A DNA stretch of 40,104 nucleotides from a virus: positions 1 to 40,104 of the IMG/VR virus record IMGVR_UViG_3300037541_000361, one strand, 5' to 3'. The notes below the pieces were generated by a model. The model was not told the DNA's origin. It searched no databases and saw only the letters and a program-made list of their open reading frames with translations. The position numbers were made by a program, and so were the translations under genes. This document shows, one piece after another, positions 1-40,104 of the stretch; within the stretch, counting starts at the first letter, position 1, and each line of letters begins with the position of its first letter.

Positions 1-2
1 CC

Positions 3-1322
3 AAGAGCGAGTTTGATCTGGCCCTGGCCCGGCTCGAGCGGGCAGTGCTGCGCAGCATCGAAGCCAGCAACGATCGCGTGGCAGTCCACGAGATGCTTCT
101 CCATCTGGTGGTGGGCGGCAACGCGCTCATGTACCTCGGCGAGAAGGGGCTGCGCTGCTACCACCTCAACCGCTACGTGCTGCGGCGTGACCCTATGGGC
201 AACCCCCTGGAGGCGATCGTCTGCGAGGAGCTCTCACAGGAGAACCTTCCCGAAAAGGTGAAGTTGCTGCTTGAGGAAGAGGACGGCCCTACCGCAGGGA
301 TTGAAGACGACGACGACGGCCCTGAGTACGAGCGCACCGTCAAGCTCTACACCCACGTCGAATGGGAGGGCGAGAAGGTCACCTGGTATCAGGAGGTCAA
401 GGACAAAGAGATCCCTGGCACCAAGGGCACGGCCTCAATCAGCGAGTCGCCCTGGCTGGCCCTGCGCATGTACCGCATCGACGGGCATGACTATTCACCG
501 GGCTACGTCGAGGCTGCTTGCATGGCGGACCTGCAGACCGCCGAAGCCCTGAGCCAGGCCATCGCCGAGGGCTCCCTGGTCAGCGCTCAGGTGAAGCACC
601 TGGTCAAGCCCAGCGGAGTGGCCAATCCCAAGAAGCTGGCTGAGGCCGCCAATGGCGCGTTCCTCCCTGGCAACCCCGATGACGTCACCACCATCACGGT
701 GGGCAAGGCACAGGATCTGAGCGTTGCGATGCAGGGCCTGGCCCGGATCGAGGCTCGTCTGGCTCAGGCCTTCATGTTGGCCGACATGCGGGACGCGGAA
801 CGCGTGACCGCGGAAGAGGTCCGCTTGCAGGCGCTGCAGACGGAACAGTCCCTCGGGAACATCTACGCCATCCTCACCACCGAGTTCCAGCAGCCCTACG
901 TGGCACGGAAGCTGGCGCTGCTGGTGCGCAAAGGCCGGCTGCCGAAGCTGCCGAAAGAGCTGGTCAAGCCCGTCGTAAGCGTGGGCCTGGCTGCTGTTGG
1001 CCGGGGCAACGACCTGGAGAAGACCGCCAGGTTTATGCAGATCCTGCAACAGTCGCTCGGCCCTGAAGGGATCGCCACCTACGTGATGCCATCCGAGCTG
1101 ATCCGCCGGCTCGCTGCCTCGATGGGCATGGACATCATCGGCCTGGTCAAAACCGACGAGCAGCTGGCTGCGGAACAGCAGCAGCAACAGCAGATGGCCA
1201 TGGCTCAGCAGGCCATGGCAAGCGGCATGGCTGATCCACAGAAGCTGGCCAATGCCGCTGCCACTGCACAGGAGATGGCAGCCCCACCTCCTGAACAACC
1301 ACCAACGGAACAACCCGCATGA
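3..1322 (+). CDS. Portal (head-tail connector) protein, 5' end missing
   Basis: Portal protein of the T7 gp8 type, the dodecameric ring through which DNA enters and leaves the capsid. The reading frame is open from base 3, so the gene starts upstream of the window; about 440 residues are visible against 536 in T7 gp8. The visible part is charged and helical, with a Gln/Met/Ala-rich C-terminus (a run of glutamines near 1179-1194) and a Pro/Glu tail, as in cyanopodovirus portals. The stop overlaps the next start as ATGA. Position directly before scaffold and capsid supports the call. There is no recognisable catalytic motif; the identification rests on gene order, size and general likeness. Confidence 0.85.
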   Translation, partial: KSEFDLALARLERAVLRSIEASNDRVAVHEMLLHLVVGGNALMYLGEKGLRCYHLNRYVLRRDPMGNPLEAIVCEELSQENLPEKVKLLLEEEDGPTAGIEDDDDGPEYERTVKLYTHVEWEGEKVTWYQEVKDKEIPGTKGTASISESPWLALRMYRIDGHDYSPGYVEAACMADLQTAEALSQAIAEGSLVSAQVKHLVKPSGVANPKKLAEAANGAFLPGNPDDVTTITVGKAQDLSVAMQGLARIEARLAQAFMLADMRDAERVTAEEVRLQALQTEQSLGNIYAILTTEFQQPYVARKLALLVRKGRLPKLPKELVKPVVSVGLAAVGRGNDLEKTARFMQILQQSLGPEGIATYVMPSELIRRLAASMGMDIIGLVKTDEQLAAEQQQQQQMAMAQQAMASGMADPQKLANAAATAQEMAAPPPEQPPTEQPA

Positions 1323-2191
1323 CCGCCACCCCCGAAACCCGCGAGGAGCTGCAGGCTCTCGTTGGCCCCGGCCAACAAGACGTCTTTGACCAGTTCCTCG
1401 AGGAGGTCCAGCAGCAGCAGGCCGCCATCGATGCGGCCGAGCAGCAGGGCACTGATGAAGCCGAGAAGCTGCTGGCCGGCAAGTTCAAGAGCACCGAAGA
1501 CCTGGAGAAGGCCTACCTCGAAGCCCAGAAGCTGATCAGCAGCCGCGGCCAGCAGCAGCCCGAACCCGAGACGCCAGCCAAACTGACCCGCGAGCAAGCC
1601 GCTGAGCATTACGGCGACTTCATTGCCACTGCGGCTGATGAGGAAGGCATCGACCTGGCGGCCTGGGATTCGGCAGTGCGCCAGGGCCAGGACACCAAAG
1701 CGCTGCGCGACAAGCTGGCAGCCAAGACCGGCATCCCTGTTCAGCTGATTGAGCAGTACGAGCAGGCCTACCGGCCGCAGCAAGCAGCTGCTGCAGATGC
1801 CCCGGCCTCTGGCCTGACTGACGCTGATGTGACTGAGCTCAAGGCTCTGGTGGGCGGCGAGCAGGAGTTTGAGCGGCTCAGCCAGTGGGCCGTGGCAAAC
1901 ATGGGCGCTGACGAGCTGGCCGACTACAACGCTGCCGTGGACAGCGGCAACAAAGCTGCTGTGCGCCTGGCGTTGCGAGCCATGCAGTCCCGTGCTGCTG
2001 GCGGCAAAGAGCAGGGTGAGCCTGAACTGATTGGCGGTGGCAAGCCCACCATGGCTGAGGTGTTTGAAACCCAGCAGCAGGCAATCGAAGCCATGCGAAA
2101 GACCAACAGCAAGGGCCAGCGTCTCTACAACGTGGACGCCAAATACAAGGCTTGGTACGAGAAAACTCTTGCGCGTTCGACTTTTGCGTAA
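1319..2191 (+). CDS. Capsid assembly scaffolding protein
   Basis: Scaffold protein of the T7 gp9 type (290 aa; T7 gp9 is 307), which organises capsid protein into the prohead and then leaves. It is strongly acidic, rich in Ala, Gln and Glu, and predicted almost wholly helical, as expected of podoviral scaffolds. An early GKFKSTEDLEKAYLEAQKLI stretch is typical of cyanophage scaffolds. The C-terminus is basic (KAWYEKTLARSTFA), fitting a capsid-contacting helix. The ATG at 1319 overlaps the portal stop, so the two are translationally coupled. Order portal-scaffold-capsid is diagnostic. Confidence 0.88.
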   Translation: MTATPETREELQALVGPGQQDVFDQFLEEVQQQQAAIDAAEQQGTDEAEKLLAGKFKSTEDLEKAYLEAQKLISSRGQQQPEPETPAKLTREQAAEHYGDFIATAADEEGIDLAAWDSAVRQGQDTKALRDKLAAKTGIPVQLIEQYEQAYRPQQAAAADAPASGLTDADVTELKALVGGEQEFERLSQWAVANMGADELADYNAAVDSGNKAAVRLALRAMQSRAAGGKEQGEPELIGGGKPTMAEVFETQQQAIEAMRKTNSKGQRLYNVDAKYKAWYEKTLARSTFA

Positions 2192-2206
2192 CAATGGGCG
2201 CATGAG

Positions 2207-2231
2207 TTGATCTGCACTGGTGGAACAGATC
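2207..2231 (+). promoter_or_regulatory. Dyad with CTGCACTGGTG element ahead of capsid gene
   Basis: Between scaffold and capsid genes there is a 23-bp dyad, 2209-2231: 6-bp arms GATCTG and CAGATC around an 11-nt centre. It carries CTGCACTGGTG, closely related to CTGCACAGGTG ahead of the tail fibre (17139) and RNA polymerase (32436). TTGATCTGCAC (2207-2217) recurs exactly at 39074. This is the position of the strong late promoter in T7, so a phage promoter or an operator is possible; function is inference. Confidence 0.4.
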
Positions 2232-2300
2232 GGGCCTCCTGCGGGAGATACCCCGTATCGGTGAAGCAATAGGCAGAGGCTCGCTACCTAATTAAGGCCA

Positions 2301-3308
2301 ATGGCCAACGCATCCCTCGACCGTCTTGGTCAAATCCAGGGCGCAGGTGACACCAGCGCTCTGTTCCTGAAGCTCGGCATGACCGAGCTGCTTGACGCCT
2401 TCGATCGCGCTTGCGTGTTCAAGGGCAAAGTCAAGGAGCGCAACATCAAAGGTGGCAAGAGCGCTGCCTTCCAGGTGAGCGGCAAAGCTGAGGCCGCGTA
2501 CCATGTTCCGGGCCAGCCAATACTTGGGGCCACCAACTCTCCTGGTGACCGCAACGAGCGCATCATCAACCTCGATGGTCTGCTGATTGCCGATGAGGTG
2601 ATCTACGACCTCGACGAGTTGATGAACTATGTGGACGTCCGCCAGGACGTGACCCATCAGCTCGGCCAAGCCCTTGCCCGTGAATGGGATCGGCGCTGCG
2701 CCCGCGTGCTGTATGCCGCTGCCAAGACCACCACTGAGCCCCTGGCCAAGGCCGGCAACGCCGGTCGCATTGGTCAGAGCCAGACCCTCTCGGCCGGCTA
2801 TGCCGCCGCTTCTGCCAACGCCAAAGGCGATGAGCTGGTCGCCAAGATCAGCGCACTCAAAGTGGCGATGCAGAAGAAGGACGTGCCCACCGAGGATCTC
2901 CTCTGTGTGGTTGGTCCTGACGAGTACGACTTCCTGCTGGACTCCACCCGCGCCATCAACGCGGACTTCAACGGTGCCAGCGGCGAGAACGGTTCCTTCG
3001 CACAAGGCCGTGTGCTGCGCGTGAAGGGCATCCCCGTGATCATGTCGAACCACGTCACCCAGGCTGCCTACACCAACGGCACCTACGACAAGAACACCGC
3101 TTACCAGCAGGATCTGTCGAAGAACAAGGCCATCGTGTTCCACCGCGATGCCATCGGTGTGCTGACCCTGCGCAGCCCCGGCCTGCAAATCACCCCTCAG
3201 GGCGGTGACTTCAACATCATGTACCAAGCCACTCTGATGGTTGCCCGCATGGCAATCGGCATGAGCGTGCTGCGTGCAGAGTGTGCCGGCGTCATCGAGC
3301 TCCCCTAA
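2301..3308 (+). CDS. Major capsid protein
   Basis: Major head protein of the T7 gp10 type with the HK97 fold (335 aa; T7 gp10A is 345). The N-terminus resembles cyanopodovirus capsids, with an early ALFLKLGMTELLDAFDRACV helix, followed by a GGKSAAFQVSGKAEAAYHVPG-like E-loop region and the IINLDGLLIADEVIYDLDEL segment that is typical of T7-like capsids. AAGG lies four bases before the ATG. A 110-nt gap with a dyad precedes it and a strong intrinsic terminator follows, so capsid expression is set apart from its neighbours. Confidence 0.95.
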   Translation: MANASLDRLGQIQGAGDTSALFLKLGMTELLDAFDRACVFKGKVKERNIKGGKSAAFQVSGKAEAAYHVPGQPILGATNSPGDRNERIINLDGLLIADEVIYDLDELMNYVDVRQDVTHQLGQALAREWDRRCARVLYAAAKTTTEPLAKAGNAGRIGQSQTLSAGYAAASANAKGDELVAKISALKVAMQKKDVPTEDLLCVVGPDEYDFLLDSTRAINADFNGASGENGSFAQGRVLRVKGIPVIMSNHVTQAAYTNGTYDKNTAYQQDLSKNKAIVFHRDAIGVLTLRSPGLQITPQGGDFNIMYQATLMVARMAIGMSVLRAECAGVIELP

Positions 3309-3334
3309 CCTTCTTCTGACGAAGTGGGTTCTTG

Positions 3335-3363
3335 GCCCCCTGTGGTGAGCAGGGGGCTTTTTT
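3335..3363 (+). terminator. Intrinsic terminator after capsid gene
   Basis: A perfect 8-bp GC stem, GCCCCCTG (3335-3342) with CAGGGGGC (3350-3357), and a 7-nt loop, followed at once by six T residues. It lies 27 nt after the capsid stop. This matches the position of the T7 terminator behind gene 10, which lowers transcription of tail genes relative to capsid. Confidence 0.93.
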
Positions 3364-3374
3364 GTGCCCGCCGA

Positions 3375-3380
3375 TAGCAT
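3375..3380 (+). promoter_or_regulatory. Candidate -10 box TAGCAT
   Basis: TAGCAT within CCGATAGCAT, 26 nt before the tail-tube A start and just after the capsid terminator. It fits the TAnnnT -10 consensus of cyanobacterial housekeeping promoters. No clear -35 box is seen. Similar boxes in gene gaps: TAAGGT 17129, TAGCTT 21701, TAGCGT 21962, TACGGT 34935. Confidence 0.3.
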
Positions 3381-3406
3381 GAGGACAACACCCCTGCAGA
3401 GTTCTG

Positions 3407-4066
3407 ATGGGCCTTGCAAATCAGGCCTTGACCCCAGGCCGCACAACACTGCTGGAGGCGGTGAACATCTGCCTGCAGAACATCGGAGAGCAGCCGGTCA
3501 ATAGCCTCGAAAACCAGCAGGTGGTTGAGGCCACCATGGCTGAGCGGACGATCCTCGAGTTTCACAAGGAAGGCCAGACACGGGGCTGGAGTTGGAACAC
3601 CGAGGTCGAGTACGAGTTCGCGAAGAACAACGCCACCAACCAGATCACGGTTCCGGCCAACGTTGTGAGCTGGTCAACCGATCCGTATGAATGGGCCGGG
3701 CGGTTTCAGCTGCGCGGCCAGAAGGTCTACGACAAGGAGAAGCACACCTACACCCTGGGTGCAGACATCACCAGCCTGAAGGCTGATGTGGTCTGGCTGC
3801 TGCCATGGGATGAGTGCCCTGAAGCGTTCAACCGCTGGATCACCATCCGATCAGCGCGGGTGTTCAGCGATCGGGTGCTGAGCAGTGACTCGATCTTCAA
3901 GTACACCGCCGTTGATGAGCAGGCTGCCCTGGTGGAGCTGCAGCGTGTCGAGCTCGAGCAGGCCCAAGCGAACAGCCTGACGGGCGGCCCAGGCCTGAGA
4001 CCCTTCCCCACCTACTCGCCAGGCCTTGGCCTGCTGGGCCGTAACCGGGGGTATCTGCGTGGCTAA
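3407..4066 (+). CDS. Tail tubular protein A
   Basis: T7 gp11-type protein (219 aa; T7 196) that forms the ring joining portal to tail nozzle. The N-terminal segment LLEAVNICLQNIGEQPVNSL and the following helix with TILEFHKEGQTRGWSWNTE match the family pattern, including the aromatic WSWN stretch. A Gly/Pro-rich C-terminal tail (GGPGLRPFPTYSPGLGLLG) extends it beyond T7. The gene ends eight bases inside the start of the tail-tube B gene, so translation of the two is probably coupled. Confidence 0.92.
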   Translation: MGLANQALTPGRTTLLEAVNICLQNIGEQPVNSLENQQVVEATMAERTILEFHKEGQTRGWSWNTEVEYEFAKNNATNQITVPANVVSWSTDPYEWAGRFQLRGQKVYDKEKHTYTLGADITSLKADVVWLLPWDECPEAFNRWITIRSARVFSDRVLSSDSIFKYTAVDEQAALVELQRVELEQAQANSLTGGPGLRPFPTYSPGLGLLGRNRGYLRG

Positions 4067-6830
4067 TCTCGTCAGCTACACCATCCCCAACCTGATCCAG
4101 GGGATCTCGCAGCAGCCAGATGCGCAGCGGGATCCTTCGCAGGGAGAGATCCAAGTCAATGCAGTGAGCTCTCTGGCCGAGGGCTTGCGGAAGCGTGAAG
4201 GCACGCAGGCCATCGCCAAGGTCAGCAACACCAGCTTTGGCGACGTCTATTTCCACAGCATCCTGCGCGACGCTGACGAGCAGTACCTGGTGGTGATCAG
4301 CAAGACCGTCATTCGGGTCTTTGATCTGGCCGGCAACGAGAAGACCGTCACCGCTGCAGCAGGCGCCTACAACTACCTGTCCACGGTGGTGAGCGCCAAG
4401 AGCGACATCCGCGCTGCCTCGATCGCTGACTACACCTTCGTCAGCAACACCAAGAAGCCGCCGGCCATGGACCCGGCAGTTGCTCCTGCTGTTGCCAGGC
4501 CATCAACCCATGAAGCGCTGATCTGGGTGAAGGCCGCGAACTACGGCCAGAAGTACGTCGTCAACGTCAACACCCAGCAAACAACGGTCAGCACTGCTGT
4601 GGCGCCGGTGATTGTCAGCGGCACCACCACCACCGAGAACAGGATCAGCACCGCGGAGATTGCCAGCCAGATCCGCGGCGCACTGCTCGGCGGCCCCGTC
4701 ACTGCCCTGACAGTGGTGGGTTCTGCCACCACCCTCAACGCCACCACCGCTGCTGTGGCCACAACCACCGATGAGGGTGGCAGCGGGCTGACGGTGACCG
4801 TCACCGGCAACGGAACTGTGGTGACCGCTGTGGCAATCAGTGCCGCAGGCAGCGCTTACAGGGCCGGCGACAAGATCTATGTCGCTCGCAACCTGCTGCA
4901 GGGCGGCACAGACACCACCCCTGTGCAGGTGGCGACCGTCACGACCGCAACAGCTGGTCCGCTGACGGGGGTGACGATTGACCGCAGCGGCTCTGTTCTG
5001 CATCTCAAGAGCAGCAGCGCCATCACGGTGTCGGCCACCGATGCCCGGGCCAACGCGGACATCACGGCGATCACCAACTCCGTCCAGGCGTTCACCGAGC
5101 TGCCCACGATTGCGCCTGAGGGCTACCAGATCGAGGTGGTCGGCGACCCCGGCAACAAGTTCGATGGGTTCTACGTCAAGTTCCTGCCCCGCACCGGGAC
5201 GTTTGGGGAGGGCAGCTGGCAGGAGACCGTCAGCCCTGGGGTCGAATACAAGATCGATGCCACGACGATGCCGCACCTGCTGGTGCGTCTTCCCAATGGC
5301 TCCTTCTGGTTTGGCCCGGCCAATGGCAGCACCCAGAGCGGGGTGCAGATCCCGAGCTGGGGTGAGCGTGGAGCTGGTGACTACGACACCGCACCGGACC
5401 CGAGCTTCATCGGCAATGCCATCCAGGACGTCTTCATCTACAAGAACCGGCTTGGGTTCCTGGCCGACGAGAACATCATCCTTAGCCGCTCACGGGACTT
5501 CTTTGAGTTCTTCCCCGAGACGGTCACTGCTGTTCTGGACAGCGACCCGATCGACCTGACGGGCAGCAACAACCGGGTGTCGGTGCTGCGGTACGCGATC
5601 CCTTACCAGGACGAGCTGATCATCTTCTCGGACCAGATTCAGTTCCGCTTCAACGCTGCTGAAACCGTGCTGACGCCCACGACGGCGCAGATCACGGTGC
5701 TCACCCAGTACGAGATCGATCCGAACTGCCGGCCGATCCCTGTGCAGGGCACGATCATCTTCTGCCAGGCCAACGGGCAGTGGAGCCAGTTCCGCGAGTT
5801 CAGCGTTCGCGGGGCTGGCACGGCGCTGGTGGCTGATGCATCCGACCTGAGCGGATACGTCAACAGCTATGTGCCCGCCGAGGTGTTCAAGCTGACGGCC
5901 AACGACACCGGCAACTGCTGGTTTGCGGTGTCAGGCAAGAGCGGCTATCGGCAGCGGCTCTATGCCTACAAATACTTCTACCGCAACAGCGGTGGCGGGG
6001 CTGAGCGGGCGCAGAGCAGCTGGAGTCACTGGCAGCTCAGCGGTGCCGACAAGATCCTCAATGCCCTTTGCGTGCAGGAGACCGTCTACCTGCTCGTGGA
6101 GTACGGCACAGAGGTCTGGCTGGAGAAGGTGTCTGCCGCTGACCGCACGGCTGATGTGCTTCCCAACCCCTACCAGCTGCTGCTGGATCGCCGAGTCACG
6201 ACCACCACAGCCACGCCCGCAGCTATTCGTGTGGCAGCAGGCACCTACAACGCCACCACCAACATCACCACCTGGACCCTGCCTTACACGATCAAGGCAA
6301 AGACCCAGGCCTGGAGTGACTTCTCAGCCACGACCAATGGCGGCGTGCTGCTTGGGGAAGCCAACAGCGGTTCGACCATCACCGCTCGAGGCAACTGGTC
6401 CACACAGCCGATCGTCTTTGGCGAGGTCTTTGAGTTTCTGTATCGCTTCACCAGGTTCAAGCTCTACAAGGAAGTTGGTGGCGGGAAGGCCGCGGCCAAC
6501 AGCGAGCGGACGCAGGTGCGGCACGCCAAGCTCCGCTACCACGACACCCACTACTTCCAGGTGTGGGTGACAGCTGAGCGCCGCGAACCAGCGGTCTACA
6601 CCTTCGATGGGACGGTGCTGGCCGCCAGGGGCTCACAGATTGGCAATGCCCTGAACAACAACCCCGACCTGGTGACCCCTCGTTATTTCGAGGGGGTCTT
6701 TCAAATCCCGATCAGCAGCCGCGGGGAGAACTGCATTGTCGAGCTGAAGAACAACACGGCCAACCCTTGCAAGTTCAGCACGTGTGAGTGGGTGGGTCTG
6801 GTGACCAGCCAAGCCAGGAGCCTGCAATGA
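4059..6830 (+). CDS. Tail tubular protein B (nozzle)
   Basis: T7 gp12-type nozzle protein (923 aa from this start; T7 794). The N-terminus reads YTIPNLIQGISQQPDAQR, then a GLRKREGT motif, which is the family signature. GTG at 4059, preceded by a GGGGG run, places this signature near the N-terminus as in T7; an upstream TTG at 4026 is less likely. An extra Thr/Ala/Val/Gly-rich segment of roughly 200 residues sits between about residues 145 and 345, containing GGSGLTVTVTG and AAGSAYRAGDKIYV, a beta-rich motif seen in other cyanophage structural proteins. This accounts for the excess length. Confidence 0.92.
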   Translation: MANLVSYTIPNLIQGISQQPDAQRDPSQGEIQVNAVSSLAEGLRKREGTQAIAKVSNTSFGDVYFHSILRDADEQYLVVISKTVIRVFDLAGNEKTVTAAAGAYNYLSTVVSAKSDIRAASIADYTFVSNTKKPPAMDPAVAPAVARPSTHEALIWVKAANYGQKYVVNVNTQQTTVSTAVAPVIVSGTTTTENRISTAEIASQIRGALLGGPVTALTVVGSATTLNATTAAVATTTDEGGSGLTVTVTGNGTVVTAVAISAAGSAYRAGDKIYVARNLLQGGTDTTPVQVATVTTATAGPLTGVTIDRSGSVLHLKSSSAITVSATDARANADITAITNSVQAFTELPTIAPEGYQIEVVGDPGNKFDGFYVKFLPRTGTFGEGSWQETVSPGVEYKIDATTMPHLLVRLPNGSFWFGPANGSTQSGVQIPSWGERGAGDYDTAPDPSFIGNAIQDVFIYKNRLGFLADENIILSRSRDFFEFFPETVTAVLDSDPIDLTGSNNRVSVLRYAIPYQDELIIFSDQIQFRFNAAETVLTPTTAQITVLTQYEIDPNCRPIPVQGTIIFCQANGQWSQFREFSVRGAGTALVADASDLSGYVNSYVPAEVFKLTANDTGNCWFAVSGKSGYRQRLYAYKYFYRNSGGGAERAQSSWSHWQLSGADKILNALCVQETVYLLVEYGTEVWLEKVSAADRTADVLPNPYQLLLDRRVTTTTATPAAIRVAAGTYNATTNITTWTLPYTIKAKTQAWSDFSATTNGGVLLGEANSGSTITARGNWSTQPIVFGEVFEFLYRFTRFKLYKEVGGGKAAANSERTQVRHAKLRYHDTHYFQVWVTAERREPAVYTFDGTVLAARGSQIGNALNNNPDLVTPRYFEGVFQIPISSRGENCIVELKNNTANPCKFSTCEWVGLVTSQARSLQ

Positions 6831-7270
6831 ACTGGTCTGACGCAACTCCTGCACGGGTGCAGCGTATTGCGAAAATGCTCAGGCACCAGGATCGGCTTGA
6901 AGTGCTCTACAGCCACGGCTTGTCAGGAGAAGAGGCGGTGATGCAGAGCTGGCGGAACAGCCAGATTTGTCGTTGCATAGATGGAGATGACGGCAAGGCC
7001 GTGGGTATCTGTGGTGTTTCTGGATCTTGGATCTGGTTGCTGGCCACAGATGAGCTGTTGGCCACGGATAGCCATCGAAAGCAATTCCTTCGCGGTGGCC
7101 GCAAGTGGGTTGATGGCTTGATGAGCCAGTACCAGTACCTCGAGAACTGGGCGCTGTGGTCCAACCAAACCACCCTGCGTTGGCTCGAGCACCTGGGGTT
7201 CACGATCGACACCCCAGCTCCTATGGGGCATAGCGCCCAGCTGTTCGCTCACTTCTGGAGGGCAGCCTGA
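6827..7270 (+). CDS. Internal virion protein A / GNAT-fold protein (gp13-like)
   Basis: A 147-aa protein in the position of T7 gp13 (138 aa), needed for virion morphogenesis. The middle part (KAVGICGVSGSWIWLLATDEL, then RKQFLRGGRKWVD) and the end (NQTTLRWLEHLGFTI) follow the GNAT acetyltransferase-like fold proposed for gp13, including the strand-helix-strand with a terminal LGF motif. The ATG at 6827 overlaps the nozzle stop (ATGA), and the stop overlaps the next ATG. Enzymatic activity is not implied. Confidence 0.8.
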   Translation: MNWSDATPARVQRIAKMLRHQDRLEVLYSHGLSGEEAVMQSWRNSQICRCIDGDDGKAVGICGVSGSWIWLLATDELLATDSHRKQFLRGGRKWVDGLMSQYQYLENWALWSNQTTLRWLEHLGFTIDTPAPMGHSAQLFAHFWRAA

Positions 7271-8151
7271 TGGCCTTCCCTTTGGTTCCGGTATTGCTCG
7301 GCGCCGCGCAAACAGGCCTCGGGATTGCGCAGGCAGGTGCCAGCTATCAGGCGCAACAGCAGGAGTACGCCAACCAGACGGCGCTGCAAGACGCCAACAA
7401 CCGTTTCGCTGAATGGCAGGCGAGCTTCAACGCTCGCGCCCAGGACGCCAACGCCCAATACAAGTATTGGACCGAGACGGTCAACTACAACCAGCAGCTG
7501 TCGTACACCAACGCGCTGCGGAATCTCGAGCTGATGCGCTCGATCCGCCAGGCGGAGGTGGTCGGGCAGAACAGAGGCGCTGCAGGAGCGGCCTTTGTTC
7601 GAGACAGCGAGGCCATCACTCAGTCGTACCAAGAAGCCTCCATGCAAGAGGCGGTGGCGCTGCAGCAGTACCAGTGGCGTGCGCTGCAGGGCCGGGCCTC
7701 AGTGCAGGCCATGGCTCAAGAGGGCCGCAGCGTGGACCGCCTGGTCAACGACTACGCCAGGCAGATGGGCGATTACACAACCCTGCAGGAGATCAATCAA
7801 GGCATCCGCGGACGCCAGTACACCCGCGAGCAGGCAGGCCAGGTGGCCCAATACCTGAGCCGTTGGAACAGCCAGCAGTTCTACGAAGAGCAGCCCTACA
7901 TCGATCCACTGCCGCCGTTTGCGCCGCTGCCAACGCTGATCACACCGCCTGGCCCAACGATGCGCGGCGGGGCACCAAGCAGCACTGCTGCTGCATTGAA
8001 CATCGGCAGCGCTGTGCTGGGCGGCATCAGCACCGGCATGTCATTTGCCGGGAAGCTCAACGCTTTGAAGATGCCTGGCAGTTCAACAGGGCCTGGCACC
8101 GGTGTTTCGCTCAGCCGCCTGAATCAGGCCGCTTCTCAATACGGAGTTTGA
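7270..8151 (+). CDS. Internal virion protein B (gp14-like)
   Basis: 293-aa protein in the gp14 position (T7 gp14 is 196 aa), an ejected core protein that helps form the channel across the outer membrane. The N-terminus is small and hydrophobic (LVPVLLGAAQTGLGIAQAGA), then come long Gln/Ala-rich helices with GAAGAAFVRDSEAI, a pattern common to cyanopodovirus gp14. A Pro/Gly-rich linker and a second hydrophobic stretch near 240-265 follow. The start overlaps the upstream stop by one base. Confidence 0.85.
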   Translation: MAFPLVPVLLGAAQTGLGIAQAGASYQAQQQEYANQTALQDANNRFAEWQASFNARAQDANAQYKYWTETVNYNQQLSYTNALRNLELMRSIRQAEVVGQNRGAAGAAFVRDSEAITQSYQEASMQEAVALQQYQWRALQGRASVQAMAQEGRSVDRLVNDYARQMGDYTTLQEINQGIRGRQYTREQAGQVAQYLSRWNSQQFYEEQPYIDPLPPFAPLPTLITPPGPTMRGGAPSSTAAALNIGSAVLGGISTGMSFAGKLNALKMPGSSTGPGTGVSLSRLNQAASQYGV

Positions 8152-8154
8152 TCG

Positions 8155-10974
8155 ATGGCTGACAAGATCCTTCCCTTCGGTCAAGTCAATCCGGTCGCCA
8201 GGCCTATTGGGGCTTTCGTTCAGGCAGCCGAACGGAACATTGCAGCACCTGCCAAGCCCGCGCTGCTAGGTGCACCAGATGGCATCACAACGATGCAGAT
8301 GGGCAGCGGCGGCAGCGTGCAGGGCTTCAACCAATACCAGCAGCTGGCAACTGCTCTGAGCCCCTTTGCCGAAACCCTCGTTGACGCAGGGGCCCAGGGC
8401 TACATGTCGTATGCCAAGGGCAAGATCGACGAGGGCTATTACGACCAGCTCAAGCAGCTGAAGAACCAGCAGGCGAAAGCGGCTCTGAGCCTGCAGGTCC
8501 AACAAGAGCAGGGTGCGGCCAACGCTGCGGCTCAGGTCAACCAGCTGCAGAAGGTTGATCCTGTTGCCTCGCAGCTCTTGCAGGACTCCAACCCCTGGAG
8601 CCTGATTGGTCGGCGCCGGGCCATGGCGCAGATGGCCGCGTCTGAAGTTGACGATGCGCTGCTGAACGATCTGGCAGTCAACGCCGGTGTCCGCGCTGGC
8701 GTGGCACCAGGTAGCGGAGAACTGGTCAAGCAGAAAGCTGCCATCACCAGCAAGGTCATGGCCACTTATGGCCTGACGGGAGATGAGCTGGAGAGCCAGT
8801 TCTATGTGGTGCCGGCCATCAACAAGGCATGGGAGACCTACACCGAACAGCACCGCAAGCTCTGGAACGAAGAGACGGCCCGCACGACGACGGAAGCCAC
8901 CGGTGGTGCTGTCAACGGAGCATTGGCGCAAATGCTGAGGAACGGGGTGACCCTGGCTGATGGCTCAGTGGTCACTCGCACTGACTCACGGTTCAACGCC
9001 CTGGCTGGCCTTGTCTTGACCGATCAGATCGACAAAGGCCTTCGGCTGCTGGCGGGCGACAAGAAGAAAGATGCAATGCAGCAGGTCTACGGCAACCTCG
9101 CACTGCTCAGCCGCAACCCGGCGATTGAAGGAATTGTCCGCGAAATCCGCGTTGGCAGCCCCAACGACCCTCTCGATAAGCGGCCGCGGTTCATTGATGC
9201 CAACCCTGTTCAGCTGCTGGAGATGCAGAACAAGGGGTTGCAGCTGACAACCCAAAAGTTCGAGCTGAAGCAGAAGGATCTAGGCCAGCAGATGGACGCC
9301 TTCTACTACGGCAAGGACGGCCCCGGGTATCCGGGCGTTGTTGTTGATTCAGAGGACTACCAGCGGCGCCTGATTGCCGCCGAGAACTATGGGCTGCGGC
9401 TTGGCTATCTGGACATACACAACTACCTAAGCGACAAGGCATCTCAATCTCAGAAATTTGCCCAAGCCGCTTACAGCATGACGGCTGAGGAACGAGCGGC
9501 TGTAGAGAACTGGATAGACAACCTTTCACCCGATGCATTGTCGCCCAAGAACATCGGCCGAGTTCGGGCCCAGGCCGATGCTTACGCAATGCGCGAAGGC
9601 ACAAGCGAGGCCAGAGAGCAGCGTCGGCAGAAATTGCAGACCCGCATCAACGAGCGCGAAAAGCTGTTCAACGACATGCCCGAGGGTCTGTTCGGCCAGA
9701 TCAAGGGTGAGATCAAGCAAGACATGGGCCTTGGGCCCATCAAGTCTTTGGACCCCAAAGGCGAGGCCATGTCGCTGCTGCTGCAGCCCGGCATGACGGT
9801 GGGAGGCGCCATGAGCGCTGCCCCCAACAAGCTCGCCGCCTTTGCAATCGATCTGGAGAACCTGTACGTCCGCCAGGTGATGGCTGGCATGAACGCCTGG
9901 CGGAAGGAGAACCCCGGCGTGGGTCGCATCCCGCCTTCTGCCCAGAACGTCATCGTCAGCCAAGCGGTGGCTGCGGCCCGTAAATCGCCTGAGTACGCAC
10001 GGATCTATAGCCAGGCCACAGGCATGAACCCTGGGGAGGTCGGCCAGGGGTCGGTGGGTACAGGGCCGAAGCAGGGCACCAAGCCTGGCCCTGACGTGCG
10101 CGGTGTTGATCGCAGCAAGGCCGGCAGCATCCCCGACTCCACCGTCAAGGCCTATCAAGCGCGGCCTGTGATGAGCAAGCCCTGGCTGCACTCAGAGCTA
10201 CAGAGCCTCAACAACGGCAAGCCAGCCAGCCCAGAGCTCTACAACCTTGCTCGTCGCGCCAATACGTCAACGACTCGCTATCTGCTCGAGCAGATGACCC
10301 GCTTCTATCCCGACATGGATCGGGATGGAACCATCTCCAAATACCTGCAACAGCAGCTGATCCGCGAGCGGCAAGGCAAGACCATCTCCAGCGCCAACTA
10401 CAGCAGCCTGGGCCTCGGCATGGTCCCGACTGGATACAACAGCTTCTCGCCAGGCAGCTGGCTGATGCAGATGATCATGCCGCCAGCAGCTGCGGCAACT
10501 CTTCCGCCTGAATACAGCAGCGGTGGCACCCAGCCCTATGTGGCCACACGCTCCTCTGGTGGCCGCGGCGGTAATGGTGGGCCCGGCTGGGACAACGTTG
10601 TTGCTATGGCCCGGGCGAAGGGGGCCAAGTTCCCAGAGCTGGTCGCTGCTCAATGGGCACTGGAATCCGATTGGGGTCGAGCGACAAGTGGCCGCAACAA
10701 TTACTTCGGCCAGAAGGGTTCTGGCACACGCAGGAACACCTGGGAAGTGGTGGATGGCCGCCGGGTAAATACCACCGCCAGCTTCATGGACTTTGCCAGC
10801 CCCAGCGAGAGCGTCGGGTATCTGGTGAGCAAGTGGTATCAGGGCCGCAACGGAGCCAATCAAGCCCAAACAGTTGAACAAGCAGCGCGGATCCTGAAGC
10901 AGCAGGGATACGCCACTGATCCCGAATACGTGAACAAGTTGCTGCGCATCATCCGTAGCAACAGGAGGCCTTGA
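8155..10974 (+). CDS. Internal core protein (gp15-like) with C-terminal glucosaminidase
   Basis: 939-aa core protein in the gp15 position (T7 747). The first 650 or so residues are Gln/Ala-rich helical core sequence. The last 130 form a FlgJ/LytG-type glucosaminidase: WDNVVAMARAKGAKFPELVA, then AAQWALESDWGRA with probable catalytic Glu837, then NNYFGQKG and a FASPSESVGYLV segment. It would cut the peptidoglycan glycan strand during DNA ejection. In T7 the wall-cutting domain is a transglycosylase at the N-terminus of gp16, so both enzyme type and location differ. The gap to the previous gene is 3 nt. Confidence 0.88.
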   Translation: MADKILPFGQVNPVARPIGAFVQAAERNIAAPAKPALLGAPDGITTMQMGSGGSVQGFNQYQQLATALSPFAETLVDAGAQGYMSYAKGKIDEGYYDQLKQLKNQQAKAALSLQVQQEQGAANAAAQVNQLQKVDPVASQLLQDSNPWSLIGRRRAMAQMAASEVDDALLNDLAVNAGVRAGVAPGSGELVKQKAAITSKVMATYGLTGDELESQFYVVPAINKAWETYTEQHRKLWNEETARTTTEATGGAVNGALAQMLRNGVTLADGSVVTRTDSRFNALAGLVLTDQIDKGLRLLAGDKKKDAMQQVYGNLALLSRNPAIEGIVREIRVGSPNDPLDKRPRFIDANPVQLLEMQNKGLQLTTQKFELKQKDLGQQMDAFYYGKDGPGYPGVVVDSEDYQRRLIAAENYGLRLGYLDIHNYLSDKASQSQKFAQAAYSMTAEERAAVENWIDNLSPDALSPKNIGRVRAQADAYAMREGTSEAREQRRQKLQTRINEREKLFNDMPEGLFGQIKGEIKQDMGLGPIKSLDPKGEAMSLLLQPGMTVGGAMSAAPNKLAAFAIDLENLYVRQVMAGMNAWRKENPGVGRIPPSAQNVIVSQAVAAARKSPEYARIYSQATGMNPGEVGQGSVGTGPKQGTKPGPDVRGVDRSKAGSIPDSTVKAYQARPVMSKPWLHSELQSLNNGKPASPELYNLARRANTSTTRYLLEQMTRFYPDMDRDGTISKYLQQQLIRERQGKTISSANYSSLGLGMVPTGYNSFSPGSWLMQMIMPPAAAATLPPEYSSGGTQPYVATRSSGGRGGNGGPGWDNVVAMARAKGAKFPELVAAQWALESDWGRATSGRNNYFGQKGSGTRRNTWEVVDGRRVNTTASFMDFASPSESVGYLVSKWYQGRNGANQAQTVEQAARILKQQGYATDPEYVNKLLRIIRSNRRP

Positions 10975-10977
10975 CCC

Positions 10978-13797
10978 ATGCCCAAGTTCAATCTTGCCCC
11001 TTTATCTGACGATCTGAATCCGGTGTGGCCGCCAGCGTCGCCGCCCAAGGCAACACGGCAACAGATGAACCAGTCGCTGGAGAACCGGCTGGGGCCGCTC
11101 AAGCCGCTGGGGCAGTTGATGAACACCCTGGCGTCGCCTGACACCAAGATCGGCATCGTCACTGGTCCGATCAATGCCATCAGCAAGGTGACCAATGCGC
11201 TGGGTGACCTGGTGCAGCGCAAGCCGATTGACACCAAGGACGCCTTTCAGATCACGCCGTCGCAGGCTCGGGCGGTCAACCCATTCCGCATGGGCTATGG
11301 CAGCGAGGTCACGCCTGCTGATGAGGCCGGCCTCCAGGTTGGCGGTGTGATTGGCGCCGAAATGCTTGGCGTTGCAACAGGGGCAACGATCGTCAACCGG
11401 ATCAAGCAGACCGGTGCAGTGATCCGTGCTGCCCAAGCCCTAAAAGCAGCGCCTGCTGTGCGTCGCATGGCCGTGGCGCAGACGGTCAATCCCTCACTGC
11501 GCACTGGCCTTGGGCTTGCCAAGAACTCTGCTGAGGCACTGGCCGCCACCACGCTTGCCGCGCCCTTTATTGATCAGGACCAGGGCAATGCTGCAGATGC
11601 GGTCAAGCAGCTGACCGGGATCCAGCTGCCTGGCACGACTGATGAAAACGACAACTACCTGCAGAAGCTCGGCAAGAGCGTGTTGGTTGAAGGCGTAGCC
11701 CTGCCGCTTTCCGTCATTGGCCTGGGTTCGATGGCCGGGCCGACCCGGCGCCTGATGGCCGGCGATGGCATCAAAGCTCTTGATGAGCTGGCCCAGGCCG
11801 AGCTGGCTCCTTACATGCCCAAAGCAATGGCAGGGCCCGCTTTGCCGCCAGCCCCAGTGGCCGGTGAGCTGCCCCCCTGGCAAGACGGTGGCGCCCTGGC
11901 TCCGATCGAGCCCGCTGGCCAGTTGGTGCCTCACGGCTCAGCCATCGAGCGGCAACTGGATGAATCCACCATGATTCGCCAGGTCACGCAGCAGCGTGAG
12001 TGGCTGCAGCAACAGGGGTTGGTCGAGCAAGGAGAGCTTGGCCAGCTTGAGCTGAATGTCGGCCAGGCAGTGGACCCCGAGGTGCGCCTGCAGATCCGCC
12101 AGCTGCAGACACAGCGAGGGCAGCTGATCAAAGCCATGCAAGAGAGCCCCGATCAGCTGGATGGCATTGAGAAGCAGCTGGTTGAGGTCGATAAGCAGAT
12201 CGCTGACCTGAACCTCACCAGCACCACTGACGAGTTCCTGGCCCCGCGCTCTGGCGTCCAAGGCGAGCTTGACCTGGTTGACCCCAGGCCTGAGATCGAC
12301 ACGTACCTGGCGCACCTGGACGAGCTGGATGACCAGCAGTTGCGCCAGGTCCATAGCCGCGTCTATCGCCAAGCGGGCGAGGAACGAAATGCGCAGGAAC
12401 TCACTCAGGCACAAGCGCAGATCCAAACGATCAACGATCGGATTGCGGAGATCCAAACCCGTGCGGATAGCGGCAACCTCACGCCGACTGGGGCCAAGCG
12501 CCTGCTAACTCGTGCCCAAAAGGAACTGGATGCCGCACAGCAGCAGGTGTCAGCGCTGCAAACACGGTCACGAGTTCCCGAGACCCTGGTGGGCGATCAG
12601 CTCGAGATGGTGCTGCCACAGCAGCTGGGCCTGAATCTTTCGGACGAGATCCAGCTGCCGCCGTTCCAAGAGCTGGCTCGCACTGCAAGCGAATACGGCT
12701 ACCGGACTCCTGACGACTACCGGAACGCCTTACAGGGTTGGAACCGTGACCAACTGCGCCGGCTGGCCATGCCGGACTCCAGCCCGCAAGTGGCAGCCCT
12801 GCTCAAGGCCCGCACTGGCCGCAGGGTTTGGAACGCCAAGAAGCAGGACATCATTGATGCCCTTGTCGAGATCAGCGAGCGCCGTGGCAGCTATCTGCCC
12901 CCTGAGCCACCAGCTGTCGAGCAAGGCGCCCTGCGGCTGACCACCAACCCAGCCGGTGGTGATGCCCCTTTGCTGGACGTGCCGGCCAACTTGGATGTGC
13001 CAGGCATGAGCCGGATGCTCGATGCCGATGGCAACGAGGTTCTGGTGCCGATGGTGGACTACCAGGCCCGTGGCATTGATGCAGAGACACGCAACCGGCT
13101 GAAGCGGGAAATTCTGCAGCGGGCCATCGACAACGGCGAGGTTCAAGCGCCTGTCACGCCGGTGCCCAAACGGCCTGAGGGACCGGAGTTCTTCCAGCAG
13201 GGACAGTTCATTGACGACCTGCTGGCGGACGAGACCGGTCAGCTGCCTATGCAGTTTTTGAATGACCAGCTGCCCATCTACAAAGCAGGCGAGAAAAACG
13301 CGGACGCATTGATTGACGAGATGCGCCTGCGGTACGAGTACCAGGTGATGGATGCTGAGGCCCAACGGGTTCAGCGCCAAGCCTGGCTGGCTGATCGCGG
13401 CTGGGACACGATGACCTGGGAGGAGAAGAAGAAGCTGGGCATCCTGGGTGAAGGCTTTTATGCCCTTCAGCGCAGTGAGTTTGGCGGCGCTGTGGATCGC
13501 GTTAGAGCTGTGACCCCGCAGTTCAATCCTGAACTGACGCCGACACCACCCAGAAAGCCCAACGTCTACCAATGGACGCCGGAAGGCACGGTCAAGCGTG
13601 AACCTGCCAGCGCCGCAGAAACACCTGCTGCAACACCGGTTAGCAAGCGCCAGCAGGCAGCAGAAGCTGCGCCAGGCAAGGCAAAGGCACGGCAGCTGAA
13701 AGTCCAACAGCAGAGGGCTGCGATGCAGGCCAAAGAGCTGGACAATGAGATTGCAAAACTTGAGCGCAAGATTGCGGAGGGCAGCTGCAATGGCTGA
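10978..13797 (+). CDS. Large internal virion protein, Pro/Gln-rich
   Basis: 939-aa protein between the gp15-like and gp16-like genes. No catalytic motif was found. It has an N-terminal hydrophobic segment around residues 120-160, a long coiled-coil region rich in Gln and Leu (about 320-540), a short helical motif about residues 555-645 ending ARTGRRVWNAKKQDIIDALVE, which resembles a SAP/Rho-N-type nucleic-acid-binding helix pair, and a highly charged C-terminal coiled coil. Place and size suggest an ejected core component, possibly the N-terminal share of a split gp16 or a lineage-specific core protein. The stop overlaps the next start. Confidence 0.65.
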   Translation: MPKFNLAPLSDDLNPVWPPASPPKATRQQMNQSLENRLGPLKPLGQLMNTLASPDTKIGIVTGPINAISKVTNALGDLVQRKPIDTKDAFQITPSQARAVNPFRMGYGSEVTPADEAGLQVGGVIGAEMLGVATGATIVNRIKQTGAVIRAAQALKAAPAVRRMAVAQTVNPSLRTGLGLAKNSAEALAATTLAAPFIDQDQGNAADAVKQLTGIQLPGTTDENDNYLQKLGKSVLVEGVALPLSVIGLGSMAGPTRRLMAGDGIKALDELAQAELAPYMPKAMAGPALPPAPVAGELPPWQDGGALAPIEPAGQLVPHGSAIERQLDESTMIRQVTQQREWLQQQGLVEQGELGQLELNVGQAVDPEVRLQIRQLQTQRGQLIKAMQESPDQLDGIEKQLVEVDKQIADLNLTSTTDEFLAPRSGVQGELDLVDPRPEIDTYLAHLDELDDQQLRQVHSRVYRQAGEERNAQELTQAQAQIQTINDRIAEIQTRADSGNLTPTGAKRLLTRAQKELDAAQQQVSALQTRSRVPETLVGDQLEMVLPQQLGLNLSDEIQLPPFQELARTASEYGYRTPDDYRNALQGWNRDQLRRLAMPDSSPQVAALLKARTGRRVWNAKKQDIIDALVEISERRGSYLPPEPPAVEQGALRLTTNPAGGDAPLLDVPANLDVPGMSRMLDADGNEVLVPMVDYQARGIDAETRNRLKREILQRAIDNGEVQAPVTPVPKRPEGPEFFQQGQFIDDLLADETGQLPMQFLNDQLPIYKAGEKNADALIDEMRLRYEYQVMDAEAQRVQRQAWLADRGWDTMTWEEKKKLGILGEGFYALQRSEFGGAVDRVRAVTPQFNPELTPTPPRKPNVYQWTPEGTVKREPASAAETPAATPVSKRQQAAEAAPGKAKARQLKVQQQRAAMQAKELDNEIAKLERKIAEGSCNG

Positions 13798-16700
13798 GTG
13801 TTTTGATCTCGAAAAGCAGCTGCAAGCTCTGCGCGAGCAGAAAGCCGCCAATGAAGCCGTGCAACGGCGACTGGCTGGTGAATTGAACCAGGCTGTCGCT
13901 AATCAGCCAGAGCCCAAGCCGATCCGATTCAGGATGCTTTCGGGCGACAAGCTCGAGATCAACCCCCAGCGTTTCTGGAATCAGGTTGAGCGCGATGCCA
14001 TGGCCATGGACGAGGAGGCTATCGGCCAAGCCATGCGCGCAGGCTTTGAACAACAAGCTCGTCCTATCGGCAGCAAAGGGCTGCACATCAACTATGCGCA
14101 GCTGCCCTTTGGCGAAGAGAACCTAGGCAAGCTGCTGGAGGTTCTTGCCCTCAAGCGCAATGCCAGCGAAAAGGGCGTAGAGCTGCGCAGGCCTTACACA
14201 GAAGGTGTGGCCGATGCTCAGTTCCGTGTGGTGGCCATGGCTTACGGTGCCGAGCCCGGAGCCTTGTTTGATGCCATGAAGCGCAAGCTGGCTGGCATCG
14301 ATCAGTTGCCGGTCAATGCCTACATCGTGAACCGGGTGAAGATGGATGCTGTCCGCACCTATGCGGATGCGCTGGATGAGGCGTCAGAGCTGATGAAGCT
14401 CGGGGCTTTGGACGACACAGCCAAGACAAATCTGGCAAATGTTGCCCAGTGGGCCCACGCGTTTGAGCAGTTCGACAACCAGGTGTCGCGCAAGATCGGC
14501 CAAGCGCTGCGCACCCGTCAGTTTGGGGACTGGGCGAACGAAAACATCTTTATGAAGTTCGACAAGGACGTCAATCTCCTGACTCTTGACGAGATCAAGG
14601 CTGGCAGCCTTTTGGCTCAAGTAGAAGATGCCATTGCATCAGGCGACCCCACAAAACTCAAGCGCCTAGCAACGGCCAAGAGGCTCGACGAACTGGCAGG
14701 CAGATCGCTCAACGAGCCCAACTTCATGACCCAAGTAAGGGTCTTGAACACCTACCGCAAAGACAACCTGTTCAGCGGTGCTGCGACATGGCTGGTTCGT
14801 AACCCGACTTCCATGCTTGTCAGCGGAGCCTATGGCCTGGAGGACATTGCCGAGGGCGCTCTGAAGTACGGGCTCAAGTCAGAGCTTGGCGCCATGGGTC
14901 ATGCGTTCCGCTCTGTCCAGCAAGGCATGAACACAGCCTGGCTTAACGCCTGGGACAACTTTGCCTATGGCAAGAAGACCTTTGACGTCAACAACTACGC
15001 CGAGCTGTCGGATGACATCCTCGAGCAGACCAAGGCCACGGTGAACCGTGACCTCAACGATGCCTGGGAGCTGTTCACGACGCCCAGCTATCACCTCAAG
15101 ACTCCCTTGATCGGGACGTCGGTGACGTTCCTGAACCTGCTCAACCTGAGCTTCCGCAAGCTGCTGGGTGCTGGCGTCGAGCAGTTGACCGGCACCACTG
15201 CTGGCTACACGCCGTCCTTCCGCCTGCTGAACGGTGGGGACGAAGTGATCAGAAAGATGAGCTTCGACTGGAAGGTCAACCATGAGGCGTGGTTGCGTGC
15301 TTCCAAGGAAGCCGAAGGCGTTGTTGAGCAAAACGGCCGGCGCGTAGACCGCAACTGGATCCGCCAACGGGCCGATGAGCTGGCCGAAAAAGCTGTGTTC
15401 AGCGGCCTGATGACCGATGACGAGCTAGCCAAGCTCCGTCTTCGGGAGCTGGGTGCCACAGCTGGGGACATGGACAACGAGGAGCTGCGGCTTCTCATGT
15501 TCAACAACCTGCATGGCACCCCGAACGCTGCTGACGAGCTCGGCAAACTGGGCGTTGAGAGGGGCAACCAGGTCACCTTCACCCAGGCCCTGGACGACCG
15601 CTTCACCCAGGGCGTGCAGCTGATGCGCAGCAATCCGCTGGCGGGCTGGGTGATCCCTGTCTGGCGGGTTCCTGCCAACGGCATCAAATGGCTCTTTGGC
15701 CATGACATGTACGTCCAGATCCCGAAGCAGCTCTACATCGAGGCCAAAAACGCTTTTGCCGATGGCGGCTGGGCAAGGCCTGGTGACGACTCTTTTGGCA
15801 AGTTTTGGGAAGGGGGCGCAGTTGATGCCGACCTCCTGGCCAAGAGCCGTGCGTCGTTCTTGACATCACTGGCAATCGCCAGCACTACACAGTTGCTTTG
15901 GGAGGCTGGGATCTTTAGCGACGGAGGCCCGACCAAACAAGAAGACAGAGACCGCCTTGGGCCGGACTTCAAGCCCTATTCCTTCTCAGTTGCATTTGGC
16001 GGCGCTCAGGGGCTGGCCAAGCTGTCAGGCTCCTCCATTGATTTGATCGACCTGATGGGTTTGCAGGCAGACACGCTGCGTGCTCGCCATGAGGGCCGAA
16101 TAGACAACAACAGCTTCACCACGCACATGGAGGGCTTTGTTCATGCCTATGCCAGAACGGTGATGAACAAGTCCTCGCTGACTGGGGTGACGTCTCTGTT
16201 GAACGCCGTCTTCAGGGCTGGCCGTGGTGGCGATGTGGATTGGGCCACTGAGCTGGCTAAGCAGATGAACGGCATCCTGCCTCTGTCTGGCTTGTTCACC
16301 TCTGCATCCAGAGGATTCAACGACCCCAATGAGGCGGTCTCCAAGCGCCGCGAGCTCACCCCTGCTGAGTATCAGGCCCTCAAACAAGATCCCAACTGGG
16401 AGATCGTCAACAACATCGCCAGCCGGATCTTTAAGGACTACCCGATCCTGGGCCAGCTTGTCCCACCCCAGAGAGAAGACAAGGACTGGCTGGGCGATCG
16501 GATTGAGCGCCCGCTCGGGTTGTCTGTTGACGAGACCATCCCGTTCATGCCAGTCATTGTTCCCAACAACCCGCTGCGCCAGTGGTTGGCACAACACGGG
16601 CTGGGCATGAAGCCGCGCCCGGAAGGAACGGTTTCAGAAGGCCTGCCGGTGCCCACCCACATGACCAAGCCGCAGGAGGCCACCTACCGGGAAGCCATGC

Positions 16701-17119
16701 GCACCATCCCTGGGACGATGCCTGCCGCTGCCGTTCTTGGAGCTGGCAACGCCACCATCAACGTGGGCACAGCCGTGTTCAACGTCGATAGCTACGTGCA
16801 GGGCAAGACCCTCAAGGAGGCCCTGGACAAGTTGCGGCAAGACCCTGAGTACAACCTGGAGCTCAATAGCCCTGGTGGCCCCAGCCTTGTAACTCAACCC
16901 AACAAGCCTTTGAGCGAACGCAGGGATCGAGTCAATGACCCTCGCGGTGTCTACAAGGTGTTCGATGCAATCGTCACCTACTACGACAAGCTCGGGCTGC
17001 AGGAGATGGTCCGCCAGCATCCTGAGTTTCAGGAAATGGCGCTTGGCAACTTGCGAGCCTTGCAAGGCAATGTTCGCGCTCGCCTTGAGGCCAGCCCGCT
17101 AGGCCTTGGTCGTCAGTGA
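13790..17119 (+). CDS. Internal virion protein D-like (gp16-like)
   Basis: 1109-aa core protein, the largest of the internal proteins and the last before the tail fibre, as gp16 is in T7 (1318 aa). The ATG at 13790 is chosen because it overlaps the upstream stop by 8 nt and gives MAECFDLEKQLQALREQK, a coiled-coil start. It is helical throughout, with amphipathic stretches such as ATWLVRNPTSMLVSGAYGLE and GVTSLLNAVFRAGRGG that could enter a membrane. The N-terminal lysozyme-like domain of T7 gp16 is absent; the glucosaminidase at 10.6-10.97 kb probably replaces it. Confidence 0.8.
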   Translation: MAECFDLEKQLQALREQKAANEAVQRRLAGELNQAVANQPEPKPIRFRMLSGDKLEINPQRFWNQVERDAMAMDEEAIGQAMRAGFEQQARPIGSKGLHINYAQLPFGEENLGKLLEVLALKRNASEKGVELRRPYTEGVADAQFRVVAMAYGAEPGALFDAMKRKLAGIDQLPVNAYIVNRVKMDAVRTYADALDEASELMKLGALDDTAKTNLANVAQWAHAFEQFDNQVSRKIGQALRTRQFGDWANENIFMKFDKDVNLLTLDEIKAGSLLAQVEDAIASGDPTKLKRLATAKRLDELAGRSLNEPNFMTQVRVLNTYRKDNLFSGAATWLVRNPTSMLVSGAYGLEDIAEGALKYGLKSELGAMGHAFRSVQQGMNTAWLNAWDNFAYGKKTFDVNNYAELSDDILEQTKATVNRDLNDAWELFTTPSYHLKTPLIGTSVTFLNLLNLSFRKLLGAGVEQLTGTTAGYTPSFRLLNGGDEVIRKMSFDWKVNHEAWLRASKEAEGVVEQNGRRVDRNWIRQRADELAEKAVFSGLMTDDELAKLRLRELGATAGDMDNEELRLLMFNNLHGTPNAADELGKLGVERGNQVTFTQALDDRFTQGVQLMRSNPLAGWVIPVWRVPANGIKWLFGHDMYVQIPKQLYIEAKNAFADGGWARPGDDSFGKFWEGGAVDADLLAKSRASFLTSLAIASTTQLLWEAGIFSDGGPTKQEDRDRLGPDFKPYSFSVAFGGAQGLAKLSGSSIDLIDLMGLQADTLRARHEGRIDNNSFTTHMEGFVHAYARTVMNKSSLTGVTSLLNAVFRAGRGGDVDWATELAKQMNGILPLSGLFTSASRGFNDPNEAVSKRRELTPAEYQALKQDPNWEIVNNIASRIFKDYPILGQLVPPQREDKDWLGDRIERPLGLSVDETIPFMPVIVPNNPLRQWLAQHGLGMKPRPEGTVSEGLPVPTHMTKPQEATYREAMRTIPGTMPAAAVLGAGNATINVGTAVFNVDSYVQGKTLKEALDKLRQDPEYNLELNSPGGPSLVTQPNKPLSERRDRVNDPRGVYKVFDAIVTYYDKLGLQEMVRQHPEFQEMALGNLRALQGNVRARLEASPLGLGRQ

Positions 17120-17121
17120 TG

Positions 17122-17159
17122 AGGCCGATAAGGTAAGACTGCACAGGTGCAGAGCAGTC
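17122..17159 (+). promoter_or_regulatory. Composite promoter/operator before tail fibre
   Basis: AGGCCGATAAGGT (17122-17134) is followed four bases later by CTGCACAGGTG (17139-17149). The same 13-mer with one change, the same 4-nt gap and the same CTGCAC recur at 34928-34950 before SSB. The second part lies in a 23-bp dyad (17137-17159): arms GACTGC and GCAGTC, 11-nt centre, the same geometry as at 2209. TAAGGT (17129) fits a TAnnnT -10 box. The dyad ends one base before the GTG start and could also fold in the mRNA. Confidence 0.45.
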
Positions 17160-17160
17160 G

Positions 17161-20100
17161 GTGGCCTTCTCGTATGCCAGCTACGCGGGCAATGGTTCCA
17201 ACAAGAACTTTTCTGTCCCGTTCCCATACCTGCTGAAGGCCCACGTCAAGGTCTACACAGGCTTCAACATCCTTGACGGCACCTACACCAGCCTGCTGGT
17301 GGAGGGCACCGACTACACCTGGACAAGCGGTACACAGGTGCAAACCACCGTGGCTCCTGCCAACGGTGTGACGCTCACGGTTCTGCGGGACACGCCAGAC
17401 AGCTCTCAGCTGGTGCCATGGACTGATGGCTCCAACCTGGTCTCCAACGACCTCAACACCGCTGACCTGCAGAACCTGTACGTCGTCCAGGAGCAGCAGG
17501 ACCGCAACGACGCAGGGATTACCCAATCCATTGCTGCGCAGACGGCCGCCAACGCCGCCACGACTGCTGCGAATACAGCCACCAGCACAGCCAACACAGC
17601 GCTGAGCACCTCCAACACGGCGCTCACCAATGCCAACGCGGCCGTTTCCACGGCCAACACAGCCAGCACCAACGCCTCTGCAGCTGTCAGCACTGCCAAC
17701 ACGGCTGCCAGCAACGCTTCTGCGGCTGTCAGCACGGCCAATGCCGCCAGCTCAACCGCCAACACGGCCAGCACCAATGCCAGCAACGCTGTCACCACTG
17801 CGAACGCTGCTGCTGCAACTGCTGCCACCGCGCTGAGCACGGCCAACACTGCTGCCACGAACGCATCAGCTGCTGTTTCTACGGCCAATACCGCCAGCAG
17901 CAATGCCTCGGCTGCGGTCACAACGGCCAATACCGCCAGCACTAACGCCAGCAACGCTGTAAGCACTGCCAACACAGCGAGCACCAATGCCAGCGCTGCG
18001 GTGACGACGGCCAACACGGCCAGCACCAACGCCAGCAATGCGGTTACGACCGCCAACGCCGCCGACAACAAGGCCAATCAGGCGATTGCAGCGGTCTCCA
18101 ACTCGATCAACTACCAGCTGAAGGCCAACGTTGCGGCCATTCCTGCGAGCCCTGCCAACGACACCTACATCGAGGTGCAGGACTCCACTGGCTTGGAGAG
18201 CTTTACCCCGCTGGCCGGGATGCCTGCTGGCTTTGTGGGCGACTCAGGCCTGTCGGTGCGACTGCGCTACACGACCGCTGGCACCACTTGGAACTGGCTG
18301 AACTACTACGCCAACAACTCCGACTCCCGCTATTTGAAGCTGACCGGCGGGACGCTCACTGGGCAGATCAAGGCTGATGACAGCACTTCTGCTGCAACTC
18401 CTGGCTATGCCTTTGACGGAGATCCCAACACTGGTATTGGCCGCCCAGGGGCCGATGAGCTGGCTCTGATCACAGGCGGCACCGCACGGCTGACGATTGA
18501 CAGCTCGGGCAGCGTTGCCGTTGCTGGTGCGCTGACCAAGGGCGGCAACAACGTCGTCACTGTTGGCGATACCGGCACTGTCACCAGCACGATGGTTGCT
18601 GACGGCACCCTGATCAACGCCGACATCAACGCATCTGCCGGCATTGCTGGCACCAAGATCAGCCCGGACTTTGGCAGCCAGACAGTTACTACAACCGGCA
18701 TTTTCAGCGCCGCCGCTGGTGCTGCTGCTACTCCCAGCATTGCCTTTACTGGCGATACCAACACCGGCATCTACTCCCCCGGTGCAGATCAGGTTGCAGT
18801 TACCACTGCCGGAGCGCAGCAATTATTGGTTGATAGCTTTGGAGTCAATACCAGCGGAGGCGGTGTATTTCGCGGCAGTGTTTCTTCGTATGCCGTCAAC
18901 GGCGGTGTAATTAATTTCAGTGCCCCGGATGCTCAAATTAGAGCATGTCGAAGCGGTGGTAACTATGCAGGGATGCGCTTTTTTACGCAGGGAGCAAACT
19001 CCAGCGGCGCACAAGCCGAAAGGATGGCTATAACAACTGAAGGGCTTGTTGGCATTGGCACCGCTAGCCCTAGTGATACAAACAACTTTGGCAATGCGTT
19101 AGACGTAAATGGAACGACAGGTTCCGCTCTTTATGTGCGTACCAATGGAAGTACTACTAATTTTGGAATCATCGGCCATTACGGAACAGATTTTTACATC
19201 AACAATAACTCGAACGGACCAACTCGTTTCTTTACGAATACTGCCGAGCGACTCCGCCTCACCAGCACCGGCACCCTGAACTTCGTCGGTGCAGGCACCG
19301 CAGGCTCCACTCAAGCCGTCAGCTTCAACGGCAGCGCACCTGTTAACAGCCTCGTTATTGACTCCAGTGGCCGCTTAGGTCTGGGGACTTCTAGCCCTAG
19401 CAACACACTTCATGTTGTTGATTCTTCAAGTCAATTTGTCGGTACTGTTCGCCTAGGTGGAGGCTCTGGTTCTTCTGGATACTATGCAACAATTCAACAA
19501 GATGCGCTTACAACTGGAAAATTAGCAATTAACGCTGTTGCGGCTGCAGGAAGTGTTCACGGCATACAGTTACAAGTAGACGGAACTTCAGCTCTTGCTA
19601 TTGATGCGTCACGGAGAGTAGGGATTGGCACTACTTCGCCTAGCTATGCTTTAGACATCAACGGGAGTCAAGGCGTTGGCTTACAGATTTTTGAAAACAG
19701 TTCAGGCAACAATCGTCGCCTTCGTATCACGCAAGAATCTTCTGGCGTTACTTACGATGCCACTTATTCGTTAAATGGTAACGCGCACCGTTGGTTAATT
19801 GGTGGCGGTGAAGCGGCTCGCATTACAGCGAACGGACAATTTTTAGTCGGCACGTCTTCGAGCATCAGCAATGTATACGTTGGTGGTGTTGCGTATCAAT
19901 CTCCGCTACAAGTAATTGGCAATGCTGCTGGATATGGCAATGGCCTAACCCAGCTAAATTATTCTGCTGCTGGGTATCCCTCAACGTTGAGCCTTGGCAG
20001 CTCCAAAAATGCCACTGTTGGCGTAAATGGCGCAGTGGCTTCTGGCGATGATCTCGCAATACTTAACTTCGTAGGAAATGACGGCACCAATTTTAGAACT

Positions 20101-20847
20101 GGCGCCTACATGATTGCGTCCTGTGACGGGACAGTAGCGACGGGAGACGTTCCCACAAGACTCACTTTTTGGACCAAGCAAGCGGGAGTAGCTGCTCTGG
20201 CGGAGCGCGTTCGCATTACATCAGCGGGATATTTTAAGGCTACTGCCACTGGCTCTTATTATGCGGGTACAGGACTAAATCATGAGTTTATTTCTTCCGC
20301 CAGTACTAATACAGTTATCTTTCAGAATACAGGCGCTAATCCTTATGGACCCTGGATTTTTCACAATACGGATAGCAATAACACGAGTAATTATTTCTTA
20401 TATTGCCAGGGAGGCAGCACTTTAAGGGCGCAAATTTATGCAAATGGTGGCATAGCTAATTACCAGTCCAACAATGTTAATCTTTGCGATGAGCGCGAAA
20501 AGAAGAACATCATAAATCTTGACAGCACCTGGGACTGCCTCAAGCACTGGGAACTCAAAAAGTTCCACTACAACGAAGATGCCGATACGGATAATCTTCG
20601 TTATGGCGTCATCGCCCAGCAGGTTGCCGACTATTGCCCAGAAGTCATCTCCGAATGGGTCAAGCAAAAAGCTGAGCCCGCCAAGCTGGACGACGAAGGC
20701 AACGAGATCGAGCCAGCAAAAGCAGAAGTTGTGCGGATGGCGGTCAAAGAGCAGCAGATGATGTGGATGGCAATCAAGGCTCTCCAAGAGGCGCAGGTTC
20801 GCATCGAAACCTTGGAGGCTGAAGTAGCAGCTCTTAAGGGCGCGTAG
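17161..20847 (+). CDS. Tail fibre with T7 gp17-type N-terminus and S74-type C-terminal autoprotease
   Basis: 1228-aa receptor-binding fibre, starting at GTG. Residues 1-120 are the T7 gp17-type virion-attachment domain (FSYASYAGNGSNKNFSVPFP; PWTDGSNLVSNDLNTADLQN). Residues about 130-305 are a run of near-identical 14-residue units (STANTASTNASAAV type), a trimeric coiled-coil stalk. Two related modules, DGDPNTGIGRPGADELAL and TGDTNTGIYSPGADQVAV, follow. The last 120 residues are an intramolecular chaperone/protease domain (Peptidase_S74 type) with CDEREKKNI and RYGVIAQQVAD. Cys1109 takes the place of the usual Ser of SDxRxK; Lys1114 is kept. DNA from about 18.8 to 20.5 kb is clearly more AT-rich than its surroundings, which suggests recombination of the receptor-binding part. 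Confidence 0.92.
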   Translation: MAFSYASYAGNGSNKNFSVPFPYLLKAHVKVYTGFNILDGTYTSLLVEGTDYTWTSGTQVQTTVAPANGVTLTVLRDTPDSSQLVPWTDGSNLVSNDLNTADLQNLYVVQEQQDRNDAGITQSIAAQTAANAATTAANTATSTANTALSTSNTALTNANAAVSTANTASTNASAAVSTANTAASNASAAVSTANAASSTANTASTNASNAVTTANAAAATAATALSTANTAATNASAAVSTANTASSNASAAVTTANTASTNASNAVSTANTASTNASAAVTTANTASTNASNAVTTANAADNKANQAIAAVSNSINYQLKANVAAIPASPANDTYIEVQDSTGLESFTPLAGMPAGFVGDSGLSVRLRYTTAGTTWNWLNYYANNSDSRYLKLTGGTLTGQIKADDSTSAATPGYAFDGDPNTGIGRPGADELALITGGTARLTIDSSGSVAVAGALTKGGNNVVTVGDTGTVTSTMVADGTLINADINASAGIAGTKISPDFGSQTVTTTGIFSAAAGAAATPSIAFTGDTNTGIYSPGADQVAVTTAGAQQLLVDSFGVNTSGGGVFRGSVSSYAVNGGVINFSAPDAQIRACRSGGNYAGMRFFTQGANSSGAQAERMAITTEGLVGIGTASPSDTNNFGNALDVNGTTGSALYVRTNGSTTNFGIIGHYGTDFYINNNSNGPTRFFTNTAERLRLTSTGTLNFVGAGTAGSTQAVSFNGSAPVNSLVIDSSGRLGLGTSSPSNTLHVVDSSSQFVGTVRLGGGSGSSGYYATIQQDALTTGKLAINAVAAAGSVHGIQLQVDGTSALAIDASRRVGIGTTSPSYALDINGSQGVGLQIFENSSGNNRRLRITQESSGVTYDATYSLNGNAHRWLIGGGEAARITANGQFLVGTSSSISNVYVGGVAYQSPLQVIGNAAGYGNGLTQLNYSAAGYPSTLSLGSSKNATVGVNGAVASGDDLAILNFVGNDGTNFRTGAYMIASCDGTVATGDVPTRLTFWTKQAGVAALAERVRITSAGYFKATATGSYYAGTGLNHEFISSASTNTVIFQNTGANPYGPWIFHNTDSNNTSNYFLYCQGGSTLRAQIYANGGIANYQSNNVNLCDEREKKNIINLDSTWDCLKHWELKKFHYNEDADTDNLRYGVIAQQVADYCPEVISEWVKQKAEPAKLDDEGNEIEPAKAEVVRMAVKEQQMMWMAIKALQEAQVRIETLEAEVAALKGA
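17590..18072 (+). repeat. Degenerate 42-bp tandem repeats inside tail-fibre gene
   Basis: About ten copies of a 42-bp unit coding for 14 residues (two heptads) of the type STANTASTNASAAV, with Asn and Ala/Val at fixed places. The DNA copies are close enough (GCCAACACNGCCAGCACC) to permit slippage and length change of the fibre stalk. It is coding sequence, not a CRISPR array: units are contiguous with no unique spacers. Confidence 0.8.
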
Positions 20848-20879
20848 TCCTACTCTCTTCCCACCCTCGCCACACCACC

Positions 20880-21053
20880 ATGACCCACTACGAGATCAGC
20901 GCCCAGGACAACAACGAAGACGTGACCGAGCTGGTCAAGCACGTCGCTGAACAGGTTGAAGGCGTCACCGTCGAAACCAAGGAAGGCGGCAGCATCAAGA
21001 TCAGCGGTAACGCCAAGATCCAGATGTCGGATGGCGCGATCAAGTTTGGCTAA
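20880..21053 (+). CDS. Small acidic protein of unknown function (57 aa)
   Basis: Reads MTHYEISAQDNNEDVTELVK, then VEGVTVETKEGGSIKISGNAKI and ends DGAIKFG. It is acidic, probably an alpha helix followed by beta strands. It lies 32 nt after the tail-fibre stop with a CA-rich CGCCACACCACC leader just before the ATG and no clear Shine-Dalgarno. I do not recognise a function; the position among fibre and lysis genes fits a small virion or fibre-accessory protein. Confidence 0.75.
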   Translation: MTHYEISAQDNNEDVTELVKHVAEQVEGVTVETKEGGSIKISGNAKIQMSDGAIKFG

Positions 21054-21124
21054 GCGTTGTAGACACCTTCACTAGGCGGGCCACCGGCCTTTAACAGGTG
21101 GCAAACCATTCTTCCCAATTACCA

Positions 21125-21445
21125 ATGGCCACCACTTTCACTTGGAAGATCAGCAACCTGGAACGCGAAACCAGCGATGGCTACGTCTACGTGGCGCACT
21201 ATCAAGTGGATGCCGTGTCAGACGACCAGGTTTATCGCTCGGGTGCGTATGGCTCTATCGGCTTTGAGCGCCCTGAGACCCTTATCCCATTTGCCGACCT
21301 ACAAGAGGATCAGGTAGTGCAATGGGTCAAAGACGCTCTTGGCGAGGAGCAAGTGCAATCCATCTTGACCGCCCTCCAGGGGCAGCTGGATGAACAGCGC
21401 AGCCCGTCAAAAGCAGCTGGTTTGCCCTGGGCTGCTGCCGCCTGA
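21125..21445 (+). CDS. Conserved cyanophage protein behind tail fibre (106 aa)
   Basis: The ATG at 21125 gives MATTFTWKISNLERETSDGY followed by VYVAHYQVDAV and a GAYGSIGFERPE motif. Small beta-rich proteins of this pattern are, from memory, common downstream of cyanophage tail fibres and structural genes; no function is known to me. An upstream GTG at 21098 would add nine residues but is less convincing. The stop overlaps the next start by one base. Between 21053 and 21125 there is only a weak 6-bp hairpin (21080-21102). Confidence 0.8.
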   Translation: MATTFTWKISNLERETSDGYVYVAHYQVDAVSDDQVYRSGAYGSIGFERPETLIPFADLQEDQVVQWVKDALGEEQVQSILTALQGQLDEQRSPSKAAGLPWAAAA

Positions 21446-21687
21446 TGGAACGCCATCTGTCGATCGTTGGTGCCAGCCTTGCGCTGGTCACAGCCATTGT
21501 TGGCACCACGGTGGCAATCGAGTCGCGCTACGCCAAGGCGGCTGAGGTCAAGGCGCAACTGGACGAGCTCTACGCCAAGCAGATCAAGCTGCGGATCTTG
21601 GAGATTGACCTGAAAGCAGATCAGACACCCTCTGACCGAGCTTTACGCCAATACCTGATTCAGGAGCTTGGCAAGGCTGGGAAATGA
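21445..21687 (+). CDS. Small membrane-anchored coiled-coil protein (80 aa), possible inner spanin
   Basis: One N-terminal membrane segment (LSIVGASLALVTAIVGTTVAI, residues 5-25), then a charged helix (YAKAAEVKAQLDELYAKQIK) to the C-terminus. This N-in, one-pass, coiled-coil build is that of an i-spanin, which helps disrupt the outer membrane at lysis; no outer-spanin lipoprotein partner was identified nearby. Start overlaps the upstream stop. A structural or holin-partner role is also possible. Confidence 0.65.
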   Translation: MERHLSIVGASLALVTAIVGTTVAIESRYAKAAEVKAQLDELYAKQIKLRILEIDLKADQTPSDRALRQYLIQELGKAGK

Positions 21688-21727
21688 GTCGGTGACTCGA
21701 TAGCTTGGATCAAGAGTCCCGCGCACC

Positions 21728-21943
21728 GTGGTTGAAGTCGCTTCTGTCATCGGTGTTGCAGCCGTTGGTGCTCTATGGCGAATTGCCGTTGAGCATGGCG
21801 GGATGAAGAAGGGGATGGACTCAATCCTGCACGAGATCCAGATGCTGCGGTCTGAACTGCAGAAGGACATCAAGATCCTGGAGGACGACATCCGCGATCA
21901 CGAGATGCGGCTTCGGAATCTGGAGAAGCCACCCTCGATTTGA
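21728..21943 (+). CDS. Small membrane/coiled-coil protein (71 aa)
   Basis: GTG start. A short hydrophobic N-terminus (VEVASVIGVAAVGALWRIAV), then GMKKGMDSILHEIQMLRSEL and a long charged helix with alternating Lys/Glu/Asp. The layout is like XhlA-type or spanin-like lysis accessory proteins. TAGCTT at 21701-21706, 22 nt before the start, could be a -10 box. With the genes either side it forms a group of three one-pass membrane proteins, likely the lysis module; exact role unknown. Confidence 0.6.
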   Translation: MVEVASVIGVAAVGALWRIAVEHGGMKKGMDSILHEIQMLRSELQKDIKILEDDIRDHEMRLRNLEKPPSI

Positions 21944-21947
21944 CAGA

Positions 21948-21967
21948 GCTCTCCACGTGTGTAGCGT
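21948..21967 (+). promoter_or_regulatory. GCTCTCCAC element with candidate -10 box
   Basis: GCTCTCCAC (21948-21956) followed by GTGTAGCGT with TAGCGT (21962-21967), 21 nt before the holin-like gene. The 9-mer recurs in gene-start regions at 23477 (+), 25940 (-) and 26489 (-). Function unknown. Confidence 0.3.
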
Positions 21968-21988
21968 CGGGGCAGTGATCCCTGCGCA

Positions 21989-22174
21989 ATGGATCAATTC
22001 GCTCAGTACGTCGCCTTGGCGATAGCGCTGCACGGCTTGGCGCTTGTGATCGTCAACCTCACGCCGACTCCCAAGGACGACGCGGCCCTCGATACAGCCC
22101 AGCGCGTGGTGGTGAAGCTGTATCGGGCGGTCGAGATCCTCGCAGGGATCGTTGGGCCATTGGCCAAGAGGTGA
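21989..22174 (+). CDS. Holin-like small membrane protein (61 aa)
   Basis: MDQFAQYVALAIALHGLALV is one membrane span, followed by a VNLTPTPKDD motif and a second weaker hydrophobic helix (YRAVEILAGIVGPLAKR). Short phage proteins with one or two spans and a TPTPKDD motif are often annotated as holin-like, from memory. It lies in the small-membrane-gene cluster and is the best holin candidate here. TAGCGT at 21962 may be a -10 box. Confidence 0.6.
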   Translation: MDQFAQYVALAIALHGLALVIVNLTPTPKDDAALDTAQRVVVKLYRAVEILAGIVGPLAKR

Positions 22175-22178
22175 GGCC

Positions 22179-22412
22179 ATGCAGCCCTTCGTCGTTGGCC
22201 AAGAGCTGGACTTTCGGCAGGAAGCGACGAAACGAACACTGCTCGAGCTGTACGAGCTGGGTGATCACCAGGGGCTGCTGAACACCGCATTGCTGCTCAA
22301 CACGCTTTGGCACCAGCAGACGGCTATCGCCCGGTGGTTTGCCAAGGAAGCAGCAGAAAACCTGGGCGAGGCCTGGGAAGCCACTCGTAAGCGCCAACCG
22401 ACTGATGAGTAA
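22179..22412 (+). CDS. Unknown helical protein (77 aa)
   Basis: The ATG at 22179 is preferred over one at 22152 because it follows the upstream stop by 4 nt (GAGGCC before ATG). The product is soluble and helical (LDFRQEATKRTLLELYELGD, then AIARWFAKEAAENLGEAW). No recognised domain. It is coupled by ATGA overlap to the following basic protein and may be a small virion or packaging-related factor. Confidence 0.7.
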   Translation: MQPFVVGQELDFRQEATKRTLLELYELGDHQGLLNTALLLNTLWHQQTAIARWFAKEAAENLGEAWEATRKRQPTDE

Positions 22413-22530
22413 GCCAAAGGCCAACCAGCAGCAGATCCACCGGGAACCGGTCCACAAGAAGACCCGGCAGGGCAATGGCCGCGGCAGCAAGCCAAGCCAT
22501 GGGCGCAAACCTAAGCGGGGTCAGGGCTGA
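22405..22530 (+). CDS. Small basic protein (41 aa)
   Basis: MSKPKANQQQIHREPVHKKT followed by RQGNGRGSKPSHGRKPKRGQG: 41 residues, very basic, no hydrophobic core, hence a probable nucleic-acid-binding or unstructured peptide. The start lies inside the previous gene's last codons. Short basic proteins ending in RGQG are frequent in cyanophages, from memory, without known role. Its end overlaps the end of the minus-strand gene at 22511 by 20 nt, so opposing transcripts meet here. Confidence 0.7.
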   Translation: MSKPKANQQQIHREPVHKKTRQGNGRGSKPSHGRKPKRGQG

Positions 22531-22750
22531 GCTCGGCAGGGTCGTCACCAGCGGCCAGTGACTCGAACCAGCTGTCGAGTGATGCCCTGGAGGGGGTGCT
22601 TGCGGGCAGCTTGAGGAAGCGCCGCACCTCTTGCGCAGAGCGCAGAAAGACACTGGCGTTACGCGCATAGGCGACGAAATAGCGGCCATTGGAATCCCGG
22701 CCGGTTTCAACGGACATGCCCTTGGGCAGATGGAGGGTTTCGCGCTTCAT
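22511..22750 (-). CDS. Unknown small protein coupled to peptidase gene (79 aa)
   Basis: Begins MKRETLHLPKGMSVETGRDS, continues NGRYFVAYARNASVFLRSAQ and ends in an acidic tail. The start overlaps the peptidase stop as ATGA, so it is co-translated with the peptidase; the longer frame to 22936 overlaps the peptidase gene and is rejected. The central part may be a small beta-rich domain. Possible partner or inhibitor of the peptidase, by position only. Confidence 0.65.
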   Translation of the reverse strand: MKRETLHLPKGMSVETGRDSNGRYFVAYARNASVFLRSAQEVRRFLKLPASTPSRASLDSWFESLAAGDDPAELSPDPA

Positions 22751-23466
22751 GGCCGGCAGGTGAGATACCAACCGCCGGTGCCATTGACCATCCAGCGGGG
22801 ATTCCAGTTCTTGCGGCTGTAGACGATGCCGGCTCCTTTGGTGTTGGCGGTGTAGCCCCCGCCCACCAGGAGGGCTTCGCCATTGGGGTCGTTCTGGATC
22901 CAGGCGGCGTCCGTGTAGCCGATCACCACAGACCAATGCCCATCGCCCGTAGGAGCGCTTGCAGAGCCCTTGTGGAGCCAGCCAACAGCTACAGGCCGGC
23001 CAGCATCGATCTCCGCTTCCAGGGCCTTCGGAGTGCCGTTGGTGAAGAAGTCAGCCTTCAGGCCCAGGGACCGCAAGGCAGCCAGTTGCGCTTGGGCTGA
23101 TGTGCTGTCGCCATGCTTCTGCCGGATGGCGTTGTAGGCGTCGTCGTTGGGCACCTTGCCCCAGTACATCGCCAACATCGCGCAGGAGCTGCTGAAGCAC
23201 TCCCGGTAGCCCCTGCCGCTCTTGTTATCCAGCTGGCTCTGCCACTTCACGTTCAGCGGATTGCGGACCAATGCAGCTTGTTGCTGCAGTTGGATGCCCC
23301 TTTTGAAGTCATGGGCCCAGTCCGCTGACTCCGTAAGGAGGCACGGATCCACCTCTTTGATGTGGCGGCCGAGCTTGATCACCGCCTGTTTCTGGTGCTC
23401 AAGAGCCTTGTAGTTCTGCCAGAACTCGAGCCAACGCTCGTCAGTGAACTGGACTTCCTGGATCAT
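22747..23466 (-). CDS. C39-type cysteine peptidase, possible endolysin
   Basis: 239-aa protein from ATG at 23466 (MIQEVQFTDERWLEFW). The C-terminal half has the papain-like C39 layout: Cys in GYRECFSSSCAMLAMYWGKV (Cys95 best fits the nucleophile position, Cys90 nearby), His177 in GDGHWSVVIGY and Asp193 in QNDPNGE. The N-terminal 80 residues are a charged helical region without a signal peptide. Such enzymes cut peptide bonds, here perhaps wall cross-bridges at lysis, since no other lysozyme or amidase gene is seen. A virion-maturation protease is the alternative. It runs opposite to the neighbouring late genes. Confidence 0.75.
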   Translation of the reverse strand: MIQEVQFTDERWLEFWQNYKALEHQKQAVIKLGRHIKEVDPCLLTESADWAHDFKRGIQLQQQAALVRNPLNVKWQSQLDNKSGRGYRECFSSSCAMLAMYWGKVPNDDAYNAIRQKHGDSTSAQAQLAALRSLGLKADFFTNGTPKALEAEIDAGRPVAVGWLHKGSASAPTGDGHWSVVIGYTDAAWIQNDPNGEALLVGGGYTANTKGAGIVYSRKNWNPRWMVNGTGGWYLTCRP

Positions 23467-23476
23467 GGAAGCGAAA

Positions 23477-23492
23477 GCTCTCCACCCATGTA
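23477..23492 (+). promoter_or_regulatory. GCTCTCCACCCATGTA element before small terminase
   Basis: This 16-mer lies 3 nt before the GTG start of the small terminase and in the 29-nt gap to the divergent peptidase gene. An identical 16-mer lies on the minus strand at 25940-25925, spanning the start codon of the 76-aa gene. Its core GCTCTCCAC recurs at 21948 (+) and 26489 (-). Likely a shared translation or transcription signal; function unknown. Confidence 0.35.
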
Positions 23493-23495
23493 ACC

Positions 23496-23789
23496 GTGGC
23501 AGACCTCGCAAAGGAACTTGAAGAACTGCACGCATCGGTCGTGAGGGCCGTGCGTGAGCGCGTTGACCAGGGCGGCTACGACGATGAGGGCAACCTCAAG
23601 CCCACCAGCAACGACGATCTGCGCGTTGCCCTGCAGCTGCTGAAGCAGAACAGCATCACCGCCAACCTGGCTGAAAGTGACACCGCCAAGCTCAGGTCCA
23701 AGATGGCCAGCAAGCTCGACTTCTCCGCTTTGAAGGAGAAAGGCAACGTGGTGCCGATCGTCCGCTCAGACGACGCCGCTACCGCCTGA
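23496..23789 (+). CDS. Terminase small subunit (DNA maturase A)
   Basis: 97-aa protein of the T7 gp18 type that recognises DNA for packaging. GTG start, giving ADLAKELEELHASVVRAVRE and later NDDLRVALQLLKQNSITANL, the pattern found in cyanopodovirus small terminases. It lies tail to tail with the large subunit, overlapping its end by 11 bp on the opposite strand, whereas in T7 gp18 and gp19 are collinear. The GCTCTCCACCCATGTA sequence just before its start (23477-23492) is repeated before the minus-strand gene at 25929. Confidence 0.82.
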   Translation: MADLAKELEELHASVVRAVRERVDQGGYDDEGNLKPTSNDDLRVALQLLKQNSITANLAESDTAKLRSKMASKLDFSALKEKGNVVPIVRSDDAATA

Positions 23790-25587
23790 CACCGCCATAC
23801 GCCTTGACCTTGGCCTGCGGCTTCCACCCCATGGCCAAGGCATCAATGCTTGAGCCGGTTTCATCGAACCAGGCCTGACGCATCACTTCGTCCATCTCGT
23901 CCTGACGCTCGCGCTTGGCCTTCTCCTGGTCCTGGGCCGCGGCATCGGTGAAGAACTTGACCCCCAGGGCCAACGCATCAATGCGGTCATCGAAGGTCAG
24001 TGCCCCACGCTCAACCGTGATCCGGCTCATCTGGTACATCAGCGAGCGCTGGTGCCCCGTCTCAGGATCCCGCTCAGCATCGTGATAATCCCGGCGGATC
24101 AGCTCGCTGCTGATCACCAGACGGTGCTGCTGCACCAGCGGCGCCAGGGTGTCCACGATCCGGCGTTCTTTCTGCTGGCTGACGCGCACCTCCTCAATCG
24201 ACACCGGATGCACCTTCGACATCACCGGTGAGAGCAGGGCCGTGAACATGCCATCGCCCATGTTGCTTTCAGCCACGCAGTAGTTCACCTGCCAGCGTTT
24301 GGCCTTGGTCGCCAGCAGCTGCAGCACCTCAGGCTCGTAGCCGCGGGTGGTGCCCCCGCTCTCCAGCAGGAAAAAGTTGCCGTTCAGCTCAGCGATCACC
24401 GCCCAGGCCAGCTCATCACTGCCGCGGCCTGAGGGGTCAATCGCCAGCACGCACCGCCAGGTCTCCTCCTGCGGCACCCAGCCATTCACCATTGCCGGAC
24501 GGTGGTAATAGCGATCGGCCCCAAGGCCAACGCACAGCAGATCCTGGATGCGCTGCTCATTGCTGGCGGCCCACACCACCACCTCCGGCAGGGCCTTGCC
24601 ATCGAGGTCCATCACCATCAGGTCACCCAGGCGGATCGGGTAACGATCCAAGGTGCTCAAACGGCAGTTCAGCTGGTACTGCAGCTGGACCGCAGCCCGT
24701 GTCATGCGGGTTTCGCGCTTCAGCAGCTCGTGGTGCCCAAAGCGCTCAGGGTCTGTTGGTTCCCCCGCCAGGGCCGTGTTCTCCTCCACGGCCGCGGCGA
24801 TCGCAGGCGCCAGGCTCCCCTCGTAGCAATCCCACTCATCCGCATCCGTAGGGTTGGGGAATCGAGCCGGCCAGAACCGGATCGAGTAGTTCCTCTCCCG
24901 CACCAGGCGTAGGTACAGCGAGCTCTCAAGGTGCGGAGTTCCCAGATACCGGATCTGTCTTGGGAACACCTGGCGTAGGCCCGCCTGCGTGTAGTCCCTA
25001 GGTGCGTTGGGGTCAAAGCCCGGGTCATCCGGCTTGATGATTGCCTCGAGCTCCGTCACCGCCTGGGCCAGGCGTTCCTGCTTCAGCGGTGTGATCGAGT
25101 TGTTCAGCGTCTCAATGTCGTCCGGCAGCGCCAGCGTGCAGCGCTTACCGGTGAGAGACGGCGACAGGATTCCCACAGTGCGGACACTCGGGCTCTGGTC
25201 GATCACCGCAGGGCCCACATCAAATGCCTTGATCGATGAGCGCCCATCCGGCCTGGGTTCAAGGCACCGAAGAATGTCCACATCCCGGATGCACCGGGCC
25301 ATGAACGTCGCCACCTCCTCCGCTTTCTCTGCCGTAGCAGCAGGGATCAGGATCTTTTCGGTGAATGGGTCATGGCGCAGCCGCCACAGGGCATAGCCAC
25401 CGGATTCAAAACTTTTCCCCAATCCGCGGTAAGCGGTTGTGATCGAGCGATCAGGACCGTTCTCCAACCATTCCGCCACCTCCAGCTGCCGCAGCGTTGG
25501 TGTATCAGCCAGGTTGAGTTCCCGCAGCAGGTAACAAAGGAAGTGCGGGAAGGGCCATAGCTCAGGTGGTAATGGCTCCCAATTCAT
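23779..25587 (-). CDS. Terminase large subunit (DNA packaging ATPase-nuclease)
   Basis: 602-aa packaging motor of the T7 gp19 type (586 aa). From the ATG at 25587: Walker A ITTAYRGLGKSFES near residues 49-62, Walker B/catalytic acids CTLALPDDIETLNNS near 151-164, a coupling-type GTPHLES motif near 216, and the RNase H-like nuclease start VLAIDPSGRGSDELAW with Asp near 384. MNWEPLPPELWPFPHFLCYL is a normal gp19 N-terminus; a 16-residue upstream extension is unlikely. GGGAGG lies 9-10 nt upstream of the ATG and is covered by a hairpin. It is on the minus strand, opposite to the rest of the late genes. Confidence 0.95.
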   Translation of the reverse strand: MNWEPLPPELWPFPHFLCYLLRELNLADTPTLRQLEVAEWLENGPDRSITTAYRGLGKSFESGGYALWRLRHDPFTEKILIPAATAEKAEEVATFMARCIRDVDILRCLEPRPDGRSSIKAFDVGPAVIDQSPSVRTVGILSPSLTGKRCTLALPDDIETLNNSITPLKQERLAQAVTELEAIIKPDDPGFDPNAPRDYTQAGLRQVFPRQIRYLGTPHLESSLYLRLVRERNYSIRFWPARFPNPTDADEWDCYEGSLAPAIAAAVEENTALAGEPTDPERFGHHELLKRETRMTRAAVQLQYQLNCRLSTLDRYPIRLGDLMVMDLDGKALPEVVVWAASNEQRIQDLLCVGLGADRYYHRPAMVNGWVPQEETWRCVLAIDPSGRGSDELAWAVIAELNGNFFLLESGGTTRGYEPEVLQLLATKAKRWQVNYCVAESNMGDGMFTALLSPVMSKVHPVSIEEVRVSQQKERRIVDTLAPLVQQHRLVISSELIRRDYHDAERDPETGHQRSLMYQMSRITVERGALTFDDRIDALALGVKFFTDAAAQDQEKAKRERQDEMDEVMRQAWFDETGSSIDALAMGWKPQAKVKAYGGVRR

Positions 25588-25590
25588 CAA

Positions 25591-25628
25591 GAGAGCCCTC
25601 CCACATCCGAAGACGCAGAAGGGCTCTC
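25591..25628 (-). promoter_or_regulatory. Hairpin over the large-terminase ribosome site
   Basis: Perfect 9-bp arms, GAGAGCCCT and AGGGCTCTC in the mRNA sense, separated by 20 nt. The 3' arm ends three bases before the terminase ATG and overlaps the GGGAGG ribosome-binding sequence, so folding would hide it. No U-tract follows, so a translational control hairpin is more likely than a terminator. Confidence 0.5.
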
Positions 25629-25698
25629 CCAACAACCACCACCAGAAGCAAGTCCTGGCGGTGTGCTTCCCGGCACCACCCGGGTGAGCACCACAACC

Positions 25699-25929
25699 TT
25701 AGCCCTCAACGTATGCCTCGTTCACGGCAGCAGTGTCAGGATCATCGCCTTCAAATTGACCGCTCTTCGTCCGAGCACGGGTCTTTGTGGTCGCCTTCGT
25801 TGGGGCAGGACAAGCACCTCCACAAGGCGATGCCAACGCAGCTTCAGCTGCTTCGACCACATCCGCTGGAACATCAGAGCCGTACTGCTGTAAGCCAAGA
25901 CGGATCCGCTCGTCATTCGTCAGGTACAT
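25699..25929 (-). CDS. Unknown small acidic protein (76 aa)
   Basis: Starts MYLTNDERIRLGLQQYGSDV, continues PADVVEAAEAALASPCGGAC and a Lys/Thr-rich linker (TKATTKTRARTKSGQFEGDD). The N-terminal 35 residues look like a small helical domain, the rest flexible. It lies between the RepL/MarR-like gene and the large terminase on the same strand, so it is probably in one transcript. No function recognised. Its start codon is within the shared GCTCTCCACCCATGTA element. Confidence 0.65.
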   Translation of the reverse strand: MYLTNDERIRLGLQQYGSDVPADVVEAAEAALASPCGGACPAPTKATTKTRARTKSGQFEGDDPDTAAVNEAYVEG

Positions 25930-25971
25930 GGGTGGAGAGCAGATAACAGAAGACTACCCAGCTCCCTGTTG

Positions 25972-26346
25972 TCATTCCAGTGAGTCCTCAAATTGCTGCC
26001 ACAAATGGCCGCGGCGTTTAGGACCACCAACCGATGCCAGGAATGGGTTGATCAAGAAGTACGTCTCCCCGGTTCTGCGATCCGCTACACGCCGCACCAG
26101 GTTCTCCTTCCGCAAGCGGGTGATCGCACTCACCGCTACCGGCAGCTTCACCTGCAACCGCTCAGCGATGTAGCTGGTCGTCACATGGGCTCTCCCGCTG
26201 CGCCAGTTGACGTAGTTCAAAAGCACCAGGAACACCGCTGCATCCCGCAGCTCCAGCTTCCGTTCACCCAACAGGGCAATGGTCGAATCGAGATCGCGCT
26301 GGTGGACCATCACGAAATTCTCGTCACCGTCTTCTCTAGGCTTCAT
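25972..26346 (-). CDS. Winged-helix DNA-binding protein, RepL/MarR-like
   Basis: 124-aa protein with a winged helix: ELRDAAVFLVLLNYVNW, VTTSYIAERLQVKLPVAVSA (helix-turn-helix), ITRLRKENLVRRVADRRTGE (recognition helix and wing) and YFLINPFLASVGG. The last motif, NP after the wing, is reminiscent of RepL-type plasmid replication proteins, so it may be a replication initiator; a MarR-like repressor is the alternative. A near-perfect palindrome lies 34 nt upstream of its start and a second long inverted repeat just beyond, which suggests autoregulation. It is the first gene of the leftward transcript that includes the large terminase. Confidence 0.7.
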   Translation of the reverse strand: MKPREDGDENFVMVHQRDLDSTIALLGERKLELRDAAVFLVLLNYVNWRSGRAHVTTSYIAERLQVKLPVAVSAITRLRKENLVRRVADRRTGETYFLINPFLASVGGPKRRGHLWQQFEDSLE

Positions 26347-26379
26347 GCAGTCAGTACAGAGGCTGCTGACGGACCTGAC

Positions 26380-26401
26380 ACCTAGGAGTCACTCCCTAGG
26401 T
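26380..26401. promoter_or_regulatory. Palindromic operator candidate before RepL/MarR-like gene
   Basis: Arms ACCTAGGAGT (26380-26389) and ACTCCCTAGGT (26391-26401) around a central C, symmetrical but for one extra C. It begins 34 nt upstream of the divergent-side gene start at 26346. The half-site CCTAGGAGT recurs in the perfect palindrome ACTCCTAGGAGT at 30429. Confidence 0.55.
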
Positions 26402-26405
26402 ATCC

Positions 26406-26440
26406 ATTGCCCCTTCTGGATCCGACCCAGTAGGGGCAAT
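26406..26440. promoter_or_regulatory. Long inverted repeat in the control region
   Basis: Left arm ATTGCCCCTTCTGG (26406-26419) and right arm CCAGTAGGGGCAAT (26427-26440) match at 13 of 14 positions, loop 7 nt. It lies four bases beyond the palindrome at 26380. It has no T-run on either strand, so it is more likely a protein-binding site, an origin dyad, or a hairpin in the leader of the leftward transcript than a terminator. Confidence 0.5.
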
Positions 26441-26631
26441 CGGTCTGGACAAGCTCAGATTAACCCTAAAGCAACACAGGTGGAGAGCTTCCCCTCTCGC
26501 CCAACTGCCCCTCAACACTCCCTCTGATTTCTCTACTGGTGGAAACCTGAAATCCAGGAACACCACCCCGCACCTGCGACAAACCCGCACCTACCCACAC
26601 CCCCATCCGCCACCACCTGCCCTCACCCCCC

Positions 26632-26702
26632 TTTCCCGTTTTTGGGTCGCGCGATGTGATGGCGACCTATTTCCCGGTTTTGGGTCGCGCGATGTGATGG
26701 CG
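26632..26702. repeat. Two 33-bp direct repeats, 38-bp period
   Basis: Copies at 26632-26664 and 26670-26702 differ at one base and are separated by ACCTA. The core is GGGTCGCGCGATGTGATGGC, which includes the 8-bp palindrome TCGCGCGA. The 38-bp period is not an exact helical multiple. No other copy was seen in the window. Candidate iterons of an origin, paired phage-RNA-polymerase promoters, or repressor sites. Confidence 0.8.
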
Positions 26703-26935
26703 TGTCTCCACTGCGCGCGTCCGTCAGCCCCCCGTGGCCCCCTCTTGCGTCTCTGAGGGGCTTCGGGGGGCCTGCCGGGGGGTCTGTGCAAAACAGTCGA
26801 GGGAGGGGCCTCCTAGGGCCTCCTGGGGCCGCCTGCAGTGGTGGGGTGCCCGCTAGGTGCAGCTGCTGCGCACCTGAGCAGGCAAAAGCCAGGCAGGCAC
26901 TGAACGTTTTGCGGACTGTCCATCCGTTGCAAGGG

Positions 26936-26979
26936 CTGATGCCAGCTGATGCCACCTGATGCGGTGCTGGCGTCAGGTG
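26936..26979. repeat. Three 10-bp iterons plus inverted copy
   Basis: CTGATGCCAG, CTGATGCCAC and CTGATGCGGT follow one another at 26936, 26946 and 26956, about one helical turn apart. The last forms, with GCGTCAGGTG at 26970-26979, an inverted repeat (arms CACCTGATGC and GCGTCAGGTG, one mismatch, 7-nt loop). Spacing on one DNA face suggests cooperative protein binding. Confidence 0.5.
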
Positions 26980-27127
26980 CTGGGGATGTGTGGCAGGCCT
27001 GCGGCAGGTGGCGGCGGGGGTGCTGCAGCTGTGAGCGGGCTGCTTTCCTTTGTAAAGAATTGCTACAGGCTGGGCGTCGCGCCCCACCCGTTCAACCTCC
27101 ACCCATGGAGAGAACGTGCTAGGACGT

Positions 27128-27156
27128 GTGCACTGCTCGCCACAGGTGCAGAGCAG
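27128..27156 (+). promoter_or_regulatory. CACAGGTGCAGAGCAG copy ahead of accessory genes
   Basis: The 16-mer CACAGGTGCAGAGCAG (27141-27156) is identical to 17142-17157 before the tail fibre. Here it is part of an imperfect dyad with CTGCTC (27133-27138) pairing GAGCAG (27151-27156). It lies 32 nt before the first rightward accessory gene. Confidence 0.4.
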
Positions 27157-27157
27157 G

Positions 27158-27175
27158 CCAACAACCACCACCACC
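27158..27175 (+). promoter_or_regulatory. CA-rich leader, copy 1
   Basis: CCAACAACCACCACCACC, ending 13 nt before the ATG at 27189. No Shine-Dalgarno is present. Closely similar leaders precede the genes at 27690, 28760, 29174 and 30811. Likely an unstructured translation-promoting leader. Confidence 0.6.
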
Positions 27176-27188
27176 TGCCACTAGGGCT

Positions 27189-27614
27189 ATGACAATCCTG
27201 CGCAGCACTGAGGAGTTCGGCCGGTTCCGGCTGACGGCTGACGTGATCACGGCCGAGAGCTGTGAAGCTGGCGACGCTGCTGAGCGTGGCTGGCTGACCA
27301 GCTGGGGCTGTTTGTCTGATGAGTACGCAGACAGCTGCTGGGATCTGAGGGATCTGGCTGATCTATTTGGCAACTACTACCGGCCGGAGGGCGATGGCAG
27401 CACCCTGCCGCGGTGGCTGACGTTTGAGGCCAGCCACGACGATCTGATCAGCCCTTGCGATGGCTGGCGGTTCCTGGCTGATGAGTACGGGCCCGAGGGG
27501 GATGAGGAGGCCATCGGCGGAACCATCAGCGTCCACCGGCCGGACTGGATCACAGACGGTTCCTGGGCCCGCGTCTGCCGGCTGCTGGGCTGGCGGCCGT
27601 ACCGCTGGGCCTGA
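27189..27614 (+). CDS. Acidic, lysine-free protein of unknown function (141 aa)
   Basis: MTILRSTEEFGRFRLTADVI, then CLSDEYADSCWDLRDLADLF and ending RLLGWRPYRWA. By my count 27 Asp/Glu, about 13 Arg and no Lys, so net charge is strongly negative. The ATG at 27189 is chosen because the CA-rich leader sits directly upstream; a longer frame from 27126 would run through that leader. It is immediately followed by an ArdC-type antirestriction gene, so a DNA-mimic antirestriction or other anti-defence role is a reasonable guess, but no family was recognised. Confidence 0.7.
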   Translation: MTILRSTEEFGRFRLTADVITAESCEAGDAAERGWLTSWGCLSDEYADSCWDLRDLADLFGNYYRPEGDGSTLPRWLTFEASHDDLISPCDGWRFLADEYGPEGDEEAIGGTISVHRPDWITDGSWARVCRLLGWRPYRWA

Positions 27615-27616
27615 CG

Positions 27617-27650
27617 GCTGCACTGAGGGCCTGCGGGCCTTCTCTGCAGC
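27617..27650 (+). terminator. GC-rich hairpin between accessory genes
   Basis: Stem of 13 pairs in two blocks (GCTGCA with TGCAGC; GAGGGCC with GGCCTTC, one G-U) split by a 2x2 mismatch, loop TGCG. It begins two bases after the stop of the acidic protein gene and is followed by a CA-rich leader, not a T-run. Transcript-end or processing hairpin, by inference. Confidence 0.5.
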
Positions 27651-27659
27651 CCTCACAGC

Positions 27660-27689
27660 TGCCAACAACAACAACCACCACCGCCAGCC
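27660..27689 (+). promoter_or_regulatory. CA-rich leader, copy 2
   Basis: GCCAACAACAACAACCACCA and CCGCCAGCC lead straight into the ATG at 27690, and the first codons (ATGGCCACCACCACCACC) continue the CA pattern. No Shine-Dalgarno. Confidence 0.6.
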
Positions 27690-28673
27690 ATGGCCACCAC
27701 CACCACCAAGGCCCGCAAGGGCAGCAGCAAGGCCCGGAAGACGTACGACGGGCCCACAGCTGAAGAGAAGCTGTGCACAGCCTTGGTTGAGCTCCTGGAG
27801 AAGGGCGTCAACCCCTGGCGTCGTGACTGGGCACAGACGGGCCCTCAGGGCCAGCACCGGAACCTGATCACCGGCCAGCCGTACCGGGGCAGCAACCCTG
27901 CAGTGCTTGAGATGTGGGCCGCCTGCCGTGGGTTCTCCCTGCCGTTGTGGCTGGGGGGTGCTCAAGCCAAGGCTGAGGGCTGGCACCCGCGGAAGGGCTC
28001 TAAGGGCTGTTACGTGCTGAGGCCACAGCTCAACAAAAGAGAGCAGGAAGACGAGAACGGGCGGCCGGTGCTGGGCCCTGATGGCCAGCCCCTGATCAGC
28101 GCCTGGGTTTCGTTCAAGCCGGTTTGCGTCTTTAACGTCGCCGACTTGGTGGGCGGCACCCCTGAGGCTCAACAGGCCCTCGAGGCCCGCATCGCCGCGG
28201 CCCTGGGCGCTGTGGTGGTGAAGCCTGAGCCTGAGCGCCTGGCCGGTGCTGAAGCTGTGCTTGGTGCCTGGCCGGTGCCCACCACCTGGGCCGGTGATCG
28301 GGCTTTCTACAGCTCAGCCGCTGATCAAATCACCATGCCCACCCGGGCCCAGTTCTCAACCGCTGAGGGGCTCTATGCCACCTGGGCCCATGAGCAGGCC
28401 CACAGCACCGGCCACAGCAGCCGGCTGGGCCGCAAGCTGGGCTCAGGGTTCGGCTCTGCTGACTACGCCAGGGAAGAACTGGTGGCAGAGCTCGCCGCCT
28501 TCCTGATCTGTAACCGGCTGGAGATCAGCAGCTGCACTGAGAACCACGCCGCCTACCTGGGCAACTGGGCCGGGGTGCTCAAGGAAGGGCCCAAGGTGCT
28601 GTTCAAGGTGCTGAGCGATGCCACCAAGGCGGCCAACGCGATCTGTGGCCCTGACGTGATCGAAGAAGGCTGA
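27690..28673 (+). CDS. ardC: ArdC-type antirestriction protein
   Basis: 327-aa protein with the ArdC layout: an N-terminal ssDNA-binding domain (TALVELLEKGVNPWRRDW about residues 30-47, NLITGQPYRGSNP 58-70, a GWHPRKGSKGCYVL segment 97-110) and a C-terminal zinc metallopeptidase-like domain with TWAHEQAHSTGHSSRLG. His234, Glu235 and His238 form the HExxH motif; EELVAELAAF near 262-271 offers the third ligand. ArdC proteins protect incoming DNA from restriction, mostly on conjugative plasmids. Here it is in the accessory block after a CA-rich leader, with hairpins either side. The family call is firm; activity against a particular system is unknown. Confidence 0.92.
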   Translation: MATTTTKARKGSSKARKTYDGPTAEEKLCTALVELLEKGVNPWRRDWAQTGPQGQHRNLITGQPYRGSNPAVLEMWAACRGFSLPLWLGGAQAKAEGWHPRKGSKGCYVLRPQLNKREQEDENGRPVLGPDGQPLISAWVSFKPVCVFNVADLVGGTPEAQQALEARIAAALGAVVVKPEPERLAGAEAVLGAWPVPTTWAGDRAFYSSAADQITMPTRAQFSTAEGLYATWAHEQAHSTGHSSRLGRKLGSGFGSADYAREELVAELAAFLICNRLEISSCTENHAAYLGNWAGVLKEGPKVLFKVLSDATKAANAICGPDVIEEG

Positions 28674-28676
28674 CGT

Positions 28677-28722
28677 CTGCACTGGGCCCTTCCTGCCTGC
28701 GCCGCAGGTGGGCCCTCTGCAG
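28677..28722 (+). terminator. GC-rich hairpin after ardC
   Basis: Three-block stem: CTGCA (28677) with TGCAG (28718), GGGCCC (28684) with GGGCCC (28710), CCTGC (28692) with GCAGG (28704), 7-nt loop. It begins three bases after the ardC stop. Same CTGCACTG start as the hairpin at 27617. No T-run follows; a CA-rich leader does. Confidence 0.55.
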
Positions 28723-28736
28723 GCCTCACCGCCTGC

Positions 28737-28759
28737 CCAACAACCACCACCACCAAGCC
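28737..28759 (+). promoter_or_regulatory. CA-rich leader, copy 3
   Basis: CCAACAACCACCACCACCAA then GCC before the ATG at 28760; the coding start ATGACAACCACCACCAAG continues the pattern. No Shine-Dalgarno. Confidence 0.6.
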
Positions 28760-29131
28760 ATGACAACCACCACCAAGCCCCGCCAATGGGAGAAGAGCGA
28801 AGAGCTCGCAGCCATCAAAGAGCTGGCCGATTGCCTGGGGCCTGACAGCTACCTGGGCCCCTGGCTGGCCGATGCCCTGCCCTGGCTGGCTGATCAGCTG
28901 CGCTGTGATTACTTCCCGCAAAAAGCCCGGGAGATGGTTGAGGAGGCTGCCCGGGTGAGGGCTGAGGCCTGCTGCGATGCCATCGCCATGCGGCAAACAG
29001 CTTCGCTCGAGGCCCGCCGCCTGATGGAGAGCTGCCACGAGCTGAAAGACAAAGCAGCCGCAGAGGCAGAGGAGATCAAAGGGCGGGCATGGGAAGCCCT
29101 GCGGCAGGCCATGAAACAGCTCGAGAGCTGA
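28760..29131 (+). CDS. Unknown helical protein (123 aa)
   Basis: After MTTTTKPRQWEKSEELAAIK it continues ELADCLGPDSYLGPWLADAL and a long Ala/Glu/Arg-rich helix to the C-terminus (AAEAEEIKGRAWEALRQAMK). No membrane segment, no known motif. It stands alone between two CA-rich leaders in the accessory block downstream of ardC. The coiled-coil C-terminal half suggests an oligomer. Function unknown. Confidence 0.7.
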   Translation: MTTTTKPRQWEKSEELAAIKELADCLGPDSYLGPWLADALPWLADQLRCDYFPQKAREMVEEAARVRAEACCDAIAMRQTASLEARRLMESCHELKDKAAAEAEEIKGRAWEALRQAMKQLES

Positions 29132-29144
29132 CGGCCCTGACAGG

Positions 29145-29173
29145 CCACCACCAACAACCACCACCACCAACCC
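29145..29173 (+). promoter_or_regulatory. CA-rich leader, copy 4
   Basis: CCACCACCAACAACCACCAC followed by CACCAACCC before the ATG at 29174. A weak GGCC-CTGACA-GGCC hairpin (29133-29146) precedes it. No Shine-Dalgarno. Confidence 0.6.
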
Positions 29174-29356
29174 ATGAAGCCCGCTGACATCGCCACCGGT
29201 GCCATAGCGATCTGGGCCCTGGCCGCCCTCGCATGGCAGCAACCGCAGCCACCACAACAGCCGCGGCCTGCTGCTCACGCCATGCCTGCGCAGCCGTCAA
29301 ACGTTGACAGGCAGCTGCCAGATCGCCGCACCCTCACCCAGTTCCCTGGGCCGTGA
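29174..29356 (+). CDS. Small exported or membrane-anchored protein (60 aa)
   Basis: MKPADIATGAIAIWALAALA is a single hydrophobic helix, then a Gln/Pro-rich stretch (WQQPQPPQQPRPAAHAMP) and a polar tail. This is a signal anchor with a flexible periplasmic part. It resembles small lysogeny-conversion or superinfection-exclusion membrane proteins only in general form. Real-gene support comes from the CA-rich leader directly before its ATG. Confidence 0.55.
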   Translation: MKPADIATGAIAIWALAALAWQQPQPPQQPRPAAHAMPAQPSNVDRQLPDRRTLTQFPGP

Positions 29357-29393
29357 ACCCTGCCCGCGGCCCGTGCCTGCGCAGGGGCCACCT

Positions 29394-29410
29394 GCAGGGC
29401 TCTGCCCTGC
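29394..29410 (+). terminator. GC hairpin between accessory genes
   Basis: Perfect 7-bp stem GCAGGGC (29394-29400) and GCCCTGC (29404-29410), loop TCT, in the 71-nt gap after the small membrane gene. No T-run. Another GC palindrome CCTGCGCAGG lies just before (29376-29385). Confidence 0.4.
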
Positions 29411-29427
29411 TTCACCCGAGAGATCCC

Positions 29428-29607
29428 ATGGACCACCTCTCACTCCGTGATCGGGTGGCGATCGCCAAGCGTTCGCCCCGCCGCATCACGATCACCATCA
29501 GCCATGCCGTTTCCGAACGGCTGGTGGCAACTGCCCTCGATCAGGGCCGCAGTGTTTCCAACCTGTGCGCCTATCTGCTCGAGACCGCATCGCCACCGGG
29601 GAGCTGA
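29428..29607 (+). CDS. Ribbon-helix-helix (CopG/Arc-type) DNA-binding protein (59 aa)
   Basis: After a charged start (MDHLSLRDRVAIAKRSPRR) comes ITITISHAVSERLVATALDQ then GRSVSNLCAYLLETA: a beta strand of alternating residues, helix, Gly turn, helix, the standard ribbon-helix-helix pattern. Such proteins bind DNA as dimers and act as repressors or antitoxins. No toxin gene pairs with it clearly; the next gene (29657) is acidic and unlike known toxins. The ATG at 29428 is chosen as it leads directly into the domain; a longer frame to 29353 is Cys/Arg-rich and unlikely. Confidence 0.75.
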   Translation: MDHLSLRDRVAIAKRSPRRITITISHAVSERLVATALDQGRSVSNLCAYLLETASPPGS

Positions 29608-29615
29608 TGAATCAC

Positions 29616-29648
29616 GGGCAGCGCCTGCGCGTTGCCCTTCCTTTTCTT
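29616..29648 (+). terminator. Intrinsic terminator after ribbon-helix-helix gene
   Basis: Stem GGGCAGCGC (29616-29624) with GCGTTGCCC (29629-29637), one G-U pair, loop CTGC, then TTCCTTTTCTT. It begins nine bases after the stop. It ends 8 nt before the next ATG, so it could also act as an attenuator for that gene. Confidence 0.75.
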
Positions 29649-29656
29649 GACGTGCC

Positions 29657-29917
29657 ATGCCAACACTGACAAGCAAAGCCCTCCACCAGTGCAGCGCCGT
29701 GCTGAACTTCGACATCTCTGCAGAAGAGGCCGACCTGCTGGCATCACTGCTGAGGCCACGGACCCATCTGTTGACCGACCTGCTGGAGATCCAGGTGTTC
29801 TCTTGCCCTGAGGGCTGCACTGACTGGGCTGATACCGCTGAGGCCCTCGAGGTGGCGACCACAGCCCTGCTCAAGGTGCGGAACATCCAGTCTCAATACG
29901 AACGGGAGGGCAAGTGA
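29657..29917 (+). CDS. Unknown acidic protein (86 aa)
   Basis: MPTLTSKALHQCSAVLNFDI, then SAEEADLLASLLRPRTHLLT and EGCTDWADTAEALEVATTAL. Helical, acidic, soluble. The stop overlaps the GTG start of the following winged-helix gene (GTGA), so the two are co-translated and may work together, for example as a regulator and its partner. No family recognised. Confidence 0.65.
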   Translation: MPTLTSKALHQCSAVLNFDISAEEADLLASLLRPRTHLLTDLLEIQVFSCPEGCTDWADTAEALEVATTALLKVRNIQSQYEREGK

Positions 29918-30327
29918 ATAGCACTGCCGACGTGGCCCAGTTCCTTGGGGCTCTCAGACAAAAGAACCGAGTGGTGCCGATCGAGATAGCTGAAGCGCTG
30001 CTGCTGATTGCTGCAGGGATCGACAACATCCCTGACTTGCAGCGGGCGATGTGCGATGCCGAGGGCAACTCTCTGCCACCAGCAACCGTGAGCCGGCTGA
30101 TTGCCTCACTGCGGGGCAAAGCCCGCTACCACCAAGGGACTTGGGTGGAGAGCCCGTATTCCCTGCTGGATGTGCGGCCGCACCCGCATCGCCGAGGCCT
30201 CCAACTGCGGCTGAGTGCTGTAGGTCAGGAGCTCATCAGCGCGTACTTTGACCACTACAAAGCCCCTACAAACCTAGTAGTGGGTATGTCCACCTGCGAC
30301 GAGAAAAGCCAGTGTCAGTCTGCCTAA
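29914..30327 (+). CDS. MarR-like winged-helix regulator (137 aa)
   Basis: GTG start overlapping the upstream stop. An N-terminal helical part (VPIEIAEALLLIAAGIDNIP), a helix-turn-helix (LPPATVSRLIASLRGKARYH), then a wing SPYSLLDVRPHPHRRGLQLR and LSAVGQELISAYF, the MarR order. The second half aligns by eye with the regulator at 30458 (TVSR core; SLLDV/ALLEV; LSAVGQELI/LTAKGKALV), so the two are probably paralogues. Likely role: lysogeny control next to the integrase. Confidence 0.75.
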   Translation: MNSTADVAQFLGALRQKNRVVPIEIAEALLLIAAGIDNIPDLQRAMCDAEGNSLPPATVSRLIASLRGKARYHQGTWVESPYSLLDVRPHPHRRGLQLRLSAVGQELISAYFDHYKAPTNLVVGMSTCDEKSQCQSA

Positions 30328-30428
30328 TCGCTTCGGTCGAACTGCCTTGCCGCGGCTCCTGGACTGGGTTCTCTGTCTACCTTGAGACGCTGGGCCAGAC
30401 CCATCGCGTCTTTCTCCACCGGTGCCAC

Positions 30429-30440
30429 ACTCCTAGGAGT
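30429..30440. promoter_or_regulatory. Perfect 12-bp palindrome before second regulator
   Basis: ACTCCTAGGAGT, centre CCTAGG, 17 nt before the ATG of the MarR-like gene at 30458. Its half-site is the same as in the palindrome at 26380-26401 before the RepL/MarR-like gene. Candidate operator. Confidence 0.5.
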
Positions 30441-30457
30441 CGCCGCCGCTACGGCCC

Positions 30458-30775
30458 ATGGATTTACGTCAGCTGGAGAGGGCTCTGGCTGCTTTCTCCG
30501 TTCTCAGTCCAACGGCGTTCCCGATCCACCATGCGGAGGTCTTCCTGGTGGTCGCTCAACGCGGCCAGGCGACCTATCGGGAGTTGGAAGAGGCCCTGAA
30601 CCTGTCCAACTCCACCGTGTCCCGGACGGTTCACGCCTTGGGCGAGACGCACCGCAAGGGATACGACGGGCACGCCTTGCTTGAGGTCGTGCGCGATCCA
30701 GAGGAAGGGCGCCGTTTTGTGATCCGCCTGACCGCCAAGGGCAAGGCCCTGGTGCGGCAGATCGAGGGGCTCTGA
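30458..30775 (+). CDS. MarR-like winged-helix regulator (105 aa)
   Basis: MDLRQLERALAAFSVLSPTA, then FLVVAQRGQATYRELEEALN, helix-turn-helix LSNSTVSRTVHALGE, wing ALLEVVRDPEEGRRFVIRLT and AKGKALVRQIEGL: a compact MarR fold. A perfect palindrome lies 17 nt upstream, fitting autoregulation. It is directly upstream of the integrase gene and paralogous to the regulator at 29914. Likely part of the lysis-lysogeny switch; which of the two is the repressor cannot be told from sequence. Confidence 0.8.
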   Translation: MDLRQLERALAAFSVLSPTAFPIHHAEVFLVVAQRGQATYRELEEALNLSNSTVSRTVHALGETHRKGYDGHALLEVVRDPEEGRRFVIRLTAKGKALVRQIEGL

Positions 30776-30782
30776 ACCCTCG

Positions 30783-30810
30783 CCACAACAACCACCACCA
30801 CCACAATCCA
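30783..30810 (+). promoter_or_regulatory. CA-rich leader, copy 5 (integrase)
   Basis: CCACAACAACCACCACCACC followed by ACAATCCA before the integrase ATG at 30811. No Shine-Dalgarno. Confidence 0.6.
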
Positions 30811-31809
30811 ATGGCAGGCACTGTCCGCAAGGCCTCAGACGGCAGCTGGATTGCTGACGTCACCATCAATGGGGTCCGCCGTACTGGCAAATGCAAAAGC
30901 CGATCCGAGGCGCTGGCGCGCAAGCGTGAGCTGCTCGAGCTGCTGGTGCAGCGCGATGCAAAGCCCGCTGTGGCCCCGCCGTTCACCTTGAAAGAGGCTC
31001 GAGCGTTATCCCTACGCATCCGATGGGCAGGCACCGCCTACGAGCGCACAGCGGCCATCTACAGCCACGAGGCCGTGGATTACTTCGGGGACTACTTCCC
31101 CATCAGTGAGATCACCGCTGCTCTGGTGGATCAGTGGCGGCAGAAGCTGCTGGCCAAGGGCAACCGCCCCAGCACCGTCAACCGCAAGGTCTCAGCCATC
31201 AGGGCGATGCTCTCGGACGCTCACCTGCACGGTCACCTGCAGGAGGTGCCGCGGATGCCGCAGCAGCTGAAGCTGGTGAACACCAAGGACCGGGTGATCA
31301 GCGACGAGGAGCGCGATCGTTTCTGCCACTACTTCCGGCAGGTGGGGGAGCCCGCCGCGGCCGACCTGCTGGTGTTCCTGCTCGAGACCGCCTGCCGATG
31401 GGGCGAGGCCGAGCGGGTCAAGGGTCAAGACGTGGACCTGGTGAAGGGGAAGGTCACCTTCTGGGCCACCAAGAACGGCAAGCCCCGGTCAGTGCCGCTG
31501 ACCCGCCGTGCGATCGAGGCCATCGAGCCCCACCTGCCAGCGGTTCCAGGCCACCGCCTGTGGCCGTACAAGTACACCCGCTATCAGCACCTGTTCAACC
31601 TGGCCAAGGGGGCCCTGGGCCTGGCTGAGGACCGTGCCCTGTCCATCCACACCACCCGCCACACCTGCGCCAGCAAGCTGGCCAGCAAGGGCATCCCGCT
31701 GCACCAGCTGATGACCTACGGGGGATGGACTTCCCTGGCTTCTGTGCAGCGATACCTGCACCTGCACACAGATGCCCTGTCGGCTTGCGTTGCAGCGCTG
31801 GAGGCCTGA
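30811..31809 (+). CDS. int: Tyrosine-family site-specific integrase
   Basis: 332-aa integrase. An N-terminal arm-binding domain (GTVRKASDGSWIADVTINGV) is followed by a SAM-like core-binding domain (about 60-155) and the catalytic domain: Arg196 in ETACRWGEA, Lys221 in WATKNGKPRSVPL, His280 and Arg283 in HTTRHT, Trp306 in GGW in place of the usual His, and nucleophile Tyr315 in SVQRYLHL. All catalytic positions are present, so it should be active. It catalyses recombination between phage and host attachment sites and marks the phage as temperate or recently so. A tRNA-like half 520 bp downstream may be the attachment site. Confidence 0.95.
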   Translation: MAGTVRKASDGSWIADVTINGVRRTGKCKSRSEALARKRELLELLVQRDAKPAVAPPFTLKEARALSLRIRWAGTAYERTAAIYSHEAVDYFGDYFPISEITAALVDQWRQKLLAKGNRPSTVNRKVSAIRAMLSDAHLHGHLQEVPRMPQQLKLVNTKDRVISDEERDRFCHYFRQVGEPAAADLLVFLLETACRWGEAERVKGQDVDLVKGKVTFWATKNGKPRSVPLTRRAIEAIEPHLPAVPGHRLWPYKYTRYQHLFNLAKGALGLAEDRALSIHTTRHTCASKLASKGIPLHQLMTYGGWTSLASVQRYLHLHTDALSACVAALEA

Positions 31810-31995
31810 ATGGACAACCCCAAGCTGTTGGTTGAACTGTGCGGAGGGCCAATGGACGGGAGGTCCATTCCCATACCTGCCTACGCCAAGGCCATCGCCA
31901 TCCCGTACACGGCAGGTGGCCCGTACCAAGAGCTGGCCTACAAGCAGGACGCCAGCAATCCGCAGCGATTCAACTACGCCCCTAAGGACTCATGA
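31810..31995 (+). CDS. Unknown small protein (61 aa)
   Basis: MDNPKLLVELCGGPMDGRSI, then PIPAYAKAIAIPYTAGGPYQ and a polar tail. The GGPMDG turn followed by short strands suggests a small beta domain of a type often seen in phages, function unknown. The ATG directly follows the integrase stop and its own stop overlaps the next start by ATGA. Confidence 0.65.
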   Translation: MDNPKLLVELCGGPMDGRSIPIPAYAKAIAIPYTAGGPYQELAYKQDASNPQRFNYAPKDS

Positions 31996-32207
31996 CCCAC
32001 CTGCTTTTGCTGGCCCAGCTGACCGCTCCTGCCTGCGGCTACAACTACGGCGCCTGGATCACACCAGAGAACAGCTTTGTACAGGGCTGTTCAGTCCCTG
32101 ATGCCTCGGGTGATTACGGGACTGTGCTGCGCATGGATCCGTTCACCCCTGGCGGGATTCGATCTGAGTCGGTGGCGCCGGCACCGCTGCCTGTGTTCAC
32201 ACCCTGA
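31992..32207 (+). CDS. Small secreted protein, possible lipoprotein (71 aa)
   Basis: MTHLLLLAQLTAPACGYNYG is a short hydrophobic leader ending in Cys, followed by soluble sequence with two more Cys-containing turns. Signal peptide likely; a lipobox is weak (APAC rather than LAGC). Small exported proteins beside phage integrases can block superinfection, but there is no direct evidence here. Start overlaps the upstream stop. Confidence 0.55.
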   Translation: MTHLLLLAQLTAPACGYNYGAWITPENSFVQGCSVPDASGDYGTVLRMDPFTPGGIRSESVAPAPLPVFTP

Positions 32208-32328
32208 GCGCGTCACAGCGGACGCGTCCACCGGAGCCGGAAAACTGCAGCATCGATCGGCAGAGATGCTTGATGCAGACCTATCGGCAGACCCCCTGAA
32301 TCCTTGAGATGCCTTATGGTCACAGGGC

Positions 32329-32389
32329 GGGGGTCTAGCTATCTGGTGACAGCAGCGGACTCATAATCCGCTGGACGACCTTCCACCCC
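32329..32389 (+). tRNA. tRNA-like 5' half (CAT anticodon), candidate attP remnant
   Basis: TA-GCT...AGC forms a D-arm with a GG in its loop, and GCGGA-CTCATAA-TCCGC is a perfect anticodon arm with U33 and CAT anticodon (Met or Ile2). After a TGGAC variable segment there is no T-arm; GACC instead pairs back to GGTC at the 5' end, and CCCC could pair with GGGG. So it is not a normal functional tRNA. It may be the tRNA-identical part of an attachment site, a decayed tRNA, or a T-armless tRNA-like structure. Confidence 0.35.
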
Positions 32390-32435
32390 TGCAGAGCACT
32401 CGTTTCCTTTGGCTGCAGCTAGGCCTTAGACACTT

Positions 32436-32446
32436 CTGCACAGGTG
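32436..32446 (+). promoter_or_regulatory. CTGCACAGGTG element before RNA polymerase
   Basis: Identical 11-mer to 17139-17149 before the tail fibre; preceded ten bases upstream by AGGCC (32421), as at 17122 (12 bases between). It lies 37 nt before the polymerase start. Confidence 0.4.
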
Positions 32447-32483
32447 GGGTGGAATTGGTGCCGAAAGCACCCAAGTCTGCCGA

Positions 32484-34895
32484 TTGAAACCCAAAATCGC
32501 CGCGTCCACCCCGGTGGACAAACTGCAGCAGCAGAGGGAAGCGAGGGAACTCGAGCGGGCGAAATGGGACGCAATCAATCAACGAGCCAAGCTGCAAGCT
32601 ATAGGCCGGGAGAGCGTTACCGAATACGGAACGGCCCTTTTTACGGATAACGCTGAGCGGGTCACGATTGCTCTGGGCCTGCTGCTGGAGGAGCTGCTCG
32701 CTAATCCATCCAAACCGGGCCCGTACTTCAGTGCCTGGCCGCTACTGCTGATGGTCACGAATCGAGGCCCTCGTGCTCTGACTTCCATCGCAATCGGTGT
32801 CGTGTTGGATCACATCAGCCAGCGGCCCACGGAACGGAAGCTGGCGGGCGCCATCGGCACGGCCCTGCAGGACGAGCTCAAGGCGGGCCGGATCGAGAAG
32901 CTCAGCCCCGGCCTGCTGCGCATGATCCAGAAGCGCAAGGGCAGCAAGGCCCTGAGCTCCCGGCAGGTGCTGGACCAGCTGCGCCTGGACATCAGCGGCT
33001 GGACGGTGGCCGAGCGCACCCAGGTGGGAGGGCTGCTGCTGCAGGTGATCGCAGCCAACAGCGACCTGATCCGCTTCGAGACAAGCCTGAAGCACGGCCG
33101 CCGCCAGAAGTTGGTGGTCGCCACCGACGAGGCCCTGGCGGTGATCAAGGCCAACCCGCCAAGGCCCCTGCCTGCACGCCGCTTGCCAATGCTCGTGCCG
33201 CCGCGGCCCTGGACGGGGATGAATGGCGGTGGCCACCTGGACAACGACCAGCCCCTGGTGCGCAGCCGGGCCGGCCTGGACCTGAGCCACCTGACCCCTG
33301 AGGCGATGACCCCGCTGCTCAAGGTGGTCAACACCCTGCAGCAGCAGGAGCTGCGCATCGACCCGGAGATGGTGCAGCTGCAGCGCTGCGCCTGGGACCA
33401 CAACATCCGCGGCCTGTTCCCGCTGACCCGTGATCCCCTCACCGAGCCGCCGCGCCCGCAGGAGCTGCTGGGCCCTGAGGAGTACAAGCGTTGGCTGAAG
33501 CAGCGGGCCGCGGCCCAGTACGACCGCAACCAAGGCGCACGGATGCGCGGCCGGATTGAGGAAACACTGCGGCAGTGCGAGGAGGTGGCCGGCCAGCTCG
33601 TGTGGTTCGCCTACTGCCTGGACTTTCGCGGCCGCATCTACAGCAGCAACCGCTATGCCACGCACCAGGGCCCGGACTGGGAAAAAGGGGCGATCGGCTT
33701 TGCCGCAGGCGAGACCTGCTCAGTTGAGGGGTTCGAGTGGTTGCTCAAGGCCGCGGCCACCCACTACGGCATCAGCCGCACGTGGCATGAGCGCCTGCGG
33801 TGGGGGCAGGAACACCTGCAGCAGATGTGCACGGTGGCCGAGGCGCCACTGGATCGGCTGGAGCTGTGGCGTGATGCCAAAGATCCTTGGCAGTTCCTGC
33901 AGCTGTGCCGGGCTATTGCCCAGCAGGTGGCCGATCCAAACACCACATGTAGTGTCCCGATCCGGTTCGACCAGACCTGTAGTGGCATCGGGATTGCAGC
34001 GGCGCTGACCCGTGATCGCCGGTTGGCACGGCTGACCAACATCAACGGCTCAATCCGCAAGGACATCTACAGCCACATCGCCCAGGAGTTGCAGCGCCTG
34101 CTGCAGCTGGACCTGAGCAACGGCACGCCAACAGAAGTCCGCAACGCTGAGCTGTGGCTGGGCTTTGGCATTGACCGCAGCCTGTGCAAGGGGCCGGTGA
34201 TGACCACCATCTATGGGGCCCAGTTCCTGGGCATCGTCGATGGCCTGGTGCAGGCCCTGGAGGAACGGCAGGCCGGGCTGAACGTCTCGCAATGGGAGCA
34301 GGCCTACCTGGCACCGGCGCGTTACTTGGCCCGCAAGATCAGCCTGCTGCTGGGTGCTGAGCTCAAGAGCTGCCTCGAGCTGCAGGCCTGGCTGCGTGCC
34401 ATCTCTAAGCGGGTGCTGGCCAAGGGCGCCCCGATGCAGTGGACCAGCCCGATGGGGGTGCCGATGCAGATGGCCCACCAGCTGGATGCACGCACCAACG
34501 TTCAGACCCTCACCAAGGGCAGCCGCAGGTGGCAGGCATGGAACGACCAGGCCGACGACGGCGAGCTCTCAGCACGGATCACCAACCGCTCGATCACGGC
34601 CAACGTGATCCACCACTTTGACGCCGCCCACTGCCAGGCAATCGTCTCCATCTGTAGTGATCAATCGATTCCGGTCCTAACAAATCACGACTGCTTTGCG
34701 ACAATTCCGAGCCGTGCAGGGTGGTTGCATCAGTCCCTGCACAACCAGCTTCGGACCCTGTATGCAACCGATTGGCTGACGGAAATGTCGGCAGAGATCC
34801 GTTCGGCCGCAAGGGTTTCTAGGTTTAAGGCCCCGCCGATTGTCGGCGACCTGTGCCCCGGCGAGATCGGACAGAACCCACACTGCTTCTCTTGA
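32484..34895 (+). CDS. Single-subunit (T7-type) DNA-directed RNA polymerase
   Basis: 803 aa from TTG (T7 RNAP 883). All key motifs are present: LDFRGRIYS (379-387) corresponding to the DxxGR region, motif A IRFDQTCSGIG with Asp496, motif B DRSLCKGPVMTTIYGAQFLG with Arg565, Lys569, Tyr577 and Gly578, motif C NHDCFATIP with His735 and Asp736. It should transcribe phage genes from its own promoters; the CTGCAC-type elements are candidates. TTG at 32484 is used since the frame closes at 32427 and no ATG precedes the domain; GTG at 32514 is an alternative. No Shine-Dalgarno is seen, suggesting low translation. Confidence 0.96.
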   Translation: MKPKIAASTPVDKLQQQREARELERAKWDAINQRAKLQAIGRESVTEYGTALFTDNAERVTIALGLLLEELLANPSKPGPYFSAWPLLLMVTNRGPRALTSIAIGVVLDHISQRPTERKLAGAIGTALQDELKAGRIEKLSPGLLRMIQKRKGSKALSSRQVLDQLRLDISGWTVAERTQVGGLLLQVIAANSDLIRFETSLKHGRRQKLVVATDEALAVIKANPPRPLPARRLPMLVPPRPWTGMNGGGHLDNDQPLVRSRAGLDLSHLTPEAMTPLLKVVNTLQQQELRIDPEMVQLQRCAWDHNIRGLFPLTRDPLTEPPRPQELLGPEEYKRWLKQRAAAQYDRNQGARMRGRIEETLRQCEEVAGQLVWFAYCLDFRGRIYSSNRYATHQGPDWEKGAIGFAAGETCSVEGFEWLLKAAATHYGISRTWHERLRWGQEHLQQMCTVAEAPLDRLELWRDAKDPWQFLQLCRAIAQQVADPNTTCSVPIRFDQTCSGIGIAAALTRDRRLARLTNINGSIRKDIYSHIAQELQRLLQLDLSNGTPTEVRNAELWLGFGIDRSLCKGPVMTTIYGAQFLGIVDGLVQALEERQAGLNVSQWEQAYLAPARYLARKISLLLGAELKSCLELQAWLRAISKRVLAKGAPMQWTSPMGVPMQMAHQLDARTNVQTLTKGSRRWQAWNDQADDGELSARITNRSITANVIHHFDAAHCQAIVSICSDQSIPVLTNHDCFATIPSRAGWLHQSLHNQLRTLYATDWLTEMSAEIRSAARVSRFKAPPIVGDLCPGEIGQNPHCFS

Positions 34896-34896
34896 G

Positions 34897-34912
34897 ACAC
34901 ACCTAGGTGTGT
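34897..34912. promoter_or_regulatory. Perfect 16-bp palindrome before SSB
   Basis: ACACACCTAGGTGTGT, centred on CCTAGG, two bases after the RNA polymerase stop. A further ACCTAGG follows at 34924-34930. Same CCTAGG centre as the palindromes at 26380 and 30429. Operator or terminator stem; there is no T-run. Confidence 0.5.
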
Positions 34913-34927
34913 TGCAGATCTGCACCT

Positions 34928-34950
34928 AGGCCGATACGGTTCCGCTGCAC
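34928..34950 (+). promoter_or_regulatory. Composite AGGCCGATACGGT...CTGCAC element before SSB
   Basis: AGGCCGATACGGT (34928-34940), four bases, CTGCAC (34945-34950). Same order and spacing as 17122-17144 before the tail fibre. TACGGT (34935) fits a TAnnnT -10 box. An extra CTGCAC lies at 34920. The SSB ATG is 18 nt downstream. Confidence 0.45.
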
Positions 34951-34968
34951 TCCACCCGTAGCGAGCAG

Positions 34969-35631
34969 ATGCCGCGACGAGCAACGCTTATTACGCCTGT
35001 AGGCGAGTCGGCCTGGGCCAAGATCCTTGGCGAGGCACCCGAGCCCTTTGATGCCGATGGCCCCCGGGTTTGGTCGGTCTCCCTGCTGCTGGACCCCAAC
35101 GACCCCGCGACCGTCGAGTTCATTGAGAAGCTCGAGGCCGAGTTCGCTGAGCTGCACGGCGGCGGCAAGGTCAAGTACAGCCCCCATGCCTGGCCCTTTG
35201 GTGAGGACACCACCAGGGACGAGCAAGGGCGCAAGATCCCAACCGGGAAAATGCGCATCAACTTCAAGCGCAAGGAGACCACGGCTCGCGGCGATCTGAA
35301 GTCGCCCCCTGTGGTGACCGACGCCAAGCTCAACCCTTGGCCCGCCACCAAGCTGATCGGCAACGGCAGCAAGATCCGCGTTGCCTTTCAGCCCTGGGGA
35401 TGGGACACCCCGACTGGCAAGGGCATGAGCCTCGAGCTGCTGCAGGTCCAGGTGCTCGATCACGTCGCTTACGAAAGCGCTGAAGACACCCCGGTGTTTG
35501 AGAAGACCGAGGGCTTTGTGCTCGAGGAAGAAGAGACCCCGGTGTTTGAGCGCGAGCCAGAACCGGAGGTGCTCAGCCCCAGCCAGCGGCTGCGCAAAAG
35601 CCAGGAGGTTTCTGATGAGATCCCCTTCTGA
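34969..35631 (+). CDS. Single-stranded DNA-binding protein (gp2.5-like)
   Basis: 220-aa SSB of the T7-like cyanophage type. The N-terminus ATLITPVGESAWAKILGEAP begins an OB fold, with WSVSLLLDPNDPATVEFIEK and GKMRINFKRKET strands, and a long acidic tail (FVLEEEETPVFEREPEPEVL) ending DEIPF with a terminal Phe, as in gp2.5, where tail and Phe contact polymerase and helicase. Here no phage polymerase or helicase was found, so the tail would have to engage host proteins. Stop overlaps the next start. Confidence 0.9.
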   Translation: MPRRATLITPVGESAWAKILGEAPEPFDADGPRVWSVSLLLDPNDPATVEFIEKLEAEFAELHGGGKVKYSPHAWPFGEDTTRDEQGRKIPTGKMRINFKRKETTARGDLKSPPVVTDAKLNPWPATKLIGNGSKIRVAFQPWGWDTPTGKGMSLELLQVQVLDHVAYESAEDTPVFEKTEGFVLEEEETPVFEREPEPEVLSPSQRLRKSQEVSDEIPF

Positions 35632-36023
35632 TGGGATTACGCACAGCCGACTTCGTGCTGCCGGTGCCGCTGCAGCCGAAGTCCCGACCGCGGTTCACGC
35701 TGCGCGGCCGGCCCTACAAGGACAGCCGTTACAGGGAATGGACGGACACTGTTCGCTCAATCCTGACCGAGTGGTGGACACTGCCGCCGCTCGAGAAGGG
35801 GCAAGTGACGGCTTTGCACTTGACCTTCTTTGGCCCGGGCACTTCCGATCTGGACAACCTGGCGGGCGCCGTGATGGATGCCGGCCGGGGGATTGTCTGG
35901 GCCGACGACCGGGTGACGGTGCTGCAGCGCATCGAGGCGTCCTGGCAGCAGAAGCCCAAGAACGCCCAGTCCATCTACTTAAAGGTGATCTGGAATGACA
36001 ACTCCGTTCCCGCCGCTGCGTGA
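35631..36023 (+). CDS. RusA-type Holliday junction resolvase
   Basis: 130-aa nuclease. VLPVPLQPKSRPRFTLRGRP and KDSRYREW at the N-terminus, then the acidic cluster GPGTSDLDNLAGAVMDA (Asp73, Asp75) and IVWADDRVTVL (Asp92, Asp93), the RusA active-site pattern. It cuts branched DNA during recombination, repair or before packaging. It sits where T7 has endonuclease I (gp3), so it is a functional replacement. The start overlaps the SSB stop by one base. Confidence 0.9.
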   Translation: MGLRTADFVLPVPLQPKSRPRFTLRGRPYKDSRYREWTDTVRSILTEWWTLPPLEKGQVTALHLTFFGPGTSDLDNLAGAVMDAGRGIVWADDRVTVLQRIEASWQQKPKNAQSIYLKVIWNDNSVPAAA

Positions 36024-36201
36024 GCAGGAGTGCGGCAACTGCCGCTATGGGCGTGGCCCGAAGGAACTTGGCACCTTCATTTTTTGCCAACGCCACCCGC
36101 CCGTACTCACGCCTTTTGACAACATCTCACTCAACAACTGGCCTGGGGTTTCGCCCAAGGAGTGGTGTGGTGAGTGGGCCCCCCAGGAGGTGGCGGCATG
36201 A
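35995..36201 (+). CDS. Small four-Cys zinc-binding protein (68 aa)
   Basis: ECGNCRYGR with Cys13 and Cys16, FCQRHPP with Cys31, and EWCGEW with Cys58: four cysteines placed for one zinc or iron-sulphur site. Short phage proteins with CGNCRY...C...WCGEW are common, function unknown to me. The start is 29 nt inside the resolvase gene; its stop overlaps the next start by ATGA. Confidence 0.75.
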   Translation: MTTPFPPLREQECGNCRYGRGPKELGTFIFCQRHPPVLTPFDNISLNNWPGVSPKEWCGEWAPQEVAA

Positions 36202-36767
36202 AGTGCCCTCACTGCGGCCACGAGAAGAGCCGGGTCACCGAAACCCGTGCTCTGCCTGACGCCGATCGCCGGATCCGGCTGTGCCAAGGGTGCGGCAAAA
36301 CCTTCCAAACCCTCGAGCGCATCTGCGTCTTTGTGGGCCGGGCTGCTGGCTACGTCGAGATGGGTGCACCCGTCCCGACATTGGCAGTGGTGCCGGACGT
36401 GCCCAAGAAGCAGGCCAAGTCTGCTGCCCATTACGTCGCCCACCTGAACGACACCGCTTTGGGTGCCATCACACCCGAAGCACAGCCGCTGCTGGTGCAG
36501 TGGTGGAACGAAAGCCGTCGCTCAAAGCACAGGGGCAATGCCACCTGGACTGAAGCGGCATGGCAAGCCAGCGTTCATCGCGTTGCCCACCTGTCCCACC
36601 CGCAACAGGTCTTGCTCGCACTCGCCGGTGTTGAGCACGGCTGGCAGGCACTCAAGCCTGAGTACCTGAAGCAGGAGCTGGCCAAGCCCACGGCCAGTGG
36701 ACGACCGATGCCCAAAGACCCGGCGATGCTCGCCGCCCTTGAGCAATGGCCAGAGCAAACCGCCTGA
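36198..36767 (+). CDS. NrdR-like zinc ribbon fused to an unknown C-terminal domain (189 aa)
   Basis: MKCPHCGHEKSRVTETRALP with Cys3 and Cys6 and LCQGCGKTFQTLERICVF with Cys29 and Cys32 match the NrdR zinc ribbon, which binds DNA. The ATP-cone that follows in NrdR is missing. Instead, after a linker, there is a helical domain (TWTEAAWQASVHRVAHLSHP, then LALAGVEHGWQALKPEYLKQ) of the kind found at the end of DnaD/phage replication proteins. This suggests a replication or helicase-loading role rather than nucleotide-reductase control. ATGA overlap with the previous gene. Confidence 0.7.
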   Translation: MKCPHCGHEKSRVTETRALPDADRRIRLCQGCGKTFQTLERICVFVGRAAGYVEMGAPVPTLAVVPDVPKKQAKSAAHYVAHLNDTALGAITPEAQPLLVQWWNESRRSKHRGNATWTEAAWQASVHRVAHLSHPQQVLLALAGVEHGWQALKPEYLKQELAKPTASGRPMPKDPAMLAALEQWPEQTA

Positions 36768-37282
36768 CACCAGAGACGTTTCTGGCGGTCGCCGAAATGA
36801 TCGCAGCTCATCTGCGCATCAAGGAGGCCGACCGCTGGAGCGCTCACATCTGCCGGCTCAAGTTCCACAGCTTCACCTCTGAGTTCCCAGAGATCAACGA
36901 GCCCCAATTCATGTGGGCTGCTGAGCAGTGGATTCAGAGCCTGAAGCCCGACGTCTTCAAGCGCTACCCCACCTGGAAAGAACTGATGGCACCGCTGTAT
37001 CGCACAGAAAACGGGATGGCCAACAGGAGCTGGGGGTTCAAGGAAGAGCTGCCCGCCTTCTGCCAACCGTCACAACAGCAGCTGGCTCTCCTGCCCACCA
37101 GCCCTCGGACCCTGGCCGCACCACCTGACCCACACAACTCCGATGCCTATGTGCCGTTCAGCTGCACTGAGCATCCGTTGCTTCCACCAGCAGCAAACGA
37201 CGAGCCCGGTCTGACGCCTCAGCGCTGGGCTGACTACCTGAGCTGGGTCAAGGAAGAGGAAGCCCGGTTGGATGCGAACTGA
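36746..37282 (+). CDS. Unknown protein, possible helicase-loader-type replication factor (178 aa)
   Basis: ETFLAVAEMIAAHLRIKEAD, WSAHICRLKFHSFTSEFPEI, FMWAAEQWIQSLKPDVFKRY and PTWKELMAPLYRTENGMANR form a helical N-terminal domain reminiscent of G40P/DnaT-type helicase loaders (small helices ending in a PTWKEL motif). The C-terminal third is Pro-rich and unstructured. It overlaps the zinc-ribbon gene by 22 nt, so both are likely made together. With no phage helicase visible, it may recruit the host helicase. Low certainty. Confidence 0.6.
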   Translation: MARANRLTPETFLAVAEMIAAHLRIKEADRWSAHICRLKFHSFTSEFPEINEPQFMWAAEQWIQSLKPDVFKRYPTWKELMAPLYRTENGMANRSWGFKEELPAFCQPSQQQLALLPTSPRTLAAPPDPHNSDAYVPFSCTEHPLLPPAANDEPGLTPQRWADYLSWVKEEEARLDAN

Positions 37283-37482
37283 TGCAACCGCTGATGAGTC
37301 ATGCCGAGCTCAGGGCAATCCTTGAGCACGGTCTTCTCACTGGCAAATGGTCAGTGCTGCAGTTCAACAAAAAGGCTCGTGATGTGGTGCTGCCTAGCAA
37401 GCAGTTCCTGGAAGAGCACCCAAGGTTTGAAGACATGGAGCTTCGGGACATGGAGGCCTTTCGCAAACACCACTACCCATGA
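37282..37482 (+). CDS. Unknown small protein (66 aa)
   Basis: MQPLMSHAELRAILEHGLLT then GKWSVLQFNKKARDVVLPSK and a charged end. Start overlaps the upstream stop by one base; an inner ATG at 37294 would also work. The stop overlaps the next start (ATGA). Mixed alpha-beta, no recognised family. Part of a chain of tightly packed small genes before the exonuclease. Confidence 0.7.
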   Translation: MQPLMSHAELRAILEHGLLTGKWSVLQFNKKARDVVLPSKQFLEEHPRFEDMELRDMEAFRKHHYP

Positions 37483-37706
37483 GCTGGGATCAATACAAGA
37501 AGGGCCAAGAGGTTCGATTCCGTGCCCTTGGCGGCTGGGTCCGCGGACACATCAGCGAGACCTATGGCAATTCGGTTTCCGTGATGTTCAATCGCGGCGC
37601 ACAACAACGAAACATCCGTGTCTACGACCTTCGCAACATCGAGCTATGCCCGCCAAACAAGAAGAACCCATCGACGTTTCAAGAGCCGCCGTCGTTCGAC
37701 TTTTGA
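37479..37706 (+). CDS. Unknown small beta-rich protein (75 aa)
   Basis: MSWDQYKKGQEVRFRALGGW, then VRGHISETYGNSVSVMFNRG and RNIRVYDLRNIELCPPNKKN. The KGQEVRFRALGGWVRGHI pattern is that of a small SH3/KOW-like barrel, which in other proteins binds nucleic acid or protein. ATGA overlap with the previous gene. Overlapped by the next gene in another frame for 61 nt. Confidence 0.7.
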   Translation: MSWDQYKKGQEVRFRALGGWVRGHISETYGNSVSVMFNRGAQQRNIRVYDLRNIELCPPNKKNPSTFQEPPSFDF

Positions 37707-37816
37707 AATACGGCCTTAGGTATCACGAGGAGGCCGTCGAACGAAGCTACGCACAAGTGTGGTGGGAGGGCTACATCAGGGCCTGTGAACAGATCCTCGA
37801 AATGGAGGGGCAGTAA
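37646..37816 (+). CDS. Unknown small helical protein (56 aa)
   Basis: MPAKQEEPIDVSRAAVVRLL, then KYGLRYHEEAVERSYAQVWW and a short acidic end. The ATG at 37646 lies 61 nt inside the previous gene; the frame upstream of it is overlapped by other genes and not used. Its stop shares a base with the next start (TAATG). Helical, no recognised family. Confidence 0.6.
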   Translation: MPAKQEEPIDVSRAAVVRLLKYGLRYHEEAVERSYAQVWWEGYIRACEQILEMEGQ

Positions 37817-38043
37817 TGAGCTGGATGGTCCCTGGCCGCCTGCCGCAGGAAGGGCCTGAACCGATCCTTGGCCCAGGTGTCAGTCACCCCAAACCCAAGG
37901 AGGCGACTCGAATGTTCAAGCTTGAGGTCAAGCGCCCTGGCTACAGGGCAATGCGTGTCACCAAGCCAGCGCCAACCCTGGCCAAAGCAATCCTCTACTG
38001 CCAGAACATCTGGCCCGACTCAACCGTTACCCCAATCCAATGA
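37816..38043 (+). CDS. Unknown small protein (75 aa)
   Basis: MSWMVPGRLPQEGPEPILGP, then FKLEVKRPGYRAMRVTKPAP and TLAKAILYCQNIWPDSTVTP. The second half (KLEVKRPGYRAMRVTKPAPT) may begin at an inner ATG (37912) with an AAGGAGGCG ribosome site right before it, so two starts may be used. No family recognised. Confidence 0.65.
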   Translation: MSWMVPGRLPQEGPEPILGPGVSHPKPKEATRMFKLEVKRPGYRAMRVTKPAPTLAKAILYCQNIWPDSTVTPIQ

Positions 38044-38252
38044 ACCTTCTGCAGAACTGCTTGTCGGTACAGAACGCCCTCGGCGAGTACGGCATCGATG
38101 ACAAGCGCCGCATGAAAGAGGTGATCCGCGAGATCGCCAACACCATTCGCACCTGGGCGCCAGATCCAGGGCAGGCACGGATCTGCCACTTGGCCATCAA
38201 CGAGGTGGCGGATCGTCTGATTCGAGAAACGCAAGAGCTAGCCGATGGATAA
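38040..38252 (+). CDS. Unknown small helical protein (70 aa)
   Basis: MNLLQNCLSVQNALGEYGID, DKRRMKEVIREIANTIRTWA, then RICHLAINEVADRLIRETQE. All helical and soluble. ATGA overlap with the previous gene; its last 8 bases overlap the following membrane peptide. No known motif. Confidence 0.7.
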   Translation: MNLLQNCLSVQNALGEYGIDDKRRMKEVIREIANTIRTWAPDPGQARICHLAINEVADRLIRETQELADG

Positions 38253-38334
38253 AGACACCGCTCTCACCCTGGCCACCTGCCTGTTCTGTGCGGTGGCAAT
38301 CGGCATCCTCTACATCGGCACCATTCACCCATGA
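38245..38334 (+). CDS. Micro-protein with one membrane segment (29 aa)
   Basis: MDKDTALTLATCLFCAVAIG followed by ILYIGTIHP: a single hydrophobic helix of about 20 residues after three charged ones. The start overlaps the upstream gene and the stop overlaps the exonuclease ATG (ATGA), the same coupling as all its neighbours, which supports a real gene despite the size. Possible membrane-targeted modulator of host functions; unknown. Confidence 0.55.
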   Translation: MDKDTALTLATCLFCAVAIGILYIGTIHP

Positions 38335-39071
38335 AGGCTCTGATTGACACGGAGTTCTACCTGTTCACCGCAGCCTCTGCCTGCCAATACGAGGTCGAGT
38401 GGGAGCCTGACGTCTGGACCTACTTCTGCCGGCACGACGATGCCAAGGAAGTCTTCCAAGAAACGCTTGGCCAGTTCCGCGAGGCTCTGCCTAACCACGA
38501 CTTGGTGCTGGTGTTCGGCAGCTCCACGTCATTTCGCTATGGGGTCTGGCCCCAGTACAAGGGCAACCGCAAGAAGTACCGCAGGCCTGCGGGCTACCGA
38601 AAGCTGATCGAGTGGGTCCACAACGCTGGCCCCGCCCGTGGCTGGCAAGCGATCGAGCTGCCTGACATCGAGGGCGACGACGTGCTCGGCGTGCTCTATG
38701 AGGAGGGCGATGTGATTGTCTCTGTTGACAAGGACATGCTCACCCTGCCCGGCCTGCACTTGCGCGATGGCGAGGTGGTTGAAATCAGTCGCCTTGAAGC
38801 CGATCGCAACTTCTACCGCCAGGTGCTGACTGGCGATGCCAGTGATAACTATCCCGGCTGCCCCGGCGTTGGCCCTGTTGGTGCAGACAAGTTGCTTGCT
38901 GGTTGCTCAACAGAAGTGGAGATGTGGGATGAGGTGCTCAAGGCCTTCCTCAAGAAAGGCTTTGGCGAGGTCTATGCCAAGACGCAAGCCCGCTGTGCAC
39001 GCATCCTTCGCGCAGGTGAGTACGACTTGACGAGCGGCACTCCCCTGCTATGGAGTCCCCCGGTAGCCTGA
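38331..39071 (+). CDS. 5'-3' exonuclease (gp6-like, FEN/PIN fold)
   Basis: 246-aa nuclease of the T7 gp6 type (300 aa). MKALIDTEFYLFTAASACQY begins the fold, then LVLVFGSSTSFRYGVWPQYK and NRKKYRRP, the acidic IELPDIEGDDVLGVL and VIVSVDKDMLTLPGL, and the helix-three-turn-helix GDASDNYPGCPGVGPVGADK. Metal-binding acids are all present. In T7 it removes RNA primers and degrades host DNA. It is the last of the nucleic-acid genes before the structural block, as in T7. Confidence 0.93.
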   Translation: MKALIDTEFYLFTAASACQYEVEWEPDVWTYFCRHDDAKEVFQETLGQFREALPNHDLVLVFGSSTSFRYGVWPQYKGNRKKYRRPAGYRKLIEWVHNAGPARGWQAIELPDIEGDDVLGVLYEEGDVIVSVDKDMLTLPGLHLRDGEVVEISRLEADRNFYRQVLTGDASDNYPGCPGVGPVGADKLLAGCSTEVEMWDEVLKAFLKKGFGEVYAKTQARCARILRAGEYDLTSGTPLLWSPPVA

Positions 39072-39277
39072 GCTTGATCTGCACAGCTGCAGTGCTTCAG
39101 CCCATAGTCACTGATCAGTTAATTGCAAAGCTGCGGGAGCTCTTTCCAGCAGCGGTCAATCGGTCCATGTCGCCACGCGACTTGGACATCCTGATTGGCC
39201 AGCAAGAGGTCATTGTCTATCTGGAGCAACTGCTTGAAGAGCAGAAGTCCGACCCGCTGATTCTGGAGGAGCTCTGA
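39050..39277 (+). CDS. Conserved small phage protein (75 aa)
   Basis: The useful part is VTDQLIAKLRELFPAAVNRS, MSPRDLDILIGQQEVIVYLE and QLLEEQKSDPLILEEL; proteins with LRELFP...MSPR..DI.IGQQ...YLE recur, from memory, before the portal in cyanopodoviruses. The ATG at 39050 overlaps the exonuclease by 22 nt; GTG at 39092 would give a start nearer the conserved part. TTGATCTGCAC lies inside the 5' region (39074-39084). Function unknown, probably virion assembly. Confidence 0.65.
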   Translation: MESPGSLSLICTAAVLQPIVTDQLIAKLRELFPAAVNRSMSPRDLDILIGQQEVIVYLEQLLEEQKSDPLILEEL

Positions 39278-39681
39278 TGTGCTTCGGTGGCGGCGGCGGT
39301 GGCGCCGTAATCACGATGCCGGACACCGGGGCCTACGACCGGATGGCCCAGGCGCAGTTTGATGCCATGAAGGCATCGCAAGACGGAGCCATCCAGCTCA
39401 AGCAGATGGAGCTCAGCAGGGCTTTGTCGGATCAGCAGCAGGTGCTCGGCGATTTGCGTGACTTCAAAACTCAGCAAGCCAACGACACCAACGCAAACGC
39501 TGCACGCATGGCTGCCCTGATGGGTGCGCCGCCGCCTGACAAGACGGCACAGGCACCTGTCCTTGGTTCTGATCGAGCCGAGATGACACGGCCTACTGGC
39601 AAGCGCGGCTTACGGATTGACCGGGCTGTGGCTTCCAGCCAAGGCGCCGGCACGGGCCTCAACATCACCACAGGAGTTTGA
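39277..39681 (+). CDS. MC-G family virion-associated protein, copy 1 (134 aa)
   Basis: MCFGGGGGGAVITMPDTGAY start, a long Gln/Ala/Met helix in the middle, and a GKRGLRIDRAVASSQGAGTG end with LNITTGV. The C-terminal pattern (basic stretch, Ser/Gly-rich, hydrophobic-Asn-Ile end) is like T7 gp7.3, a tail-assembly and host-range protein, which lies at the same place before the portal. The next two genes start alike. GGAGGAG lies just before the ATG. Confidence 0.7.
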   Translation: MCFGGGGGGAVITMPDTGAYDRMAQAQFDAMKASQDGAIQLKQMELSRALSDQQQVLGDLRDFKTQQANDTNANAARMAALMGAPPPDKTAQAPVLGSDRAEMTRPTGKRGLRIDRAVASSQGAGTGLNITTGV

Positions 39682-39683
39682 CC

Positions 39684-40079
39684 ATGTGCTTCGGATCTGC
39701 ACCTCAGGCCCCGGAGATTGTCTACAAGGGCCCCAGCCAGGCGGACATTGACCGCAACAACGCAGCGCTGGATCAGTACCGCCAGCAGTCGATGACGCAG
39801 CAGCAGCAGTTTGCCTCTGCATTGCAAAAGCAAATCGACGACGCCAACGCCACAGCTTCACAGCGCAAGGCAGAGCTGGAGGCTGAGATGGCATCAGCCA
39901 CTGCATCCGCCGCTGCCCAGCAGCAGGCCGCTTACGCAACCACCACCACCCAGACCGAGCCCGTCGCGGCGCAAACCACCGTCACCCCCAAGAAGAAGGA
40001 CAAGACCAAGGGCACGCTGAAGATCGCTCCTGGTGCCACGGCCATGAGCGAGGGCTCTGGCATCAACATCGGAGTCTGA
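39684..40079 (+). CDS. MC-G family virion-associated protein, copy 2 (131 aa)
   Basis: MCFGSAPQAPEIVYKGPSQA start, Gln/Ala-rich helix (QQQFASALQKQIDDANATAS), Thr/Pro-rich linker with a Lys cluster, and SEGSGINIGV end. The ends match copy 1 (start MCFG; end GSGINIGV against GTGLNITTGV), so these are diverged paralogues with gp7.3-like C-termini. GGAG of the ribosome site overlaps the end of copy 1. Likely minor virion or tail-assembly protein. Confidence 0.7.
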   Translation: MCFGSAPQAPEIVYKGPSQADIDRNNAALDQYRQQSMTQQQQFASALQKQIDDANATASQRKAELEAEMASATASAAAQQQAAYATTTTQTEPVAAQTTVTPKKKDKTKGTLKIAPGATAMSEGSGINIGV

Positions 40080-40082
40080 GCC

Positions 40083-40104
40083 ATGTGCGCAGGGGGAAAC
40101 AACC
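40083..40104 (+). CDS. MC-G family protein, copy 3, cut by window end
   Basis: ATG at 40083 gives MCAGGNN before the window ends. It has the same spacing from the upstream stop, the same GGAG ribosome site overlapping the upstream gene's end, and the same Met-Cys-x-Gly start as the two genes before it. Only seven residues are visible. Confidence 0.5.

Follow-up and report, generated by a model that had tools for sequence, protein, structure and literature searches.

Results

Five genes of the window open behind an A/C tract

The window, by which we mean the whole 40,104-nucleotide stretch of viral DNA analysed here, contains a region in which five plus-strand genes from five unrelated protein families are each preceded by a tract of only A and C (Table 1). 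The initial annotation had described a CA-repeat leader before these genes, and such tracts were indeed found before all five ATGs, at distances of 0 to 13 nt. The pattern had also been said to enter the first codons in two cases. This was observed for leader 2, whose ACC repeat resumes inside the coding sequence (27694-27709), and for leader 3 (28763-28776).

Table 1. Positions of the leaders, hairpins and genes discussed in the text.
Feature	Position	Strand	Remarks
Core AACAACCACC	1294..1303	+	Lies in the last part of the preceding ORF (portal-type, judged from S-SRP02)
Hairpin between sixth copy and terminase start	25592..25627	-	Holds GGAGG motif; minus-strand ATG 25587-25585
Sixth copy, CCCAACAACCACCACCA	25628..25644	+	No plus-strand gene behind
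Second conserved hairpin, CCCGGCACCACCCGGG on plus strand	25669..25684	-	One compensatory pair in relatives
Hairpin before leader 1			ACTGCTC..GAGCAG type; abuts leader 1
CA leader 1 (CCAACAACCACCACCACC)	27158..27175	+	ATG 27189 13 nt on; adjoining hairpin
Leader gene 1, acidic protein, family F3	27189..27614	+	No Pfam match; relatives in L142, L143, L144, L176
Hairpin A upstream of ArdC	27625..27642	+	GAGGGCC-tgcg-GGCCTTC type; covaries across 16 phages
Hairpin B upstream of ArdC	27646..27662	+	GCAGC-cctcaca-GCTGC; covaries (CG/GC switch, GU on plus strand)
CA leader 2	27662..27682	+	ATG 27690 7 nt on
Leader gene 2, ArdC-like protein	27690..28673	+	ArdcN and MPTase-PolyVal, E 5e-20 and 4e-36
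Hairpin GCAGGC-ctcacc-GCCTGC	28719..28736	+	Directly before leader 3
CA leader 3	28736..28756	+	ATG 28760 3 nt on
Leader gene 3, family F11	28760..29131	+	Relative in L144
CA leader 4	29145..29174	+	Reaches ATG 29174 itself (gap 0)
Leader gene 4, small protein of 60 aa, family F7	29174..29356	+
CA leader 5	30783..30806	+	ATG 30811 4 nt on
Leader gene 5, tyrosine integrase, family F0	30811..31809	+	Leader kept in 16 phages
Single-subunit RNA polymerase gene	32484-34895		Encoded by the phage

Six matches to CAACAACCACC were found in the window, all on the plus strand, where 0.02 would be expected from dinucleotide shuffles; none of 100 such shuffles reached six. Five of these copies lie 5' of the ATGs of the leader genes. 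The plus strand holds five runs of 18 nt or more that consist of A and C only, and the minus strand none (0.18 expected). Four genes of the same region (29429, 29657, 29914 and 30458) have no leader. Some orthologues are leaderless, an example being the gene at 29657 (family F2). The view that structural genes do not use the leader held in general, but not for the scaffold-type gene, whose ATG at 1319 follows AACAACCACC at a distance of 15 nt; the Synechococcus isolate phage S-SRP02 shows the same at 26329. Neither Rfam families nor tRNA genes were found in the window.

The five starts lack a Shine-Dalgarno (SD) site, as had been proposed: their predicted SD pairing ranges from -1.8 to +3.2 kcal/mol, whereas several other genes of the window reach -9 to -11 kcal/mol. 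In S-SRP02, SD energies were -0.7 kcal/mol for leader genes versus -5.9 kcal/mol for other genes (p=0.018). Pairing of the core with 16S rRNA found no support, since AACAACCACC ranked only 188th among 252 words of the same composition. The unpaired fraction around starts was 0.70 for leader genes and 0.44 for other genes (p=6e-16), but an A/C tract in a genome of 61% GC is less structured by composition alone, so that this difference does not prove selection for initiation.

Most leaders are adjoined on their 5' side by an RNA hairpin, and the mean z for the hairpins was -1.7, as compared to -0.2. Covariation was examined for one case, the pair of hairpins upstream of ArdC, where none of 500 shuffles matched the observed value and 92% of positions were paired, versus at most 58% when the hairpins were slid.

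Occurrence in related phages and absence from hosts

In S-SRP02 and about 16 related contigs, 3-8 genes have the core in front of them; the phages that carry it are T7-like, infect freshwater Synechococcus and encode an integrase. The core stands before about 20 unrelated protein families, which upholds the initial view of a portable leader that does not stem from gene duplication; the set includes the integrase, ArdC, a DNA polymerase III beta-like protein and some 20 small families. A count over 18 related loci, 321 kb in all, gave 99 plus-strand and two minus-strand copies of AACAACCACC, where the 252 words of this composition average 2.4. An ORF start lay 0-25 nt downstream of 96 of these 101 copies, as compared to 25% of random positions. 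Equal frequency of similar stretches away from starts, which the initial annotation had named as evidence against a leader, was not found, and A/C windows off the core had a downstream ORF start in 22% of cases versus the same 25% at random positions. A gene on the minus strand of L144 and of L146 bears the leader in its own sense. The tracts are kept between phages whose terminases share 42-66% identity. Gene content between the leaders differs from phage to phage, and repeat number differs between the close phages L154 and L243. Distant relatives (L152/L153, L251, L253 and L257) keep the A/C tract and add a purine-rich or SD-like stretch between it and the ATG, which fits a role at the start site.

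The initial annotation had suggested looking for motif enrichment in related phages and in host genes. The enrichment was seen in the phages but not in the hosts, as AACAACC preceded none of 260 sampled host starts. The leader is essentially absent from 151 host-family genomes, with only 11 matches, six of them on two small phage-type contigs. A host origin was rejected on account of this absence, and as host-family genes have no such leader, the host does not use it as a general enhancer. A leader-like word in L083 (GC 61%), which encodes unrelated tail and integrase-type proteins, was attributed to chance, and many AT-rich IMG/VR matches of the 17-mer were set aside because they resemble coding low-complexity sequence.

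Leader spelling follows the phage

Judging by their spelling, the leaders evolve in concert within each phage. Spelling followed the phage (0 of 2000 shuffles) and not the gene (306 of 2000), and the link to the phage persisted after the diverged lineages had been dropped. The hairpins, in contrast, followed the gene (1 of 2000 shuffles) and not the phage (811 of 2000), as did the coding starts in following the gene. Since each phage keeps its own spelling, the leader probably represents a genuine shared start signal rather than a coincidence. The whole unit of hairpin, leader, ATG and first ACC codons has occasionally been copied before unrelated genes (L141, L142, L133, L144 and L151). However, only five clear unit copies were seen and hairpins otherwise follow the gene, so that joint copying of hairpin and leader was rejected as the usual reason why leaders resemble each other. 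Their uniformity within each phage suggests a phage-specific agent that reads them or maintains their likeness; candidates are the antisense copy described below and local gene conversion.

A sixth copy in the leader of the terminase gene

The sixth copy has no plus-strand gene behind it and, therefore, not every copy is a translation leader. Its minus strand, GGTGGTGGTTGTTGGG, forms part of the terminase gene's 5' leader and is complementary to all five window leaders. This copy is kept in all main-lineage phages, likewise with no gene behind it, and it changes along with the leaders of its own phage, the actual assignment being the best of 120 (five versions). Predicted duplexes of the terminase-flank tract with own leaders averaged about -31 kcal/mol. 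Where relatives differ in the adjacent hairpin (25592..25627), the minus strand has G.U pairs (L132/L162, L139/L141 and L153, the last realigned by eye). The lineage of L144, L146 and L151 has leaders, and the contigs examined showed no copy at the terminase gene. A hidden plus-strand gene behind the copy was rejected, as S-SRP02 has no more than a mini-ORF of about nine codons there; an ORF of 89-104 aa behind it in three phages is antisense to the neighbouring gene and was judged spurious. The hairpins, the concerted evolution and this antisense copy are additions to what had initially been annotated.

Discussion

A putative role in translation can be inferred from the position of the tracts, the absence of SD sites and the lack of structure. 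We consider it probable (about 0.65) that the tracts constitute a phage-specific, SD-independent, hairpin-insulated translation-start leader for early accessory genes. The element would consist of a hairpin followed by 10 to 30 nt made up entirely of A and C, then by a gap of 0 to 20 nt and the ATG, and would let the host ribosome start on a set of non-structural genes with no SD site. The A/C-only stretch may leave the ribosome landing site single-stranded and thus increase initiation, and the hairpin may insulate each gene or mark a point of RNA processing. Acquisition of the leader would bring genes into the set or retain them there.

In addition, the terminase leader might exert antisense control. 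A G/U-only tract beside the GGAGG-holding hairpin near the terminase start would pair with the A/C leaders, so that the early accessory mRNAs would either be silenced once the packaging operon is expressed or, conversely, gate its expression, and this pairing would keep the leaders of one phage alike. We regard such a one-to-many switch, in which the terminase mRNA leader pairs with all accessory-gene leaders of the same phage, as decidedly unlikely. A broader alternative, which seems rather unlikely to us, is that the tracts serve primarily as targets for a trans-acting factor, specific to the phage, that regulates translation or mRNA stability and is either the terminase-leader RNA or a CA-binding protein; as an RNA, minus-strand GGUGGUGGUUGUUGGG could base-pair with every leader and thereby shut down the early accessory genes. 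The homogenisation of leaders within a phage, independent of flanking hairpin and gene, would agree with this, as would the retention of the terminase-flank copy, its change alongside the leaders, the strength of the predicted duplexes and the minus-strand G.U departures, which are expected if the minus strand is a functional RNA. However, the G.U asymmetry rests on about three independent changes, the lineage of L144, L146 and L151 has leaders but no terminase copy in the contigs examined, and no regulator protein was identified. Moreover, complementarity follows automatically from one shared sequence, and a sense-strand or DNA-level cause therefore predicts the same co-change.

At the DNA level, the tracts could be short patches of homology for the recombinational shuffling of accessory genes, their likeness being a by-product of exchange. 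The variable gene content between leaders and the occasional copying of whole units speak for it, but adjoining hairpins and coding starts are not homogenised, position and strand of the tracts are tied to ATG codons, and the copies are short and variable in repeat number, which makes this very unlikely. We find it most improbable that the tract is a transcription element, for example a promoter of the single-subunit RNA polymerase that the phage encodes: it does recur before genes, but RNA-level hairpins lie upstream of it, the ATG follows after 0-25 nt, spacing and repeat number vary, and the structural genes, expected targets of this polymerase, have no tract. Functionless drift of low-complexity sequence, through slippage of (ACC)n and (CAA)n in intergenic DNA combined with Thr-rich N-termini, was already disfavoured and is scarcely credible. 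It could account for the different repeat numbers of L154 and L243 and for the two tracts that run on as ACC codons, but not for tracts that occur on one strand only, are tied to starts, are common to about 20 families and persist between phages with terminases as diverged as those mentioned above.

The start-leader reading finds a close parallel in the Start-Associated Sequences (SAS) of cluster K mycobacteriophages. The SAS has a 13-bp consensus, GGGATAGGAGCCC, with an SD core (AGGAG) and a spelling that is constant across subclusters, and RNA pairing of the ESAS repeats is unsupported by the authors' account (PMC3203893; PMC12699233). By analogy, the leader appears to work like the SAS, yet it is not a member of it. 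Both are short asymmetric repeats found a few nucleotides ahead of the start codon in non-structural genes that are unrelated to each other (with one structural exception here, at 1319), almost always on one strand and absent from the host genome (11 matches in 151 genomes here), with inverted repeats just upstream of many copies and, rarely, a copy that no gene accompanies. On the other hand, the core here, CAACAACCACC, has no G or T, and the SD pairing with 16S rRNA provided by the SAS core is lacking both in the five leader genes of the window and, on average, in those of S-SRP02. The hairpins here are of RNA type and covary where examined, unlike the ESAS, and leader spelling differs by phage lineage, unlike that of the SAS. 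Cluster K mycobacteriophages and their hosts are unrelated to the phages and hosts considered here. With the present leaders, phage-wide start-associated elements would be known from a second, apparently independent group, the T7-like cyanophages, and in an SD-free form. As the leader evolves with the phage, and hairpin and gene with the gene, the purpose of such elements becomes testable. The simple motif may mark accessory (anti-host) genes in freshwater cyanophages, and it is a candidate SD-free expression leader for Synechococcus.

The PeSL promoter/stem-loop cassettes of T4-type phages, which reportedly carry early promoters, likewise recur between genes, contain a stem-loop and occupy regions where gene content varies, but a promoter is not apparent in the present units, and the constant part here is the leader and not the stem-loop. 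Phage T7 has processing hairpins between its early genes; these hairpins resemble the arrangement in the present T7-like phages, but the early genes of T7 have SD sites and the leader genes have none. In E. coli, a downstream CA-repeat translation enhancer consists of (CA)n 3' of the start codon (Martin-Farmer and Janssen 1999, reviewed in PMC4611024). It is likewise a CA-rich, unstructured start-site sequence that may raise ribosome affinity, whereas the leader lies mainly 5' of the ATG, is of (CAA)(CCA)n type and is repeated across the phage. In two of the five leader genes of the window, the pattern also runs on 3' of the ATG.

Distribution of the leader in the window and in related phages

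The initial annotation had described five accessory genes that share a CA-repeat leader and lack a Shine-Dalgarno (SD) sequence. The positions of the five tracts were confirmed, and so was the lack of an SD: anti-SD pairing is possible for several other window genes but for none of the five starts (0/5). CAACAACCACC matches the window six times, always on the plus strand, against an expectation of 0.02; no plus-strand gene follows the sixth copy. Among the proteins encoded by this IMG/VR virus record of 40,104 bases (GC 61%) are a tyrosine integrase and a T7-type RNA polymerase, as well as terminase, exonuclease, Gp2.5-like and tail-fibre proteins. Among named phages, the closest to it is S-SRP02 of Synechococcus (MW822601; 82% identity for the integrase and 66% for the RNA polymerase), a freshwater member of the Autographiviridae from Singapore, and we infer that Synechococcus is the host of the window phage. 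The S-SRP02 paper (PMC8790148) does not mention promoter, Shine-Dalgarno, terminator or prophage, and has 'repeat' in its reference list only.

About 16 related contigs were gathered by scanning IMG/VR for CAACAACCACCACCACC and then by integrase, ArdC and RNA polymerase searches. The core AACAACCACC was counted in 18 loci (321 kb), which are not all independent since the window, L128 and L135 are close. It was found 99 times on the plus and 2 times on the minus strand, a total of 101, compared with a mean of 2.4 over all 252 words composed of five A and five C. An ORF starts at most 25 nt downstream of 96 of these 101 copies, as against 25% of random positions and 22% of other A/C windows. In a separate count, 87 copies were followed by an ATG from which an ORF runs for 30 codons or more, and these ORFs fell into 23 families. 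Two of them are to be set aside: F9, behind the terminase copy and probably spurious, and F10, the structural scaffold gene. The leader precedes the integrase in 16 phages and ArdC in 15; other families comprise a DNA polymerase III beta-like protein (S-SRP02 annotation) and many small unknowns.

A/C tracts also precede several genes of four more distant ArdC-bearing contigs (L249, L251, L253 and L257), where purine-rich or SD-like stretches follow (ACACAAACAAAGG.., CACCACCACAGGAG..); this arrangement may represent the leader in an older form.

The leader is not a host habit. In 151 genomes from the family of a cyanobacterial MAG, the 14-mer CAACAACCACCACC had 11 matches, 6 of them in a single MAG, on two small contigs which encode the phage genes. 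In family genomes without phage contigs, the core plus ATG was only slightly commoner than a reversed control. AACAACC was found at 0 of 260 starts in 400 kb of one of the 151 genomes, which at GC 53% is not necessarily that of the host, and the mean SD energy at these starts was weak (-2.7).

Positions of the tracts and associated features
Sequence	Position	Feature
Window	1294-1319	AACAACCACC core overlapping the end of a portal-type ORF, before the scaffold gene; also in S-SRP02
Window	25628-25644	sixth CAACAACCACC copy (terminase copy)
Window	25669-25684	hairpin before the terminase gene, CCCRG-CACCAC-CYGGG; compensatory A-U/G-C pair, loop almost invariant (12 phages)
Window	26381-26400	divergent control region, two CCTAGG cores
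Window	26632-26702	non-coding control region, TTTCCCG(T/G)TTTTGGGTCGCGCGATGTGATGGCG twice, direct copies
Window	27189, 27690, 28760, 29174, 30811	leader-bearing starts (27690, ArdC; 30811, integrase)
Window	29429-29607	small protein, conserved block before the integrase
Window	30430-30439	palindrome CTCCTAGGAG
Window	30458	MarR-like gene
S-SRP02	near 10369	copy related to TTTCCCG(T/G)TTTTGGGTCGCGCGATGTGATGGCG
S-SRP02	10903, 11692, 12103, 13986	leader-bearing starts
L141	6033/6429	whole-unit copy
L142	9983/11037	whole-unit copy
L133	5802/6210	whole-unit copy

Leader spelling follows the phage

In diverged relatives, orthologues of the same genes carry each phage's own spelling: CACCACCACCACC-GAGAGAGACC-ATG on five families in L152/L153, CAACCACCACCACC in L132 and CAACAACAACCAACCAA in L154/L243. 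In a comparison of 44 genes from nine phages, leader likeness scored 17.3 for different genes within one phage and 14.6 for the same gene across phages, the latter being no better than the 14.1 for different genes of different phages. The phage effect was matched in 0 of 2000 shuffles and the gene effect in 306, and this outcome held after dropping L152, L154 and L132. For the 36 nt just upstream the pattern was reversed: the gene effect was matched in 1 of 2000 shuffles and the phage effect in 811. The first 30 coding nt likewise follow the gene, unlike the leader. The tract therefore has its own history, which would arise alike from selection by a phage-specific partner or from gene conversion confined to the tract. 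Copies of whole units are occasional.

RNA structure around the tract

Most tracts are closely preceded by a stem-loop, which ends no more than a few nt away, and the mean folding z was -1.7 for 81 upstream stretches versus -0.2 for random ones. Upstream of ArdC, two helices are 92% paired across 16 phages, with 19 double-change cells; this pairing was matched by 0 of 500 shuffles, and slid alignments gave 58% or less. The G.U pairs at column pair 54-71 lie on the plus strand, fitting a hairpin in the mRNA. The start region is open, its mean unpaired probability being 0.70 (other S-SRP02 genes, 0.44; random positions, 0.39), and this openness stems in part from composition.

Before the minus-strand terminase gene, all main-lineage phages have a hairpin, the tract, a spacer and a second hairpin; in L144, L146 and L151 the copy is absent at that place. 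This tract covaries with the leaders of its own phage, the true assignment of five versions giving the best complementarity of 120. Departures in the adjoining hairpin, seen in L132/L162 and L139/L141 and, by eye, in L153, are A.C on the plus strand and thus G.U on the minus strand. This small sample suggests that the functional RNA at this place is the terminase mRNA, in which the tract reads GGUGGUGGUUGUUGGG.

Comparison with known systems

The anatomy of the leader is closest to that of the Start-Associated Sequences with upstream inverted repeats (SAS/ESAS) of cluster K mycobacteriophages (PMC3203893; PMC12699233), which share its position, its limitation to non-structural genes, its absence from the host and the inverted repeats upstream. 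However, the two defining features of SAS, the sequence and the SD core, are not found in it, and the leader would therefore work like SAS without being a member. The CA repeats of E. coli are a known translation stimulant, but lie 3' of the start (PMC4611024). The leader is real and phage-specific and, judging from sequence comparison, the tract most probably serves as a translation leader that does not depend on an SD and has a phage-specific component.

Neighbouring control regions

The palindrome upstream of the MarR-like gene occurs in most relatives, sometimes slightly changed. Together with this palindrome and the CCTAGG cores, the MarR-like gene likely represents a repressor/operator pair of these integrase-carrying phages, as far as sequence tells. 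The small protein encoded before the integrase has no Pfam match and, by eye, a ribbon-helix-helix DNA-binding look. The TTTCCCG(T/G)TTTTGGGTCGCGCGATGTGATGGCG repeat is a candidate promoter or operator.

Follow-up and report, generated by a model that had tools for sequence, protein, structure and literature searches.

The viral genome analysed here (IMG/VR record IMGVR_UViG_3300037541_000361, positions 1 to 40,104; the whole stretch of 40,104 nucleotides is referred to as the window) encodes neither a DNA polymerase nor a gp4-type primase-helicase, and the DNA of this temperate T7-like cyanophage is probably copied by the replisome of its host. T7 itself, the textbook example, supplies its own replisome of four proteins. 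Loss of the polymerase alone is already known from the MPP-C cyanophages, which keep gp4, whereas the joint loss of polymerase and gp4 was not found in the published literature. Dependence on host replication enzymes, as proposed in the initial annotation, is supported by the absence of both genes from the window and from complete relatives, by the replacement of gp4 with a loader-like protein and a C-terminally extended NrdR-type protein, by the tip of the single-stranded DNA-binding protein (SSB) and, in some relatives, by DnaN homologues.

The window covers about 98% of the phage genome, which is akin to that of the isolate S-SRP02 (MW822601). The remaining 736 bp or so between the window ends were sized by alignment to a 98%-identical contig (L001), in which this junction contains only a small collar-type ORF and the portal N-terminus, ruling out that a polymerase or helicase is hidden in the unseen part. 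A single-subunit RNA polymerase (RNAP), portal, major capsid protein, tail tube A and B and TerL are all present, as in other Autographiviridae. DNA polymerase is counted among the essential genes of this T7-like family (PMC11092137), and together with the gp4-type primase-helicase it is one of two replication-block traits that the window lacks. A tyrosine integrase (30811..31809, plus strand; PF00589 4e-19, phrog_1 2e-50) is located upstream of the RNAP, as in S-SRP02. The window is collinear with S-SRP02 from RNAP through SSB, RusA, NrdR-type protein, loader-like protein and exonuclease to the portal, with proteins 42 to 91% identical, and it shares with S-SRP02 and the MedDCM-OCT-S38-C3 cluster the block order, the loader-like gene, the NrdR-type protein and the lack of both polymerase and gp4. 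However, S-SRP02 encodes a DnaN homologue and no ArdC, while the window encodes ArdC and no DnaN homologue. S-SRP02 has been isolated and grows in culture, its latent period being close to 24 h and its burst size 50 (PMC8790148). When integrated copies were sought with the RNAP in 400 genomes of the family of a Cyanobium MAG, 29 genomes matched, and no host flank was found in the strongest; the four strongest matches besides the Cyanobium MAG (G268, G175, G391, G402) came from contigs between 5.8 and 44.8 kb long.

The replication block (32484-39071, all genes on the plus strand) begins with the T7-type RNAP (32484..34895; phrog_414 3e-129, PF00940 5e-54; 66% identical to that of S-SRP02), followed by a gp2.5-type SSB (34969..35631; phrog_112 6e-23; T7 gp2.5 structure 1je5, E 5e-4) and a RusA-type Holliday junction resolvase (35631..36023; PF05866 4e-9). 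Next are a 68-aa Cys-rich, zinc-ribbon-like protein (35995..36201), which has no Pfam family but homologues in at least 21 loci, and a protein with an NrdR-type zinc ribbon and a conserved C-terminal helical region (36174..36767; PF22811 5e-11). The 178-aa loader-like protein (36746..37282), without family match, occupies the place of the gp4 primase-helicase. In S-SRP02 the loader-like and NrdR-type genes are SSRP02_p029 and p028, respectively. Five small conserved ORFs in overlapping frames (37282-37482, 37479-37706, 37556-37816, 37816-38043 and 38040-38252), with homologues in relatives, precede a 5'-3' exonuclease of the T7 gp6 type (38331..39071; phrog_107 2e-49, PF02739 6e-12; 66% identical to S-SRP02 p034). 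The gene content is thus as initially listed, and the largest gene between SSB and exonuclease encodes 197 aa. In Syn5 this interval contains primase-helicase and polymerase, in line with the arrangement stated for T7-like cyanophages in the initial annotation.

The absence of both enzymes from the block and the window, as first noted, was borne out by profile searches with responding controls. DNA_pol_A was absent from the window, from 18 related records and from 14 further ones; Syn5, as a control, was detected (1.7e-34), and P-SCSP1p, of the MPP-C group, gave no match. DnaB_C was absent from the window and from 14 relatives, with Syn5 and P-SCSP1p both detected; in another set of 19 records it occurred in two, MedDCM-OCT-S31-C1 and S37-C6. 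PolB (PF00136) and Pol III alpha (PF07733) were each absent from 21 records including the window, with cellular controls detected. With the same HMMs, both polymerase and helicase were recovered from all 12 T7-like control blocks. Among 17 complete relatives none had a recognisable polymerase; 13 carried the loader-like gene without gp4, three carried gp4 and one neither. The one without either (G029) is nonetheless a complete genome, which counts against the proposed use of the host replisome through this module. The survey of 74 distinct RNAPs of the clade gave a similar distribution (61 with the loader-like gene, five with gp4, one with neither and seven on contigs that were too short), and no polymerase was found beside any of them.

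In the 13 complete genomes with the loader-like gene, the usual place of gp4 is taken by the 178-aa protein together with the C-terminal extension of the NrdR-type protein. This pair and gp4 are mutually exclusive, no locus containing both, and the NrdR-type C-terminal region is confined to phages with the loader-like gene. The polymerase-less sisters S31-C1 and S37-C6 (Nohivirus, Oinezvirus) have a zinc-ribbon gene in the same block but, unlike the window, keep a gp4-type primase-helicase and lack both the loader-like gene and the NrdR C-terminal region. In a quick RNAP tree with midpoint root, single and multiple origins of the loader-like gene were not separated. For the 178-aa gene dN was well below dS, and dN/dS pairs of the NrdR-type gene ranged from 0.09/0.39 to 0.24/1.17. 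All 27 members of the NrdR-type family contained the PF22811 zinc ribbon, and profile searches including these 27 gave no ATP-cone hit in the C-terminus. Sequence matches to NrdR in the PDB covered profile positions 8-78 only, and the fold match of the model (pLDDT 68.8) was limited to the zinc ribbon. The module yielded neither an origin nor a set of iterons; a lambda-type origin inside the putative initiator gene was also considered, but positions 36100-38400 yielded only one 18-nt pair.

The initial annotation suggested that the loader-like gene may recruit the host enzymes, and for the 178-aa protein itself this role is weakly supported by the predicted fold. Its AlphaFold2 model (pLDDT 82) was compared with BFVD, and among the best 50 of 74 matches the nine informative names included six replisome organizers, one G39P N-terminal domain and one DUF6475. 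The named matches among these 50 had E of 1.1 or more, and all matches beyond the protein's own orthologue E of 0.12 or more. The protein gave no sequence family match and no PDB fold match pointing to a loader (nothing at E <= 0.001; best match spastin, VIA Z 3.6). It resembles SPP1 G39P and lambda P as a small helical protein in a replication block with weak G39P-type and replisome-organizer fold matches, but differs in having no sequence relation to them: PF11417 (G39P) matched 0 of 10, and hhalign with lambda P and lambda O gave no match. It may alternatively be that the host polymerase is used but initiation occurs by transcription of the phage RNAP, as in T7-like origin priming, with the 178-aa and zinc-ribbon proteins acting as regulators or host-takeover factors rather than as a loader pair. 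The retention of RNAP and gp2.5-type SSB, the missing sequence-level loader match and the nature of the NrdR-type zinc ribbon as a domain of transcription factors would all fit. However, regulators would not need to take the place of gp4 and never occur with it, as this pair does (61 loci with the loader-like gene against five with gp4, at 66 readable clade RNAPs), and the named folds among the 50 best BFVD matches are those of replication proteins. We therefore consider this explanation unlikely.

The SSB also points to the host machinery. In the window it ends in SDEIPF, an acidic-xPF tip like that of bacterial SSB (SSB-Ct; E. coli SSB ends in DDDIPF), which suggests that the DNA is copied by host enzymes. 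Such a tip was present in 57 of 63 distinct SSBs of phages with the loader-like gene, in none of five gp4-bearing sisters and in two of 17 polymerase-bearing T7-like phages, none of the seven cyanophages among the latter having it; counts are given for this comparison, as related phages do not represent independent cases. In P-SCSP1p, unlike in the window, the protein found in the position of the SSB ends in FEEEF and not in xPF. Partners of the bacterial SSB-Ct include DnaG, the chi subunit of Pol III and PriA (PMC5872125), and by analogy with what the same source states for bacteria in general, the cyanobacterial host SSB would carry this tip as well. In addition, several relatives have a gene for a shortened homologue of cyanobacterial DnaN, which is absent from the window. 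By hhalign it matched DnaN with a probability of 99 and E 4e-18 over 180 columns at 31% identity, compared to E 0.14 to 0.61 for seven controls (six other profiles and reversed DnaN), while its Pfam score stayed below the cut-off. The homologue has 229-255 aa versus about 380 aa for the three-domain clamp; its alignment covers DnaN 127-382, interrupted by a large deletion. These features bear on whether host DNA polymerase I, a family A enzyme like gp5, is recruited in place of Pol III, an option that Cai et al. (PMC9860041) raised for MPP-C. The ancestral T7 polymerase is of the same type, but the DnaN homologues and the SSB tip point to a Pol III replisome, and the missing helicase would be left unexplained, so that we regard recruitment of Pol I as improbable.

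Another option listed by Cai et al. for MPP-C (PMC9860041) is a highly divergent or fragmented enzyme. In the window, ORFs of 939 aa (10978-13797) and 1124 aa (13745-17119) and the small ORFs at 37282-38252 have no profile matches and might hide a polymerase or helicase. However, the two large ORFs belong to the structural block, flanked by an endolysin-domain protein and the tail fibre, and large genes are present at this place in S-SRP02 as well; no gene from SSB to exonuclease exceeds 197 aa, and the HMMs did not miss either enzyme in any control block; a hidden enzyme appears very improbable. That the phage is defective or helper-dependent, having lost two core replication genes, is scarcely credible and largely refuted by the growth of S-SRP02, one of 13 complete genomes with the same gene set, and by dN far below dS in the module genes.

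If the host replisome copies the DNA, the zinc-ribbon protein would recognise or hold the phage origin and the 178-aa protein would bring host DnaB, while host partners such as DnaG or PriA would be attracted by the SSB tip. Elongation would then fall to Pol III and the clamp of the host. The RNAP possibly still opens or primes the origin, and the shortened DnaN homologue in some relatives suggests that these phages adjust how the clamp is used. On a broader scale, there is an even chance that a whole T7-like lineage has traded its autonomous replisome for a set of adaptors directed at that of bacteria, consisting of a zinc-ribbon initiator and a new helicase-loader family in place of gp4, an SSB-Ct tip on gp2.5 and, in some members, a host-derived shortened clamp; the gp4-bearing polymerase-less sisters would then represent an intermediate step.

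The closest known parallel are the MPP-C cyanopodoviruses (P-SCSP1 group), T7-like cyanophages without DNA polymerase, as the window, with latent periods longer than those of MPP-B (PMC9860041). In contrast to the window, they keep the primase/helicase, which is a core gene of MPP-C (PMC9860041) and was also detected in P-SCSP1p; the loader module is absent from the first 15 kb of the P-SCSP1p record. MPP-C showed that the polymerase can be dispensable; the present genome has lost the helicase-primase as well, a candidate for its replacement can be named, and the SSB tail is altered. By what means a T7-like phage takes control of the replisome of cyanobacteria is a question posed by Cai et al. 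for MPP-C (PMC9860041), and it becomes testable since S-SRP02 and its Synechococcus host are in culture.

Initiation by a RepL-like protein, also suggested in the initial annotation, is not supported. The winged-helix protein in question (25972..26346, minus strand; PF05732 4e-5) reached 23.6 bits against a cut-off of 20.3, but its orthologues in S-SRP02 and S38-C3 reached only 17.3 and 12.9. It scores alike as a MarR/HTH_36 winged helix, adjoins the terminase and is present also in a relative that keeps gp4.

The absence of DNA polymerase throughout this clade cautions against its use as a marker for cyanopodoviruses. The S-SRP02 paper names a 5'-3' exonuclease DNA polymerase I and uses a 'DNA polymerase' in its tree. 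The annotation 'DNA polymerase I' is carried by p034, the orthologue of the exonuclease in the window, and is here corrected to 5'-3' exonuclease.

The 40,104-base window, a virus record, encodes a T7-like phage with a portal fragment, scaffold, major capsid protein, tail tube proteins, tail fibre and TerL; an integrase and a MarR-type regulator are located 5' of the single-subunit RNAP. The closest isolate is Synechococcus phage S-SRP02 (RNAP 66%, exonuclease 66%), and further relatives are the uncultured Mediterranean phages S38-C3, S31-C1 and S37-C6. In Syn5, primase-helicase and polymerase occupy the interval between SSB and the 5'-3' exonuclease, whereas that of the window (SSB, 34969-35631; exonuclease, 38331-39071) has neither and contains the genes for RusA, a small Cys-rich protein, a zinc-ribbon protein of NrdR type and a 178-aa protein that matches no family (the loader-like protein, 36746..37282, + strand), together with small ORFs. 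Most adjacent genes of the block have frame overlaps of 1 to 29 bases.

The initial annotation had proposed a replication block without polymerase or primase-helicase, which was borne out by this comparison and by profile searches of the window and its relatives. The DNA_pol_A profile was negative in the window, in all 18 related records and in a set of 14 further ones, where it matched the control Syn5. The DnaB_C profile was positive in two of 19 records (S31-C1, S37-C6) and in none of the 14 further ones, with both controls, Syn5 and P-SCSP1p, matched; PolB and Pol III alpha were each absent from 21 records. The complete records G029, G032 and G038-G041 were screened, in place of PF00476/PF03796, with custom profiles of T7-like polymerase and primase-helicase; these custom profiles recovered both enzymes in 12/12 T7-like control blocks. 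The window ends inside and just 5' of the portal gene, and an enzyme gene in the unseen part had been considered. In the related contig L001 (98% identical at RNAP), only about 0.74 kb separates the positions of the two ends, a stretch that encodes the portal N-terminus and a single small ORF, so that there is no room for a polymerase unless the window phage differs from L001 at this point. The absence holds up as real and extends across the lineage.

Among 17 complete genomes (16 related records with end overlap and circular S-SRP02), none has a polymerase. The loader-like gene occurs together with the NrdR C-terminal region, and without primase-helicase (gp4), in 13 (G003, G007, G013, G014, G015, G020, G023, G038, G039, G040, G041, S-SRP02 and S38-C3); three carry gp4 without this module (S31-C1, S37-C6, G032). 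The remaining genome, G029 (locus L119), has neither and also lacks the integrase and RepL-like gene. By eye, G029 contains a remnant similar to the loader C-terminus and a resolvase-like ORF amid tail genes; its block includes a 421-aa ORF of unknown function. At the RNAP level, 79 distinct rows comprised 61 loader phages, five gp4-bearing sisters, one with neither, seven contigs ending too early and five outgroup rows, four with gp4 and polymerase and P-SCSP1p with gp4 only. Module and gp4 were found together in no locus examined. A quick RNAP tree left the branching order of the gp4 sisters versus two loader groups undecided.

The dN/dS pairs of the loader-like gene (0.08/0.56 to 0.19/1.16) show purifying selection, and the AF2 model of its product is mainly helical (pLDDT 82). 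A PDB comparison gave no convincing match, PF11417 did not match, and a BFVD search returned the S38-C3 orthologue (1e-15) followed by weak matches only (E 0.12 upwards). Nine of the 50 matches listed were informatively named: six replisome organizers, one replicative helicase inhibitor G39P N-terminal, one DUF6475 and one unrelated. For these reasons we keep 'loader' as a hypothesis of moderate weight. The NrdR zinc ribbon was present in 27/27 aligned members of the NrdR-type protein and an ATP-cone was found in none of them. The conserved C-terminal region (motifs WW..(S/A)R..K and GWQ.L) could be assigned to nothing known and is missing in the gp4-bearing sisters, which have the ribbon alone.

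The gp2.5-type SSB of loader phages ends in [DE][ILVMA]P[FW] in 57/63 distinct proteins, compared with the E. coli SSB tip DDDIPF; the other six end VPFS, IPY, LPS, ELW, KIPF and VSW. The pattern occurred in 0/5 gp4-bearing sisters, yet two have a PF end (CPF, VIPF), and in 2/17 polymerase-bearing T7-likes (RHEph01 DDDIPF, ProddE DDVPF), including 0/7 polymerase-bearing cyanophages, which end DF or EF; RHph_I20 (EQIPF) narrowly misses it. The C-terminal hexapeptide of the E. coli SSB is described as an interaction hub for DnaG, Pol III chi, PriA and exonuclease I (PMC5872125). As the most likely mechanism, we infer that host DnaB, primase and Pol III would be recruited by the two-protein module, with the SSB tail assisting.

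S-SRP02 ORF14, annotated as DNA polymerase III beta subunit (DnaN), has homologues on the related contigs L075, L015 (G007), L010, L011, L012, L013 (G013), L014 (G014) and L097, and none in the window, S31-C1 or S37-C6. Pfam and PDB sequence searches gave matches below threshold. Profile-profile comparison with 18 cyanobacterial DnaN yielded probability 99 and E 4e-18 (controls with reversed DnaN and six unrelated profiles, E 0.14 to 0.61), and both groups share the C-terminus MPVQIR. The family measures 229-255 aa, so that by sequence it appears to be a shortened clamp homologue.

Eighteen MPP-C cyanopodoviruses that lack polymerase are reported by Cai et al. (2022; PMC9860041), who count primase/helicase among nine core genes and put forward host Pol I, host Pol III or a divergent polymerase as options. 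The S-SRP02 paper (PMC8790148) mentions neither 'primase' nor 'helicase', labels the exonuclease ORF DNA polymerase I and includes 'DNA polymerase' in a concatenated tree; this ORF (L016:22389-23129 of S-SRP02) encodes a 246-aa 5'-3' exonuclease, and the published tree needs checking. Within the literature searched, S38-C3, S31-C1 and S37-C6 are named only there, and no report of joint polymerase and gp4 loss or of a replacement module was found, judged by title and abstract. The latent period of S-SRP02 is given as about 24 h (PMC8790148) and MPP-C are likewise described as slow (PMC9860041), which fits host-dependent replication and proves nothing.

Several minor observations were made. In a cyanobacterial MAG, one phage contig with the loader-like gene has, by eye, a RuvC-like resolvase (L237:5419-5895) at the place of the window's RusA. 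Long contigs from genomes of the same family (G263:C1:748896-750137, G137, G163 and others) carry T7-like RNAP frames (E 1e-44 to 1e-39), possibly relics of other T7-like prophages. An ArdC-like antirestriction protein (27690-28673; PF08401 and zincin-like PolyVal metallopeptidase) is patchy among relatives. Within 27158-30814, a CAACAACCACCACCACC-type leader, from a repeat family of seven copies, immediately precedes several early-gene start codons (ATGs at about 27189, 27690, 28760, 29174 and 30811) and might act as a leader for translation or as a site of RNA binding. CCTAGG-containing palindromes just 5' of the RepL-like winged-helix gene (26340-26410; likewise in L010 and L011) resemble an operator through which a DNA-binding protein would regulate its own gene. 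In the divergent intergenic region (26632-26702), as in the related locus L004, two 33-nt direct repeats, 97% identical and 38 nt apart, are a candidate origin or operator.
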